From Actinomycetota bacterium (GTDB lineage Bacteria > Actinomycetota > Actinomycetes > Propionibacteriales > Propionibacteriaceae), in assembly GCA_020161795.1 (NCBI GenBank), contig JAIUOR010000034.1:1-48005 (forward strand): DNA of 48,005 nucleotides. Reading direction: 5' to 3'. Positions 1 to 48,005 of the stretch are shown here, one piece after another. Every line of letters starts with the position of its first letter. Position 1 is the first letter of the stretch. The notes under the pieces are model-generated. The model saw only the letters and a list, made by a program, of their open reading frames with translations, had not been told where the DNA came from and searched no databases. The position numbers and the translations under genes were made by a program.

Positions 1-1
1 C

Positions 2-181
2 ACCGACGTGACCGGCGTCGTTCAGCTGCCCGAGGGCACCGACATGGTGATGCCCGGTGACAACACCGACATGACCGTGCACCTGAACAAGCCGATCGCC
101 ATGGAGGACGGCCTGAAGTTCGCCATCCGCGAGGGTGGCCGCACCGTGGGTGCGGGTCGTGTGACCAAGATCCTCAAGTGA
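2..181 (+). CDS. tuf: Elongation factor Tu, C-terminal end (partial)
   Basis: The first in-frame codons give the last 59 residues of EF-Tu, the GTPase that brings aminoacyl-tRNA to the ribosome. The fragment is the end of beta-barrel domain III. It includes [26 protein letters not shown] and the terminal [11 protein letters not shown], which are close to invariant in bacterial EF-Tu. The 5' part lies outside the window. A terminator hairpin follows within 25 bases, so this is the end of its transcript. In many actinobacteria tuf lies just upstream of rpsJ; here about 8.3 kb of unrelated genes separate them. Confidence 0.97.
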
Positions 182-204
182 GGCATCTGTTCTAGGCAAG
201 GCAG

Positions 205-232
205 AGCGCCGGTCCCGTCGGGGGCCGGCGCT
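205..232 (+). terminator. Hairpin terminator after tuf
   Basis: AGCGCCGG at 205-212 pairs perfectly with CCGGCGCT at 225-232 around a 12-base loop, starting 24 bases after the tuf stop. There is no U-tract, which is common for actinobacterial terminators. Confidence 0.7.
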
Positions 233-284
233 TCGCCGTATCTCACCGGTGGAGCGAGCAGCGGCGCTGGCAGTGGTGGCGGCG

Positions 285-290
285 TAGATT
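285..290 (+). promoter_or_regulatory. -10 box of a leaderless promoter (TAGATT)
   Basis: TAGATT lies 7 bases before the ATG at 298, and there is no Shine-Dalgarno sequence. Transcription would begin at or next to the start codon. Many other genes in the window show the same arrangement. Confidence 0.55.
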
Positions 291-297
291 GCGGATC

Positions 298-804
298 ATG
301 ACCATCCATCGCGAGGATCCCTTCGCGGATGCCGAACGCGATGTGGTGCGGCAACTCCGTGGCCGGCTGGCCGCCGGCGTGACGCTGTGGACGGCCGGGG
401 CCGCGGGCGATGCCGCCGGGCTGACCGTCTCGTCGCTGATGGTGGCCAACGGAACCCCGGCGCGAGTGCTGGGCCTGCTCGACCCGCTGTCGGATCTGGT
501 CGACCTGCTGGGACGGACGCAGAAGCTGGCCGTCACCCTGCTGCGCCGCGACGAGCACTACCTGGCCGAGGTGTTCGCCGGCCGCGCGCCCGCCCCCGGC
601 GGACGGTTCGCCCAGGCCGAGTTCGTCCAGACCTCCTGGGGGCCGGTGCTGTCCGGTGAGCGTAGCTGGGCCGGGCTACGCCTGGAATCCGCGGTGGAGG
701 TCGGCTGGTCGCTGTTGGTCACGGGCACCGTCGAACAGATCGTCGTGACCGACGAGCTCGCCCCGCTGGTGCACCACCGCGGCCGCTACCAGGGCCTCGG
801 ATAG
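298..804 (+). CDS. Flavin reductase-like FMN-binding domain protein
   Basis: This 168-residue protein has the look of the FMN-binding split-barrel family (flavin reductase / HpaC type). The N-terminal GVTLWTA strand, the GLTVSSLMVANGTPARVLG segment where flavin normally sits, and a C-terminal HHRGRY are the recognisable parts. Members reduce free FMN or FAD with NAD(P)H, usually to feed a monooxygenase; no partner oxygenase is adjacent. The ATG at 298 is preferred over an in-frame TTG at 289 because TAGATT stands 7 bases before it, the leaderless pattern. It is a single-gene unit between the tuf terminator and the oppositely oriented sugar kinase. The exact substrate is unknown. Confidence 0.8.
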   Translation: MTIHREDPFADAERDVVRQLRGRLAAGVTLWTAGAAGDAAGLTVSSLMVANGTPARVLGLLDPLSDLVDLLGRTQKLAVTLLRRDEHYLAEVFAGRAPAPGGRFAQAEFVQTSWGPVLSGERSWAGLRLESAVEVGWSLLVTGTVEQIVVTDELAPLVHHRGRYQGLG

Positions 805-846
805 GCGTCGCGCCCACCCTCGCGCAGGGAAGGATCTCTCGCCCCG

Positions 847-1761
847 CTACGCGGGCAACTCGGCGCGGGTGGGCGGGTTGGCCCCGGCGCGGGAGACGGT
901 GATGGCCGCGCAGGCCAGCGCCCGCTCGACGGCCGGGGCGACATCGTCCCACCCGGCGGCGGCGAGCCGGTCGCGGGCCTCGAGGCCGCCCAGCAGACCG
1001 GCGTCCAGCAGGCCGGAGAGCAGGCCCGACATGAAGGAGTCGCCGGCGCCGACGGTGTCGACCACGCTGGCGGCCGGTGCCGGAACTTCATGCAGTTCGC
1101 CCGCGACGAGCACGACCGCTCCCCGGCTGCCGCGGGTGACCACGCCTAGCCGAGGACCGCGCCGGGCCCAGCTTCGCAGCACGACCTCGAGCGGGGTGCC
1201 GGGGTAGAGCCATTCGGCATCCTCGTCGGAGCACTTGACGACGTCGGAGGCCGCGACCAGGGCCTCGATGGTGCCGCGGGTCTGATCGGGAGAGCCCATC
1301 AGCGTGGGCCGGACGTTCGGGTCGTAGGAGACGGTCGCCTGGGCGTGCATCCGCCGCGCGAGCGCGAGGACGGCATCGCTGCCAGGCGGCAGGGTTCCGG
1401 CTATCGAACCGGTGTGGAGATGCCCGGCGTCGACCGCCAGGTGCGGGTCGAGCTGCCAGTCGATGGCGAACTCGTAGGACGCCGCGCCGGCGGCGTCCAG
1501 CCGTGCTGCAGCCGTGGGGGTGCGGTTGGCGGCGGTGCTGCCCGGAGCCAGTTCGACGGCCTCCGCAGCCATCAGGCCGGCGATTCGCGATCCCCGGGAG
1601 TCGGAGCCTATGTGCGTGGCCAGCGTGGTGCGGTGGCCGAGCCGGGCCAGGCCGATCGCCACATTGGCCGGGCTGCCGCCGACGTGTTCGATGGACTCAC
1701 CGGCGAGCGGGATCACGATGTCGATCAGCGCTTCGCCCACGACCAGAACGGGTAGCTCCAT
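847..1761 (-). CDS. PfkB-family carbohydrate kinase (fructokinase-like)
   Basis: This 304-residue kinase carries both PfkB signatures: GGSPANVAIGLARLG near residue 30 (substrate-binding side) and DTVGAGDSFMSGLL near the C-terminus. The latter holds the catalytic Asp and the anion hole. PfkB enzymes transfer phosphate from ATP to a sugar hydroxyl; sequences of this shape are usually annotated as fructokinase, but ribokinase or another sugar kinase is possible. The start is set by TAGGGT 7 bases upstream; the longer reading adds a low-complexity Arg/Ser leader that is not family-like. No transporter or sugar regulator lies beside it, so the substrate cannot be read from context. Confidence 0.88.
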   Translation of the reverse strand: MELPVLVVGEALIDIVIPLAGESIEHVGGSPANVAIGLARLGHRTTLATHIGSDSRGSRIAGLMAAEAVELAPGSTAANRTPTAAARLDAAGAASYEFAIDWQLDPHLAVDAGHLHTGSIAGTLPPGSDAVLALARRMHAQATVSYDPNVRPTLMGSPDQTRGTIEALVAASDVVKCSDEDAEWLYPGTPLEVVLRSWARRGPRLGVVTRGSRGAVVLVAGELHEVPAPAASVVDTVGAGDSFMSGLLSGLLDAGLLGGLEARDRLAAAGWDDVAPAVERALACAAITVSRAGANPPTRAELPA

Positions 1762-1768
1762 GGTGCTT

Positions 1769-1774
1769 ACCCTA
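1769..1774 (-). promoter_or_regulatory. -10 box (TAGGGT) of the PfkB kinase gene
   Basis: On the minus strand TAGGGT is followed by 7 bases and then the ATG at 1761. No ribosome binding site lies between, so the gene is probably leaderless. Confidence 0.55.
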
Positions 1775-1795
1775 CGGCCTGTGCCAGACCACCGG

Positions 1796-2089
1796 TCAGG
1801 AAGCGAGGATGATCGCCTTCTTCGCCTCGAACTCGGCATCGGTGAGGATGCCGGCCGCGCGCAGCTGACCGAGCTGGGTGAGCTGCTCCAGCTGCCGGCT
1901 CATGGCGTCCCCGGTGGGTGCCGGGGCGGCAGCCGGTGCGGGGGGCGCGACGGGAGCCGGCGGCGCGGAGGCCGCGCGGGCGGCCGTGGCCTGATCCTCT
2001 GCCGCCCAGCGCTTCTCCTGGCGGCGGCGGATGTTGCCGTGAACGTGGGTGGCGACGGAGACCCGTGCGGCAGTCCTGAGCAATCCCAT
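1796..2089 (-). CDS. Small SHOCT-domain protein
   Basis: This is a 97-residue protein. An N-terminal basic segment (MGLLRTAARVSVATHVHGN) leads to an Ala/Pro-rich linker at about residues 35-60. A C-terminal SHOCT domain follows (QLEQLTQLGQLRAAGILTDAEFEAKKAIIL, about 66-96). SHOCT is a short helical-pair domain found at the ends of many small bacterial proteins, often linked to oligomerisation or membranes; its function here is unknown. The start is supported by AGGAG 8 bases upstream, which overlaps the stop of the DUF6325-like gene 11 bases before it. The two are therefore an operon. Confidence 0.85.
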   Translation of the reverse strand: MGLLRTAARVSVATHVHGNIRRRQEKRWAAEDQATAARAASAPPAPVAPPAPAAAPAPTGDAMSRQLEQLTQLGQLRAAGILTDAEFEAKKAIILAS

Positions 2090-2100
2090 GATCGAATCTC

Positions 2101-2550
2101 CTACAGTTCTTCGTCGTCTTCGAGGGCGGAGGCCAGATCCTCACCGCTGACCGGTCCGGCGAGCACCAGCTGGGCGCCGTGGCTCTCGAAGGAGTGGATC
2201 ACCGGGAGCAGGCTGAGGTGCTCCACCAGCAGGACCGACAGGGTGGAGCCCACCGACACGTCCTCCAGCAGATCGACGATGTCCTGCTCGTCGAGCAGAC
2301 CGCTGGAAGAGCCGGCGAAGGCCGGCAGTTCCAGGCCGGTGGCCTCGGTCAGGCTGTCGGCGTCCAGCACCTCGGCTTCGTCCTCGGCGGTCCGGTGCAG
2401 GAACTCGAGGTCGAGAATGCGGATCTGGTGGTTGTCGACGGCGGTCAGCAACTCGTCCCAGGGCTCCGAGGAGGAGTCGGTGGGGAGCTCGAAGGCGATG
2501 ATCTCGACGGGCCCGAGGTGTTCCTCGTACCACTGCTGCGATTCGGTCAT
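2101..2550 (-). CDS. DUF6325-like protein
   Basis: This 149-residue acidic protein begins with the GPVEIIAFELP strand and continues with IRILDLEFLHR. That pattern matches the DUF6325 family of actinobacteria, whose function is unknown. The middle is rich in Asp/Glu (DEQDIVDLLEDV) and the C-terminal half has LLVEHLSLLPVIHSFESHGAQLVLAG. There is no membrane segment or signal peptide. The ATG at 2550 is chosen because TAGCCT lies 6 bases upstream; a GTG two codons earlier would abut the -10 box. It is transcribed with the SHOCT gene downstream. Family assignment is by pattern recognition only. Confidence 0.75.
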   Translation of the reverse strand: MTESQQWYEEHLGPVEIIAFELPTDSSSEPWDELLTAVDNHQIRILDLEFLHRTAEDEAEVLDADSLTEATGLELPAFAGSSSGLLDEQDIVDLLEDVSVGSTLSVLLVEHLSLLPVIHSFESHGAQLVLAGPVSGEDLASALEDDEEL

Positions 2551-2556
2551 GGACAC

Positions 2557-2562
2557 AGGCTA
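2557..2562 (-). promoter_or_regulatory. -10 box (TAGCCT) of the DUF6325-SHOCT operon
   Basis: TAGCCT on the minus strand is 6 bases before the ATG at 2550 and lies in the 32-base gap after the glnS stop. A leaderless start is likely. Confidence 0.5.
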
Positions 2563-2582
2563 GTGGCTGCCGGAAGCCCGGA

Positions 2583-4265
2583 TCACCCCTGACGTCGCTG
2601 GATCGCAGCCCACTCGTCGCGCAGGCCGACGGTGCGGTGGAACAGCAGGGGAGTGCCGGGGTCGGCGGCGAAGTAGCCCAGCCGCTCGAACTGCACCACC
2701 TGGCCGGGCGCGGCCTCGGCGAGGGCGGCCTCGGCCATTCCGGCGAGCACTTCGCGGGAGTCCGGGTTGAGGTCGTCCAGGGGTTCGCCGGTGGCGTCGC
2801 CGGGGACGGCGGCGGTGAACAGACGATCGTAGAGGGCCGCCTGGATCTCCACCGCGTGGGCGGCCGAGACCCAGTGCATGGTGGACTTCACCTTGCGTCC
2901 GTCCGGGGCGTCGCCGCCGCGGGTCGCCGGGTCGTAGGTGGCGTGGACGGTCGTGACATTCCCGTCGGCATCGTGCTCGACCGACGTGGCGGTCACCAGG
3001 TAGGCGCCCCGCAGCCGCACCTCACGACCGATCGACAGCCGGAAGAACTTCGGCGGCGGAACCTCGGCGAAGTCCTCGGATTCGATGAACAGCTCGCCGC
3101 TGAAGGCGACCAGGCGGGTGCCGTCGGCGGCGTTCTCGGGGTTGTTGGCGACCTCGAAGTGCTCCACCACCGGCTGGCCGGCGGCATCGACCGGCCAGTT
3201 GTCGATCACCAGCCGCAGCGGACGCAGCACCGCCATCCGCCGCTGGGCGGTGGCGTTCAGCTCGCGCCGGACGAAGGACTCCAGGGCCTCGATGTTCTGC
3301 CGGCTGTTGGTGCGGGTGGTGCCGATCTCGGTGCAGAAGGCGCGGATCGCCGCAGCCGGGTAGCCGCGCCGCCGCAGGCCCGACAGGGTGGGCATCCGGG
3401 GATCGTCCCAGCCCTCCACGATGCCCTCGGCGACCAGCTTGGCCAGCCGCCGCTTGCTGGTGACGGTGTGGGTGAGCTCCAGCCGGGCGAACTCGATCTG
3501 CTTGGGCTGATCGCCGGGCAGCGGCAGCTGGGAGAGGTACCAGTCGTACAGCGGACGATGGGTGTCGAACTCCAGGGTGCAGATCGAATGGGTGACCCCC
3601 TCGATGGCATCGCTCTGGCCGTGCGCCCAGTCGTAGGTGGGGTAGAGGCACCAGTCGTCCCCGGTGCGGAAGTGGTGGCTGTGCCGGATCCGGTACATCA
3701 CCGGATCCCGCAGCGCCATGTTCTCGTGGTCCATGTCGATGCGGGCGCGCAGCACCTTCGCCCCGTCCGGGAACTCCCCGGCGCGCATCCGGCGCAGCAG
3801 ATCGAGGTTCTCCGCGACGCTCCGGTCGCGGTAGGGGCTCTCGATGCCGGGCTTGCCGAAGCCGCCGCGCTGGGCGGAGATGGTCTCGTTGTCCTGGTCG
3901 TCGACGTACGCCAGGCCCTGGTTCACCAGGTATTCGGCCCATTCGTAGAGCTGGCCGAAGTAGTCCGAGGCGTGCAGCACCTGGGCCGGGGAATAGCCCA
4001 GCCAGGCGATGTCGGCCAGGATCGACTCGACGTACTCGGTCTCCTCGGTGTCGGGGTTGGTGTCGTCCAGCCGCAGGTTGCAGATCCCGCCGAACTCCTT
4101 CGCCGTCCCGAAATCGACGGTGATCGCCTTGGCGTGACCGATGTGCAGGTAGCCGTTGGGCTCAGGCGGAAACCGGGTCTGGACGCGCTGGCCGTAGGTA
4201 CCCTGCTCGTTGTCCCGCCGGATGATGTCCCGGATGAAATCGTTGGCTGCGGCAGGCTCGGTCAT
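2583..4265 (-). CDS. glnS: Glutaminyl-tRNA synthetase
   Basis: GlnRS charges tRNA-Gln with glutamine using ATP. The 560-residue protein starts with NDFIRDIIRRDNEQG, then RFPPEPNGYLHIGHAK with the class I HIGH motif at residues 41-44. It has RLDDTNP after the Rossmann entry, and a KMSKS-equivalent VTSKR at 268-272. The C-terminal anticodon-binding barrels are present. SPYRDRSV and THSICTLEF are GlnRS rather than GluRS features. TAGTTT 7 bases before the ATG sets the start. Many actinobacteria lack GlnRS and use the Glu-tRNA-Gln amidotransferase route, so its presence together with the separate gltX at 5754 is worth noting. Confidence 0.96.
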   Translation of the reverse strand: MTEPAAANDFIRDIIRRDNEQGTYGQRVQTRFPPEPNGYLHIGHAKAITVDFGTAKEFGGICNLRLDDTNPDTEETEYVESILADIAWLGYSPAQVLHASDYFGQLYEWAEYLVNQGLAYVDDQDNETISAQRGGFGKPGIESPYRDRSVAENLDLLRRMRAGEFPDGAKVLRARIDMDHENMALRDPVMYRIRHSHHFRTGDDWCLYPTYDWAHGQSDAIEGVTHSICTLEFDTHRPLYDWYLSQLPLPGDQPKQIEFARLELTHTVTSKRRLAKLVAEGIVEGWDDPRMPTLSGLRRRGYPAAAIRAFCTEIGTTRTNSRQNIEALESFVRRELNATAQRRMAVLRPLRLVIDNWPVDAAGQPVVEHFEVANNPENAADGTRLVAFSGELFIESEDFAEVPPPKFFRLSIGREVRLRGAYLVTATSVEHDADGNVTTVHATYDPATRGGDAPDGRKVKSTMHWVSAAHAVEIQAALYDRLFTAAVPGDATGEPLDDLNPDSREVLAGMAEAALAEAAPGQVVQFERLGYFAADPGTPLLFHRTVGLRDEWAAIQRRQG

Positions 4266-4272
4266 GGCCGCC

Positions 4273-4278
4273 AAACTA
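4273..4278 (-). promoter_or_regulatory. -10 box (TAGTTT) of glnS
   Basis: TAGTTT on the minus strand stands 7 bases before the glnS ATG, with no Shine-Dalgarno sequence. The 75-base gap is shared with the divergent sigma gene. Confidence 0.55.
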
Positions 4279-4329
4279 TCATCGCGCCGCTTCACCGCCG
4301 TCACCGCAACCAAACCCGCCCAGCGTGGG

Positions 4330-4335
4330 TAGACA
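4330..4335 (+). promoter_or_regulatory. Possible -10 box (TAGACA) of the sigma gene at 4341
   Basis: TAGACA is followed by 5 bases and an ATG. It is a weaker match than the other leaderless boxes because the last T is missing. Confidence 0.35.
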
Positions 4336-4340
4336 GTGGC

Positions 4341-4946
4341 ATGAAGACCGGTCAAGGTCGCCACACCACGACCGAATCGGAGTTGTATGGAGCCATGGGG
4401 CACACCGGGGCGCGGACCTCGCAGCCGGCCGAGGACGACCTCAGCACGGCCGACGGCTTCAGTCGTTGGGTGCGACCGCACTGGCAGGCGATGGCCCGGC
4501 TGGCGGCCCGCTATTCCGCCGACGCCGACGACATCCTGCAGGACGCCCTGGTGGCCGCCTGGCGCAAGCGTGCCCAGTACGACCCGGCGCGCGGCACCGC
4601 CCGCACCTGGCTGCTGGCGATCACCGCGGACCAGCGCTCCAAGGCCTGGCGGCGCGCCGTCCGGACGCTGTCCCGGCCGTGGGCGGATCCCGAGGCCGGC
4701 CGGACGGCGGCGGAGTTCGGTCGCGACCCGACCCCGGCACCGTCCGCCGAGCTTCACCTCGATCTGCGTCGCGCCATCGCCCGGCTGCCCGCCAATCAGG
4801 CGCTGGCCGTCGATCTCCACTACTACCTCGGGCTCGGCATCTCCGAGGTGGCGGCCGTGATGGGCTGCCCGGAGGGCACCGTCAAGTCCCATCTCTCCCG
4901 CGCCCGTGACCGACTCCGCACCCAGTTGGGGGATGACTACCGATGA
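4341..4946 (+). CDS. ECF-type RNA polymerase sigma factor
   Basis: This 201-residue sigma-70 family protein contains region 2 at about residues 40-108 (ARYSADADDILQDALVAAWR, then ARTWLLAITADQRSKAWRR). Region 4 is at about 140-195 (LPANQALAVDLHYYLGLGISEVAAVMGCPEGTVKSHLSRARDRLR, a helix-turn-helix that reads the -35 element). It lacks regions 1 and 3, as ECF sigmas do. The start at 4341 follows a weak TAGACA; an in-frame ATG at 4395 is an alternative that removes 18 residues. Its stop overlaps the next start (ATGA), so it is translationally coupled to a membrane protein that probably controls it. Confidence 0.88.
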   Translation: MKTGQGRHTTTESELYGAMGHTGARTSQPAEDDLSTADGFSRWVRPHWQAMARLAARYSADADDILQDALVAAWRKRAQYDPARGTARTWLLAITADQRSKAWRRAVRTLSRPWADPEAGRTAAEFGRDPTPAPSAELHLDLRRAIARLPANQALAVDLHYYLGLGISEVAAVMGCPEGTVKSHLSRARDRLRTQLGDDYR

Positions 4947-5584
4947 ACGACCTTGACGAACTGCTCCGTACCGACGCCCGCGCCTGGCAGCCCCCCCGGG
5001 CCGCCGGCCCCGACCTCGATGCCGCCCTCGCCCGGGCCTCGGCCCGGCGCTCCAGGCTGAGTGCCGTCGCGGCCTTGGCCGCCGTGGTTGTGCTAGCCGC
5101 CGGTGGCATCGTCGCGGCGAACCAGTCCGCCCCCGGCATCCCGGCCACCCCCGATCCGCGGGAGACACCCGGCATCCCGGTTCCGTCGCCCACGCCCACT
5201 CCGACGCCCAGCCAGACGGCCGGCTCGCTGGCCGAGTTGACCGATGCCGTCCACGAGAACGCCATCCGGCACGGCATCCCCGCTCAGGTGGACGCTGTGC
5301 GGACCACCTGGCTGACGGCTCAGGAGTTCCTGCCCGCCTCTGGCGACGAGCCGACCGCCGGCATCCCCGGCGGCACCGCTGTCTGGGTGGTGCAGGTGCA
5401 GGGCGAGTTCACCTGTGACGACTGCCAGACCACGCAGCAGGGCCCGGAACCCAGCGTCAGCACGCTCACCCTGGTGCTCAAGGCGGACGGCTTCGAACGC
5501 ATCTGGTACGAGATGGGCGACGTCACCCGTCCACTGCACCGGCTCGGGAAGGTGGTCGCGCTGGACCCGGACGGCAGCGCCTGA
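4943..5584 (+). CDS. Single-pass membrane protein coupled to the ECF sigma factor
   Basis: The 213-residue protein has a short cytoplasmic part (residues 1-39) and one membrane helix at about 40-59 (LSAVAALAAVVVLAAGGIVA). A Pro/Thr-rich linker (about 65-90) is followed by an extracytoplasmic domain with an FTCDDC cysteine pair. Position, topology and the ATGA overlap with the sigma gene suggest an anti-sigma factor or sensor. However, the cytoplasmic part shows no zinc-anti-sigma HxxxCxxC motif, so anti-sigma activity is inference. The outer domain is not one I recognise. A hairpin terminator directly follows the stop. Confidence 0.8.
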   Translation: MNDLDELLRTDARAWQPPRAAGPDLDAALARASARRSRLSAVAALAAVVVLAAGGIVAANQSAPGIPATPDPRETPGIPVPSPTPTPTPSQTAGSLAELTDAVHENAIRHGIPAQVDAVRTTWLTAQEFLPASGDEPTAGIPGGTAVWVVQVQGEFTCDDCQTTQQGPEPSVSTLTLVLKADGFERIWYEMGDVTRPLHRLGKVVALDPDGSA

Positions 5585-5607
5585 CCCCAGCGCCGCGTTG
5601 GCTGGGG
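5585..5607 (+). terminator. Hairpin terminator after the sigma operon
   Basis: CCCCAGC at 5585-5591 pairs with GCTGGGG at 5601-5607 (9-base loop), immediately after the stop codon and followed by GATTGT. Confidence 0.65.
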
Positions 5608-5654
5608 GATTGTGCCCCGACTTCGGTACGCAACCGTCGACCTAGGCGTCGATT

Positions 5655-5668
5655 GCGCGTGCACGCGC
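5655..5668 (+). repeat. Perfect 14-bp palindrome upstream of gltX
   Basis: GCGCGTGCACGCGC is its own reverse complement, centred on TGCA. It lies about 70 bases before the gltX -10 box and could be an operator; no regulator can be named. Confidence 0.4.
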
Positions 5669-5703
5669 TCCGCATCGGCGGACGCTGCCTCCTCGGCCAG
5701 ATC

Positions 5704-5717
5704 ACGAGCAAGCTCGT
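5704..5717 (+). repeat. Hairpin-forming inverted repeat upstream of gltX
   Basis: ACGAGC and GCTCGT flank a 2-base AA centre. CTCGGCC lies 5 bases upstream of it (5692-5698). A similar CTCGGCC plus GAGCAAGCTC arrangement recurs inside purU at 31825-31848, so the two may belong to one repeat family. Confidence 0.35.
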
Positions 5718-5738
5718 GTCTGTCCTCGTCGTTGCGTC

Positions 5739-5744
5739 TAGGCT
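5739..5744 (+). promoter_or_regulatory. -10 box (TAGGCT) of gltX
   Basis: TAGGCT is followed by 9 bases and the ATG at 5754, giving a transcript with almost no leader. Confidence 0.5.
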
Positions 5745-5753
5745 GGGCGGGCT

Positions 5754-7226
5754 ATGAGTTCACAACCCGCCCGCCTTCGTGTCGCGCCCTCGCCGACCGG
5801 CGATCCGCACGTCGGAACCGCCTACATGTCCCTGTTCAACCTCGCCTACGCCCGGGCGACCGGCGGCGCGTTCGTGCTGCGGATCGAGGACACCGATCGC
5901 GCCCGGTACGTCGAGACCTCAGAACAGCAGATCTACGACACGCTGAGCTGGCTCGGGCTGCAGTGGGACGAGGGCCCTGACCGCGGCGGGCCGTACGCGC
6001 CCTACCGGCAGTCGGAGCGGCTGGAGACCTACCGTCCGTTCGTGGAGCGGTTGATCGAGGCCGGCCACGCCTACTACTGCTGGTGTTCGACCGATCGGCT
6101 GGCCGAGCTGCGGGCGCAGCAGCAGGCCGACAAGTCCGCGGTCACCGGCTACGACCGGCTCTGCCACGGCCTGACCCGCGAGCAGCGCGCCGCGCTGCCC
6201 GGCTTCAGCGAGACCCCGGTGGTGCGGATGCTCGTCCCCGAGGATCCGCCGCTCAGCTTCACCGACCTGATTCGCGGCGAGGTGAACGCGCCCCGTCCGG
6301 ACGACCAGGTGATCCTGAAGGCCGACGGCTTCCCGACCTATCACCTGGCGGTGGTGGTGGACGATCACCTGATGGGGATCACCCACGTGGTGCGCGGCGA
6401 GGAATGGATCTCATCCACCCCCAAGCACCTGCTGCTCTACCGCTGGCTGGGCTGGGAGGAGCCGGCGTTCGCGCACATGCCGTTGCTGCGCAATACCGAC
6501 AAGTCGAAGATCTCCAAGCGCAAGAACCCGGCCGCCCGGCTAACCTGGTTCGTGGAACAGGGCTACCTGCCCGAGGCGCTGCGCAACTTCCTGCAGCTGC
6601 TGGCCTACCCGCCGGTGCACGAGGGGACGGATGTCGCGAGCTTCGACGACTTCGTGGCGAGCTTCGAGTGGGAGAAGGTCAACACCACCGGCCCGATCTT
6701 CGACCTGACCAAGTTGAACTCGCTCAACGGCGAGTACATCCGCGCCCTCAGCGCGACCGAACTGGCCGATCGGGTGATCGAGTACGCGGTGTGCGAAGGG
6801 CAGTGGAGCGACCCGTCGGCCGGCCAGGTCGAGCTGCTGCGCCAGGCGATCCCGCTGGTGCAGGAGCGGCTGGTACTGCTCAGCGAGGCTGTGCCCAAGC
6901 TCGCCTACCTGTTCACCGCCGACGCCGAGCTGACCATCGACCCCGACGCCCTGGCCAAGGCCGGCCCGGACGCGGCCGCGGTGGTCGCCGCCGCGACGAC
7001 GGCACTCACCGACCTGGGGGAGTGGAACCACGAGACCATCCAGGCCGCGTTGCGCGCCGCGCTGGTGGAGGGGTTGGGAATCAAGCCCAAGTTCGCCTTC
7101 GGCCCGGTCCGGCTCGCCGTCACCGGCTCGAACGTCTCCCCGCCGCTCTTCGAGTCGATGGAACTCCTGGGACGGGAGTCCTCCCTGACTCGTCTGGCCG
7201 CGTTGGCCGGCGTCCTGGCCGGGTAG
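5754..7226 (+). CDS. gltX: Glutamyl-tRNA synthetase
   Basis: GluRS attaches glutamate to tRNA-Glu. The 490-residue protein has the class I signature as PHVGT at residues 18-22 and [11 protein letters not shown] just after it. The zinc-site region is represented by [10 protein letters not shown]. The KMSKS motif reads KISKRK at 252-257, followed by the helical anticodon-binding domain. Length is normal for a bacterial GltX. The start follows TAGGCT. The gene converges on the EamA transporter with only 5 bases between stops. Because glnS is also present, GluRS need not make Glu-tRNA-Gln in this organism. Confidence 0.96.
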
Positions 7227-7231
7227 CCGGC

Positions 7232-8206
7232 TCAGCGCGCGTCGACGGGTTTCAGCCCGACGGGCTCGGGCAGCCGAGCCGGCTGGGCGTTGTCGAGCCG
7301 GATCAGGACGACGCCGGCGATGATCGCCACGCCGCCGAGGATCTGGACGAAGGTGGGAACCTCGCCGAGGACGAGCGCCGCGACCACCGCGGCGAAGAGC
7401 ACCTCGGAGAGACTGACGAAGCTGCCCAGCCGTTCGCCCATGAACGCGACCCCCGCCACGCCCAGGGAGTACGCCAGCGCGGTGGCGACGATCACGACCA
7501 CGGCCAGCGGCACCCACCAGGGCACGACGCCGCCGAGCAGTTCGACCTCCACCAGGGGTGCCGAGTAGGGGAGCACGCCGGTCAGGATGGCGGCGCCCAG
7601 CACGCCACCGCCCACCGGCAGCCCGAAGGCCGACAGCGCCAGCGGGTGCAGCGAGGTGGGACGGGCGCTCAACGCGAAGTAGCCGGCCGCGCCGATCATC
7701 GCCAGCAGGCCGAACAACACGCCCAGCGGGTCGAGCCGCGCACCGGTGAGATCGAGCACTCCGACCAGCCCGATCAGGCTGAGCAGCGTGCCGCCGATCA
7801 CCAGCCGGGAGGGAGTGCGCCGGCTCCGTGCCCAGGCCAGCAGCACCAGCGCGACCGGCGCCAGGTACTCCAGCAGCAGCGCCACGCTGACGCTGATCCG
7901 GGCCACGGCCGCGAAGTACATCAGCTGCGCGGTCGCCACCCCCAGGACGCCGAAGCCCACGATCAGCCGCCACTCGGCCAGGACGGTGCGCAACCGCCCG
8001 CGCATCACCCACAACCCGGCCGGCACCAGGAGCGCCGACGCGGCGGCGATCCGCCAGAAGACGGCCGCGCCGGGCGTCCAGCCGGCATCCAGCAGCGGCC
8101 GCGCGAAGGTGCCAGACATGGCGAAGGCCAGCGAAGCGAGCAGGCCCAGCGCCAGCCCCACGCCGATGCGGCGCTCAGGGACGAGGGAGGGGCGAAGACT
8201 GGTCAC
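7232..8206 (-). CDS. EamA/DMT-superfamily transporter
   Basis: This 324-residue membrane protein has about ten hydrophobic helices in two repeated five-helix halves, the EamA (RhaT/DMT) design. Recognisable parts are FAMSGTFARPLLDAGWTPGAAVFWR at the start of repeat 1, ALLLEYLAPVALVLLAW closing it, and SEVLFAAVVAALVLGEVPTFVQILGGVAIIAGVVL closing repeat 2. The family exports or imports metabolites such as amino acids and purines; the substrate cannot be predicted. The start is a GTG with a weak ACAAT-type -10 about 6 bases upstream. It is divergent from the ribosomal operon. Confidence 0.88.
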   Translation of the reverse strand: MTSLRPSLVPERRIGVGLALGLLASLAFAMSGTFARPLLDAGWTPGAAVFWRIAAASALLVPAGLWVMRGRLRTVLAEWRLIVGFGVLGVATAQLMYFAAVARISVSVALLLEYLAPVALVLLAWARSRRTPSRLVIGGTLLSLIGLVGVLDLTGARLDPLGVLFGLLAMIGAAGYFALSARPTSLHPLALSAFGLPVGGGVLGAAILTGVLPYSAPLVEVELLGGVVPWWVPLAVVVIVATALAYSLGVAGVAFMGERLGSFVSLSEVLFAAVVAALVLGEVPTFVQILGGVAIIAGVVLIRLDNAQPARLPEPVGLKPVDAR

Positions 8207-8292
8207 CGGACCATTGTCGGCGAGTACCGGGCGAATCGCCGCATCGCCGCCGCGCCCGCTAGCCGGCGCGGCGATTCCGGGGGCTCCTGATT

Positions 8293-8321
8293 TTGCATGA
8301 TGTGGGCCGGCGTGAAAGAAT
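8293..8321 (+). promoter_or_regulatory. Candidate promoter of the S10-spc operon
   Basis: TTGCAT at 8293-8298 and AAGAAT at 8316-8321 are separated by 17 bases, the best -35/-10 pair in the 319-base gap before rpsJ. Initiation near 8328 would give a leader of about 200 bases. Confidence 0.5.
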
Positions 8322-8525
8322 CGACAGGTTGCTCCGGATCGGACGTCCCCTTGGACGGCCGGCCGGCAAGTCTGGTGCGTCAGTGCCGGGCCCTACCACG
8401 ACCCAATGAAATCGGATCGCGCGCGGCCCAGAACAGGCACGACACGCCCGACCGCGGGGGTCGGGGCAACAGCTCCTCCGGGAGATGCACCGGGAGAGCA
8501 CCGATCGAGTTGTAAAGGACATCCA
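8322..8525 (+). other. Leader region of the ribosomal protein operon
   Basis: The gap from 8207 to 8525 has no convincing ORF. Its right part would be transcribed as a leader. CCCGACC at 8447-8453 pairs with GGTCGGG at 8459-8465. AAAGGA about 7 bases before the rpsJ GTG is its ribosome binding site. In E. coli the S10 leader is where L4 represses the operon; nothing here proves the same. Confidence 0.4.
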
Positions 8526-8837
8526 GTGGCGGGACAGAAGATCCGGATTCGTCTCCGGGCTTACGACCACGAGGTCATCGACTCCTCGGCGAAAAAGATC
8601 GTCGACACCGTGACCCGTACCGGCGCGAAGGTGGCTGGCCCTGTGCCGCTGCCGACCGAGAAGAACGTGTTCTGCGTGATCCGTTCGCCCCACAAGTACA
8701 AGGACAGCCGCGAGCATTTCGAGATGCGCACCCACAAGCGGCTGATCGACATTCTCGACCCGACGCCGAAGACCGTCGATTCGCTGATGCGGCTCGACCT
8801 GCCGGCCGGGGTCGACATCGAGATCAAGCTTCCGTGA
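8526..8837 (+). CDS. rpsJ: 30S ribosomal protein S10
   Basis: The 103-residue protein opens with [17 protein letters not shown] and has [28 protein letters not shown], the strongly conserved S10 core. S10 sits in the 30S head and also acts with NusB in antitermination. The GTG start fits AAAGGA upstream. It is the first gene of the long ribosomal operon, following a roughly 200-base leader. Confidence 0.98.
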
Positions 8838-8848
8838 GGTCATCGGCA

Positions 8849-9508
8849 ATGAGTAGCGAACGTAATGTGAAGGGCCTCCTGGGCACCAAGCTCGGCATGA
8901 CTCAGGTGTGGAACGAGGCCAATCAGGTCGTTCCCGTCACCGTCATCCAGGCCGGCCCCAATGTGGTCACCCAGATCCGCACCCCCGACAACGACGGATA
9001 CTCCGCCGTTCAGCTCGGTTTCGGTGCCGTCAAGGTCAAGAACGTCAACAAGCCGGACGCCGGTCACTTCGACCGCGCCGGCGTGACGCCCCGCAAGCAC
9101 CTGGTGGAGCTGCGAACCTCCGACGCCAGCACCTACGAACTCGGGCAGGAGCTGACCGCCGAGGTCTTCGCCGCCGGCGAGATCGTGGACGTGACCGGCG
9201 TCAGCAAGGGCAAGGGCACCGCGGGCGTCATGAAGCGGCACGGCTTCGGCGGCCTGCGCGCCAGCCACGGTGTGCACCGCAAGCACCGCTCGCCGGGCTC
9301 CATCGGCGCCTCGGCCACTCCCTCCCACGTCTTCAAGGGCACCCGGATGGCCGGGCGCATGGGCGTGGAGAAGGTCACCGTGCAGAACCTCACCATCCAC
9401 GCGGTCGACGCCGAGCGCGGGCTGATCCTGGTCAAGGGCTCCGTGCCCGGCCCCAAGGGCGCCCTCGTCGTCGTGCGCTCCGCCGCCAAGAAGGGAGCCC
9501 AGGCATGA
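8849..9508 (+). CDS. rplC: 50S ribosomal protein L3
   Basis: The 219-residue protein starts with [14 protein letters not shown] and contains [15 protein letters not shown] and [19 protein letters not shown], the extended loop that reaches toward the peptidyl transferase centre. L3 is an early assembly protein of the 50S subunit. The ATG at 8849 gives normal length; a GTG at 8834 would overlap rpsJ. Its stop overlaps the rplD start (ATGA). Confidence 0.98.
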
Positions 9509-10149
9509 GCGAGTCCCTGACCGTGAAGGTGCTCGGCACCAAGAAGACCGTCGATCTGCCCGCCAAGGACTTCGACGCCCAGACCAATGTCCCGCTGATC
9601 CACCAGGTCGTGGTGGCCCAGCAGGCCGCTGCCCGCCAGGGCACCCACGCCACCAAGACCCGGGGGGAGGTCGCCGGTGGTGGCGCCAAGCCGTGGCGTC
9701 AGAAGGGCACCGGCCGCGCCCGCCAGGGTTCGCGCCGCGCCCCGCAGTGGACCGGCGGCGGTGTCGTCCACGGCCCGCAGCCGCGCAGCTACGCCCAGCG
9801 GACGCCCAAGAAGATGATCGCCGCCGCCCTGCGCGGTGCGCTCTCGGATCGGGCTCGCGAGGGTCGCGTGCACGTGATCGACCAGATCGTGGCGAACGAG
9901 ACCCCCTCCACCAAGGCGGCGCTGGCGGCGCTGGCCGAGATCGGCGGCGCCAAGCTGCTGGTGATCCTGTCCCGGGACGAGGACGTGGCCTGGCTGAGCC
10001 TGCGCAACGTCGCCTCGGTACACGCGATCGCGGTCGACCAGCTGAACACCTACGACGTGCTGCTCAGCGACGACGTGGTGTTCACCACCGCTGCGCTGGC
10101 GGTCTTCACCGGCCAGGGCGCGCAGGAGAACGAGGAGGCCGCGAAGTGA
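9505..10149 (+). CDS. rplD: 50S ribosomal protein L4
   Basis: The 214-residue L4 has [25 protein letters not shown], the basic loop that lines the exit tunnel, and a C-terminal Rossmann-like domain. In E. coli L4 also represses this operon. The start overlaps the rplC stop by four bases, and its own stop overlaps the rplW GTG, so the three genes are translationally coupled. Confidence 0.98.
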
Positions 10150-10454
10150 GCGACTACAAGATCACCGACCACCGCGACATTCTGCTCGCGCCGGTCGTCA
10201 GCGAGAAGAGCTACGGCCTGCTCGATGAGAACAAGTACACCTTCGAGGTGGCGCGCGACGCGAACAAGACCCAGATCAAGATCGCGGTCGAGCAGGTGTT
10301 CGGCGTCAAGGTCACCAGCGTGAACACGATCAACCGCATCGGCAAGCGCCGTCGCACCCGCTACGGCTGGGGCAAGCGCGCCGACAGCAAGCGGGCGATC
10401 GTGTCGGTGGCCGACGGCCAGCGCATCGACATCTTCTCCGGCCCGGCGGTCTGA
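10146..10454 (+). CDS. rplW: 50S ribosomal protein L23
   Basis: The 102-residue L23 reads [26 protein letters not shown] near its N-terminus, then [16 protein letters not shown]. It sits beside the tunnel exit and docks trigger factor and SRP. The GTG start overlaps the rplD stop (GTGA). Confidence 0.97.
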
Positions 10455-10473
10455 GAGCGAAGAGGACGAGAAC

Positions 10474-11310
<837 letters not shown>

Positions 11311-11328
11311 TTGGGACAGGTGAGATAG

Positions 11329-11610
11329 ATGCCACGCAGCCTGAAGAAGGGCCCCTTCGTCGATGACCATCTGGCGAAGAAGGTTGACCTCCAGAACGAG
11401 AAGGGCACCAAGCAGGTCATCAAGACCTGGTCCCGGCGCTCGATGATCACCCCGGACATGATCGGTCACACCCTCGCGGTGCACGACGGTCGCAAGCACG
11501 TCCCGGTGTTCGTGACCGACGCGATGATCGGTCACAAGCTGGGCGAGTTCGCCCCGACCCGCACCTACCGCGGGCACATCAAGGACGACAAGAAGTCGCG
11601 TCGCCGCTAG
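11329..11610 (+). CDS. rpsS: 30S ribosomal protein S19
   Basis: The 93-residue S19 has [15 protein letters not shown] at the start and [16 protein letters not shown] near the end. It forms a heterodimer with S13 in the 30S head, although rpsM is not in this window. Confidence 0.98.
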
Positions 11611-11632
11611 GCAACGAGAGAAGGAACTGATT

Positions 11633-12025
11633 GTGAGTAGCAACAAGGAGCGACCCAGCCGTCGCGCTGCCCTGCTCGGGGATCGTCCTGGCTCGTACGC
11701 GATCGCGCGTCATGTCCGGATGTCGCCGATGAAGGTGCGTCGAGTGGTCGACCTGGTGCGCGGCATGGACGTGGACGCCGCCCTGGACGTGCTGAAGTTC
11801 GCCCCGCAGGCGGCTTCCGAGCCGGTCTACAAGGTGGTCGCCAGTGCCAAGGCCAACGCCGAGCACACCGAAGGCCTGCGCGGTGACGCGCTGTACATCT
11901 CCGTCGCGTACGTCGACGAGGGCATGACCCTGCGGCGGATTCGCCCCCGGGCGAAGGGTTCGGCCAGCCGGATCCTGAAGCGGGGCAGCCACATCACCGT
12001 CGTCGTCGAACCGAAGGAGGCCTGA
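11633..12025 (+). CDS. rplV: 50S ribosomal protein L22
   Basis: The 130-residue L22 contains [25 protein letters not shown]-type sequence (here [17 protein letters not shown]). It also has [18 protein letters not shown], the beta-hairpin tip that lines the exit tunnel and can be mutated in macrolide resistance. The hairpin looks wild type. The GTG start follows GAAGGAACTG. Confidence 0.98.
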
Positions 12026-12027
12026 GC

Positions 12028-12840
12028 ATGGGTCAGAAGATCAACCCTTACGGCTTCCGCCTGGGGATCACCACCGATCACAAGACCCGGTGGTACGCCG
12101 ACAAGAACTACGCCGACCTGGTGTCCGAGGACGTCAAGATCCGCCGCTACCTGAGCAAGACCCTGGAGCGGGCCGGCATCTCCTCGGTGGAGATCGAGCG
12201 CCGCAGCGAGCGGGTGACCATCTTCCTGTACGCCGCGCGTCCGGGCATCGTCATCGGCCGTAACGGCGCCGAGGCCGAGCGCGTCCGCGCCGAGCTGGAG
12301 AAGCTCACCGGCAAGCAGGTGCAGCTGAACATCCTCGAGGTGAAGAACCCCGAGACCGATGCGCAGCTGGTCGCCCAGGGCATCGCCGAGCAGCTCGGCG
12401 CCCGCGTGGCCTTCCGTCGCGCGATGCGCAAGGCGCAGCAGAGCGCGATGCGCGCCGGCGCCCAGGGCATCCGGATCCAGTGCTCGGGCCGTCTCGGCGG
12501 CGCCGAGATGAGCCGGTCGGAGTTCTACCGCGAGGGACGCGTGCCGCTGCACACCCTGCGTGCCGACATCGACTACGGCTTCTACGAGGCCCGCACCACC
12601 TTCGGCCGGATCGGCGTGAAGGTGTGGATCTACAAGGGCGACGTCTCCGGCAACCGCGCCGAGCGCGCCGCCCAGAAGGCCGCCCGGCAGGCTGCCGGCG
12701 GTCGCGCCCGCCCGGCTCGCGGCCCGCGCCGCGACGGCGGACGTCCCGATCGTCCCGAGCGTGGCGGACGCCGCCGCGCCGAGGCTGTGGCCGAGGGGGC
12801 AGCCCCCGAGGTCGCCGCCGAACAGACCGCAGGAGCCTGA
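12028..12840 (+). CDS. rpsC: 30S ribosomal protein S3
   Basis: The 270-residue S3 starts [15 protein letters not shown] and has the KH domain motif VIGRNGAE with [11 protein letters not shown] after it. S3 forms part of the mRNA entry tunnel. The tail after about residue 210 is an Arg/Gly/Pro/Ala-rich extension typical of actinobacterial S3. It begins 2 bases after rplV and ends 2 bases before rplP. Confidence 0.98.
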
Positions 12841-12842
12841 CC

Positions 12843-13262
12843 ATGTTGATTCCGCGCAGGATCAAGCACCGCAAGCAGCACCACCCGAAGCGGACCGGTG
12901 CTGCCAAGGGCGGTACCAAGCTGGCCTTCGGCGATTACGGCATCCAGGCACTGGAAGGCTCGTACCTGACCAACCGTCAGATCGAGAGCGCCCGTATCGC
13001 CATGACCCGTCACATCAAGCGTGGTGGCAAGGTGTGGATCAACGTCTACCCCGACCGCCCGCTGACCAAGAAGCCCGCCGAGACCCGGATGGGTTCCGGC
13101 AAGGGCTCCCCGGAGTGGTGGGTGGCCAACATCAAGCCGGGCCGGGTGCTCTTCGAGCTCTCGGGCGTCTCGGAGGAGACCGCTCGCGAGGCCATGCGCC
13201 TGGCGATCCACAAGCTGCCGTTCAAGGCTCGCTTCATCAAGCGGGAAGCAGGTGACATCTGA
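12843..13262 (+). CDS. rplP: 50S ribosomal protein L16
   Basis: The 139-residue L16 opens [17 protein letters not shown] and has [19 protein letters not shown] and [18 protein letters not shown]. It helps shape the A-site of the 50S subunit. Its stop overlaps the rpmC start (TGATG). Confidence 0.98.
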
Positions 13263-13492
13263 TGGCCAACTCTGTGACGGCCGCCGAGCTGCGGGGACTG
13301 TCCCGCGACGAGCTCAACGCCAAGGTTGTCGAGCTGAAGGAAGAGCTGTTCGGGCTGCGGTTCGCCGCCGCCACCGGGCAGCTGGAGTCCCATGGCCGGC
13401 TGCGCGAGGCCCGCAAGGACATCGCGCGGATCTACACCGTGCTGCAGGAGCGCAACCTCGGCATCATTTCCGATCCCGATGAGGACAAGTGA
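13262..13492 (+). CDS. rpmC: 50S ribosomal protein L29
   Basis: The 76-residue L29 has [34 protein letters not shown], the helical hairpin of the family. It lies by the tunnel exit near L23. It is coupled by overlap to rplP upstream and rpsQ downstream. Confidence 0.97.
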
Positions 13493-13767
13493 GTCTGATG
13501 AGTGAGAACGACGTCAAGCGTTCGGCGCGCAAGGTCCGCGAGGGCATCGTGGTGTCGGACAAGATGGACAAGACCGTCGTGGTCTCCATCGAGACCCGGG
13601 TCAAGCACCCGCTCTACGGCAAGGTCATGACCAAGTCCGAGCGGCTCAAGGCCCATGACGAGGAAAACGTCGCCGGTGTCGGCGACCGTGTTCGGGTGGC
13701 GGAGACCCGGCCGACGTCGGCCACCAAGCGGTGGCGGCTGGTCGAGGTGCTCGAGAAGGCCAAGTGA
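13489..13767 (+). CDS. rpsQ: 30S ribosomal protein S17
   Basis: The 92-residue S17 carries [22 protein letters not shown] and [22 protein letters not shown], the OB-fold core that binds 16S rRNA helices 7 and 11. The GTG at 13489 overlaps the rpmC stop; an ATG at 13498 is an equally possible start. It is the last gene of the S10-type block. Confidence 0.97.
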
Positions 13768-13783
13768 CCAGGAGAGATTGCAG

Positions 13784-14152
13784 ATGATCCAGCAGGAGAC
13801 GCGACTGAAGGTCGCCGACAACACCGGTGCGAAGGAACTGCTCTGCATCCGGGTGCTCGGTGGCTCGAAGCGTCGCTACGCCGGCCTGGGCGACAAGATC
13901 GTCGCGACGGTCAAGGACGCCATCCCGGGCGGCAACGTGAAGAAGGGCGAGGTCGTCAAGGCGGTCATCGTCCGGACGACCAAGGAGACCCGTCGCCCAG
14001 ACGGCTCCTACATCAAGTTCGATGAGAACGCCGCCGTGATCCTGAAGGGTGACGGGGAGCCTCGGGGCACCCGCATCTTCGGTCCGGTCGGCCGTGAGCT
14101 GCGCGAGAAGAAGTACATGCGAATCATCTCGCTGGCGCCGGAGGTGTTGTGA
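13784..14152 (+). CDS. rplN: 50S ribosomal protein L14
   Basis: The 122-residue L14 starts [27 protein letters not shown] and contains [12 protein letters not shown] and [13 protein letters not shown]. It sits at the 30S/50S interface near L19. CAGGAGAGATTGCAG before the ATG supplies a ribosome binding site. It is the first gene of the spc-type block with no promoter visible before it. Confidence 0.98.
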
Positions 14153-14526
14153 TGAATTCGCTGCATGTGAAGAAGGGCGACCGCGTCAAGGTGATCGCCG
14201 GCAAGTACAAGGGAGTGACGGGCGAGATCATCGCCGTCGATCCCGAGGCCGGCCGGGTCACCGTCCAGGGCGTGAACCTGGTGAAGAAGCACAAGCGGGA
14301 GACCCAGAACAACTCCACCCGGCAGAACAACGCCGCCGGCATCATCACGACCGAAGCGCCGATCGACGCCTCGAACGTGCAGCTGCTGGTCAAGGTGGAC
14401 GGTAAGGAAGTCGTCACCCGCGTCGGCTACGAGCGCCGCGAGGTGACCAAGCGCCGTCCGGACGGTTCGGAGTACACCGCTACCCGGAGCGTGCGGATCG
14501 CCCGCAAGACTGGGAAGGAAATCTGA
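14152..14526 (+). CDS. rplX: 50S ribosomal protein L24
   Basis: The 124-residue L24 has [21 protein letters not shown], the KOW motif, followed by [12 protein letters not shown]. It starts 50S assembly by binding the 5' end of 23S rRNA. The ATG at 14152 is preferred because GGAGG lies 7 bases before it; a GTG one codon earlier is possible. Confidence 0.97.
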
Positions 14527-15155
14527 TGACCGCAGCCACTGCGGAGAAGACGCTGCCGCGTCTGAAGCAGAAGTACCGCGAGGAGATCGCGCCCGCGCTC
14601 CACAAGGAATTCGGCTACGACAACGTGATGCAGATCCCCGGTCTGGTGAAGATCGTGGTGAACATGGGTGTCGGCGAGGCGGCGCGGGATTCCAAGGTCA
14701 TCGACGCCGCGGTGCGTGACCTGACCGCGATCACCGGCCAGAAGCCGACCGTCACCAAGGCTCGCAAGTCGATCGCCCAGTTCAAGCTGCGCGAGGGCAT
14801 GCCGATCGGCTGCCACGTCACGCTGCGGGGCGACCGGATGTGGGAGTTCGCCGACCGGCTGCTCACCCTGGCGCTGCCCCGGATCCGCGACTTCCGCGGT
14901 CTGTCGGCTCGTCAGTTCGACGGCCTGGGCAACTACACCTTCGGTCTGACCGAGCAGGTGATGTTCCACGAGATCAACCAGGACAAGATCGACAAGCTCC
15001 GCGGCATGGACATCACGTTCGTGACCACCGCGCAGAACGACGACGAGGGTCGCGCGCTGCTGAAGGCGCTGGGCTTCCCGTTCAAGGCCCCGGAGAACGA
15101 GGTCGCCAAGGCCGTCAAGAAGCGTCCGGCATACGTCGGCAAGAAGAAGAAGTGA
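14526..15155 (+). CDS. rplE: 50S ribosomal protein L5
   Basis: The 209-residue L5 has [40 protein letters not shown] and [11 protein letters not shown]. It binds 5S rRNA and contacts P-site tRNA. The start overlaps the rplX stop (ATGA). Confidence 0.98.
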
Positions 15156-15163
15156 GCTGATCC

Positions 15164-15349
15164 ATGGCCAAGACTGCCCTGAAGGTGAAGCAGGCTCGCA
15201 AGCCGAAGTTCGCTGTGCGCGCCTACACCCGTTGCAACAAGTGCGGCCGTCCCAAGGCGGTGTACCGCAAGTTCGGCCTGTGCCGAGTCTGCCTGCGCGA
15301 CATGGCCCACAAGGGCGAGCTTCCCGGCGTCATCAAGTCCTCCTGGTGA
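15164..15349 (+). CDS. rpsN: 30S ribosomal protein S14, zinc-binding type
   Basis: The 61-residue S14 is the short zinc-ribbon form. Cysteines 24, 27, 40 and 43 make the CxxC...CxxC site, within TRCNKCGRP and GLCRVC. Many actinobacteria also carry a zinc-free paralogue used under zinc limitation; none is seen here. Confidence 0.98.
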
Positions 15350-15418
15350 TCCAGACCCAACCCAACCCGCAGCAGGTCCCCACCGGGGAAACCGCGGCGA
15401 GAAAGTGAATACCACGTC

Positions 15419-15826
15419 ATGACAATGACTGATCCGATCGCAGACATGCTGACGCGTCTGCGGAACGCCAATCAGGCGTACCACGACTCGACGACCATGC
15501 CGCATTCGAAGATCAAGGCGGGCATCGCCGAGATCCTGAAGAATCAGGGCTACATCGTCGGCTACGAGGTGCTGGAGCCCGCCGCGGGCGAGGTCGGCAA
15601 GAGCCTCAAGCTGCAGCTCAAGTACGGCCAGAACCGGGAGCGCGCCCTCGCCGGCGTCCGACGGATCTCCAAGCCGGGCCTGCGGGTGTACGCCAAGTCC
15701 ACCGCGCTGCCGAAGGTTCTCGGAGGCATGGGCATCGCCATCATCTCCACCTCGCAGGGTCTGCTGACCGACAAAGAGGCCAAGTCCAAGTCCGTCGGCG
15801 GCGAAGTCCTCGCCTACGTCTGGTGA
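15419..15826 (+). CDS. rpsH: 30S ribosomal protein S8
   Basis: The 135-residue S8 has [15 protein letters not shown] at its start and the C-terminal [20 protein letters not shown]8 binds the centre of 16S rRNA and in E. coli represses the spc operon. The 69-base gap before it holds no clear promoter. The ATG at 15419 is used; one at 15425 is also possible. Confidence 0.98.
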
Positions 15827-15840
15827 TCGGAGGATAGAAG

Positions 15841-16383
15841 ATGTCACGCATCGGAAAGCTCCCGATCACCGTGCCCGCCGGGGTGGATATCACCCTGGAC
15901 GGCCAGACGGTATCGGTGAAGGGCCCCAAGGGCAGCCTCAGCCACGTCGTCCGCGAGCCCATCAAGGTCGCGCGCAACGACGCCGGTGAACTGGAGGTCA
16001 CCCGTCCGAACGACGAGCGCGAATCCCGCTCGCTGCACGGGCTGACCCGGACGCTGGTCGCCAACATGGTAACCGGGGTCACCGACGGCTACGAGAAGAA
16101 GCTCGAGATCGTGGGCGTGGGCTACCGCGTCACGGCCAAGAGCCCGACGCAGCTGGAGTTCGCGCTCGGCTTCTCCCACCCCGTGGTGGTGGACGCCCCC
16201 ACGGGCATCACCTTCACGGTGGAGAGCAACACGAAGTTCACCGTGTACGGGATCGACAAGCAGGCGGTGGGCGAGGTTGCCGCCAACATCCGCAAGATCC
16301 GCAAGCCGGAGCCCTACAAGGGCAAGGGTGTGCGGTACGCCGGCGAGCGAGTTCGCCGCAAGGTTGGAAAGGCGGGCAAGTGA
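15841..16383 (+). CDS. rplF: 50S ribosomal protein L6
   Basis: The 180-residue L6 begins [17 protein letters not shown] and has GVGYRV and [19 protein letters not shown] near the end. It lies near the factor-binding site of the 50S subunit. GGAGG lies before its ATG, and its stop overlaps the rplR start. Confidence 0.98.
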
Positions 16384-16766
16384 TGGCTATCTCACTGTCA
16401 ACGCACAAGGGAGTGGCTGCCAGGCAGGCGGCCAGGCTCCGCCGTCAGGCCCGTGGCCGCAAGAAGATCGCCGGCACCGCCGAGCGTCCGCGGCTGGTGG
16501 TCACCCGCTCCAGCCGTCACGTGGTGGCCCAGGTGATCGACGACGCTCGCGGCGTCACGCTGGCCTCGGCCTCCTCCATGGAGACCGACGTCCGCGCGGT
16601 CAGCGGCGACAAGTCGGCCAGGGCCAAGGCTGTCGGCAAGCTGGTGGCGGATCGCGCCAAGGCCGCCGGGGTCGAGAACGTGGTCTTCGACCGCGCTGGC
16701 AACAAGTACCACGGACGGATCGCGGCGCTGGCTGACAGCGCCCGCGAGGCCGGTCTCGGATTCTGA
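16383..16766 (+). CDS. rplR: 50S ribosomal protein L18
   Basis: The 127-residue L18 has [35 protein letters not shown] and ends [21 protein letters not shown]. It binds 5S rRNA with L5. A GTG one codon before this ATG is an alternative start. Confidence 0.98.
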
Positions 16767-16790
16767 CGGATTGCGGAAGGAAAACTAGCG

Positions 16791-17399
16791 ATGAATGGAA
16801 CCCAGCGCCGCGGTGGCGGTGCCGGTGGTGAGCAGCGTCGCGGCCGCGAGGACCGTCGTGGCCGGGATGCTGCCGCCGAGAAGGAGAAGAGCAACTACCT
16901 GGAGCGGGTCGTCGCGATCAACCGCGTCGCCAAGGTCGTCCAGGGTGGTCGCCGGTTCAGCTTCACCGCGCTGGTCGTGGTAGGCGACGGCGAGGGCATG
17001 GTCGGCGTCGGCTACGGCAAGGCCAAGGAAGTACCGGCGGCGATCGCCAAGGGTGTCGAGGAGGCGAAGAAGCACTTCTTCCGCGTCCCGCGCATCCAGG
17101 GCACCATCCCGCATCCGGTGCAGGGCGAGAAGGCCGCCGGCGTGGTCATGCTGCGCCCGGCCTCCCCGGGTACCGGCGTCATCGCCGGTGGCTCGGCCCG
17201 CGCGGTGCTGGAGTGCGCTGGCGTGAAGGACGTCCTGGCCAAGTCCCTGGGCAGCGACAACGCGATCAACGTGGTGCATGCCACGGTGGCCGCGCTGCAG
17301 AGCCTGGAGGAGCCGGAGGCGGTCGCCAAGCGTCGCGGCCTGCCGGTGGCGGATGTCGCTCCGGCCGCGCTGCTGAGGGCGCGCGAGGAGGGCAACTGA
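16791..17399 (+). CDS. rpsE: 30S ribosomal protein S5
   Basis: The 202-residue S5 has an Arg/Gly-rich leader of about 30 residues, then [30 protein letters not shown], the dsRNA-binding-like domain. [21 protein letters not shown] marks the C-terminal domain. S5 affects decoding accuracy. The stop overlaps the rpmD start. Confidence 0.98.
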
Positions 17400-17581
17400 T
17401 GGCACGGCTGAAGGTGACCCAGATCAAGTCTGGGATCGGTGGCAAGCAGAACCAGCGCGACACCCTGCGCACGCTGGGCCTGAAGCGGATCGGCGACGTG
17501 GTCGTCAAGGAGGATCGTCCCGAGATTCGCGGCATGGTGAAGTCCATCCCGCATCTGGTGGCGGTCGAGGAGGTCGAGTGA
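17399..17581 (+). CDS. rpmD: 50S ribosomal protein L30
   Basis: The 60-residue L30 reads [27 protein letters not shown] and ends in a short acidic tail. Length is normal for the bacterial form. It is coupled to rpsE by TGATG and followed one base later by rplO. Confidence 0.97.
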
Positions 17582-17582
17582 C

Positions 17583-18023
17583 ATGACACTGAAGCTTCAT
17601 CACCTGCGTCCGGCTCCGGGAGCCAAGACCGCCAAGACCCGCGTGGGTCGCGGTGAGGGCTCCAAGGGCAAGACCGCGGGTCGGGGCACCAAGGGCACCG
17701 GCGCACGGAAGAACGTGCCGGAGTTCTTCGAGGGCGGGCAGATGCCGCTGCACATGCGGCTTCCCAAGCTGCGTGGCTTCAGCAACCCGTTCCGCGTCGA
17801 GTACCAGGTCGTCAACCTGGCCAAGCTGGCCTCGCTCTACCCCGAAGGGGGAGAGGTGACCGTGGCCGACCTGATCGCCAAGGGCGCCGTCCGCGACGGC
17901 CACCTGGTGAAGGTGCTCGGCAACGGCGAGCTGACCGTGGCACTGCAGGTGAGCGCGAACGCGTTCTCCGCCAGCGCCAAGGAGAAGATCGAGAAGGCAG
18001 GCGGCACCGCTACCCAGCTGTGA
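17583..18023 (+). CDS. rplO: 50S ribosomal protein L15
   Basis: The 146-residue L15 has [35 protein letters not shown] and [16 protein letters not shown]. In most bacteria rplO runs straight into secY. Here a strong terminator lies just after its stop and secY is 854 bases away, so rplO ends the ribosomal transcript. Confidence 0.98.
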
Positions 18024-18034
18024 TCCCTGCTTGA

Positions 18035-18061
18035 GGGCCGGTCCTACGGGACCGGCCCTTT
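18035..18061 (+). terminator. Strong intrinsic terminator after rplO
   Basis: GGGCCGGTCC at 18035-18044 pairs perfectly with GGACCGGCCC at 18049-18058 around a TACG loop, followed by TTT. It is the clearest terminator in the actinobacterial part. Confidence 0.85.
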
Positions 18062-18174
18062 CTCATGCCCGAGTCTTGCCGCTTCTCATGCCCGAGTCTT
18101 GCCGCTTCTCATGCCCGAGTCTTGCCGCTTCTCATGCCCGCGTCCTGTCGCTTCTCATGCCTGCGTCCGCCCGC
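18060..18174 (+). repeat. Five tandem copies of a 23-bp repeat (VNTR)
   Basis: Units begin at 18060, 18083, 18106, 18129 and 18152. The first three are identical (TTCTCATGCCCGAGTCTTGC plus CGC); the fourth and fifth carry a few substitutions. There are no spacers, so it is a simple tandem array, not a CRISPR. The unit length is not a multiple of three, so it does not encode a peptide repeat. Confidence 0.9.
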
Positions 18175-18217
18175 TCGCCTGCTGGCCTGACCGCCCCGCC
18201 TCTCACCCGGCCCCCTC

Positions 18218-18292
18218 CCTCCGAAACCGGGCAATCTGAACCAACTGAGTGGATAGTGGGGTCGGCTGCCCCGAAACACCCGGCTTCTGCGG
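18218..18292 (+). repeat. 75-bp imperfect palindromic element, copy 1
   Basis: The most diverged of three copies. The right arm CCCGGCTTCTGCGG matches the reverse complement of the left arm CCTCCGAAACCGGG at 11 of 14 positions. CCTCTCACCCGG lies before it (18199-18210), as it does before copy 2. Confidence 0.65.
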
Positions 18293-18346
18293 GTCACGGC
18301 CCACTGCCCTGGTCTTTCAGGCCCTGCCTCTCACCCGGTTCCCCTT

Positions 18347-18421
18347 CCGCAGAAACCGGGTGATTCCGCCCCGGCGGCTGGATTGTCCAGTGGGCCACCC
18401 TGAATAGTCCGGTTTCTGCGG
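18347..18421 (+). repeat. 75-bp palindromic element, copy 2
   Basis: The ends CCGCAGAAACCGG and CCGGTTTCTGCGG are perfect 13-bp inverted repeats. The centre contains GGATTGTCCAGTGGGCCA, resembling the centre of copy 3. CCTCTCACCCGG lies at 18327-18338. Confidence 0.8.
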
Positions 18422-18496
18422 TGGCCGGGTACCGCTGAGGACTCCGATGGTGTTGACCGCTTGCCGCTTGGGCACCACCTCGCTCGGCCGGTCCTC

Positions 18497-18571
18497 CCGC
18501 ACAAACGGGGCAATCCGGGCCTGTCGTCCGGACTATCCAGTCAGCCATCCGGATTCACCCGGTTTCTGCGG
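18497..18571 (+). repeat. 75-bp palindromic element, copy 3
   Basis: The left arm CCGCACAAACGGGG and the right arm CCCGGTTTCTGCGG are complementary at 12 of 14 positions. The last 13 bases are identical to those of copy 2, and TATCCAGT in the centre aligns with TGTCCAGT there. Length is exactly 75 bp, as in the other copies. Confidence 0.78.
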
Positions 18572-18800
18572 TCTGGGGTGGGTGGGTGGTGTGGCGGCGG
18601 ATGGGGGTTCGTTGTGTGTGGGAGGGACTGCGGATTGGGCTCGTGGTGTGGGGGTGTTGTGGATGCGGATTGGGCTCAGGGTCTGGGGGCGGTGCGGCTG
18701 CGGAGGGGTTCGTGGTGTGGGGGCGCGGACGGCATGGGGTCACGATTCGGCAACTGTGGTGTGCCGGGGTGGGCCCTGGAGTGATTCGATGCGGGGTTGA
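18572..18800 (+). repeat. G-rich, strand-biased stretch with short direct repeats
   Basis: The plus strand is dominated by runs of G and GT. TGCGGATTGGGCTC occurs at 18629-18642 and 18664-18677, and TCGTGGTGTGGGGG at 18641-18654 and 18710-18723. Short ORFs here have no family-like sequence. The region could form G-quadruplexes on the non-template strand. Confidence 0.6.
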
Positions 18801-18814
18801 CGGGCCGTAGTTGG

Positions 18815-18820
18815 TAGAGT
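18815..18820 (+). promoter_or_regulatory. -10 box (TAGAGT) of secY
   Basis: TAGAGT would start transcription near 18827 and leave a leader of about 50 bases. The leader contains a small hairpin (GTCGGC 18835-18840 with GCCGAC 18846-18851) and AAGGGGAG before the ATG. No convincing -35 is seen at the right distance. Confidence 0.5.
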
Positions 18821-18877
18821 CGGTCCGGTTGTGTGTCGGCGCTGGGCCGACGAGTCATGCAAGGGGAGTCAGTTCGG

Positions 18878-20203
18878 ATGCTTTCCGCGTTCGCCAATGC
18901 GTTCAAGACGCCGGATCTTCGTAAGAAGATCCTGTTCACGCTCGGGATCCTGGCTGTCTTCCGGTTCGGCTCGGTGGTGCCGACGCCGAACGTGAACCTG
19001 CAGAACGTCGATCAGTGCCGCGCGATGTCGCTGGCGGGTGAGGGCTCCGGGCTCTACTCGATGATCAACCTGTTCTCCGGCGGCGCGCTGCTGCAGCTGG
19101 CGATCTTCGCCCTCGGCATCATGCCCTACATCACGGCGAGCATCATCCTGCAGCTGATGACGGTGGTGATTCCCCGGCTGGAGGCCCTGAAGAAGGAGGG
19201 CGCCGCCGGCACCGCCAAGATCACCCAGTACACCCGCTACCTGACGATCGTGCTGGCGATCCTGCAGTCCACGGCCTTCGTGACGATGGCCGTCAGCGGC
19301 CAGCTCTTCCAGGGCTGCACCCTGCCGCTGGTCTACGACGTCAGCGTCTTCCCGATCATCGTGATGGTGCTCACCATGACCGCCGGCACCGGCGTGATCA
19401 TGTGGCTGGGCGAGCTGATCACCGACCGCGGGGTCGGCAACGGCATGTCGGTCATGATCTTCACCCAGATCGCCGCCCAGTTCCCCGCCCAGCTGTGGGG
19501 CATCAAGGAGAGCCGCGAGGGCGCTGCCGGCTGGCTGGCCTTCGTGCTGGTGCTGGCCGTCGGCCTGCTGGTGATGGCCGCGGTCATCTTCGTCGAGCAG
19601 GGCCAGCGACGGATCCCCGTCCAGTACGCCAAGCGGATGGTCGGGCGCAAGCTGCTCGGCGGCAGCACCACCTACATCCCGATCAAGGTCAATCAGGCCG
19701 GCGTCATTCCCGTCATCTTCGCCTCCTCACTGATCTACCTACCGGTGCTGTACTCCCAGTTCGTACCCGGCACGATCGACGATCCCAACCCGGTCTCGGT
19801 CTGGATCCAGACCCACCTGGTGACCGGCACGTCGTGGGTCTACAACGTGCTCTACGCGGCGCTCATCATCGGCTTCGCCTACTTCTACGTCTCGATCACC
19901 TTCAACCCCGACGAGGTGGCCGACAACATGAAGAAGTACGGCGGCTTCATTCCGGGCATCCGCGCGGGCGAGCCGACGGCCCGCTACCTGAAGCACGTGC
20001 TGTCGCGGCTGACCGCCCCCGGCTCGCTCTACCTGGCGATCATCGCGCTGATACCGGCGGCGGCGTTCATCTGGCTCGGCACGCAGGCACAGTTCCCCTT
20101 CGGCGGCACCTCGATCCTGATCATCGTGGGCGTCGGCCTGGATACCGTCAAGCAGATCCAGAGCCAGTTGCAGCAGCGCAACTACGAGGGCTTCCTGCGC
20201 TGA
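18878..20203 (+). CDS. secY: Protein translocase subunit SecY
   Basis: SecY is the channel of the Sec translocon. The 441-residue protein begins MLSAFANAFKTPDLRKKILFTLGILAVFRFGS, with the first membrane helix of ten. FSGGALLQLAIFALGIMPYITASIILQLM covers the plug and second helix. RRIPVQYAKRMVG and PIKVNQAGVIPVIFASS mark the cytoplasmic loop and following helix. The ATG at 18878 gives the usual N-terminus with AAGGGGAG upstream; the longer reading has no family support. It has its own promoter and terminator, unlike the usual rplO-secY arrangement. Confidence 0.97.
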   Translation: MLSAFANAFKTPDLRKKILFTLGILAVFRFGSVVPTPNVNLQNVDQCRAMSLAGEGSGLYSMINLFSGGALLQLAIFALGIMPYITASIILQLMTVVIPRLEALKKEGAAGTAKITQYTRYLTIVLAILQSTAFVTMAVSGQLFQGCTLPLVYDVSVFPIIVMVLTMTAGTGVIMWLGELITDRGVGNGMSVMIFTQIAAQFPAQLWGIKESREGAAGWLAFVLVLAVGLLVMAAVIFVEQGQRRIPVQYAKRMVGRKLLGGSTTYIPIKVNQAGVIPVIFASSLIYLPVLYSQFVPGTIDDPNPVSVWIQTHLVTGTSWVYNVLYAALIIGFAYFYVSITFNPDEVADNMKKYGGFIPGIRAGEPTARYLKHVLSRLTAPGSLYLAIIALIPAAAFIWLGTQAQFPFGGTSILIIVGVGLDTVKQIQSQLQQRNYEGFLR

Positions 20204-20208
20204 TCCCA

Positions 20209-20228
20209 CCCGTCCGGCAACGGACGGG
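20209..20228 (+). terminator. Hairpin terminator after secY
   Basis: CCCGTCCG (20209-20216) and CGGACGGG (20221-20228) form a perfect 8-bp stem with a GCAA tetraloop, 6 bases after the secY stop. Confidence 0.7.
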
Positions 20229-20266
20229 AATGTGCGGTTCCCACCCCCGGGAGGCGTCCGGCTTGC

Positions 20267-20272
20267 TACGGT
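20267..20272 (+). promoter_or_regulatory. -10 box (TACGGT) of adk-map
   Basis: TACGGT lies between the secY terminator and adk, with GAAAGGAA before the adk GTG as ribosome binding site. It gives adk-map their own transcript. Confidence 0.4.
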
Positions 20273-20299
20273 GAGACGACCTCTCGAAAGGAACCTCAG

Positions 20300-20872
20300 G
20301 TGAGACTGCTCATCATGGGCCCGCCCGGCGTGGGCAAGGGCACCCAGGCCAAGGGAATCGCCGAACACTACGGCATTCCGGCCATCTCCACCGGCGACAT
20401 CTTCCGCGCCAACGTCCGCAACCAGACTCCGCTGGGGCTGGAGGTCGCACGGATCATGGCCGAGGGCGCCTACGTGCCGGACGAGATCACCGACGCGATC
20501 GTCCGCGACCGGCTGGCCGAGCCGGACGCCGCCGACGGCTGGCTGCTGGACGGCTACCCGCGCACCCTGGGACAGGTCGAGGCACTGGACGGCGTGCTGG
20601 CCGAGACGGGCACCGCCGTGGACGCGGTGATCTCGCTGGTGGCCGACACCGACCTGCTGATCGAGCGGTTGCTGAAGCGCGCCGAACTGGAGGGCCGTGC
20701 CGACGACAACGCCGAGACCATCGCGAACCGGATGACGGTCTACGCCGACGCCACCGACCCGCTGCTGGCCATCTACGCCGAGCGCGGCCTGCTGGTCGAG
20801 GTGGACGGTCTGGGCACCATCGAGGAGGTCCAGGAGCGGATCACCCGGGCGCTGGACGACTTCTCGGCGTGA
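20300..20872 (+). CDS. adk: Adenylate kinase
   Basis: Adk balances ATP, ADP and AMP. The 190-residue enzyme has the P-loop GPPGVGKGT at residues 7-15, [10 protein letters not shown] for AMP binding, and [13 protein letters not shown]. It is the short form: the LID between [15 protein letters not shown] and the C-terminus is only a small loop without zinc cysteines, as in other actinobacteria. The GTG start follows AAGGAA. Its stop overlaps the map GTG (GTGA), so the two are coupled. Confidence 0.97.
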
Positions 20873-21711
20873 GCCGCGGCGCGCCGATCGAACGCAAGAC
20901 TCCCGACCAGCTGCGCGCGATGCGCGCGGCCGGTCTGGTGGTGGCCCGTGTCCTGACGCAGTTGCGCGATGCTGCGCGGCCGGGAGTGACCACCGCCGAC
21001 CTCGACCGGCTGGCCCGCGACGAACTCGCCCGGGCCCGCGCATCCTCCTCCTTCCTGGGCTACGACGGCGGCTACGGGCTGCCGCCCTACCCGGGGGTCA
21101 CCTGCATCTCGGTCGACGACGAGGTGGTGCACGGCATCCCCGGCCCGCGGGTGCTGGGCGAGGGCGATCTGGTCTCGGTGGATTTCGGGGCGTGCCTGGA
21201 CGGCTGGCACGGCGATGCCGCCGTGACCTTCGCGGTCGGGGAATGCGCCGCAGAGCGGGCGGAACTCTGCGAGGCCACCCGGCAGGCGCTGTGGGCGGGT
21301 ATCGCGGCGATGCGCGACGGCGGACGGATCGGTGACATCGGGCATGCCGTGGAGAGCCGGCTGCGCGCCGAGCCACGGCGCTACGGGATCGTCACCGAGT
21401 TCACCGGCCACGGGATCGGCCGGGCCATGCATATGGAACCCGACGTTCCCAACACCGGGCGGCAGGGGCGTGGCGCCGAACTGACGCCCGGCGTCACCTT
21501 GGCCATCGAGCCGATGGTGACCCTGGGATCGGCCCGGCTGGCCGAACTGGACGACGAGTGGACGATCGTCACCCGCGACGGCTCGGTCGCTGCCCACTGG
21601 GAGCACACCGTGGCGATCACCGAGCACGGGCTGTGGGTGCTGACCGCCGACGACGGCGGCGAGGCCGAACTGACCGCGCGCGGTGTCCGCTTCGGACCCC
21701 TGGCAGACTGA
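20869..21711 (+). CDS. map: Methionine aminopeptidase, type I
   Basis: This enzyme removes the initiator methionine from new proteins. The 280-residue sequence has VHGIPG and all five metal ligands: D105 (SVDFG), D116 (WHGD), H181 (GHGIG), E214 (AIEPM) and E245 (WEHT). The GTG start overlaps the adk stop. In most actinobacteria map is followed by infA and rpmJ; here an RDD membrane protein follows 8 bases later, so infA-rpmJ-rpsM-rpsK-rpsD-rpoA must lie elsewhere. Confidence 0.95.
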
Positions 21712-21719
21712 ACCCGATC

Positions 21720-22247
21720 ATGGCAGGCGGACTGGGACGAAGGATCCGGGCGGCACTGATCGACTTCGGGCTGGTTGTGCTCTGGGTCGGCGTGCTGGCC
21801 GGTGTCGTCGTGGCCCTACGGACGGCCGGCATCGCGCTCACCCTGCCACCGCTGCAACTGCAGCTGCTCGGCAGCGCCGCGGTGCTGCTGCCGGTAGTGG
21901 TGGGGCTGACGCTGACCGAAGGCGGCCGCTACGAGGCGAGCCCCGGCAAGCAGAGCTGCGGGCTGCGGGTCCGCCGCCTCGACGGCCGGCCGCTGGGCTA
22001 CCTGCGAGCGCTGCTGCGCAACCTGATCAAGATCGTGATCCCCGCGGTGCTGGCCCACGCCTCGATCGTGATGCTGGTCACCGGCCAGAGCGGGCCGGAT
22101 GTGGTCGTGCTGACCGCCATCGCCCTCAGCCTGCCGCTCTCCTACCTGCTGACGGTGTGTTTCGGGGAGGGCCGCGGGCCCTGGGACCTGCTCTGTGACG
22201 CGCACGTGATCACGGTGACCGCCGGACGCCGGTTCGCCGCCGACTGA
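21720..22247 (+). CDS. RDD-family membrane protein
   Basis: The 175-residue protein starts GLGRRIRAALIDFGLV, where the R..D pair near the first membrane helix is the RDD family hallmark. It has about four hydrophobic segments (about 12-34, 42-62, 100-118 and 124-143). SPGKQSCGLRVRRLDGRPLGYLRALLRNLIK is the conserved cytoplasmic loop. RDD proteins are small membrane proteins of mostly unknown role, some linked to ion transport. The ATG at 21720 comes 8 bases after the map stop, so it may be read from the same transcript. Confidence 0.85.
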   Translation: MAGGLGRRIRAALIDFGLVVLWVGVLAGVVVALRTAGIALTLPPLQLQLLGSAAVLLPVVVGLTLTEGGRYEASPGKQSCGLRVRRLDGRPLGYLRALLRNLIKIVIPAVLAHASIVMLVTGQSGPDVVVLTAIALSLPLSYLLTVCFGEGRGPWDLLCDAHVITVTAGRRFAAD

Positions 22248-22298
22248 GCCCCGGGACGGGTTCGGCGAGCTGTCACGCGGTCGAAACATGCGACGTTC

Positions 22299-22304
22299 TA
22301 TGCT
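22299..22304 (+). promoter_or_regulatory. -10 box (TATGCT) of the ATP-grasp operon
   Basis: TATGCT is followed by 6 bases and the GTG at 22311, with no Shine-Dalgarno sequence, fitting a leaderless transcript. Confidence 0.55.
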
Positions 22305-22310
22305 CAGCGC

Positions 22311-23882
22311 GTGAGCCTGCTCTTCGGTGACTATGCCGGCACTCCCACGGCATTCGACGAGGTCATGGGCGCGGACGGAACCCGGCCCGGCTATGGTGGC
22401 GTGCTGCGCCAGCTCGACAAGCTCGACGCCACCGAGGTGCGCGCTCGCGCCGACTACCTGAAATCGACCTACCTGGATCAGGGGGTCACCTTCGACATCG
22501 GCGGCGAGGAGCGTCCCTTCCCGCTCGACATCGTCCCGCGGGTGCTGCTCGCCGAGGAATGGGCGGAGGTGGAGGCCGGTGTCCAGCAGCGCGTCCGGGC
22601 GATCGAGGCCTTCCTGGCCGACGTCTACGGCGAGGGCCGGGTCTTCCGCGACCAGGTGATCCCGCGTCGGGTGGTGGTCTCCTCTCCGCATTTCCACCGC
22701 GTGGTGCACGGCATCGTGCCGCCCAACGGGGTGCGCTGCCATGTCGCCGGCATCGACCTGATCCGGGACGAGCACGGCCGGTTCCGCGTCCTGGAGGACA
22801 ACGTCCGGGTGCCCTCCGGCGTCTCGTACGTGATGACCAACCGGCGGGCGATGTTCTCCGCGCTGCCCGAGGTGACCGCCCGGCACCGGATCCGGCCGGT
22901 CGAGGGCTACCCGCTGCAGTTGCTGGCCGCGCTGCGCGCGGCGGCGCCCAGCGGGGTGAAGGATCCGACCGTCGTCGTGCTCACCCCCGGGGTGTACAAC
23001 TCCGCCTACTTCGAGCACGCCCTGCTGGCCCGGATGATGGGGGTCGAGCTGGTCGAGGGCCGCGACCTGGTGGCCCGCAACGGACGGGCCTCGATCCGCA
23101 CCACCCAGGGGCTGCGCCCGGTTCACGTCATCTACCGCCGGCTCGACGACGAGTTCCTCGACCCGGCCGCCTTCCGTCCCGACTCGCTGCTGGGCTGCGC
23201 CGGGTTGATGACGGCGGTGCGCGCCGGCAACCTGACGCTGGCCAATGCGGTGGGCAACGGCGTCGCGGACGACAAGCTGGTCTACACCTACATGAACGAC
23301 CTGATCCGCTACTACCTGGCCGAGGAGCCCGTCCTGGCCAGCGTCGACACCTGGCGGCTGGAGGAGCCCTCCCATCGCGAGGAGGTGATGGACCGACTGG
23401 ACGAACTGGTGCTCAAGCCGGTGGACGGCTCCGGCGGCAAGGGGATCGTGATCGGCCCGCGGGCGACCGCCAAGCAGCTGGACGCGCTACGCGCGAAGGT
23501 CACCCGGGATCCGCGCGGCTGGATCGCGCAGCCGGTGGTGCAGCTCTCGACCGTCCCGACCATGATCGACGGACGGATGGCACCGCGCCACGTCGATCTG
23601 CGGCCGTTCGCGGTCAACTCCGGTGACGACGTCTACGTGCTGCCGGGCGGGCTGACCCGGGTGGCGCTTCCTGAGGGCGAGCTGATCGTGAACTCCAGCC
23701 AGGGCGGCGGTTCGAAGGACACCTGGGTGCTGGCCTCGGACGGGCTGCGCCGCCGGAAGCGGCGCCGGGCTAGCCAGGAACTGCAGCCGGTCCCGCTGGC
23801 CGCGCTGGGGGAGGAGCCGGTGCCGCACCAGCAATCCCAGCAGCAACAGCAACAGCGGATCGCGGGAGGCCTGCCATGCTGA
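22311..23882 (+). CDS. Circularly permuted ATP-grasp protein (DUF404/DUF407 type)
   Basis: This 523-residue protein belongs to the circularly permuted ATP-grasp family, proposed to be carboxylate-amine ligases acting on peptides. Landmarks are the N-terminal YGGVLRQLD, RPFPLDIVPRVL, then HVAGIDLIRDEHGRFRVLEDNVRVPSGVSYV. VLKPVDGSGGKGIVIGP is the nucleotide loop, and RPFAVNSGDDVYVLPGGLTRVAL leads to NSSQGGGSKDTWVL, where family members normally end. Here about 45 more residues follow. They are basic (RRRKRRRA), then glutamine-rich (QQSQQQQQQ at 507-515). The end overlaps the next start by 7 bases. The tail is an oddity. Family assignment is firm; the substrate is unknown. Confidence 0.92.
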   Translation: MSLLFGDYAGTPTAFDEVMGADGTRPGYGGVLRQLDKLDATEVRARADYLKSTYLDQGVTFDIGGEERPFPLDIVPRVLLAEEWAEVEAGVQQRVRAIEAFLADVYGEGRVFRDQVIPRRVVVSSPHFHRVVHGIVPPNGVRCHVAGIDLIRDEHGRFRVLEDNVRVPSGVSYVMTNRRAMFSALPEVTARHRIRPVEGYPLQLLAALRAAAPSGVKDPTVVVLTPGVYNSAYFEHALLARMMGVELVEGRDLVARNGRASIRTTQGLRPVHVIYRRLDDEFLDPAAFRPDSLLGCAGLMTAVRAGNLTLANAVGNGVADDKLVYTYMNDLIRYYLAEEPVLASVDTWRLEEPSHREEVMDRLDELVLKPVDGSGGKGIVIGPRATAKQLDALRAKVTRDPRGWIAQPVVQLSTVPTMIDGRMAPRHVDLRPFAVNSGDDVYVLPGGLTRVALPEGELIVNSSQGGGSKDTWVLASDGLRRRKRRRASQELQPVPLAALGEEPVPHQQSQQQQQQRIAGGLPC

Positions 23883-24808
23883 GCCGGATCGCCGAATCGC
23901 TGTTCTGGATCGGACGCTACCTGGAGCGGGCCGAGGACACCTGCCGGATCGTCGAGGTGCACCAGCAGCTGCTGATCGACGACCCCAGCGTGGATTCCGA
24001 CGAGGCCGCGGCCACCCTGCTGGCGGTGATGGGATCATCGGTCGATCCCACCGGGTCGGCCGATTCCAGCGAGACCGTGATGGCCCAGCTGTGCTACGAC
24101 ATCGCCTCTCCCTGTTCGATCGCGGCTGCCCTCGGTGGTGCCCGGGAAGCGGCCCGGCGGGCGCGGGAGACCATCTCCACCGAGGTATGGGAGGCGATCA
24201 ACACCAGCTGGAACGCCGTCCGGGCGGGCCGGCTGCAAAGGATGCGTCCGGCCACAGCGTTCCAGTACGTCCGGGAACGCTGCGCGGTCATCTCCGGCAC
24301 CGCCGACCAGACCATGAGCCACGACGAGGGCTGGCACTTCCTGGCGCTGGGACGCAGCATCGAGCGGGCCGACATGACCGCTCGGATGATCTCCACGGCC
24401 GCGGTGACGGCCGGCAGCCAGAGCGCCTGGCACAACGTGCTGCGCGGTTGCGGCGCGCACCACGCCTTCGTCCGCACCTACGGCGGTGTGGTCTCCGACA
24501 AGCAGGCCGCGGAATTCCTGCTGCTGGATCGGCTCTTCCCGCGATCGGTGGTGCACACCCTGACGATCGCCGAGGACGCGCTGGCCCAGCTCGAACCGGG
24601 CTCCCGGCGGGCCGGTTTCCACGACGACGCGCAGCGGTTGCTGGGCACCGCCCGGGCCGCGCTGGAATACCAGCGTCCGGAGCGGATCCTGGCCGAGCTC
24701 CCGCAGCGCATGGCCGAACTGCAGCGCAGCTGCGCCCAGGCCAGCGAGGCGATCACCGACCGGTACTTCAGCGCCGCGGCCGCCGCGACCTGGCAGGAGG
24801 GAAGCTGA
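23876..24808 (+). CDS. Alpha-E domain protein (DUF403 type)
   Basis: This 310-residue, mostly helical protein starts MLSRIAESLFWIGRYLERAEDTCRIVEVHQQLL, the signature of the alpha-E (DUF403) family. It also has FLALGRSIERADMTARMI. The family's function is unknown, but it nearly always sits beside the permuted ATP-grasp ligase and a transglutaminase, as here. It overlaps the gene before by 7 bases and the gene after by one base, so the three are one operon. Confidence 0.92.
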   Translation: MLSRIAESLFWIGRYLERAEDTCRIVEVHQQLLIDDPSVDSDEAAATLLAVMGSSVDPTGSADSSETVMAQLCYDIASPCSIAAALGGAREAARRARETISTEVWEAINTSWNAVRAGRLQRMRPATAFQYVRERCAVISGTADQTMSHDEGWHFLALGRSIERADMTARMISTAAVTAGSQSAWHNVLRGCGAHHAFVRTYGGVVSDKQAAEFLLLDRLFPRSVVHTLTIAEDALAQLEPGSRRAGFHDDAQRLLGTARAALEYQRPERILAELPQRMAELQRSCAQASEAITDRYFSAAAAATWQEGS

Positions 24809-25653
24809 TGGGACGCCAGCTCCGGATCGTGCACCACACCGGCTATCGCTATCAGCGGGAGGTGGCGACCTCGCACAACGAGGCCCGGATGACGCCGCGC
24901 TCCAACCGCGAGCAGATCGTGCTGGCCACCACCCTGGAGATCTCGCCCACCGCCTGGACCTATGCCTTCCGCGACTACTGGCGTACCCACGTCACCGCCT
25001 TCGAGATCCCGGCACCCCACGACCGGCTGCAGGTGGTCGCGACCAGCACCGTCGAGGTCGGCGACCGCGCGACGGCCGGCCACGGGCTCTCCTGGGAGGA
25101 GGTGGGCGCGCCCGATCTGGCCGATCTTCAGGTCGAGATGCTGCAGCTGGCCAGCCACGTCGAACCACCTGGCGAACTGCGCACCCTCGCCCGCCGGATC
25201 CGCCGTGAAGCCGAGACCCCAGCGCAGGCCGTGCACCAGGTGGTGGACGCGATCCGCGAACGGGTGGAGTACGTCCCCGGCGCCACTGAGGTCCACACCC
25301 GGGCCAGCCAGGTCTGGGAGACCCGCGCCGGGGTCTGCCAGGATCTGGTCCACCTCGGGCTGGGCGCGCTGCGGTCGATCGGCGTCCCGGCTCGCTATGT
25401 CTCGGGCTACGTGATGCCCTCCCAGGATCCGGTGGTCGGTCAGGTGCAGACCGGTGAGTCGCATGCCTGGCTGCAGTACTGGGACGGCACGTGGGTGGGC
25501 CTCGACCCGACCAACGACACCGCCCCGGGCGACTTCCATGTCGAGATCGGCGTCGGCCGCGACTACTTCGACATCCCGCCGCTGAAGGGCATCTACTCCG
25601 GCTCCAGCGAATCCGACATGTTCGTCGAGGTCGAGATCACGGTGCTCGCCTGA
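24808..25653 (+). CDS. Transglutaminase-like protein
   Basis: The 281-residue protein has an N-terminal beta domain (RIVHHTGYRYQREVATSHNEARMTPR) and a transglutaminase/protease fold. The expected catalytic triad is C177 (RAGVCQDLVHL), H219 (GESHAWLQ) and D233 (GLDPTND). Such enzymes make or break amide bonds at glutamine or peptide ends. With the ATP-grasp ligase and alpha-E protein it forms a module proposed from comparative genomics to make and process peptide tags, sometimes with the proteasome-like Anbu protein. No Anbu gene is present here. A strong bidirectional hairpin follows. Confidence 0.92.
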   Translation: MGRQLRIVHHTGYRYQREVATSHNEARMTPRSNREQIVLATTLEISPTAWTYAFRDYWRTHVTAFEIPAPHDRLQVVATSTVEVGDRATAGHGLSWEEVGAPDLADLQVEMLQLASHVEPPGELRTLARRIRREAETPAQAVHQVVDAIRERVEYVPGATEVHTRASQVWETRAGVCQDLVHLGLGALRSIGVPARYVSGYVMPSQDPVVGQVQTGESHAWLQYWDGTWVGLDPTNDTAPGDFHVEIGVGRDYFDIPPLKGIYSGSSESDMFVEVEITVLA

Positions 25654-25664
25654 GCCGGAAAGGC

Positions 25665-25696
25665 CGGTGGGCCCCGGGATCACCCGAGGCCCACCG
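25665..25696. terminator. Bidirectional terminator between the ATP-grasp operon and mdh
   Basis: CGGTGGGCC (25665-25673) and GGCCCACCG (25688-25696) make a perfect 9-bp stem between two converging genes, and can serve both. Confidence 0.75.
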
Positions 25697-25710
25697 ACTC
25701 TGTGGCTGGA

Positions 25711-26697
25711 TCAGATCAGGCCGAGTTCGGTGACCGCGTCGCGCTCGTCGAGCAGCTCGGCGACCGAGGCGTCGATCTTCGCGCGGGAGAAGTCGTCGAT
25801 CTCCAGGCCCTGGACGATCTCGTAGGCGCCGTCGGTGACGGTGCACGGGAAGGACGAGATGATGCCCTCGGGCACGCCGTAGGAGCCGTCCGACGGCACC
25901 GCCATCGAGACCCAGTCGCCCGGCGCGGTGCCCAGCACCCAGTCGTGCATGTGCTCGACGGTGGCGTTGGCGGCAGAGGCGGCCGAGGAGGCGCCGCGAG
26001 CCGCGATGATGGCCGCGCCGCGCTTGGCGACGGTCGGGATGAAGTAGTCCTCGATCCAGGCCTGGTCGGCCACGGCCTCGGCGGCGTTGCGGCCGTCGAC
26101 CTCGGCGTGGAACAGGTCGGGGTACTGGGTGGCCGAGTGGTTGCCCCAGATCGTCATGTGCTTGACCGCGGTGACCGGCGCACCGAGCTTGGCGGCGACC
26201 TGCGAGATCGCCCGGTTGTGGTCGAGCCGGGTGAGCGCGTTGAACCGCTCCTTGGGGATGTCGGGAGCGTTGCTCATCGCGATCAGGGCGTTGGTGTTGG
26301 CCGGGTTGCCGGTCACCAGCACCTTGACGTCGTCGGCGGCCACCTCGTTGAGCGCCTTGCCCTGCGCGGTGAAGATGGCGCCGTTGGCGCTCAGCAGGTC
26401 ACCGCGCTCCATGCCGGCGGTACGCGGCCGGGCACCCACCAGCATGGCCAGGTTCACGCCGTCGAAGACCTTGGTGGCGTCGTCGCCGATCTCGACCTTG
26501 CTCAGCAGCGGGAAGGCACAGTCGTCGAGCTCCATCACGACGCCTTCCAGCGCCTTCAGGGCCGGAGTGATCTCCAGCAGGCGAAGCTCGACCGGCTGAT
26601 CCGGGCCGAGCAGGGCGCCGCTGGCGATGCGGAACAGCAGGCTGTAGCAGATCTGGCCGGCGGCGCCGGTCACCGCGACCTTGACGGGATTGCTCAC
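25711..26697 (-). CDS. mdh: Malate dehydrogenase (NAD-dependent)
   Basis: This TCA-cycle enzyme interconverts malate and oxaloacetate. The 328-residue length and sequence fit the cytosolic-like (type 2) bacterial group. [17 protein letters not shown] binds NAD (about residues 11-27). [15 protein letters not shown] holds the mobile-loop arginines, followed by [11 protein letters not shown] and LDHNRA. The catalytic His lies in [12 protein letters not shown]. The GTG start has GAGGAG 7 bases before it. In propionic fermentation this enzyme also works in the reverse direction toward succinate. Confidence 0.96.
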
Positions 26698-26825
26698 GAT
26701 GTTCTCCTCAGTGAGGCGTGGAACTGGGACTCTCCCGACGCTAGCAGTTCGGGGCTGCCCGGATGCGGCTTCCGTCCAGACTCCCACCTGTCGACGAGCG
26801 TGCGGAGACCCCGGCGCCGGCTCGG

Positions 26826-26831
26826 TATGGT
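26826..26831 (+). promoter_or_regulatory. -10 box (TATGGT) of the histidine phosphatase gene
   Basis: TATGGT lies 6 bases before the ATG at 26838 with no ribosome binding site, the leaderless pattern. It lies in the 140-base gap divergent from mdh. Confidence 0.55.
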
Positions 26832-26837
26832 CGAGGT

Positions 26838-27461
26838 ATGCGCTTGATCCTGGTTCGTCACGGTCGTACCTCCTCCAATGTCGGTTTCCTGCTTGACACG
26901 CGCGAGCCCGGGGCCGATCTCGACGACCTCGGACGCCGGCAGGCCGAGCTGTTGGTCGAACGGCTCGCCGGCCACTCGATCGACGCGATCTTCGCCTCCA
27001 GCCTGGTCCGCACCCAGCAGACCGCCGCCCCCGTGGCGGCCGCCCGCGGGCTCGCCGTCCGGGTGCTGCCCGGGCTGCGTGAGGTGCCGGCGGGAGAGGA
27101 CGAGATGTCGTCGGACGCCACCCGCTACATCGGCTCGATGATCGCCTGGGGCCAGGGCGATCTGCGGGCGAAGGTGCCCGGCGGCGAGGACGCGCTGGAG
27201 TTCCTGGCCCGCTTCGATGCCGCCATCGACGAGGTGGTCGCCAGCGGGGTGGAGTCAGCGGTGGTGGTGAGCCATGGCGCAGCGCTGCGCACCTGGGCCT
27301 GGACGCGGGTGAAGGGCTTCGTCGAGGCACTGGGCGACGGCCATCTGGACAACACCGGCATCGTCGTCGCCGAGGGATCCATGGCCGAGGGCTGGCAACT
27401 GGTCCAGCTGGACGGCATCAAGAACCTCCACGGCTACGACATGGCCGACGCCGCGGGATAG
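26838..27461 (+). CDS. Histidine phosphatase family protein (phosphoglycerate mutase-like)
   Basis: The 207-residue protein begins [13 protein letters not shown], the RHG motif whose His takes the phosphate. [17 protein letters not shown] follows in the usual place, and [14 protein letters not shown] holds the second catalytic His near the C-terminus. The family includes cofactor-dependent phosphoglycerate mutases and many phosphatases of small molecules. The short length and lack of mutase insertions favour a phosphatase. The start at 26838 follows TATGGT; the longer reading lacks family similarity. No neighbour reveals the substrate. Confidence 0.88.
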
Positions 27462-27611
27462 GCCCGTGGCGGGAGGCGCTCGGCCGGCGTTTCCCTCGTA
27501 TGGCCCCGATGGATCGGCGCGTTGCGTCTGCCGTGGCCGATCGTGCGCCACCGCTGCGCTGCGGGGCGCGGATCCGGGGTTTCCGGGATTGCCGCAAATC
27601 GGCCTGCAACG

Positions 27612-27635
27612 AAACCGTTCGGAGTTGACTTGTCT
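27612..27635 (+). promoter_or_regulatory. Possible ECF-type promoter upstream of the SigE-family gene
   Basis: AAACC at 27612-27616 and GTCT at 27632-27635, 15 bases apart, resemble the AACC / GTCT elements used by some actinobacterial ECF sigma factors. If real, the sigma gene could activate itself. The match is short and could be chance. Confidence 0.3.
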
Positions 27636-27677
27636 CTGGGTGTGGAGGCAGATCGACTGAAGGGGGCCACGGCCGTG

Positions 27678-28175
27678 ATGACCGCGGACGACACGTCGTT
27701 CGTGGAGTTCGTGCGGTCCCGGGCCGACCGGTTCCTGGATCTCGCGTGGTTGGTGACCAGAGACGCCGAGGACGCTCGCGACGCGGTACAGGATGCGCTG
27801 GCCGGGCTGTATGCGCGGTGGGCGCTGCTACCCACCGGCGACGAGTTCGAGGCCTACGTCTACCGGACGGTGGTGAACTCCTGCCTCGGGGTGATCCGTC
27901 GCCGCCCGCGGTCGCTCCCGGTGGCGCAGCCCGAGGGTCTGCCGATGGCGCCGGTGGGCGCGGATCCGGCGCAGGCGGTAGCGGCCTCCGACGAGGTCTG
28001 GCGGTTGTGCGGCGCGCTGTCACCGGATCAGCGGACGGCGGTGGTGCTGCGGTTCTACCAGGACCTGAGCTTCGCCGAGATCGCCGCCGCGTTGGGATGC
28101 CGGGAATCGACGGCCCGCTCGCATGTGCACCGAGCTGTGCTGGCCTTGCGGGCGCAGGTGGAGGGACAACGATGA
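27678..28175 (+). CDS. SigE-family ECF RNA polymerase sigma factor
   Basis: This 165-residue ECF sigma factor has region 2 as FVEFVRSRADRFLDLAWLVTRDAEDARDAVQDALAGLYARW. Region 4 is LSPDQRTAVVLRFYQDLSFAEIAAALGCRESTARSHVHRAVLALR. The short form with FVRSRA at the front is typical of the actinobacterial SigE family. AAGGGGG lies about 14 bases before the ATG; a GTG one codon earlier is possible. Its stop overlaps the next start (ATGATGG), giving a coupled sigma-membrane protein pair like that at 4341-5584. Confidence 0.88.
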   Translation: MTADDTSFVEFVRSRADRFLDLAWLVTRDAEDARDAVQDALAGLYARWALLPTGDEFEAYVYRTVVNSCLGVIRRRPRSLPVAQPEGLPMAPVGADPAQAVAASDEVWRLCGALSPDQRTAVVLRFYQDLSFAEIAAALGCRESTARSHVHRAVLALRAQVEGQR

Positions 28176-29731
28176 TGGACGAGTACGAACGGATGCTCCG
28201 CGACGGGCTGCGGCAGGCGGTGGACCGGCGCCCACCGCTGGGCACGATCGATCCGGCCGAGCTGATGGCCCCTCGATCAACCGACGATGAGCCCATCGGG
28301 CTGGCCACGCCGGAGACGCCGAAGGCGCCGCTGGCACGGCGTCACCCCGGGGTGCGCTGGGCGATCGGAGTGGCGGCCGCTGCCGCCGCTGCCGCCCTGC
28401 TCCTGCTCGTCCCGGGCCTGCTGACTCCGAAGCCGATTCCGGCGACCCCCGTGGCCACCTCACCGCCGGCACCCGAGCCGGTCGAGCCTACGCCGACGAT
28501 CGAGCCAACCACCGAGCCCGAGCCGGAACCGGAGCCGGGAGTGGATCTCGCCGACCTCACGGTCAGCACGGCGGGCTGGAAGACCTTCTCGTCGCCGGAA
28601 TACCCGATCACCTTCATGTACCCACCGGACTGGGAACTCAGCTACTCGAAGCGAACCGCGGCGTTGGCGAAGGCTGAGCAGTTGACTCCGGCTGGCATCG
28701 TGGACGGCTGCGGTGTGGACGGCTGCGACGTCCATCTCCGGCCGCCCGGCCAGGGCGACGAGGGAACTCATGTGGTACTGATGCGCACCGGCTTCTACGG
28801 GGACGGGTTCAGTGGGCCCATCCCGGGGGCATGGTTGCTCGCGACCCTCCCCAACCTTCAGGTATGGACCTCGGCTGACCCGACGGTGGAACCCGTCGCC
28901 GCCACTGTGATGATGCGCTCCGCAGCCGGCTTCAGGGTCGGCGGACCGCCCAAGGACCTCGGTGCTCCCTACGACTACATGCTGAGCACCGCCGAGCTCG
29001 CCCCGGCCATAGCGGTGGGGGAGGCGAACCCGCTCGCCGAGCACCCCGAGGCCTCCTTCTCGTTCGAGGCCAACGGCGGGGTGCCGGAGGATCAGGTCAA
29101 TACCGTCGTGACGATTCTCACCAGTGTCCGCGAGAACCCCGACTTCAACCCCACCCAGCCCGCGCGGGACAAGTCGGGGAGACCGAAGTTCTGGATGCGC
29201 TCGATGGACGCCGCCCCGACCTCCGGCATCGACTCCGTCGACTCCAGTGGCTGGGAGACCCTCGAGGTTCCGGACGGCAACATCAGCCTGCGCGTGCCGC
29301 CGAAGTGGAAGGTCAGCACCCTGGCCGACGACGATGACGGAACCCGCTCCGGCATCACCCACATCGTCGCGCCCAGCGGCTACGTGATCGCGGTGCTGAC
29401 CAATGGGGAAGCGGAGTTCGGCTGCCAGAGCGTGACTGAGTGGAGGATTCCCGAACGGCTCGGCTACCTACCGGGTCTCACCGCCGCCGATGCCGATGGT
29501 GTGGAACGGACGGTCGACCTCTGGTGGCAGGACGCCACCTGGACTCCCGCCCAGGTGTGGCTCAGCGTCACCCGACCCACCGAAGGAAGCCTCCTCTGCT
29601 CGCAGAGCGTCATCGACTATGGCGGCCTGTATCCCGTCTACGTGGGCTCGGCCGACAACTCGAAGAACCCGACCCAGGCGGAGCTCGTCCAGGCCGCAGC
29701 GATCCTCACCAGCCTGGAGCGGCTGAGCTGA
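28172..29731 (+). CDS. Membrane-anchored extracytoplasmic protein coupled to the sigma factor
   Basis: The 519-residue protein has a cytoplasmic part (1-62) and one membrane helix at about 63-84 (WAIGVAAAAAAAALLLLV). A Pro/Glu/Thr linker at 86-124 follows, then a large outer region. That region seems to hold two related halves: one near WKTFSSPEYPITFMYPPDWELSYS and one near WETLEVPDGNISLRVPPKWKVSTL, each leading to a similar beta-rich stretch. The position suggests an anti-sigma or sensor role, but the cytoplasmic part has no recognised anti-sigma motif. The starting ATG could also be the next codon. Confidence 0.82.
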   Translation: MMDEYERMLRDGLRQAVDRRPPLGTIDPAELMAPRSTDDEPIGLATPETPKAPLARRHPGVRWAIGVAAAAAAAALLLLVPGLLTPKPIPATPVATSPPAPEPVEPTPTIEPTTEPEPEPEPGVDLADLTVSTAGWKTFSSPEYPITFMYPPDWELSYSKRTAALAKAEQLTPAGIVDGCGVDGCDVHLRPPGQGDEGTHVVLMRTGFYGDGFSGPIPGAWLLATLPNLQVWTSADPTVEPVAATVMMRSAAGFRVGGPPKDLGAPYDYMLSTAELAPAIAVGEANPLAEHPEASFSFEANGGVPEDQVNTVVTILTSVRENPDFNPTQPARDKSGRPKFWMRSMDAAPTSGIDSVDSSGWETLEVPDGNISLRVPPKWKVSTLADDDDGTRSGITHIVAPSGYVIAVLTNGEAEFGCQSVTEWRIPERLGYLPGLTAADADGVERTVDLWWQDATWTPAQVWLSVTRPTEGSLLCSQSVIDYGGLYPVYVGSADNSKNPTQAELVQAAAILTSLERLS

Positions 29732-29816
29732 GGGTTCTGCCCGATTGGCACGGCGTCCGGTCGCAGACGTGTGCGAACCGCCGACGGCCCGGTGGGCGGC
29801 GTGCGATCCTAGGGGC

Positions 29817-30101
29817 ATGGGCGACGATCTCGGGCCGTTGCTGCCGGCCGGCTGGGAGTGGATCGCGGTCAACCTGGCGGTCTTCCTGCTGCTGGTGGTG
29901 GCTGCGGTCATCACCGCGATCCTGCTGCATCGGAACCGGCGACGGGATGCCGTCGCGGAGCTGCCCCAGGGCGGCCGTCCGGCGATCGGCCCGGTATCCC
30001 TGGAGGCGCAGCTCAACGAGCTTGACGGGCTCCTCGCGCAGGGCCGGATCAGCGGGGACGAGTACACCGCGATGCGGTCGCGGATCCTCGACCTCCAGTA
30101 G
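29817..30101 (+). CDS. Small membrane protein with a SHOCT domain
   Basis: This 94-residue protein has one membrane helix at about residues 14-37 (AVNLAVFLLLVVAAVITAILL), a basic stop-transfer patch (HRNRRRD), and a C-terminal SHOCT domain (SLEAQLNELDGLLAQGRISGDEYTAMRSRIL). It is a second SHOCT protein in the window, unlike the soluble one at 1796. Its role is unknown. The ATG at 29817 has AGGGG close before it; a longer ORF start at 29745 is less likely because it precedes the helix with a non-family-like sequence. Confidence 0.8.
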   Translation: MGDDLGPLLPAGWEWIAVNLAVFLLLVVAAVITAILLHRNRRRDAVAELPQGGRPAIGPVSLEAQLNELDGLLAQGRISGDEYTAMRSRILDLQ

Positions 30102-30273
30102 GCGCCCAGCATTCCGGTGTCTTGCGAACCGCCTCGGGGAGTGCTTCGCTACCCGCCGGCTCGGGTGTGGTAGCGGGCGCGTCGGCGTGGTCGTTGGTGG
30201 GCATGCGGCGTGGCACTCCGGCGGGAACGGGTTCGCCGGTGTTCGCCATGACTCCGGCGAGCCGCGGCCCGAG
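30102..30273. other. Intergenic stretch with no confident gene
   Basis: This gap separates the SHOCT gene from the end of the methyltransferase gene. A minus-strand ORF from 30249 to 30049 (66 codons, starting 25 bases after the methyltransferase stop) overlaps the SHOCT gene, has mixed third-position bases and matches nothing I recognise. I do not call it. No convincing terminator is seen. Confidence 0.4.
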
Positions 30274-31035
30274 CTACGGGGCGACCCCCCGGGAGACCCA
30301 CGCGGTCGCGGCGACCTCGATCGGGCCGGAGCCGACGAGATCGAGGGCGCACCGCCGGACGGCCGAGACCCCATCGGCGTCGAGGCCCTCAAGCCGGTCC
30401 GCCGCTGATCCCACGCCGAGTGTGTGCGTCTCCCACCATTCGTCGAACGTCGTGTAGCTGGCATCCACGGTCAACTCCGACTCGGCCACGGCGAGGCAGC
30501 CGGCCGCCGAGAGCAGGGCGGACAGGTCGCCGCGACGGGTACCGACGCGGAGCGGCCGATTGCCCGGCCCGCGCACGTCCCGCACCGCCCGCAGGAATGC
30601 TGCGTGCGGCGCACGATCGTTCTCGAAGTCCCAGACGCAGGCGGCGACGATGCCGCCGGGGGAGGTGACTCGCGTCATCTCGGCAACGCCGCTCGCGGGG
30701 TCCTGCAGGAAATGCACCACGAGTTCGGCCAAGGCGATGTCGAACTCGGCGTCGGCGAACGGCAGTCGCTCGGCGGCGCCAACCCGGACGTCGACCCCCG
30801 GGCAGCGGTCGTGCGCGACAGCCGCAAACGTGGGCGAGGGATCCACCGCGCAGACCGCCGCTGCACCGAGACGCTCCGCCAGGACGGTCGTCAGCGCCCC
30901 CGGGCCGCAGCCCACGTCAAGCGCGCGAGCCGGCGCGACGACGCCCACCCACTCGGCGAACCTCGCTGCGAGCGGGACGGAGAAGCGCCCCATGAACCGG
31001 TCGTAGTCGGTCGCCGACATCCGTTCGAACGCCAC
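30274..31035 (-). CDS. Class I SAM-dependent methyltransferase
   Basis: The 253-residue protein has motif I as ALDVGCGPGALTTVLAERLG, the acidic post-I residue in VCAVDPSPTF, and AAERLPFADAEFDIALAELVVHFL as motifs II-III. This is the UbiE/Methyltransf_11 pattern. It acts on a small molecule that cannot be named from sequence. The GTG start is set by TATCCT 6 bases upstream. An ATG five codons later is possible. It lies between unrelated genes. Confidence 0.87.
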   Translation of the reverse strand: MAFERMSATDYDRFMGRFSVPLAARFAEWVGVVAPARALDVGCGPGALTTVLAERLGAAAVCAVDPSPTFAAVAHDRCPGVDVRVGAAERLPFADAEFDIALAELVVHFLQDPASGVAEMTRVTSPGGIVAACVWDFENDRAPHAAFLRAVRDVRGPGNRPLRVGTRRGDLSALLSAAGCLAVAESELTVDASYTTFDEWWETHTLGVGSAADRLEGLDADGVSAVRRCALDLVGSGPIEVAATAWVSRGVAP

Positions 31036-31041
31036 GCCCCG

Positions 31042-31047
31042 AGGATA
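31042..31047 (-). promoter_or_regulatory. -10 box (TATCCT) of the methyltransferase gene
   Basis: On the minus strand TATCCT is followed by 6 bases and the GTG at 31035, with no Shine-Dalgarno sequence. Confidence 0.5.
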
Positions 31048-31101
31048 GTGCGCTCGTCTGACCCGTCACGCGAGCCTGCCGAACCGTGCGCGCTCGGCGG
31101 C

Positions 31102-32034
31102 TCAGCGGAAGATGACGGTGCGGCCACCGTCCTGCAACACCCGATGCTCGCTGAACAGCCGCACCGCCTCGGTGAGTGTCCGGGCCTCCTGCTCCTGGCC
31201 GATCGCGACCAACTGCGGGACGTCCATGGCGTGATCCACCCGGCGGACGTTCTGCTCGATGATCGGGCCCTCGTCCAACTCTGAGGTGACGAAGTGGGCG
31301 GTGGCGCCGATCAGCTTCACGCCGCGGGAGTGGGCCTGGCGGTACGGGTTGGCGCCCTTGAAGCCCGGCAGGAAGGAGTGGTGGATGTTGATCGCCCGGC
31401 CTTCGAGTTCGTGGCACAGCTCGGGGGAGAGGATCTGCATGTAGCGCGCCAGCACCACCAGTTCGATGTCGTACTCGGCGACCGCGTCCAGGATGCGGCG
31501 TTCCGCGTCGGCCTTGGTCTCGGGGGTGACGACCAGTTGTTCGAAGGGTACGGCGTAGAAGGTAGCCAGGCTCTCCAGGTCGGGGTGATTGGCCAGGATC
31601 AGCGGGATCTGGATCGGCAGGTAGCCCGACCGGGTGCGGAACAGCAGGTCGTTGAGGCAGTGCCCGACCTTGGAGGCCAGCACCAGGGTGCGGCGGCGGC
31701 GTCCGACGTAGTCGAGGTTCCATTCCGCCGACAGCGACTCGGCGATGGACGCGAACCGCTCCTCGAAGATCGACCGGTCGAACCCCAACTGTTGCTCGCT
31801 TCGCTCGTCAAGACCGTCAATCGGCTCGGCCGAGCGAGCAAGCTCGCTGGGCGCTCGCCTCAATCCGGTCTGCACCTGCACCCGCATGAAGAAGCGGCCC
31901 GACTCGGTGGAGGTGAACTGCTGCAGCTCGGTGATATTGCCCTGGGCCTCGACGATCGCACCCGTCACGGCATGGACGATCCCGGGCTGGTCGGGGCAGG
32001 TCAGCGTCAGCAGCCAATGGGTGGAGTCGATCAC
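31102..32034 (-). CDS. purU: Formyltetrahydrofolate deformylase
   Basis: PurU hydrolyses 10-formyl-THF to formate and THF, feeding formate to purine synthesis. The 310-residue protein has an N-terminal ACT-like domain (LLTLTCPDQPGIVHAVTGAI, QQFTSTESGRFFMRVQV). A formyltransferase-fold domain follows, with NIHHSFLPGFKGANPYRQA and TSELDEGPIIEQ holding the catalytic His and Asp. The E. coli enzyme has 280 residues; much of the extra length is a block at about residues 58-84 (RRAPSELARSAEPIDG and the following DERSEQQLG). The DNA encoding it is palindromic and looks like an in-frame repeat insertion. TAACCT lies 8 bases before the GTG. The reading frame is intact. Confidence 0.93.
   Translation of the reverse strand: MIDSTHWLLTLTCPDQPGIVHAVTGAIVEAQGNITELQQFTSTESGRFFMRVQVQTGLRRAPSELARSAEPIDGLDERSEQQLGFDRSIFEERFASIAESLSAEWNLDYVGRRRRTLVLASKVGHCLNDLLFRTRSGYLPIQIPLILANHPDLESLATFYAVPFEQLVVTPETKADAERRILDAVAEYDIELVVLARYMQILSPELCHELEGRAINIHHSFLPGFKGANPYRQAHSRGVKLIGATAHFVTSELDEGPIIEQNVRRVDHAMDVPQLVAIGQEQEARTLTEAVRLFSEHRVLQDGGRTVIFR
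31783..31863. repeat. Palindromic element inserted in frame in purU
   Basis: The stretch contains TTGCTCGCTTCGCTCG at its left (31792-31807), the perfect palindrome GCTCGGCCGAGC at 31824-31835, and AGCGAGC/GCTCGCT around AA at 31833-31848. Left TTGCTCGC also complements GCGAGCAA at 31834-31841. It encodes about 27 residues absent from the E. coli protein at this point. Exact ends are uncertain. Confidence 0.65.
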
Positions 32035-32042
32035 GAGGTAAC

Positions 32043-32048
32043 AGGTTA
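32043..32048 (-). promoter_or_regulatory. -10 box (TAACCT) of purU
   Basis: TAACCT on the minus strand is 8 bases before the GTG at 32034; it lies in the 77-base gap divergent from icd. Confidence 0.45.
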
Positions 32049-32071
32049 CCGGGGGAACCGTCCGCGGTTGG

Positions 32072-32077
32072 TATCTT
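32072..32077 (+). promoter_or_regulatory. -10 box (TATCTT) of icd
   Basis: TATCTT lies 34 bases before the icd ATG, leaving a short leader with AAGGAG as ribosome binding site. A clear -35 is not seen. Confidence 0.45.
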
Positions 32078-32111
32078 GAGCCCCACGGACCGCGGCTGAA
32101 GGAGCACACCG

Positions 32112-33329
32112 ATGGCGAAGATCAAGGTGCAGGGCACTGTTGTCGAACTCGATGGCGACGAGATGACCCGGATCATGTGGCAGTTCATCAAGGATCGCCT
32201 GATCCATCCGTACCTGGACGTGAACCTGGACTACTACGACCTCGGCATCGAGCACCGCGACGCGACCGACGACCAGGTGACCATCGACGCAGCCAACGCG
32301 ATCAAGCGGGAGGGCGTCGGCGTCAAGTGCGCCACGATCACCCCCGACGAGGCCCGCGTCGAGGAGTTCGGCCTGAAGAAGATGTGGGTCTCCCCGAACG
32401 GCACCATCCGCAACATTCTGGGCGGGGTCGTGTTCCGCGAGCCGATCATCATCTCCAACATCCCGCGACTGGTGCCCGGCTGGACCAAGCCGATCGTGAT
32501 CGGCCGTCACGCCCATGGCGACCAGTACAAGGCCACCAACTTCAAGGTGCCCGGCTCCGGTCAGCTCACCATCACCTTCACCCCGGCGGACGGCTCCGAG
32601 CCGATCCAGCACGTGGTCGCCAACTACGGCGACGACGGCGGCGTGGCGATGGGCATGTACAACTTCAACGACTCCATCCGCGACTTCGCCCGGGCCTCCT
32701 TCAGCTACGGCCTGATGCGCGACTACCCGGTCTACCTCTCCACCAAGAACACCATCCTGAAGGCCTACGACGGCGCCTTCAAGGACATCTTCGCCGAGGT
32801 CTTCGAGACCGAGTTCGCCGCCGAGTTCGCCGCTCGTGGGCTGACCTACGAGCACCGGCTGATCGACGACATGGTGGCCTCGGCGATGAAGTGGGAGGGC
32901 GGCTACGTCTGGGCCTGCAAGAACTACGACGGCGACGTCCAGTCCGACACCGTCGCGCAGGGCTTCGGCTCGCTCGGCCTGATGACCTCCGTCCTGATGA
33001 CCCCGGACGGCAGGACCGTCGAGGCCGAGGCCGCCCACGGCACCGTCACCCGGCACTACCGGCTGCACCAGCAGGGCAAGCCCACCTCGACCAACCCGAT
33101 CGCCTCGATCTTCGCCTGGACGGGCGGGCTGAAGCACCGCGGCAAGCTGGACGGCACCCCCGAGGTCACCGGCTTCGCCGAGACCCTGGAGCGGATCTGC
33201 GTCGAGACCGTCGAGAGCGGCAAGATGACCAAGGACCTGGCCCTACTGGTCGGTCCCGACCAGCCCTTCCTCACCACCGAGGAGTTCCTGGCCGCCCTGG
33301 ACGAGAACCTCGCAGCCGAGCTCGCCTGA
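32112..33329 (+). CDS. icd: Isocitrate dehydrogenase (NADP-dependent, homodimeric eukaryote-like type)
   Basis: This enzyme converts isocitrate to 2-oxoglutarate with NADP. The 405-residue protein begins [19 protein letters not shown] and has [26 protein letters not shown] for substrate binding. [31 protein letters not shown] carries metal-binding aspartates, and [14 protein letters not shown] leads the cofactor loop. This is the type II form shared with mitochondria, distinct from both E. coli Icd and the monomeric enzyme of some actinobacteria. AAGGAG lies 8 bases before the ATG. Confidence 0.96.
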
Positions 33330-33448
33330 GGGGCCACCGGGAACCGTCCCTTCGTCCTCGCTCGGCACAGCATCGGTCAGCGCATCCTTAAGCGGATCGC
33401 AAGATTCGGCGCTCCTCCTGCTTAACACCGCTGCGGTGGGGTGTGGGC

Positions 33449-34123
33449 ATGACCTCCTTCGCGCGCCCCGCGGCTCGACCGTGGGCCAGACCCGTCCGCG
33501 TGGTGATCCTGCTGGCGTCCGCCGCGGTCGCCTTCCTGTTATGGCTGCAAGCGGGCGGCATGGCGGCCCTGGCCGACTGGAGCCAGAGCGAGTCGGACGG
33601 CCCGCTGCTGGTGAACGCGGAGCATGCGCTGCCGCACGACTTCGAGGAACCGGAGTTGGTCGGTCTCGCCGGGAAGGTGGCGGTCGCCGACCGGGATGTC
33701 TCGGTCTCGGTCGAGATCGAGAAGCCCCTGCTCAAGCTGTTCAAGGCAGCCCGCAAGGCGGGGCTGAAGAACCTCTACGTGGCCAGCGGCTACCGCACCG
33801 CCCACGAGCAGCAGCAGTTGTGGGACGACTCCGCCGACAGGTCCTACGTGCAGCCGCCCGGCCACAGTGAGCACCAGACCGGGCTGGCGGTCGATCTGGC
33901 GGATCTCAAGGTCGGTGCCAAGGGTTTCGGGGCGACCAAGGCTGGCAAGTGGCTGGCCCGCAACTCCTGGAAGTACGGCTTCATCCTGCGCTACCCGGCC
34001 GGGAAGGAGGAGCTCACCGGCATCTCCTACGAGCCCTGGCACTTCCGCTACGTGGGACGCGAGGTGGCCGAACACTGCCACGACAACGATTGGGTGCTGG
34101 AAGAGTATGTGGCCGCTCTTTGA
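33449..34123 (+). CDS. VanY-like D-alanyl-D-alanine carboxypeptidase
   Basis: This 224-residue protein has an N-terminal membrane anchor (about 17-35) and a zinc peptidase domain of the VanY/DacB type. Its parts are VASGYRTAHEQQQLW, then GHSEHQTGLAVDLAD with zinc-binding His and Asp, and SYEPWHFRYVG with the third ligand. Such enzymes trim the terminal D-Ala from peptidoglycan stem peptides outside the membrane. A GTG two codons earlier (33443) is an alternative start. It lies just upstream of a VanR/VanS-like pair, so envelope stress control is likely but unproven. Confidence 0.88.
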   Translation: MTSFARPAARPWARPVRVVILLASAAVAFLLWLQAGGMAALADWSQSESDGPLLVNAEHALPHDFEEPELVGLAGKVAVADRDVSVSVEIEKPLLKLFKAARKAGLKNLYVASGYRTAHEQQQLWDDSADRSYVQPPGHSEHQTGLAVDLADLKVGAKGFGATKAGKWLARNSWKYGFILRYPAGKEELTGISYEPWHFRYVGREVAEHCHDNDWVLEEYVAAL

Positions 34124-34178
34124 ACCCCTGTCAGACCGGCATGATGGGTACCGAACCACCACGCGGGAGCGGAGGCCC

Positions 34179-34889
34179 ATGCGTCCGGCAACTGAACACA
34201 CCATCCTGATCTGCGACGACGATCCGGACATCCTGGCCGCCCTGCGGATCTACCTGACCGGCGAGGGCTACCAGGTGGTCTCGGCGACCGACGGGGCAGA
34301 GGCGGTCCGGCTGGTGGCCGAGAGCGAGGTCCAGCTCGTGCTGCTGGACGTCATGATGCCCGGCCTGGACGGCATCGGCGCCGCGGCACGGATCCGGCAG
34401 GCCTCAAACGTCCCGATCATCTTCCTCTCCGCCAAGGGCGAGGAGGCCGACCGGGTGCTCGGGCTGCACGCCGGCGGCGACGACTACATCGTCAAGCCGT
34501 TCTCGCCCGGGGAACTGTTCGCCCGGGTCCGCTCCGCGCTGCGCCGCTACACCCAGCTCGGCGGGATGCCCGCCGCGGAGGATGCGGTCTGGCGCACCGG
34601 CGGCCTGGAAGTGGACGACCATCGCAAGCTGGTGCGGGTGGACGGCGCCGAGGTGAGCCTGACAGCGCTCGAGTTCGGCATCCTGCGGCACCTGATCGCA
34701 AGCCTGGACAGGGTGTACTCCTCAGCGCAGATCTATGAGGCGGTCTGGGCCGAGCCGGCCTTCGACCCGGGACGGACGGTGGCCGTCCACGTCCGCCACA
34801 TCCGGGAGAAGATCGAGACCGACCCGCGGAACCCGCGGTACCTCAAGGTCGTCTACGGCCTGGGCTACAAGGTGGTGTCGCTGCCATGA
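34179..34889 (+). CDS. OmpR/VanR-family response regulator
   Basis: The 236-residue protein has a receiver domain with the acidic pocket DDD at 13-15, phosphorylated D57 (LLDVMMPGLDG) and the conserved Lys in DDYIVKPFSPGELFARV. A winged-helix DNA-binding domain follows (LTALEFGILRHLIASLDRVYSSAQIYEAVW, VAVHVRHIREKIE). SNVPIIFLSAKGEEADRVLGLHAGGDDYI resembles Firmicutes VanR proteins. Its stop overlaps the kinase start (ATGA). GGAGCGGAGGCCC supplies a ribosome binding site for the ATG. Targets probably include the upstream carboxypeptidase gene (inference). Confidence 0.92.
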   Translation: MRPATEHTILICDDDPDILAALRIYLTGEGYQVVSATDGAEAVRLVAESEVQLVLLDVMMPGLDGIGAAARIRQASNVPIIFLSAKGEEADRVLGLHAGGDDYIVKPFSPGELFARVRSALRRYTQLGGMPAAEDAVWRTGGLEVDDHRKLVRVDGAEVSLTALEFGILRHLIASLDRVYSSAQIYEAVWAEPAFDPGRTVAVHVRHIREKIETDPRNPRYLKVVYGLGYKVVSLP

Positions 34890-36355
34890 AGGAACTGTTG
34901 CGGAATCCCTGGCTGGGGCTGACGGGCTATCTGATGGCCGCCTCCGGCCTGGTCATCTACCTCTACGGGCAGGTCACGCCGTTCGCCAGTTACGGCTACC
35001 TGCTGGGCATCCAGGGGACGCCGGGCACCGCGATCGGTGGTCTGCTCGCGGTGCCGGCCGGGGGCGTGCTCGCCACCTCGTCCGCGCTACTGGACGCCGA
35101 GCGCCGAGCGACCTGGCGGCTGCACCGGTTCGACTACTTCTTCGCGCTGGTGGGCTCCGTCCTCGTGAGCACCCTGGCAGCGGCGATGCTCGAATGGGGC
35201 CGGGGAGCGGCCTTCGTCCACGTGATGTCATGGGGCGTGCTGGTCGCCCTCGCCGGGTACTGCTGGGAGACCACCCTGGTACGGCTGCGGGGACGGACGC
35301 TCGCGGAAACGATCTGCTGGCGGCGGGTGTTCGGCACCCTGCCGGTGCGGCAGTTCTCCGGCGCCTTCATCCTGATCGTCGTGGTGCTCGCCGCCAGCGT
35401 GCTGCTGCTGGGGCTGTGGAGCGCGCTGGATGCCGCCACCGGACGCACCGACTACAACGAACTACCTATGACCTCCTGGATGGCGGGCTACTGGATCCCG
35501 CTGGTGCTGTTGCCGGCCGCTGTGCTCGGGGTGGTTGCGATCCTCGGTCTGAACATCGTCTCGGTCACGGCCGACCGGCAGCGGGCGATCGAGGCCCAGC
35601 TACGGGAGGAGCGCTTCAGGGCGGAGTTGATCACCAACGTCACCCACGACCTGCGCACCCCGCTCACCTCGATCATCAACTACGCCGACCTGATCGGACG
35701 CCAGCCCGTCACCGACCCCACCCTGGGCGAGTACGCCGCGGTGCTGGGACGTAAGGCCGAACGGCTGCGGGTGCTGATCGGCGATCTGCTGGAGGCGTCG
35801 CGGGCGAGCGCTGGGGCCGTCCCGGTGCGGCTGGAACCGATCGAACTCACCGAGATCCTCGGCCAGGTGGCCGGCGACTTCGACGCGGCCTTCGCCGCCC
35901 GCGAACTGGAATGGGTCTCACCGCCCGTCCAGCCCTGCCTGGTCAGCGCGGACGGAGCCCACCTGTGGCGGATCCTGGAGAACCTGGTGGGCAATGTGGT
36001 GAAGTACGCCCGGCCCGGAAGCGTGGTGCGGGCCGAGGTGCTGGCGCTGCCCGGCGCCGGCGCGATCCGGCTGCGCAACCGGATGGAGGCCCCGCTGGCG
36101 GTGACCCCCGAGGCGCTGACGGCACAGTTCGTCCGTGGCGACGCCGCCCGCCACGGGGAGGGCAGCGGGCTGGGGCTGTTCATCGCCGACCGGCTGGCGC
36201 GCCTGACCGGCGCCTCCCTGAGCGTCGGAGTCGAGGGCGACGACTTCGTCGCGACCGTGACGCTTCCGCTGGTCGAGCCCGCCCACCTCCGCGCCATGCC
36301 AGAATGGCCGGATGAGCGACGCCGCGCCCCATCCCGTTCTGGAACCGCTGCCTGA
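34886..36355 (+). CDS. Membrane sensor histidine kinase (VanS-like)
   Basis: The 489-residue kinase has about six membrane helices between residues 10 and 225. A dimerisation domain with the phospho-acceptor H254 (NVTHDLRTPLTSIINY) follows, and then an ATPase domain with the N-box ENLVGNVVKYA (N370) and the glycine box GEGSGLGLFIAD (424-435). The usual DxGxG box is replaced by RLRNRMEAPLAVTPEALTA, a variant I know from Firmicutes kinases of this class, which remain active. There is no PAS or HAMP domain. It is coupled to the regulator upstream, and its end overlaps the glycosyltransferase by 44 bases. Confidence 0.92.
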   Translation: MKELLRNPWLGLTGYLMAASGLVIYLYGQVTPFASYGYLLGIQGTPGTAIGGLLAVPAGGVLATSSALLDAERRATWRLHRFDYFFALVGSVLVSTLAAAMLEWGRGAAFVHVMSWGVLVALAGYCWETTLVRLRGRTLAETICWRRVFGTLPVRQFSGAFILIVVVLAASVLLLGLWSALDAATGRTDYNELPMTSWMAGYWIPLVLLPAAVLGVVAILGLNIVSVTADRQRAIEAQLREERFRAELITNVTHDLRTPLTSIINYADLIGRQPVTDPTLGEYAAVLGRKAERLRVLIGDLLEASRASAGAVPVRLEPIELTEILGQVAGDFDAAFAARELEWVSPPVQPCLVSADGAHLWRILENLVGNVVKYARPGSVVRAEVLALPGAGAIRLRNRMEAPLAVTPEALTAQFVRGDAARHGEGSGLGLFIADRLARLTGASLSVGVEGDDFVATVTLPLVEPAHLRAMPEWPDERRRAPSRSGTAA

Positions 36356-37379
36356 GCGGGTGGCGGTCTCCTATGTGATGCCGGTGCTGAACGAGGCCGG
36401 TCACCTGGCGCGGGCGGTCGAGGCGATCCTTTCCCAGGAGTACGAGGGCGATTCCGAACTGGTGCTGGCGCTGGGCGCCTCCACCGACGCGACCGACGCG
36501 ATCGCCGCCGAGTTGGCGGCGGCCGACCCGCGGATCCGGCTGGTGCCCAACCCGCTCAACGACATCCCCAAGGGGCTCAATGCCGCCATCCGGGCGAGCC
36601 GGCACCCGGTGGTGATCCGGGTGGACGCCCACGCCGAACTGCCACCGGGGTACACCGCGACCGCGGTGGAGATACTGCGGCGCACCGGCTGCGGCAACCT
36701 CGGCGGCGTGATGGTCGCCAAGGGCGAAGGACCGGTGCAGCAGGCCATCGCCCGGGCGTACAACAGCCCGTTCGGGCTGGGCGGCGGCGTCTACCACCAC
36801 GGCGAGGACGAGGCGCCCGCCGACTCGGCCTACCTGGGGGTCTTCCGCCGTGAGGTGCTGTTCGCGGTCGGCCTGTTCGACGACGGCCTGCGGCGGGCCG
36901 AGGACTGGGAGCTCAACTCCCGGATTCGCGCGGCCGGCTACCAGGTGCTGTTCACCCCCAAGCTGAAGGTCACCTACTGGCCCCGCGCCAGCCTGGATGC
37001 GCTGCGCCGCCAGATGTACGCCACCGGTGTCTGGCGCGGCCACCTGGTGCGGCGTCAGAAGGGGACGCCCTGGCGCTACCTGCCGCCGCCGGCGGTCGCG
37101 CTGATCGTGGGCATCAGCCTGACCTGCCTGCTGCTGCAGGCGATCGGGGTGCTGCGCGGTCCGGCGGACAAGCTGGCCGGCCTGGCGCACCTGGCCGCGG
37201 CAGGCTACCTGATCGGCGCCTCGGCGGTCGGGATCACCCGGCTGGGCGGCGACGGAGTGGCGGCCCGCCTGCTCAATGCCGCGGTGCTCGTCACCATGCA
37301 CCTGTCGTGGGGGACGGGGTTCCTGCGCGGCGTCCTGTTCGGTGCCGAGCGCACCGTCGATCGCTCCCGGGTGGTCTGA
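36312..37379 (+). CDS. Family 2 glycosyltransferase, membrane-bound (ExoA-like)
   Basis: This 355-residue protein has a GT2 domain. Its parts are SYVMPVLNEAGHLARAVEAIL, the nucleotide-binding VIRVDAHAELPPGY with a DxD-type Asp, and RAEDWELNSRIRAAGYQVLF with the catalytic ED motif. Two or three hydrophobic segments follow at the C-terminus (about 257-275, 285-302 and 316-335). It resembles succinoglycan ExoA-type enzymes that add sugars to lipid-linked glycans. The ATG lies within the kinase gene's 3' end, so the genes are likely co-transcribed. The sugar donor is unknown. Confidence 0.86.
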   Translation: MSDAAPHPVLEPLPERVAVSYVMPVLNEAGHLARAVEAILSQEYEGDSELVLALGASTDATDAIAAELAAADPRIRLVPNPLNDIPKGLNAAIRASRHPVVIRVDAHAELPPGYTATAVEILRRTGCGNLGGVMVAKGEGPVQQAIARAYNSPFGLGGGVYHHGEDEAPADSAYLGVFRREVLFAVGLFDDGLRRAEDWELNSRIRAAGYQVLFTPKLKVTYWPRASLDALRRQMYATGVWRGHLVRRQKGTPWRYLPPPAVALIVGISLTCLLLQAIGVLRGPADKLAGLAHLAAAGYLIGASAVGITRLGGDGVAARLLNAAVLVTMHLSWGTGFLRGVLFGAERTVDRSRVV

Positions 37380-37406
37380 TCGGCCGTGGGGCCGGCGCCG
37401 CGACGA

Positions 37407-37412
37407 TAGCCT
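37407..37412 (+). promoter_or_regulatory. -10 box (TAGCCT) of the DsbA-like gene
   Basis: TAGCCT is 6 bases before the ATG at 37419, without a ribosome binding site. Confidence 0.55.
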
Positions 37413-37418
37413 GACCCC

Positions 37419-38207
37419 ATGAGCAACGAGGTGAATCCGACGGTTGAGCGCCTGGAGCGACGGCTGAAAGGCGCGCGCTGGCTGAACCTCGCGTTGGCGC
37501 TGGTGATCGCCTTGCTCGCCGGCTTCCTGCTCGCCCGCGGTGGCACCCCGGCCGCCGCGCCGGCGCCGGGCGCGCCCAGCGACCCGCCGGCCACCGTGCC
37601 CGCCGAAAGCCCGTCCGCCGAGACCGCGCCCCCGGAGGCGTCCGAACCGGTCGACATCGTCCGGCGCGATCCGGCCGACACCCTGGCGATCGGCGACATC
37701 GACGCCCCGGTCGTCCTGAGCGAGTGGGCCGACCTGCGCTGCCCGTTCTGCGCCAAGGTCACCACCGAGGTCATGCCCGTCCTGCTGGCCGAGTACGTCG
37801 AGACCGGCAAGGTGCGGCTGGAGTTCAACGACGTCTCCTTCTTCGGGGAGGACTCCACCGCCGCTGCCGTGGCGCTGCGGGCAGCCGCGGAACAGGGCCG
37901 CTTCGCCGAGTACCTGCACACGGTGCACGCCGCCGCCCCGGCGCAGGGCCATCCCGACCTGCCCCGAGAGATCCTGGTGGACTTCGCCACCGAGGCCGGT
38001 GTCCCCGACATCGACCGCTTCACCGCCGATCTCGACCGCGAGGATCTCCGCGCCGCGGTCGAGGCCAGCACCGCGCGGACCCAGCAGTTGGGCATCACCG
38101 GCGTCCCGTTCTTCGTCGCCGGCGATCAGGCGATCTCCGGTGCCCAGCCGATCGAGGTCTTCCGCCAACTCCTGGATGAGCAACTCCAGGCCGCGGGGGC
38201 GGCCTGA
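37419..38207 (+). CDS. Membrane-anchored DsbA-family thiol oxidoreductase
   Basis: The 262-residue protein has a short cytoplasmic N-terminus and a membrane anchor at about 20-39. An Ala/Pro linker to about 78 is followed by a thioredoxin fold with the insertion helical domain. The active site is C108-P-F-C111 (EWADLRCPFCAKV), and the cis-proline loop is GITGVPFFV. Such proteins form or isomerise disulfide bonds in exported proteins. The anchored form is typical of Gram-positive bacteria. It is its own leaderless unit, ending 20 bases from a converging gene. Confidence 0.9.
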   Translation: MSNEVNPTVERLERRLKGARWLNLALALVIALLAGFLLARGGTPAAAPAPGAPSDPPATVPAESPSAETAPPEASEPVDIVRRDPADTLAIGDIDAPVVLSEWADLRCPFCAKVTTEVMPVLLAEYVETGKVRLEFNDVSFFGEDSTAAAVALRAAAEQGRFAEYLHTVHAAAPAQGHPDLPREILVDFATEAGVPDIDRFTADLDREDLRAAVEASTARTQQLGITGVPFFVAGDQAISGAQPIEVFRQLLDEQLQAAGAA

Positions 38208-38227
38208 CCCTCGGGTCCGGTCCGGGC

Positions 38228-39478
38228 TCAGCTTCCGAACCGCTCCCGCACCAGGGCGGCGGCGGCCTCGGCCACCCGCTGGGCGCTGCGGCCGTCGGTG
38301 TAGGTGTGGAACAGCCGGGCCAGTTCATAGCTGTGCTGAACGGAGGCGGCGAGCCTCACCGGATCGGTGAACAGCCGATCCAGCTTCGCCAGGGTCTGCT
38401 CCCAGGTGGTGCACAACCCCTCGCCGGCCAGCGCCGGGTAGTCGACGTAGAGCCCGCGGGTCCGCCGGTAGTGATCGAGGTCCGGCGCGAGCAGGACGAT
38501 CGGCCGCCCGGTGGCCGCGTAGTCGATCAGGATCGAGGAGTAGTCGGCGATCAGCGCAGACACCCCCCACAGCAACGGCATCGACTCCCGCTGCATGGCC
38601 GGCGAGAGCAGCCGCACCCGGTCGCTGGTGTGCTGGTAGGCGCCGACCCCGAGCGGATGCGGGCGGATCACCATGATCGCGTCGTGCCGGCTGCAGAAGG
38701 CCTCGATGGCCTCCCACTCCCGCGGGGTCGGAATGGACGGATCCGGCCGGCCGTCCCGCCAGGTCGGGGCGAACAGCACGATCCGACGGTCGCCCAGCTC
38801 GCCCAGGTGGCGGCTGAGCAGCGCGCGTGAGGCGGCGATCGCCGAGGCCGGGTCGCCGGTGAAGAGCACGTCGGTGCGTGGCTCGCCCAGCACCCGCACC
38901 TGATCGGTGAGATGGAAGGCGCTCCGCATGAAGGGCTGGAAGAAGGGCGAGGAGACCGGCAGCAGGCTGATCCGCTGGCTGCCGCGGCGGTAGGCCCAGC
39001 GCATCAGCGCCGGCATGCCGGGGACGCGGCCGAGCGGACCGGCGCCGACCACGGCGGGGGAGTCGGCGTGCAGCCGCTTCAGGGGGGCGCCATGCCACAG
39101 CTGGACGATCACCGCCCCGCTCACCCCGAACCGGTTGACGTCGCCGAAGCCGTGCGTGATCGCGATCAGGCCGGCGCTCAGGGTCGCGTCCAGGCCGGCG
39201 CTGCCGTCGCGTTCGACGACGTCGTAGCCGGCTGCCGCGGCATCGGCCGCCTCCTCGTCACTGCCGGCCAGCCACACCACGCGCGGTGGATCCGGCAGCG
39301 CGAGCGCGGCGTCGGCGAAGGCCCGCCCGCCGTCGGCCACGCCGAAGGCGGAGCCGAACACCCAGGTGTTCCGATCCCGGTCGGTCCGGCGGGCTCGCAG
39401 GCCTCCGAGCAGGTAGCGGGGGGCCGAGAGCAGTTGGCGCAGGTTTCCCGCAGCGAAGGAGAAACCATCGGCAGCCAT
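38228..39478 (-). CDS. CDP-glycerol glycerophosphotransferase-like enzyme (TagF/TagB family)
   Basis: The 416-residue protein has WHGAPLKRL, LFAPTWRDGRPDPS, IMVIRPHPLGVG and the long ALIADYSSILIDYAATGRPIVLLAPDLDHYRRTRGLYVDY. These are the motifs of the CDP-glycerol:polyol glycerophosphotransferase family that polymerise wall teichoic acid. Actinobacteria use members for teichoic acids and other phosphopolymers. Which polymer is made here is unknown. The start has TAGCCT 8 bases upstream. The gene lies near a glycosyltransferase and a carboxypeptidase, fitting a cell-envelope cluster. Confidence 0.9.
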   Translation of the reverse strand: MAADGFSFAAGNLRQLLSAPRYLLGGLRARRTDRDRNTWVFGSAFGVADGGRAFADAALALPDPPRVVWLAGSDEEAADAAAAGYDVVERDGSAGLDATLSAGLIAITHGFGDVNRFGVSGAVIVQLWHGAPLKRLHADSPAVVGAGPLGRVPGMPALMRWAYRRGSQRISLLPVSSPFFQPFMRSAFHLTDQVRVLGEPRTDVLFTGDPASAIAASRALLSRHLGELGDRRIVLFAPTWRDGRPDPSIPTPREWEAIEAFCSRHDAIMVIRPHPLGVGAYQHTSDRVRLLSPAMQRESMPLLWGVSALIADYSSILIDYAATGRPIVLLAPDLDHYRRTRGLYVDYPALAGEGLCTTWEQTLAKLDRLFTDPVRLAASVQHSYELARLFHTYTDGRSAQRVAEAAAALVRERFGS

Positions 39479-39486
39479 GGCAGTGG

Positions 39487-39492
39487 AGGCTA
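39487..39492 (-). promoter_or_regulatory. -10 box (TAGCCT) of the glycerophosphotransferase-like gene
   Basis: On the minus strand TAGCCT is followed by 8 bases and the ATG at 39478, with no Shine-Dalgarno sequence. Confidence 0.5.
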
Positions 39493-39551
39493 CCAGCGCC
39501 GCCTCGCCCTCCGCACTCGAGGCGGTGCGGAGGTCATCGAGCGGTTGGCCC

Positions 39552-39557
39552 TAGAAT
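39552..39557 (+). promoter_or_regulatory. -10 box (TAGAAT) of the CNNM/CBS gene
   Basis: TAGAAT precedes a leader of about 20 bases with GGAGAGGAG as ribosome binding site for the ATG at 39584. This is one of the leadered genes of the window. Confidence 0.5.
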
Positions 39558-39583
39558 GATGCCCCCGGGCGGAGAGGAGTCGG

Positions 39584-40909
39584 ATGAACGCGATCGTCGG
39601 CAATATCGCGTTGATCTTCTTGTTCATCCTGATCGGTGGCGTGTTCGCCGCAGCCGAGATGGCACTGGTGTCGCTGCGCGACAGCCAGCTGAAACAGCTT
39701 GCCGTCCGCGGGAAACGCGGACGCACCGTCGCCACCTTGAGCGCCGATCCGAACCTGTTCCTTTCCGCGGTTCAGATCGGCGTCACGCTTTCCGGGTTCC
39801 TCTCTGCAGCCTTCGGCGGCGCGCTGTTGTCGGATGCCTTCGGCGACGTGCTGGAGACCTGGGGCGTGCCCGCCGGCGCAGCAGACCCGCTGGCGCTGGT
39901 GCTGATCACCATCGTGATCTCGTACTTCTCCATCGTGATCGGCGAGCTCACCGCCAAGCGGCTGGCCATGCAGCGGGCGGAGTCCTTCGCGATGGCGCTC
40001 GGCCCGCTGGTGAGCGCGATCGCCACCATCGCCAAACCGGTGATCTGGTTCCTCGGCGTCTCCACCAACGGCCTGGTGCGGCTGCTCGGCGGCGATCCGC
40101 GGGCCGCCCGCGAGGAGGTCACCGACGCCGAGCTCCGCTCCATGGTCGGTTCCTCCACCACCCTGGGCGATGAGGAGCGGCAGATCGTGGACGAGGTGTT
40201 CGCCGCCGGCGAGGTGTCGCTGCGCGAGGCGATGATCCCGCGCACCGAGGTCGACTTCCTGGATGGCGACCTGCCCGCCCACAAGGCCCTGCAGGAGATG
40301 CAGAGCGGTGCCCACAGCCGCTACCCGGTCAGCGGCAGGGATTTCGACGACGTGCTGGGGTTCGTCCACCTGCGCGACCTGGTGGGGCTGGACGCCGTTG
40401 CCCGCAACGCGCCGGTGCGGCAACTGGTACGTCCGGTGGCGAGCCTGCCGCAGAGCATGCGGATCCTGCGGGCGCTGACCGAGCTGCGCCAGACCAAGGC
40501 CCACCTGGCGATCGTCCGCGACGAGTACGGCGGCACCGCCGGCATCGTGACCATCGAGGATCTGATCGAGGAGCTGATCGGCGACATCACCGACGAGTTC
40601 GACGACGAGACGGCCGGCAGCCTGGCCAACACCGACTCCTCGGTCGACCTGGACGGGCTCACGACCCTGGAGGACTTCGCCGATGAGTTCGGCTACGCGC
40701 TGCCCGAAGGCCCCTACGACACGGTGGCCGGCTACCTGATGGCCCAGCTCGGCACCCTGCCGCAGGTCGACGATCGCTGCGAAGTGACGCTGGACTCCGT
40801 CGAGCCGACCCAGGACGGCGGCACCCGCTTCGAACTGCGGGTGACCGAACTCGACGGCCGCCGGGTGTCCCGCGTCCGCCTCACCAATCTGGGCGCTGCC
40901 GAGGAATAG
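39584..40909 (+). CDS. CNNM/CBS-domain membrane protein (hemolysin-related, CorC-like)
   Basis: The 441-residue protein has an N-terminal CNNM (DUF21) membrane domain with about four helices (LIFLFILIGGVFAAAEMALVSL and SYFSIVIGELTAKRLAMQRAE). A pair of CBS domains follows (MIPRTEVDFLD, SRYPVSGRDFDDVLGFVHLRDLV, HLAIVRDEYGGTAGIVTIEDLIEELIGDI), then a C-terminal CorC_HlyC domain. Related proteins transport or regulate magnesium and other divalent ions; the old hemolysin label is not a good functional guide. GGAGAGGAG precedes the ATG. Confidence 0.92.
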   Translation: MNAIVGNIALIFLFILIGGVFAAAEMALVSLRDSQLKQLAVRGKRGRTVATLSADPNLFLSAVQIGVTLSGFLSAAFGGALLSDAFGDVLETWGVPAGAADPLALVLITIVISYFSIVIGELTAKRLAMQRAESFAMALGPLVSAIATIAKPVIWFLGVSTNGLVRLLGGDPRAAREEVTDAELRSMVGSSTTLGDEERQIVDEVFAAGEVSLREAMIPRTEVDFLDGDLPAHKALQEMQSGAHSRYPVSGRDFDDVLGFVHLRDLVGLDAVARNAPVRQLVRPVASLPQSMRILRALTELRQTKAHLAIVRDEYGGTAGIVTIEDLIEELIGDITDEFDDETAGSLANTDSSVDLDGLTTLEDFADEFGYALPEGPYDTVAGYLMAQLGTLPQVDDRCEVTLDSVEPTQDGGTRFELRVTELDGRRVSRVRLTNLGAAEE

Positions 40910-40912
40910 GGT
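40907..40912 (+). promoter_or_regulatory. -10 box (TAGGGT) overlapping the CNNM stop codon
   Basis: TAGGGT begins with the stop codon of the preceding gene and lies 24 bases before the GTG at 40937, so the phosphotransferase-like gene may have its own promoter. Confidence 0.4.
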
Positions 40913-40936
40913 GGCGGCACGAGGCAGGAGGTGAGT

Positions 40937-42154
40937 GTGGCCCGGCAGGATCCGGACGGCTCGGCGTTGCTTACCTCCGCCGGGGCGGGGGAGCTGCTGC
41001 AGGCTGCCGTCGAGCATGCCGGCGGACGGCTGGTCAGCTGGACGCTCGACCACGTGGACGCCAACCCGCCGCTCTCCACCACCGCCACCTATTCCGCCGT
41101 GGTCGACTGGCCCTACGGCCGGCGCGAGGAACTGCTCGGCGTGAGCGCGCGGGCCTCCGGGCCGGTGGCCAGCGATGCCGCCGCCGAGATCTTCGCCGAC
41201 GGTGAGCGGGAGGTCGCGGTCTGGCTGTACCCGCAGGATCCCGATCTGCCCGGCCTGGCGCGGGCGGCCTATGCCGAATCGATGGCCGAGGTCTGCAACG
41301 CCCACGAGGTGTTCTCCCGGCCGGTGCTGCCGGCCGACCTCGACCTGCACATGGTCGGCTACCGGCCCCGGCGCCGGGCCGTGGTGCGGGTGGCCTCCGA
41401 CACCGGCGAGGCCGTCTACGTCAAGGTGTTGCGGCCCCGGCTGTTCGACGATGTGGTGCGGCGTCACCGGCTGCTGGCCGAAGCCGGCGTCCCGGTGGCC
41501 CCGATCGCCGCCACGACCGACGACCAACTGCTCATCCTGCGCGAACTGCCCGGCGTCCCGCTGGCCCGCGCCGTGTTCGACGCCACCCCGCCGTGCACAG
41601 CCGAACAGCTGATCACCCTGCTGGATTCGCTGCCCGCCAGCGTGGCACAGCTGGAGCGCCGCCCGCCGTGGAGCGATGCCGTCCACCACTACGCGACCAT
41701 GGTGGCCCGGGCCGTCCCGCGCCTGGAAGAGCGGCTCGACCGGCTGGTCGACACGATCTCCGCCGGGCTGGCTCCGCTCGGGCTGGGCAACGAGGCGACC
41801 CACGGGGACTTCCACGAAGGGCAGGTGCACGTCCGCGACGGCGGGGTCTGCGGGCTGCTCGACATCGACACGATCGGGCCCGGTCACCGGGTGGACGACC
41901 TGGCCTGCCTGGTGGCGCATCTCTCCACGATCCAGCGGATGAACGCCACCCAGGAGGCGCGCGTGCACCAGCTGGTGCGGGAATGGGTGCCGGTCTTCGA
42001 CACCCGGGTCGATCCCAGCCAGCTGCGGCTTCGCGCGTCGGCGGTCATCATCTCGCTGGCGACCGGCCCGTTCCGCGGCCAGGAGCCGGACTGGGAACGG
42101 GAGACCGCGACCATGATCCGCTCGGCCGAGGCGCTGGTCCGTCAGGTGACCTGA
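40937..42154 (+). CDS. Aminoglycoside phosphotransferase-fold protein (APH family)
   Basis: This protein of about 405 residues has the APH kinase-like fold. EAVYVKVLRPRLFDD holds the ATP-binding Lys, LLILRELPGVPLA is the hinge, and THGDFHEGQVHV is the catalytic loop. In that loop the usual Asn is Gln. LLDIDTIGPGHRVDDLA supplies the metal-binding Asp. The family phosphorylates small molecules, sugars or antibiotics; there is no evidence for drug resistance. The GTG at 40937 is preferred over 40931 because AGGAGGTG ends 4-5 bases before it. Confidence 0.85.
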   Translation: MARQDPDGSALLTSAGAGELLQAAVEHAGGRLVSWTLDHVDANPPLSTTATYSAVVDWPYGRREELLGVSARASGPVASDAAAEIFADGEREVAVWLYPQDPDLPGLARAAYAESMAEVCNAHEVFSRPVLPADLDLHMVGYRPRRRAVVRVASDTGEAVYVKVLRPRLFDDVVRRHRLLAEAGVPVAPIAATTDDQLLILRELPGVPLARAVFDATPPCTAEQLITLLDSLPASVAQLERRPPWSDAVHHYATMVARAVPRLEERLDRLVDTISAGLAPLGLGNEATHGDFHEGQVHVRDGGVCGLLDIDTIGPGHRVDDLACLVAHLSTIQRMNATQEARVHQLVREWVPVFDTRVDPSQLRLRASAVIISLATGPFRGQEPDWERETATMIRSAEALVRQVT

Positions 42155-42250
42155 ACCGACGATCGGATCGAGGTGTCCCACGGGTTGAGCGGGCGCGTCC
42201 CAAACGCCGGTTTTCTTCCTCTTTCACCAGCAGGGCTGCTGCCACGCCAC

Positions 42251-42256
42251 TACGCT
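42251..42256 (+). promoter_or_regulatory. -10 box (TACGCT) of mutA-mutB
   Basis: TACGCT is 7 bases before the mutA ATG with no ribosome binding site. There is no room for a cobalamin riboswitch in the transcript. Confidence 0.5.
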
Positions 42257-42263
42257 GAAAGCC

Positions 42264-44114
42264 ATGACCGATACCCCGTTGCTGCTGGCCGGGGACTTCG
42301 CCACTCCCACCCGTGAACAATGGGAAGCCGAAGTTCTCAAGGTACTCAATCGCGGCCGCCCCGAAGGCAAGGAACTCACCCTCGACAAGGCGATGGCGCG
42401 GTTGCGCACCACCACCGTCGACGGCCTCACCATCGAGCCGCTCTACACCCGTACCGATGCCCCGCTCGGGCACCCGGGCGTCATGCCGTTCACCCGCGGC
42501 ACCATGGTCAAGACCAGCCCGATGGTGACCTGGGACGTCCGCCAGCTCCACGAGGATCCGGACGTCGCGATGACCAAGCGCGAGATCCTGGCCGACCTGG
42601 AACGGGGGGCGAGCTCGGTGTGGCTGCGGATCGGCAGCGACGCGATCGCCGTCGAGGATCTGGCCGCCGTGCTGGACGGGGTCGAGCCCGATCTGGCGCC
42701 CATCTCGCTCACCAGCGCCGAGGACCAGGTGGCCGCCGCCACGGCGCTGGTCGGCTTCTGGCGCGCCAAGGGCGCTGAGTTCGCCCGCGGCAACCTGGGC
42801 CTGGACGCCCTCGGCCTGACCGCGCGGACGGGGCGGGCCCCCGACCTGAGCGCGCAGGCCGAGTGGGTGCGGACCTGCCTAGCGGACTTCCCGGCGGTAC
42901 GTGCGCTGTCGGTCGACGTGCTGCCCTACGACGACGCCGGCGCCAGCGACGTCGACCAACTCGCCTTCGCGATCGCCACCGGCGTGGCCTACCTGCGTGA
43001 CCTGGAGGCGGCGGGCATCCCGGCTGCCGACGGGGCCGGCCAGATCGCCTTCCGGGTGAGCGCCAACGCCGACCAGTTCATGACCATCGCCCGCCTGCGC
43101 GCGCTGCGCCGGCTCTGGGCGCGGGTCTGCGAGGTCAGCGGAGTTCCCGCCGAGGCTCGCGGCGCCGTCCAGCACGCCGTCACCAGCTGGCGGATGATCA
43201 CCCGCGACGACCCGTGGGTCAACCTGCTGCGCGGCACCATCGCCACCTTCGCCGCCGCCGTCGGCGGTGCCGAGATCATCACCTGCCTTCCGTTCGACAC
43301 CGCCCAGGGCCTGCCGGACGAGTTCAGCCGCCGCATGGCTCGCAACACCCAGATCCTGGCCGCCGAGGAGTCCAACATCGGCAAGGTCTCCGACCCGGCC
43401 GGCGGCGCGTGGTTCGTCGAGTCGCTCACCGACCAGCTGGCCGCGAAGGCCTGGGAGGTCTTCCAGCAGATCGAGGCCGCGGGCGGCATGGCCGCCGCGC
43501 TCACCTCGGGCCTGGTCGCCGAGCGCATCGCGGCCTCGAATGCCGAGCGGGCCAAGCGCCTGGCCAACCGCAGCCAGCCGCTGACCGGTGTCTCGATGTT
43601 CCCGAACCCGGCCGAGGAGCCGCTCGCCGTCCGTCCCCGCCCGGCTGCCCCCGTGCGCGCGGGCCTGGCGCCGCAGCGCGACAGCGAGATCTTCGAGGCG
43701 CTGCGCGACCGCGCGGCCGCCGCCGATCCGAAGCCGGCCGTCTTCCTGGCCCGGCTCGGTGCCCAGCGTGACTTCGGTGCGCGGGAGACCTTCGTCGGCG
43801 CCCTGCTGGGTGTGGCCGGCTTCGACCTTCCCGCCAGTGCGGGGGGGACGCCGGAGGAGATCGTCGCCCAGGTGCTCGCGTCCGGTGCGAAGTTCGTCGT
43901 CCTCTGCTCCTCGGCCAAGGTCTACGCCGCCCAGGCGGTGGATGTGGCCCGCGCGCTGAAGGAAGCGGGCATCCCGACGGTCTACATCGCCGGCAACCGC
44001 CGCGAGGCGGCCTCCGACGAGGTCAACGACTGGATCGACGGAGAAGTGTTCATGGGTATGGACGTGGTCGCCTTCCTCTCTCAGGCGATGGACCGGATTG
44101 GAGTGGCACGGTGA
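42264..44114 (+). CDS. mutA: Methylmalonyl-CoA mutase, small (beta) subunit
   Basis: MutA is the non-catalytic partner of MutB in the adenosylcobalamin enzyme that interconverts succinyl-CoA and methylmalonyl-CoA, the key step of propionic fermentation. The 616-residue protein has a degenerate TIM barrel ([61 protein letters not shown]). It also has a C-terminal flavodoxin-like domain ([34 protein letters not shown]). That domain lacks the DxHxxG cobalamin motif, as expected for this subunit. The stop overlaps the mutB GTG (GTGA). The sequence is actinobacterial throughout. Confidence 0.95.
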
Positions 44115-46321
44115 CATTTTCAGAGGGGACCAGCATCCCCAACTTTGAAGGCATCGACCTGGGGGCCGCCCTGCCCCCGGCCGACTCCGCCGCACAGTTC
44201 GACGCCCTGCTGCACGCCTCCCCGATGTACTCCGAGGGGTGGCAGACCCCCGAGCACATCCTCGTCCCTCCGATGTACGACGAGCGGGCCTACGAAGGGC
44301 TCGACTTCCTCAACACCTACCCGGGCATCCCGCCCTTCCTGCGCGGGCCGTACGCCACCATGTACGTCAACCAGCCGTGGACGATCCGGCAGTACGCCGG
44401 CTTCTCCACCGCCGAGGAGTCGAACGCCTTCTACCGGCGCAACCTGGCCGCCGGCCAGAAGGGCCTGTCGATCGCCTTCGACCTGGCCACCCACCGTGGC
44501 TACGACTCCGACCACCCGCGGGTGACCGGCGACGTCGGCATGGCCGGCGTGGCGGTGGATTCGATCCTTGACATGCGGCAGCTCTTCGAGGGCATCCCGC
44601 TGGATCAGATGTCGGTCTCGATGACCATGAACGGTGCTGTGCTCCCCGTCCTGGCCCTCTACGTGGTGGCCGCCGAGGAGCAGGGGGTGAAGCTGGAGCA
44701 GCTCGCGGGCACGATCCAGAACGACATCCTCAAGGAGTTCATGGTTCGCAACACCTACATCTACCCGCCGGCGCCGTCGATGCGGATCATCGCCGACATC
44801 TTCGCCTTCACCAGCGCGAACATGCCGAAGTTCAACTCGATCTCGATCTCCGGCTACCACATGCAGGAGGCCGGGGCGACGCAGGACCTCGAGCTCGGCT
44901 ACACATTGGCCGACGGCGTCGAATATATCCGCGCCGGCCAGCGCGCGGGCCTGTCCGTCGACGTCTTCGCGCCGCGCCTGTCCTTCTTCTGGGCAATCGG
45001 CATGAACTTCTTCATGGAAGTCGCCAAGATGCGGGCCGCCCGCCTGATCTGGGCGAAGCTGGTCAAGGACTTCGGCGCGCAGAACGAGAAGTCCCTTCCC
45101 TTGCGCACCCATTGCCAGACCTCCGGCTGGTCGCTGACGGCGCAGGACGTGTTCAACAACGTGCCGCGCACGATGATCGAGGCGATGGCGGCGACCCAAG
45201 GCCATACCCAGTCGCTGCACACCAATGCCCTCGACGAGGCTTTGGCTCTGCCGACCGATTTCTCGGCCCGCATCGCCCGCAATACCCAGATCCTGCTGCA
45301 GCAGGAGAGCGGCACCACCCGGATCATCGATCCCTGGGGCGGTTCTTACTATGTCGAGCGGCTGACAGCGGAGCTGGCGGAGAAAGCCTGGGGCCATATC
45401 CAGGAGGTTGAGAAGCTCGGCGGCATGGCCAAGGCGATCGAGGCCGGCATCCCGAAGCTGCGCATTGAGGAGGCCGCCGCCAAGACGCAGGCCCGCATCG
45501 ACGGCGGCCAGCAGGCGATCATCGGCGTCAACTGCTACAAGCCCGACAACGAGGCGACGATCGACGTGCTCAAGGTCGACAATGCCGCGGTGCGCGCCCA
45601 GCAGCTCGACAAGCTCAGGCGCCTCAAGGCCGAGCGCAGCGAGACCGAGGTGCAGGCGGCGCTGACCGCGCTGACCAATGGCGCCGCCGGCAACGGCAAC
45701 CTGCTCGACCTCGCGGTCAAGGCCGCCCGCGCCAAGGCCACCGTCGGCGAGATCTCCATGGCGATGGAGCAGGTCTTCGGGCGCCACCGGGCCGAGATCA
45801 AGGCGATCTCCGGCGTCTACAAGCGGGAGGTCGGCGAGATGAACCCAGCCGTGACGCGCGTCCAGTTGATGTGCGAGGCGTTCGAGGAGGCGGATGGCCG
45901 CCGCCCGCGCATCCTCGTCGCCAAGATGGGCCAGGACGGGCATGATCGCGGCCAGAAGGTCATCGCCTCGGCCTTCGCCGACCTCGGCTTCGACGTCGAT
46001 ATCGGCCCGCTCTTCGCGACGCCAGACGAGGCGGCGCGGCAGGCGGTCGAGAACGACGTCCACATCGTCGGCGTCTCCTCGCTGGCGGCGGGGCATCTCA
46101 CGCTGGTGCCGGAGCTGAAGGCGGCGCTCACCAAGGCCGGCCGGCCCGACATCATGATCGTCGTCGGCGGCGTCATCCCGCCGCAGGATTTCGACGCGCT
46201 GATCGAGGCCGGCGCCTCGGCGATCTTCCCGCCCGGCACCGTCATTGCAGACGCCGCCGAAAAGCTGCTGGAAGAGCTCAACCAGCGCCTCGGCTACGCC
46301 CAGCGGACGGCAGCGGAGTGA
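44111..46321 (+). CDS. mutB: Methylmalonyl-CoA mutase, large subunit (probable chimeric sequence)
   Basis: The 736-residue reading frame is a complete Mut[31 protein letters not shown] and [21 protein letters not shown] form the TIM barrel start. The C-terminal cobalamin domain has D609-G-H611-D-R-G614 (the DxHxxG His ligand of the cobalt). The first roughly 250 residues resemble propionibacterial MutB. From about residue 250-270 on, the codon use and protein (for example [26 protein letters not shown]) look alphaproteobacterial. No meaB/argK chaperone gene follows, which propionibacteria usually have. I read it as two genes joined at a conserved sequence, although the frame is intact. Confidence 0.9.
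44700..44930. other. Probable junction between actinobacterial and alphaproteobacterial DNA
   Basis: The change lies between about 44,700 and 44,930, most likely in the segment encoding [13 protein letters not shown]. Counting by hand, 6 of 150 codons end in A or T at 44411-44860, against 14 of 150 at 44861-45310. Codons ACA TTG (44903) and GAA TAT (44921) mark the new style. All genes after this point lack the TANNNT leaderless pattern. Confidence 0.7.
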
Positions 46322-46363
46322 TGTGATAAGCTGGGTTTCGGCCCTTGAACCGATCACTTCGCC

Positions 46364-46660
46364 ATGATGAACCAAGACCAATTGAAGCAGCGCATTCTGG
46401 CCATGCGGCCGGATTTGCGCGCGCGCGGCGTCAGCCACATGGCGCTGTTCGGCTCTCGGGCACGCGGCGATGCCCGACAGGACAGCGATGTCGACCTGAT
46501 GATCGAGGTCGACGATCCCGGCTTCTCTCTCATCGATCTGGTTGGTATCCAGCAGGACCTGTCGGAAGAGATCGGCTTGCCGGTCCAGATCACAATGCGC
46601 CGCAGCTTGTCCGAGCGGCTGGCGGAAGCCATACGAAACGAGACCGTCGAGCTGTTCTGA
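46364..46660 (+). CDS. MNT-type nucleotidyltransferase (antitoxin of a HEPN pair)
   Basis: The 98-residue protein has the minimal nucleotidyltransferase motif FGSRARGDARQDSDVDLMIEV, with G30-S31 and the metal-binding D42 and D44. MNT proteins of this size pair with HEPN proteins as toxin-antitoxin systems, in which the MNT enzyme can add AMP to the HEPN toxin. The start may also be the next ATG (46367). Its stop overlaps the HEPN start (TGATG). It belongs to the alphaproteobacterial part of the window. Confidence 0.88.
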   Translation: MMNQDQLKQRILAMRPDLRARGVSHMALFGSRARGDARQDSDVDLMIEVDDPGFSLIDLVGIQQDLSEEIGLPVQITMRRSLSERLAEAIRNETVELF

Positions 46661-47001
46661 TGGCGGTGACGTTCCGCGATCGCATCGCGCATATGAAGGA
46701 TGCGATCGCGCATATCCGCAGCCTTCGCGCCAAAGCTTCCGACACCCGGATCAGGCACGACCCGGTCCTGCGTGCCGCGCTTGAGCGCTTCTTCGAGATC
46801 ATCAGCGAAGCGAGCCGCCATATCCCCGAAGATCGGCGGGCGGCCTATCCGGACATCCCCTGGAAACGCATCGCAGGCATCGGCAATGTGCTGCGCCATG
46901 CCTATGACGGCGTCGACATCGACCTCCTGCTCAACACGGCAGGCCCCGAGCTCGATGCGCTGGAACGAGCCGTGTCACAACTGCTCGACGCCCCGGAATA
47001 A
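46660..47001 (+). CDS. HEPN-domain protein (DUF86, HepT-like toxin)
   Basis: The 113-residue helical protein has AYPDIPWKRIAGIGNVLRHAYDGVD, the DUF86 signature. The RNase motif of HEPN toxins is Rx4HxY; here the alignment reads G75-N-V-L-R-H80-A-Y82. His and Tyr remain but the Arg is Gly, with another Arg next to the His. Proteins with this IGNxLRH variant are familiar to me from alphaproteobacteria, so it may be a subfamily rather than a dead enzyme. It is coupled to the MNT gene. Confidence 0.86.
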   Translation: MAVTFRDRIAHMKDAIAHIRSLRAKASDTRIRHDPVLRAALERFFEIISEASRHIPEDRRAAYPDIPWKRIAGIGNVLRHAYDGVDIDLLLNTAGPELDALERAVSQLLDAPE

Positions 47002-47006
47002 AAGAA

Positions 47007-47036
47007 GGCGGGCGCTGCCAGCCGGCAGCGCCCGCC
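47007..47036. terminator. Strong terminator between HEPN and the secreted protein gene
   Basis: GGCGGGCGCTGCC and GGCAGCGCCCGCC form a perfect 13-bp stem with an AGCC loop. On the minus strand the stem is followed by TTCTTTTATT, so it ends the secreted-protein transcript with a proper U-tract; it may also serve the plus strand. Confidence 0.85.
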
Positions 47037-47063
47037 CCATGATCACGACCGACGTGGCGACAC

Positions 47064-47333
47064 TTACCGCCAGCCGTAACCATAGCCGTAGCGCGGCGGA
47101 GGCGGCCGCATGCCATAACCGTCGGAATAACGATGCCAGCGCCGCTGGCCCCAGAAGCCGTGGACGGCGGGCGGCGCCGGGCGCCAGCCATAGCCGTAAG
47201 CCGGGCGATCGTAGGAGCGTTCATAGCCGCCGAAGGCCTGAGCCTCGCCTGCTCCGGCGAATGCCGAGGCTGTAAGCATAGCGCCGCTGAGCGCGAGCGC
47301 TGCCAAACCGATCCGGGCGCGATTGCCAAACAT
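47064..47333 (-). CDS. Small secreted Tyr/Gly/Arg-rich protein
   Basis: The 89-residue protein has a signal peptide (MFGNRARIGLAALALSGAML then TASAFAG; cleavage is likely after an Ala between 26 and 33). A mature part rich in Tyr, Gly, Arg and Pro follows, with repeats of the YGYGWR type at residues near 48 and at the end. Short exported proteins like this are common in Hyphomicrobiales and their role is unknown. A hairpin (GGCAGGG 47352-47358 with CCCTGCC 47363-47369) lies just upstream of the start on the minus strand. Confidence 0.75.
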   Translation of the reverse strand: MFGNRARIGLAALALSGAMLTASAFAGAGEAQAFGGYERSYDRPAYGYGWRPAPPAVHGFWGQRRWHRYSDGYGMRPPPPRYGYGYGWR

Positions 47334-47393
47334 GGTCTCATGTCCTGTTCCGGCAGGGGTCTCCCTGCCACGGATCGGACATTCGCATGGCGT

Positions 47394-47425
47394 GGCTGAA
47401 CGGGCTTTGAGAGCGCCGTTCAGCC
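47394..47425 (-). terminator. Terminator after the ABC permease gene
   Basis: GGCTGAACGG (47394-47403) and CCGTTCAGCC (47416-47425) make a perfect 10-bp stem 5 bases beyond the permease stop on the minus strand. Confidence 0.7.
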
Positions 47426-47430
47426 ACCGT

Positions 47431-48005
47431 TTAGCTGCCGGACAATTGCTCGCGCTTCAGCAAGATCGAGGCGGCAATCACGACGACGGCGACCGCCCCG
47501 ATCATGATCGTGCAGGCGGCATTGATCTCCGGCGAGACGCCGAGCTTGACCGCCGAATAGAGCCGCATCGGCAGCGTGGTCGCGCCCGGCCCCGTGGTGA
47601 AGCTTGCGATGACGAGGTCGTCGAGCGAGAGCGTGAAGGCCAGCATCCAGGCCGCCGCCACCGCCGGCCAGATCAGCGGCAAGGTTACGGTCCAGAAGGT
47701 GACGAAGGGCGTGGCCCCCAAATCCTGAGCTGCCTCTTCCAGCGAGCGGTCGAAGCCGACGAGCCGCGACTGCACGACGATGCAGGCAAAGCCGAGACTG
47801 AAGGTTGCGTGGGCGATCGTCACGGTCCAGAAGCCGCGCTCGACATCGGCGGCGACGAAGAGCAACAGCAGCGACAGGCCCGTCACCACCTCGGGCATGA
47901 CGAGCGGCGCCAGCACCATGCCGGAGAACATCGTGCGTCCGATGAAGCGGCCATGGCGCGCCAGCGCAAGCGCCGCCAGCGTTCCGAGGATCGTCGCCAC
48001 TGTCG
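47431..48005 (-). CDS. ABC transporter permease, PotI/YdcV-like (partial)
   Basis: This is the C-terminal part (at least 190 residues) of an inner-membrane permease for spermidine/putrescine-type ABC importers. FSGMVLAPLVMPEVVTGLSLLLLF and AHATFSLGFACIVVQSRL are membrane segments. EEAAQDLGATPFVTFWTVTLPLIWPAV is the EAA loop that contacts the ATPase. LAFTLSLDDLVIASFTTGPGATTLPMRLYS is the typical PotI end region. The frame stays open to the window edge, so the start is missing. It is alphaproteobacterial in style. Confidence 0.88.
   Translation of the reverse strand, partial: TVATILGTLAALALARHGRFIGRTMFSGMVLAPLVMPEVVTGLSLLLLFVAADVERGFWTVTIAHATFSLGFACIVVQSRLVGFDRSLEEAAQDLGATPFVTFWTVTLPLIWPAVAAAWMLAFTLSLDDLVIASFTTGPGATTLPMRLYSAVKLGVSPEINAACTIMIGAVAVVVIAASILLKREQLSGS

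Follow-up and report, generated by a model that had tools for sequence, protein, structure and literature searches.

Background

Chimeric contigs of metagenome assemblers are described in a review as arising from k-mers that related genomes share, the account dealing mostly with related species and not with different phyla (PMC7299287). In the CAMI data of another study the most frequent type of error is given as the inter-genome translocation (PMC9661791).

The gene order with which the present case has to be compared is that of the actinobacterial mutA-mutB-meaB operon, and we found the three genes to be contiguous in all five same-genus loci that were read (L097, L098, L099, L104 and L105), one of them from a single-contig genome. 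Here we describe a contig that leaves this operon within mutB and continues in alphaproteobacterial DNA.

The contig and its mutB gene

The window, by which we mean the whole stretch of 48,005 nucleotides that was analysed, is the entire contig C21 of draft genome G000 (67 contigs, 3.47 Mb), which is presumably metagenome-assembled and for which the quality scores are 95.6% completeness and 3.8% contamination. The native mutA gene (42264-44114, plus strand), for the small subunit of methylmalonyl-CoA mutase, encodes an MM_CoA_mutase domain and has 93% amino acid identity to the gene of G018, the closest same-genus genome, in which it is contiguous with mutB and meaB. The mutB open reading frame (44111-46321) encodes 736 residues without an internal stop, and by Pfam its product has one MM_CoA_mutase domain (residues 45-557, covering profile positions 1-512 of 512) and one B12-binding domain (residues 600-714). 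With the frame open and both domains recognised a gene caller would see nothing odd, as had been pointed out in an earlier reading of this DNA made without database searches (the sequence-only reading), which noted that the frame is preserved.

There are observations on two other regions of the window. Ribosomal protein genes (L4, L2 and S3) through SecY occupy 8908-20203, where the AT skew is raised and the tetranucleotide signal is less distinct, and as the stretch 8289-18068 is 92% identical to G018 this region is native to the genus. A second break in gene order is at 25654-25710. A transglutaminase-like gene has its stop at 25653, and its neighbour, on the minus strand from 25711, is a gene for a lactate/malate dehydrogenase, both identified by Pfam. 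Both flanks are present at full length in 19 of the 29 other genomes of the genus, and their adjacency was not seen in any of these 19: they are on different contigs in 17, and in G001 and G011 they share a contig, at distances of about 1.27 and 1.09 Mb. As both sides are native, this break is either a rearrangement or another mis-join, in this case within the genome.

The lineage switch in mutB

We aligned the window ORF with nine same-genus mutB sequences, 18 alphaproteobacterial loci, 80 named loci and the partial mutB on contig C44 that is discussed below. The ORF has 96.0% amino acid and 94.4% nucleotide identity to G018 over residues 7-255, and 70.3% and 74.1% respectively over residues 262-727. 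This pattern is reversed in the 15 closest alphaproteobacterial loci, with 76.6-84.6% amino acid and 74.3-81.1% nucleotide identity in the first part (several of them start only at residue 41 or 42), and 92.5-98.3% and 88.2-92.7% in the second. The proposal of the sequence-only reading that mutB has an actinobacterial 5' part and an alphaproteobacterial 3' part is thus upheld. In DNA comparisons there is no break within either group, four pairs within the genus giving 85.8-87.4% identity in the first part and 85.1-88.5% in the second, and two pairs within the alphaproteobacteria 93.0-93.6% and 91.7-92.2%. Two pairs between the genus and the alphaproteobacteria gave 77.0-80.9% and 72.7-73.5%, the higher value in each case being for the first part of mutB, which is thus somewhat more conserved across phyla.

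Strict lineage-specific sites were counted over residues 41-727, a native-specific site being one at which 8 or all of 9 genus rows and none of 15 alphaproteobacterial rows agree with the window, and an alpha-specific site one at which 13 or more of those 15 and no genus row do so. The rows were nine of the 11 other same-genus loci (L085-L093, without L094 and L095) and 15 of the 18 aligned alphaproteobacterial loci (without L106-L108). All 29 native-specific sites are before the join, the last at 44793, and all 129 alpha-specific sites are after it, the first at 44882; no strict site is on the wrong side, and the join is thus bracketed between 44793 and 44882. The window equals G018 at every base of 44773-44880 and differs from it at 44881-44884, at 44888 and onward, and at 44813-44815 it equals G018 and differs from all 18 alphaproteobacterial rows. 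Four of the nine genus rows carry the alphaproteobacterial letters at 44813-44815, so the left edge of the join rests on G018, and using G018 the lineage change narrows to 44816-44881. The ORF, on the plus strand, then consists of a native 5' part (44111-44815), a join zone common to both lineages (44816-44881) and a foreign 3' part (44882-46321). The sequence-only reading had put the switch at 44700-44930 and in the segment encoding a particular run of 13 residues, and the join is within that interval and crosses those codons.

When 100 rows were compared half by half the window was the only strong switch (margins +0.126 and -0.219), with marginal sign changes in L023 (+0.039, -0.006) and L077 (+0.001, -0.028). 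These rows are the window, 50 actinobacterial and 49 alphaproteobacterial sequences, with phylum labels taken from record titles and group; they do not include the C44 sequence or the eight named loci, out of 80, whose phylum was a different one or unclear. L004-L006 derive from the same genomes as L106-L108, and in the choice of neighbours any identical pair was passed over.

Among named organisms the best taxa of the two halves are an Arachnia propionica MAG for residues 42-256 (92.6% amino acid identity, with 85.1% for the best named alphaproteobacterial row) and Alsobacter soli for residues 258-727 (85.7%). The mutB of the genus is itself nearest to Arachnia in both parts, in the three genus rows tested. 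Apart from Arachnia, the 41 named actinobacterial rows have a median of 83.3% in the first part, and the 31 named alphaproteobacterial rows one of 81.9%. If rows with unequal residue coverage are ranked, the best named amino acid match to the 5' part is the alphaproteobacterial MAG L006 (85.0% over 214 residues), and the Arachnia propionica MAG L050 has 83.0% over 247 residues. Named organisms alone thus rank the 5' part weakly and, Arachnia aside, the phyla are poorly separated, so it is the same-genus genomes on which the native assignment of this part is based.

The foreign tail

Foreign DNA starts at 44882 and makes up the remaining 3.1 kb of the contig, which stops at 48005; within this stretch a second junction is not seen, any beyond the contig end being out of view. 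The sequence-only reading assigned this DNA to Hyphomicrobiales. The placement can be made more precise, as the family group to which Alsobacter soli belongs, which we take to be Beijerinckiaceae in the GTDB sense: the tail matches genomes in this group, and of 298 genomes sampled from the larger family 292 gave a match. Identity in the top rows for 44880-48005 ranges from 84 to 93%, the first (G323) being 84% identical over 2.1 kb and the next six 91-93% identical across mutB. Relatives have thus been found and the donor has not, as none of the 298 genomes is identical to the tail and the best has 93% nucleotide identity over mutB. The closest plasmid record, from Bosea sp. 685, has 87.3% identity in the mutB part only (45% of the query), and the donor may have been Bosea-like.

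Beyond mutB the tail carries genes for an MNT-type nucleotidyltransferase (46364-46660, plus strand; NTP_transf_2), a HepT-like (HEPN) protein (46660-47001, plus strand; HepT-like, PF01934), a small Tyr/Gly/Arg-rich protein that matched no Pfam family and was taken to be secreted in the sequence-only reading (47064-47333, minus strand) and a PotI-like permease cut by the contig end (47431-48003, minus strand; BPD_transp_1). We read the gene order over 12-16 kb in six alphaproteobacterial loci (L127-L132), and in five of them the small protein and permease genes follow mutB in the same order. The amino acid identities are 83-95% for the permease homologues and, for those of the small protein, 80-90% in four loci and 51% in the fifth; L128 has mutB, with neither of the two genes within the 16 kb read. 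The nucleotidyltransferase has a homologue of 81% amino acid identity straight after mutB in L130 (G323:C41), with a homologue of the HEPN protein (67%) in the same place. This pair was not found in L127, L128, L129, L131 or L132 at E 0.001, and with its presence in only one of the six loci it may represent a mobile insertion next to mutB.

Composition had also been put forward as a point of comparison, and by tetranucleotide distance the tail is nearer to the alphaproteobacterial loci (0.070, the reference including the homologous region) than to the native part (0.155). In none of 41 overlapping native slices of the size of the tail was the distance to the alphaproteobacteria smaller than that to the remaining native DNA, and the composition of the tail falls outside the range of these slices. 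A 16 kb alphaproteobacterial locus used as query on G000 gave no further stretch of that region among the best 40 of 469 candidates, where, apart from the chimeric mutB and tail, all matches above 82% were of 65 bases or less. The other matches in that set were the C44 sequence (72%), 962 bases on C32 (69%), 531 bases on C50 (66%), 553 bases in the mutA gene of the window (67%) and shorter ones.

The native continuation

The native 3' half of mutB is in the same genome at G000:C44:3-1118, beginning with residue 362 at the first bases of that contig, and its stop is followed by meaB (MeaB by Pfam). The sequence-only reading treated meaB as missing, which holds for C21, where it does not follow mutB, but not for the genome. 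The C44 half has 93.4% nucleotide and 95.4% amino acid identity to G018, and 72.3% nucleotide identity to the mutB 3' part of the window itself, and the G018 DNA past meaB also continues on C44. As the operon is contiguous in the genus, the part of C21 that precedes the join and the DNA that opens C44 are thus, judged by sequence, the two halves of one native operon. Between them there is a gap of about 310 native mutB bases. These were not recovered when G000 was searched with G018 DNA, the C21 and C44 pieces being the only ones to cover or border this gap among the best 40 of 468 candidates.

The possibility of a second native mutB copy was considered and rejected. Besides the C21 ORF and the C44 half, the search of G000 gave nothing but a weak match to mutA. 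The single-contig genome G001 has one mutB, again with the match to mutA, so that a single operon split in two is a better fit than a second copy. The native allele has not been replaced, as its 3' half from residue 362 on is kept on C44.

Contig ends inside mutB are present in 8 of the 28 genus genomes with a match, G000 included. The other seven drafts are G005, G013, G014, G015, G020, G021 and G023 (the loci include L100, which is G015:C17:80000-86553, L102, L103 and L144-L150), and in G015 the end is at residue 265, close to the join in the window. For mutA, used as control gene, the count is 2 of 26, with G005 left out as its sole match there is its mutB piece. The difference is not significant (Fisher p = 0.079), and is no more than suggestive of mutB being cut by contig ends more often than mutA.

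Origin of the join

In proxy genomes, which are not the actual pair and for which the real length would depend on the unseen donor, an exact run of 62 bases (44819-44880) at the join is common to G018 and two of the 15 alphaproteobacterial loci, and the run shared with G018 is 50-59 bases in six more and below 50 in the other seven, including L113, the locus closest to the tail. Within a shared run the genomes cannot be separated by a graph assembler for short reads if its word length is smaller than the run. We infer that the mutB fusion is almost certainly a chimera of two genomes made by a metagenome assembler and not a recombinant gene. The native genome would have a single mutA-mutB-meaB operon, and the same sample would contain an alphaproteobacterium with a mutB nearly identical over some 60 bases around the codons for the 13 residues. 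The assembly path would have gone into the shared stretch from the native genome and out into the alphaproteobacterium, ending 3.1 kb after the join, with the remaining native mutB and meaB left stranded as the start of C44. The frame is kept across the join as the genes are homologous, and an assembly break leaves just such a native half, headless, at the end of a contig and followed by meaB. As is characteristic of inter-genome chimeras, the lineage changes abruptly at one point, the sequence shared at the join in the proxy genomes would be long enough for k-mer overlap, the true native continuation is at another contig end, that of C44, and the foreign side is colinear with a foreign genome. 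The sequence-only reading also favoured an assembly chimera, and the position of the native mutB 3' half and meaB at the start of C44, together with the colinearity of the tail with alphaproteobacteria, bears this out.

True homologous recombination between phyla would instead have given the actinobacterium a working hybrid mutase, the displaced 3' half remaining, together with meaB, at another chromosomal site. The reading frame of the ORF is indeed intact, with the mutase domain and the B12-binding domain both present, and near-identical DNA such as that at the join is usable by homologous recombination too. However the headless native half, with meaB behind it, is exactly at a contig end, where under recombination it would have to fall by chance, and the foreign piece reaches the contig end without a second junction being seen, follows the gene order of alphaproteobacterial genomes through several unrelated genes and is still alphaproteobacterial in composition. 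It is the native 3' half with meaB at a contig end that leads us to set recombination aside as very improbable. Even less credence can be given to a ligation or amplification artefact in the library that was then reported by the assembler. Template switching during amplification also prefers shared sequence, and the join does lie in a shared run, but it can be argued that isolated chimeric molecules would lose out to normal coverage, and that a 3.1 kb tail needs many consistent molecules.

Given an assembly chimera, the mutB fusion would as biology be an artefact and not a real feature. For curation it means that a genome with good quality scores carries a 3.1 kb foreign tail and a seemingly complete enzyme that belongs to two phyla, and such chimeric entries can mislead gene-transfer searches and protein family trees. 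What settled this case, a search of other contig ends for the headless native half, is a cheap and general check.

Comparison with known systems

With regard to known inter-genome misassemblies, the locus is like them in that shared sequence connects two genomes, that a single point marks the change in both composition and neighbours, and that the true continuation is left stranded at the end of another contig. It is unlike them in that the shared stretch is in a protein gene conserved between phyla and is not one shared by close strains, and in that the frame is kept, so that annotation shows an intact gene. The actinobacterial mutA-mutB-meaB operon can be recognised in its parts, with the native mutA and mutB 5' part on C21 and the 3' half and meaB on C44. 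In contrast the assembled ORF mixes the genes of two organisms, and should not be counted as a natural protein.
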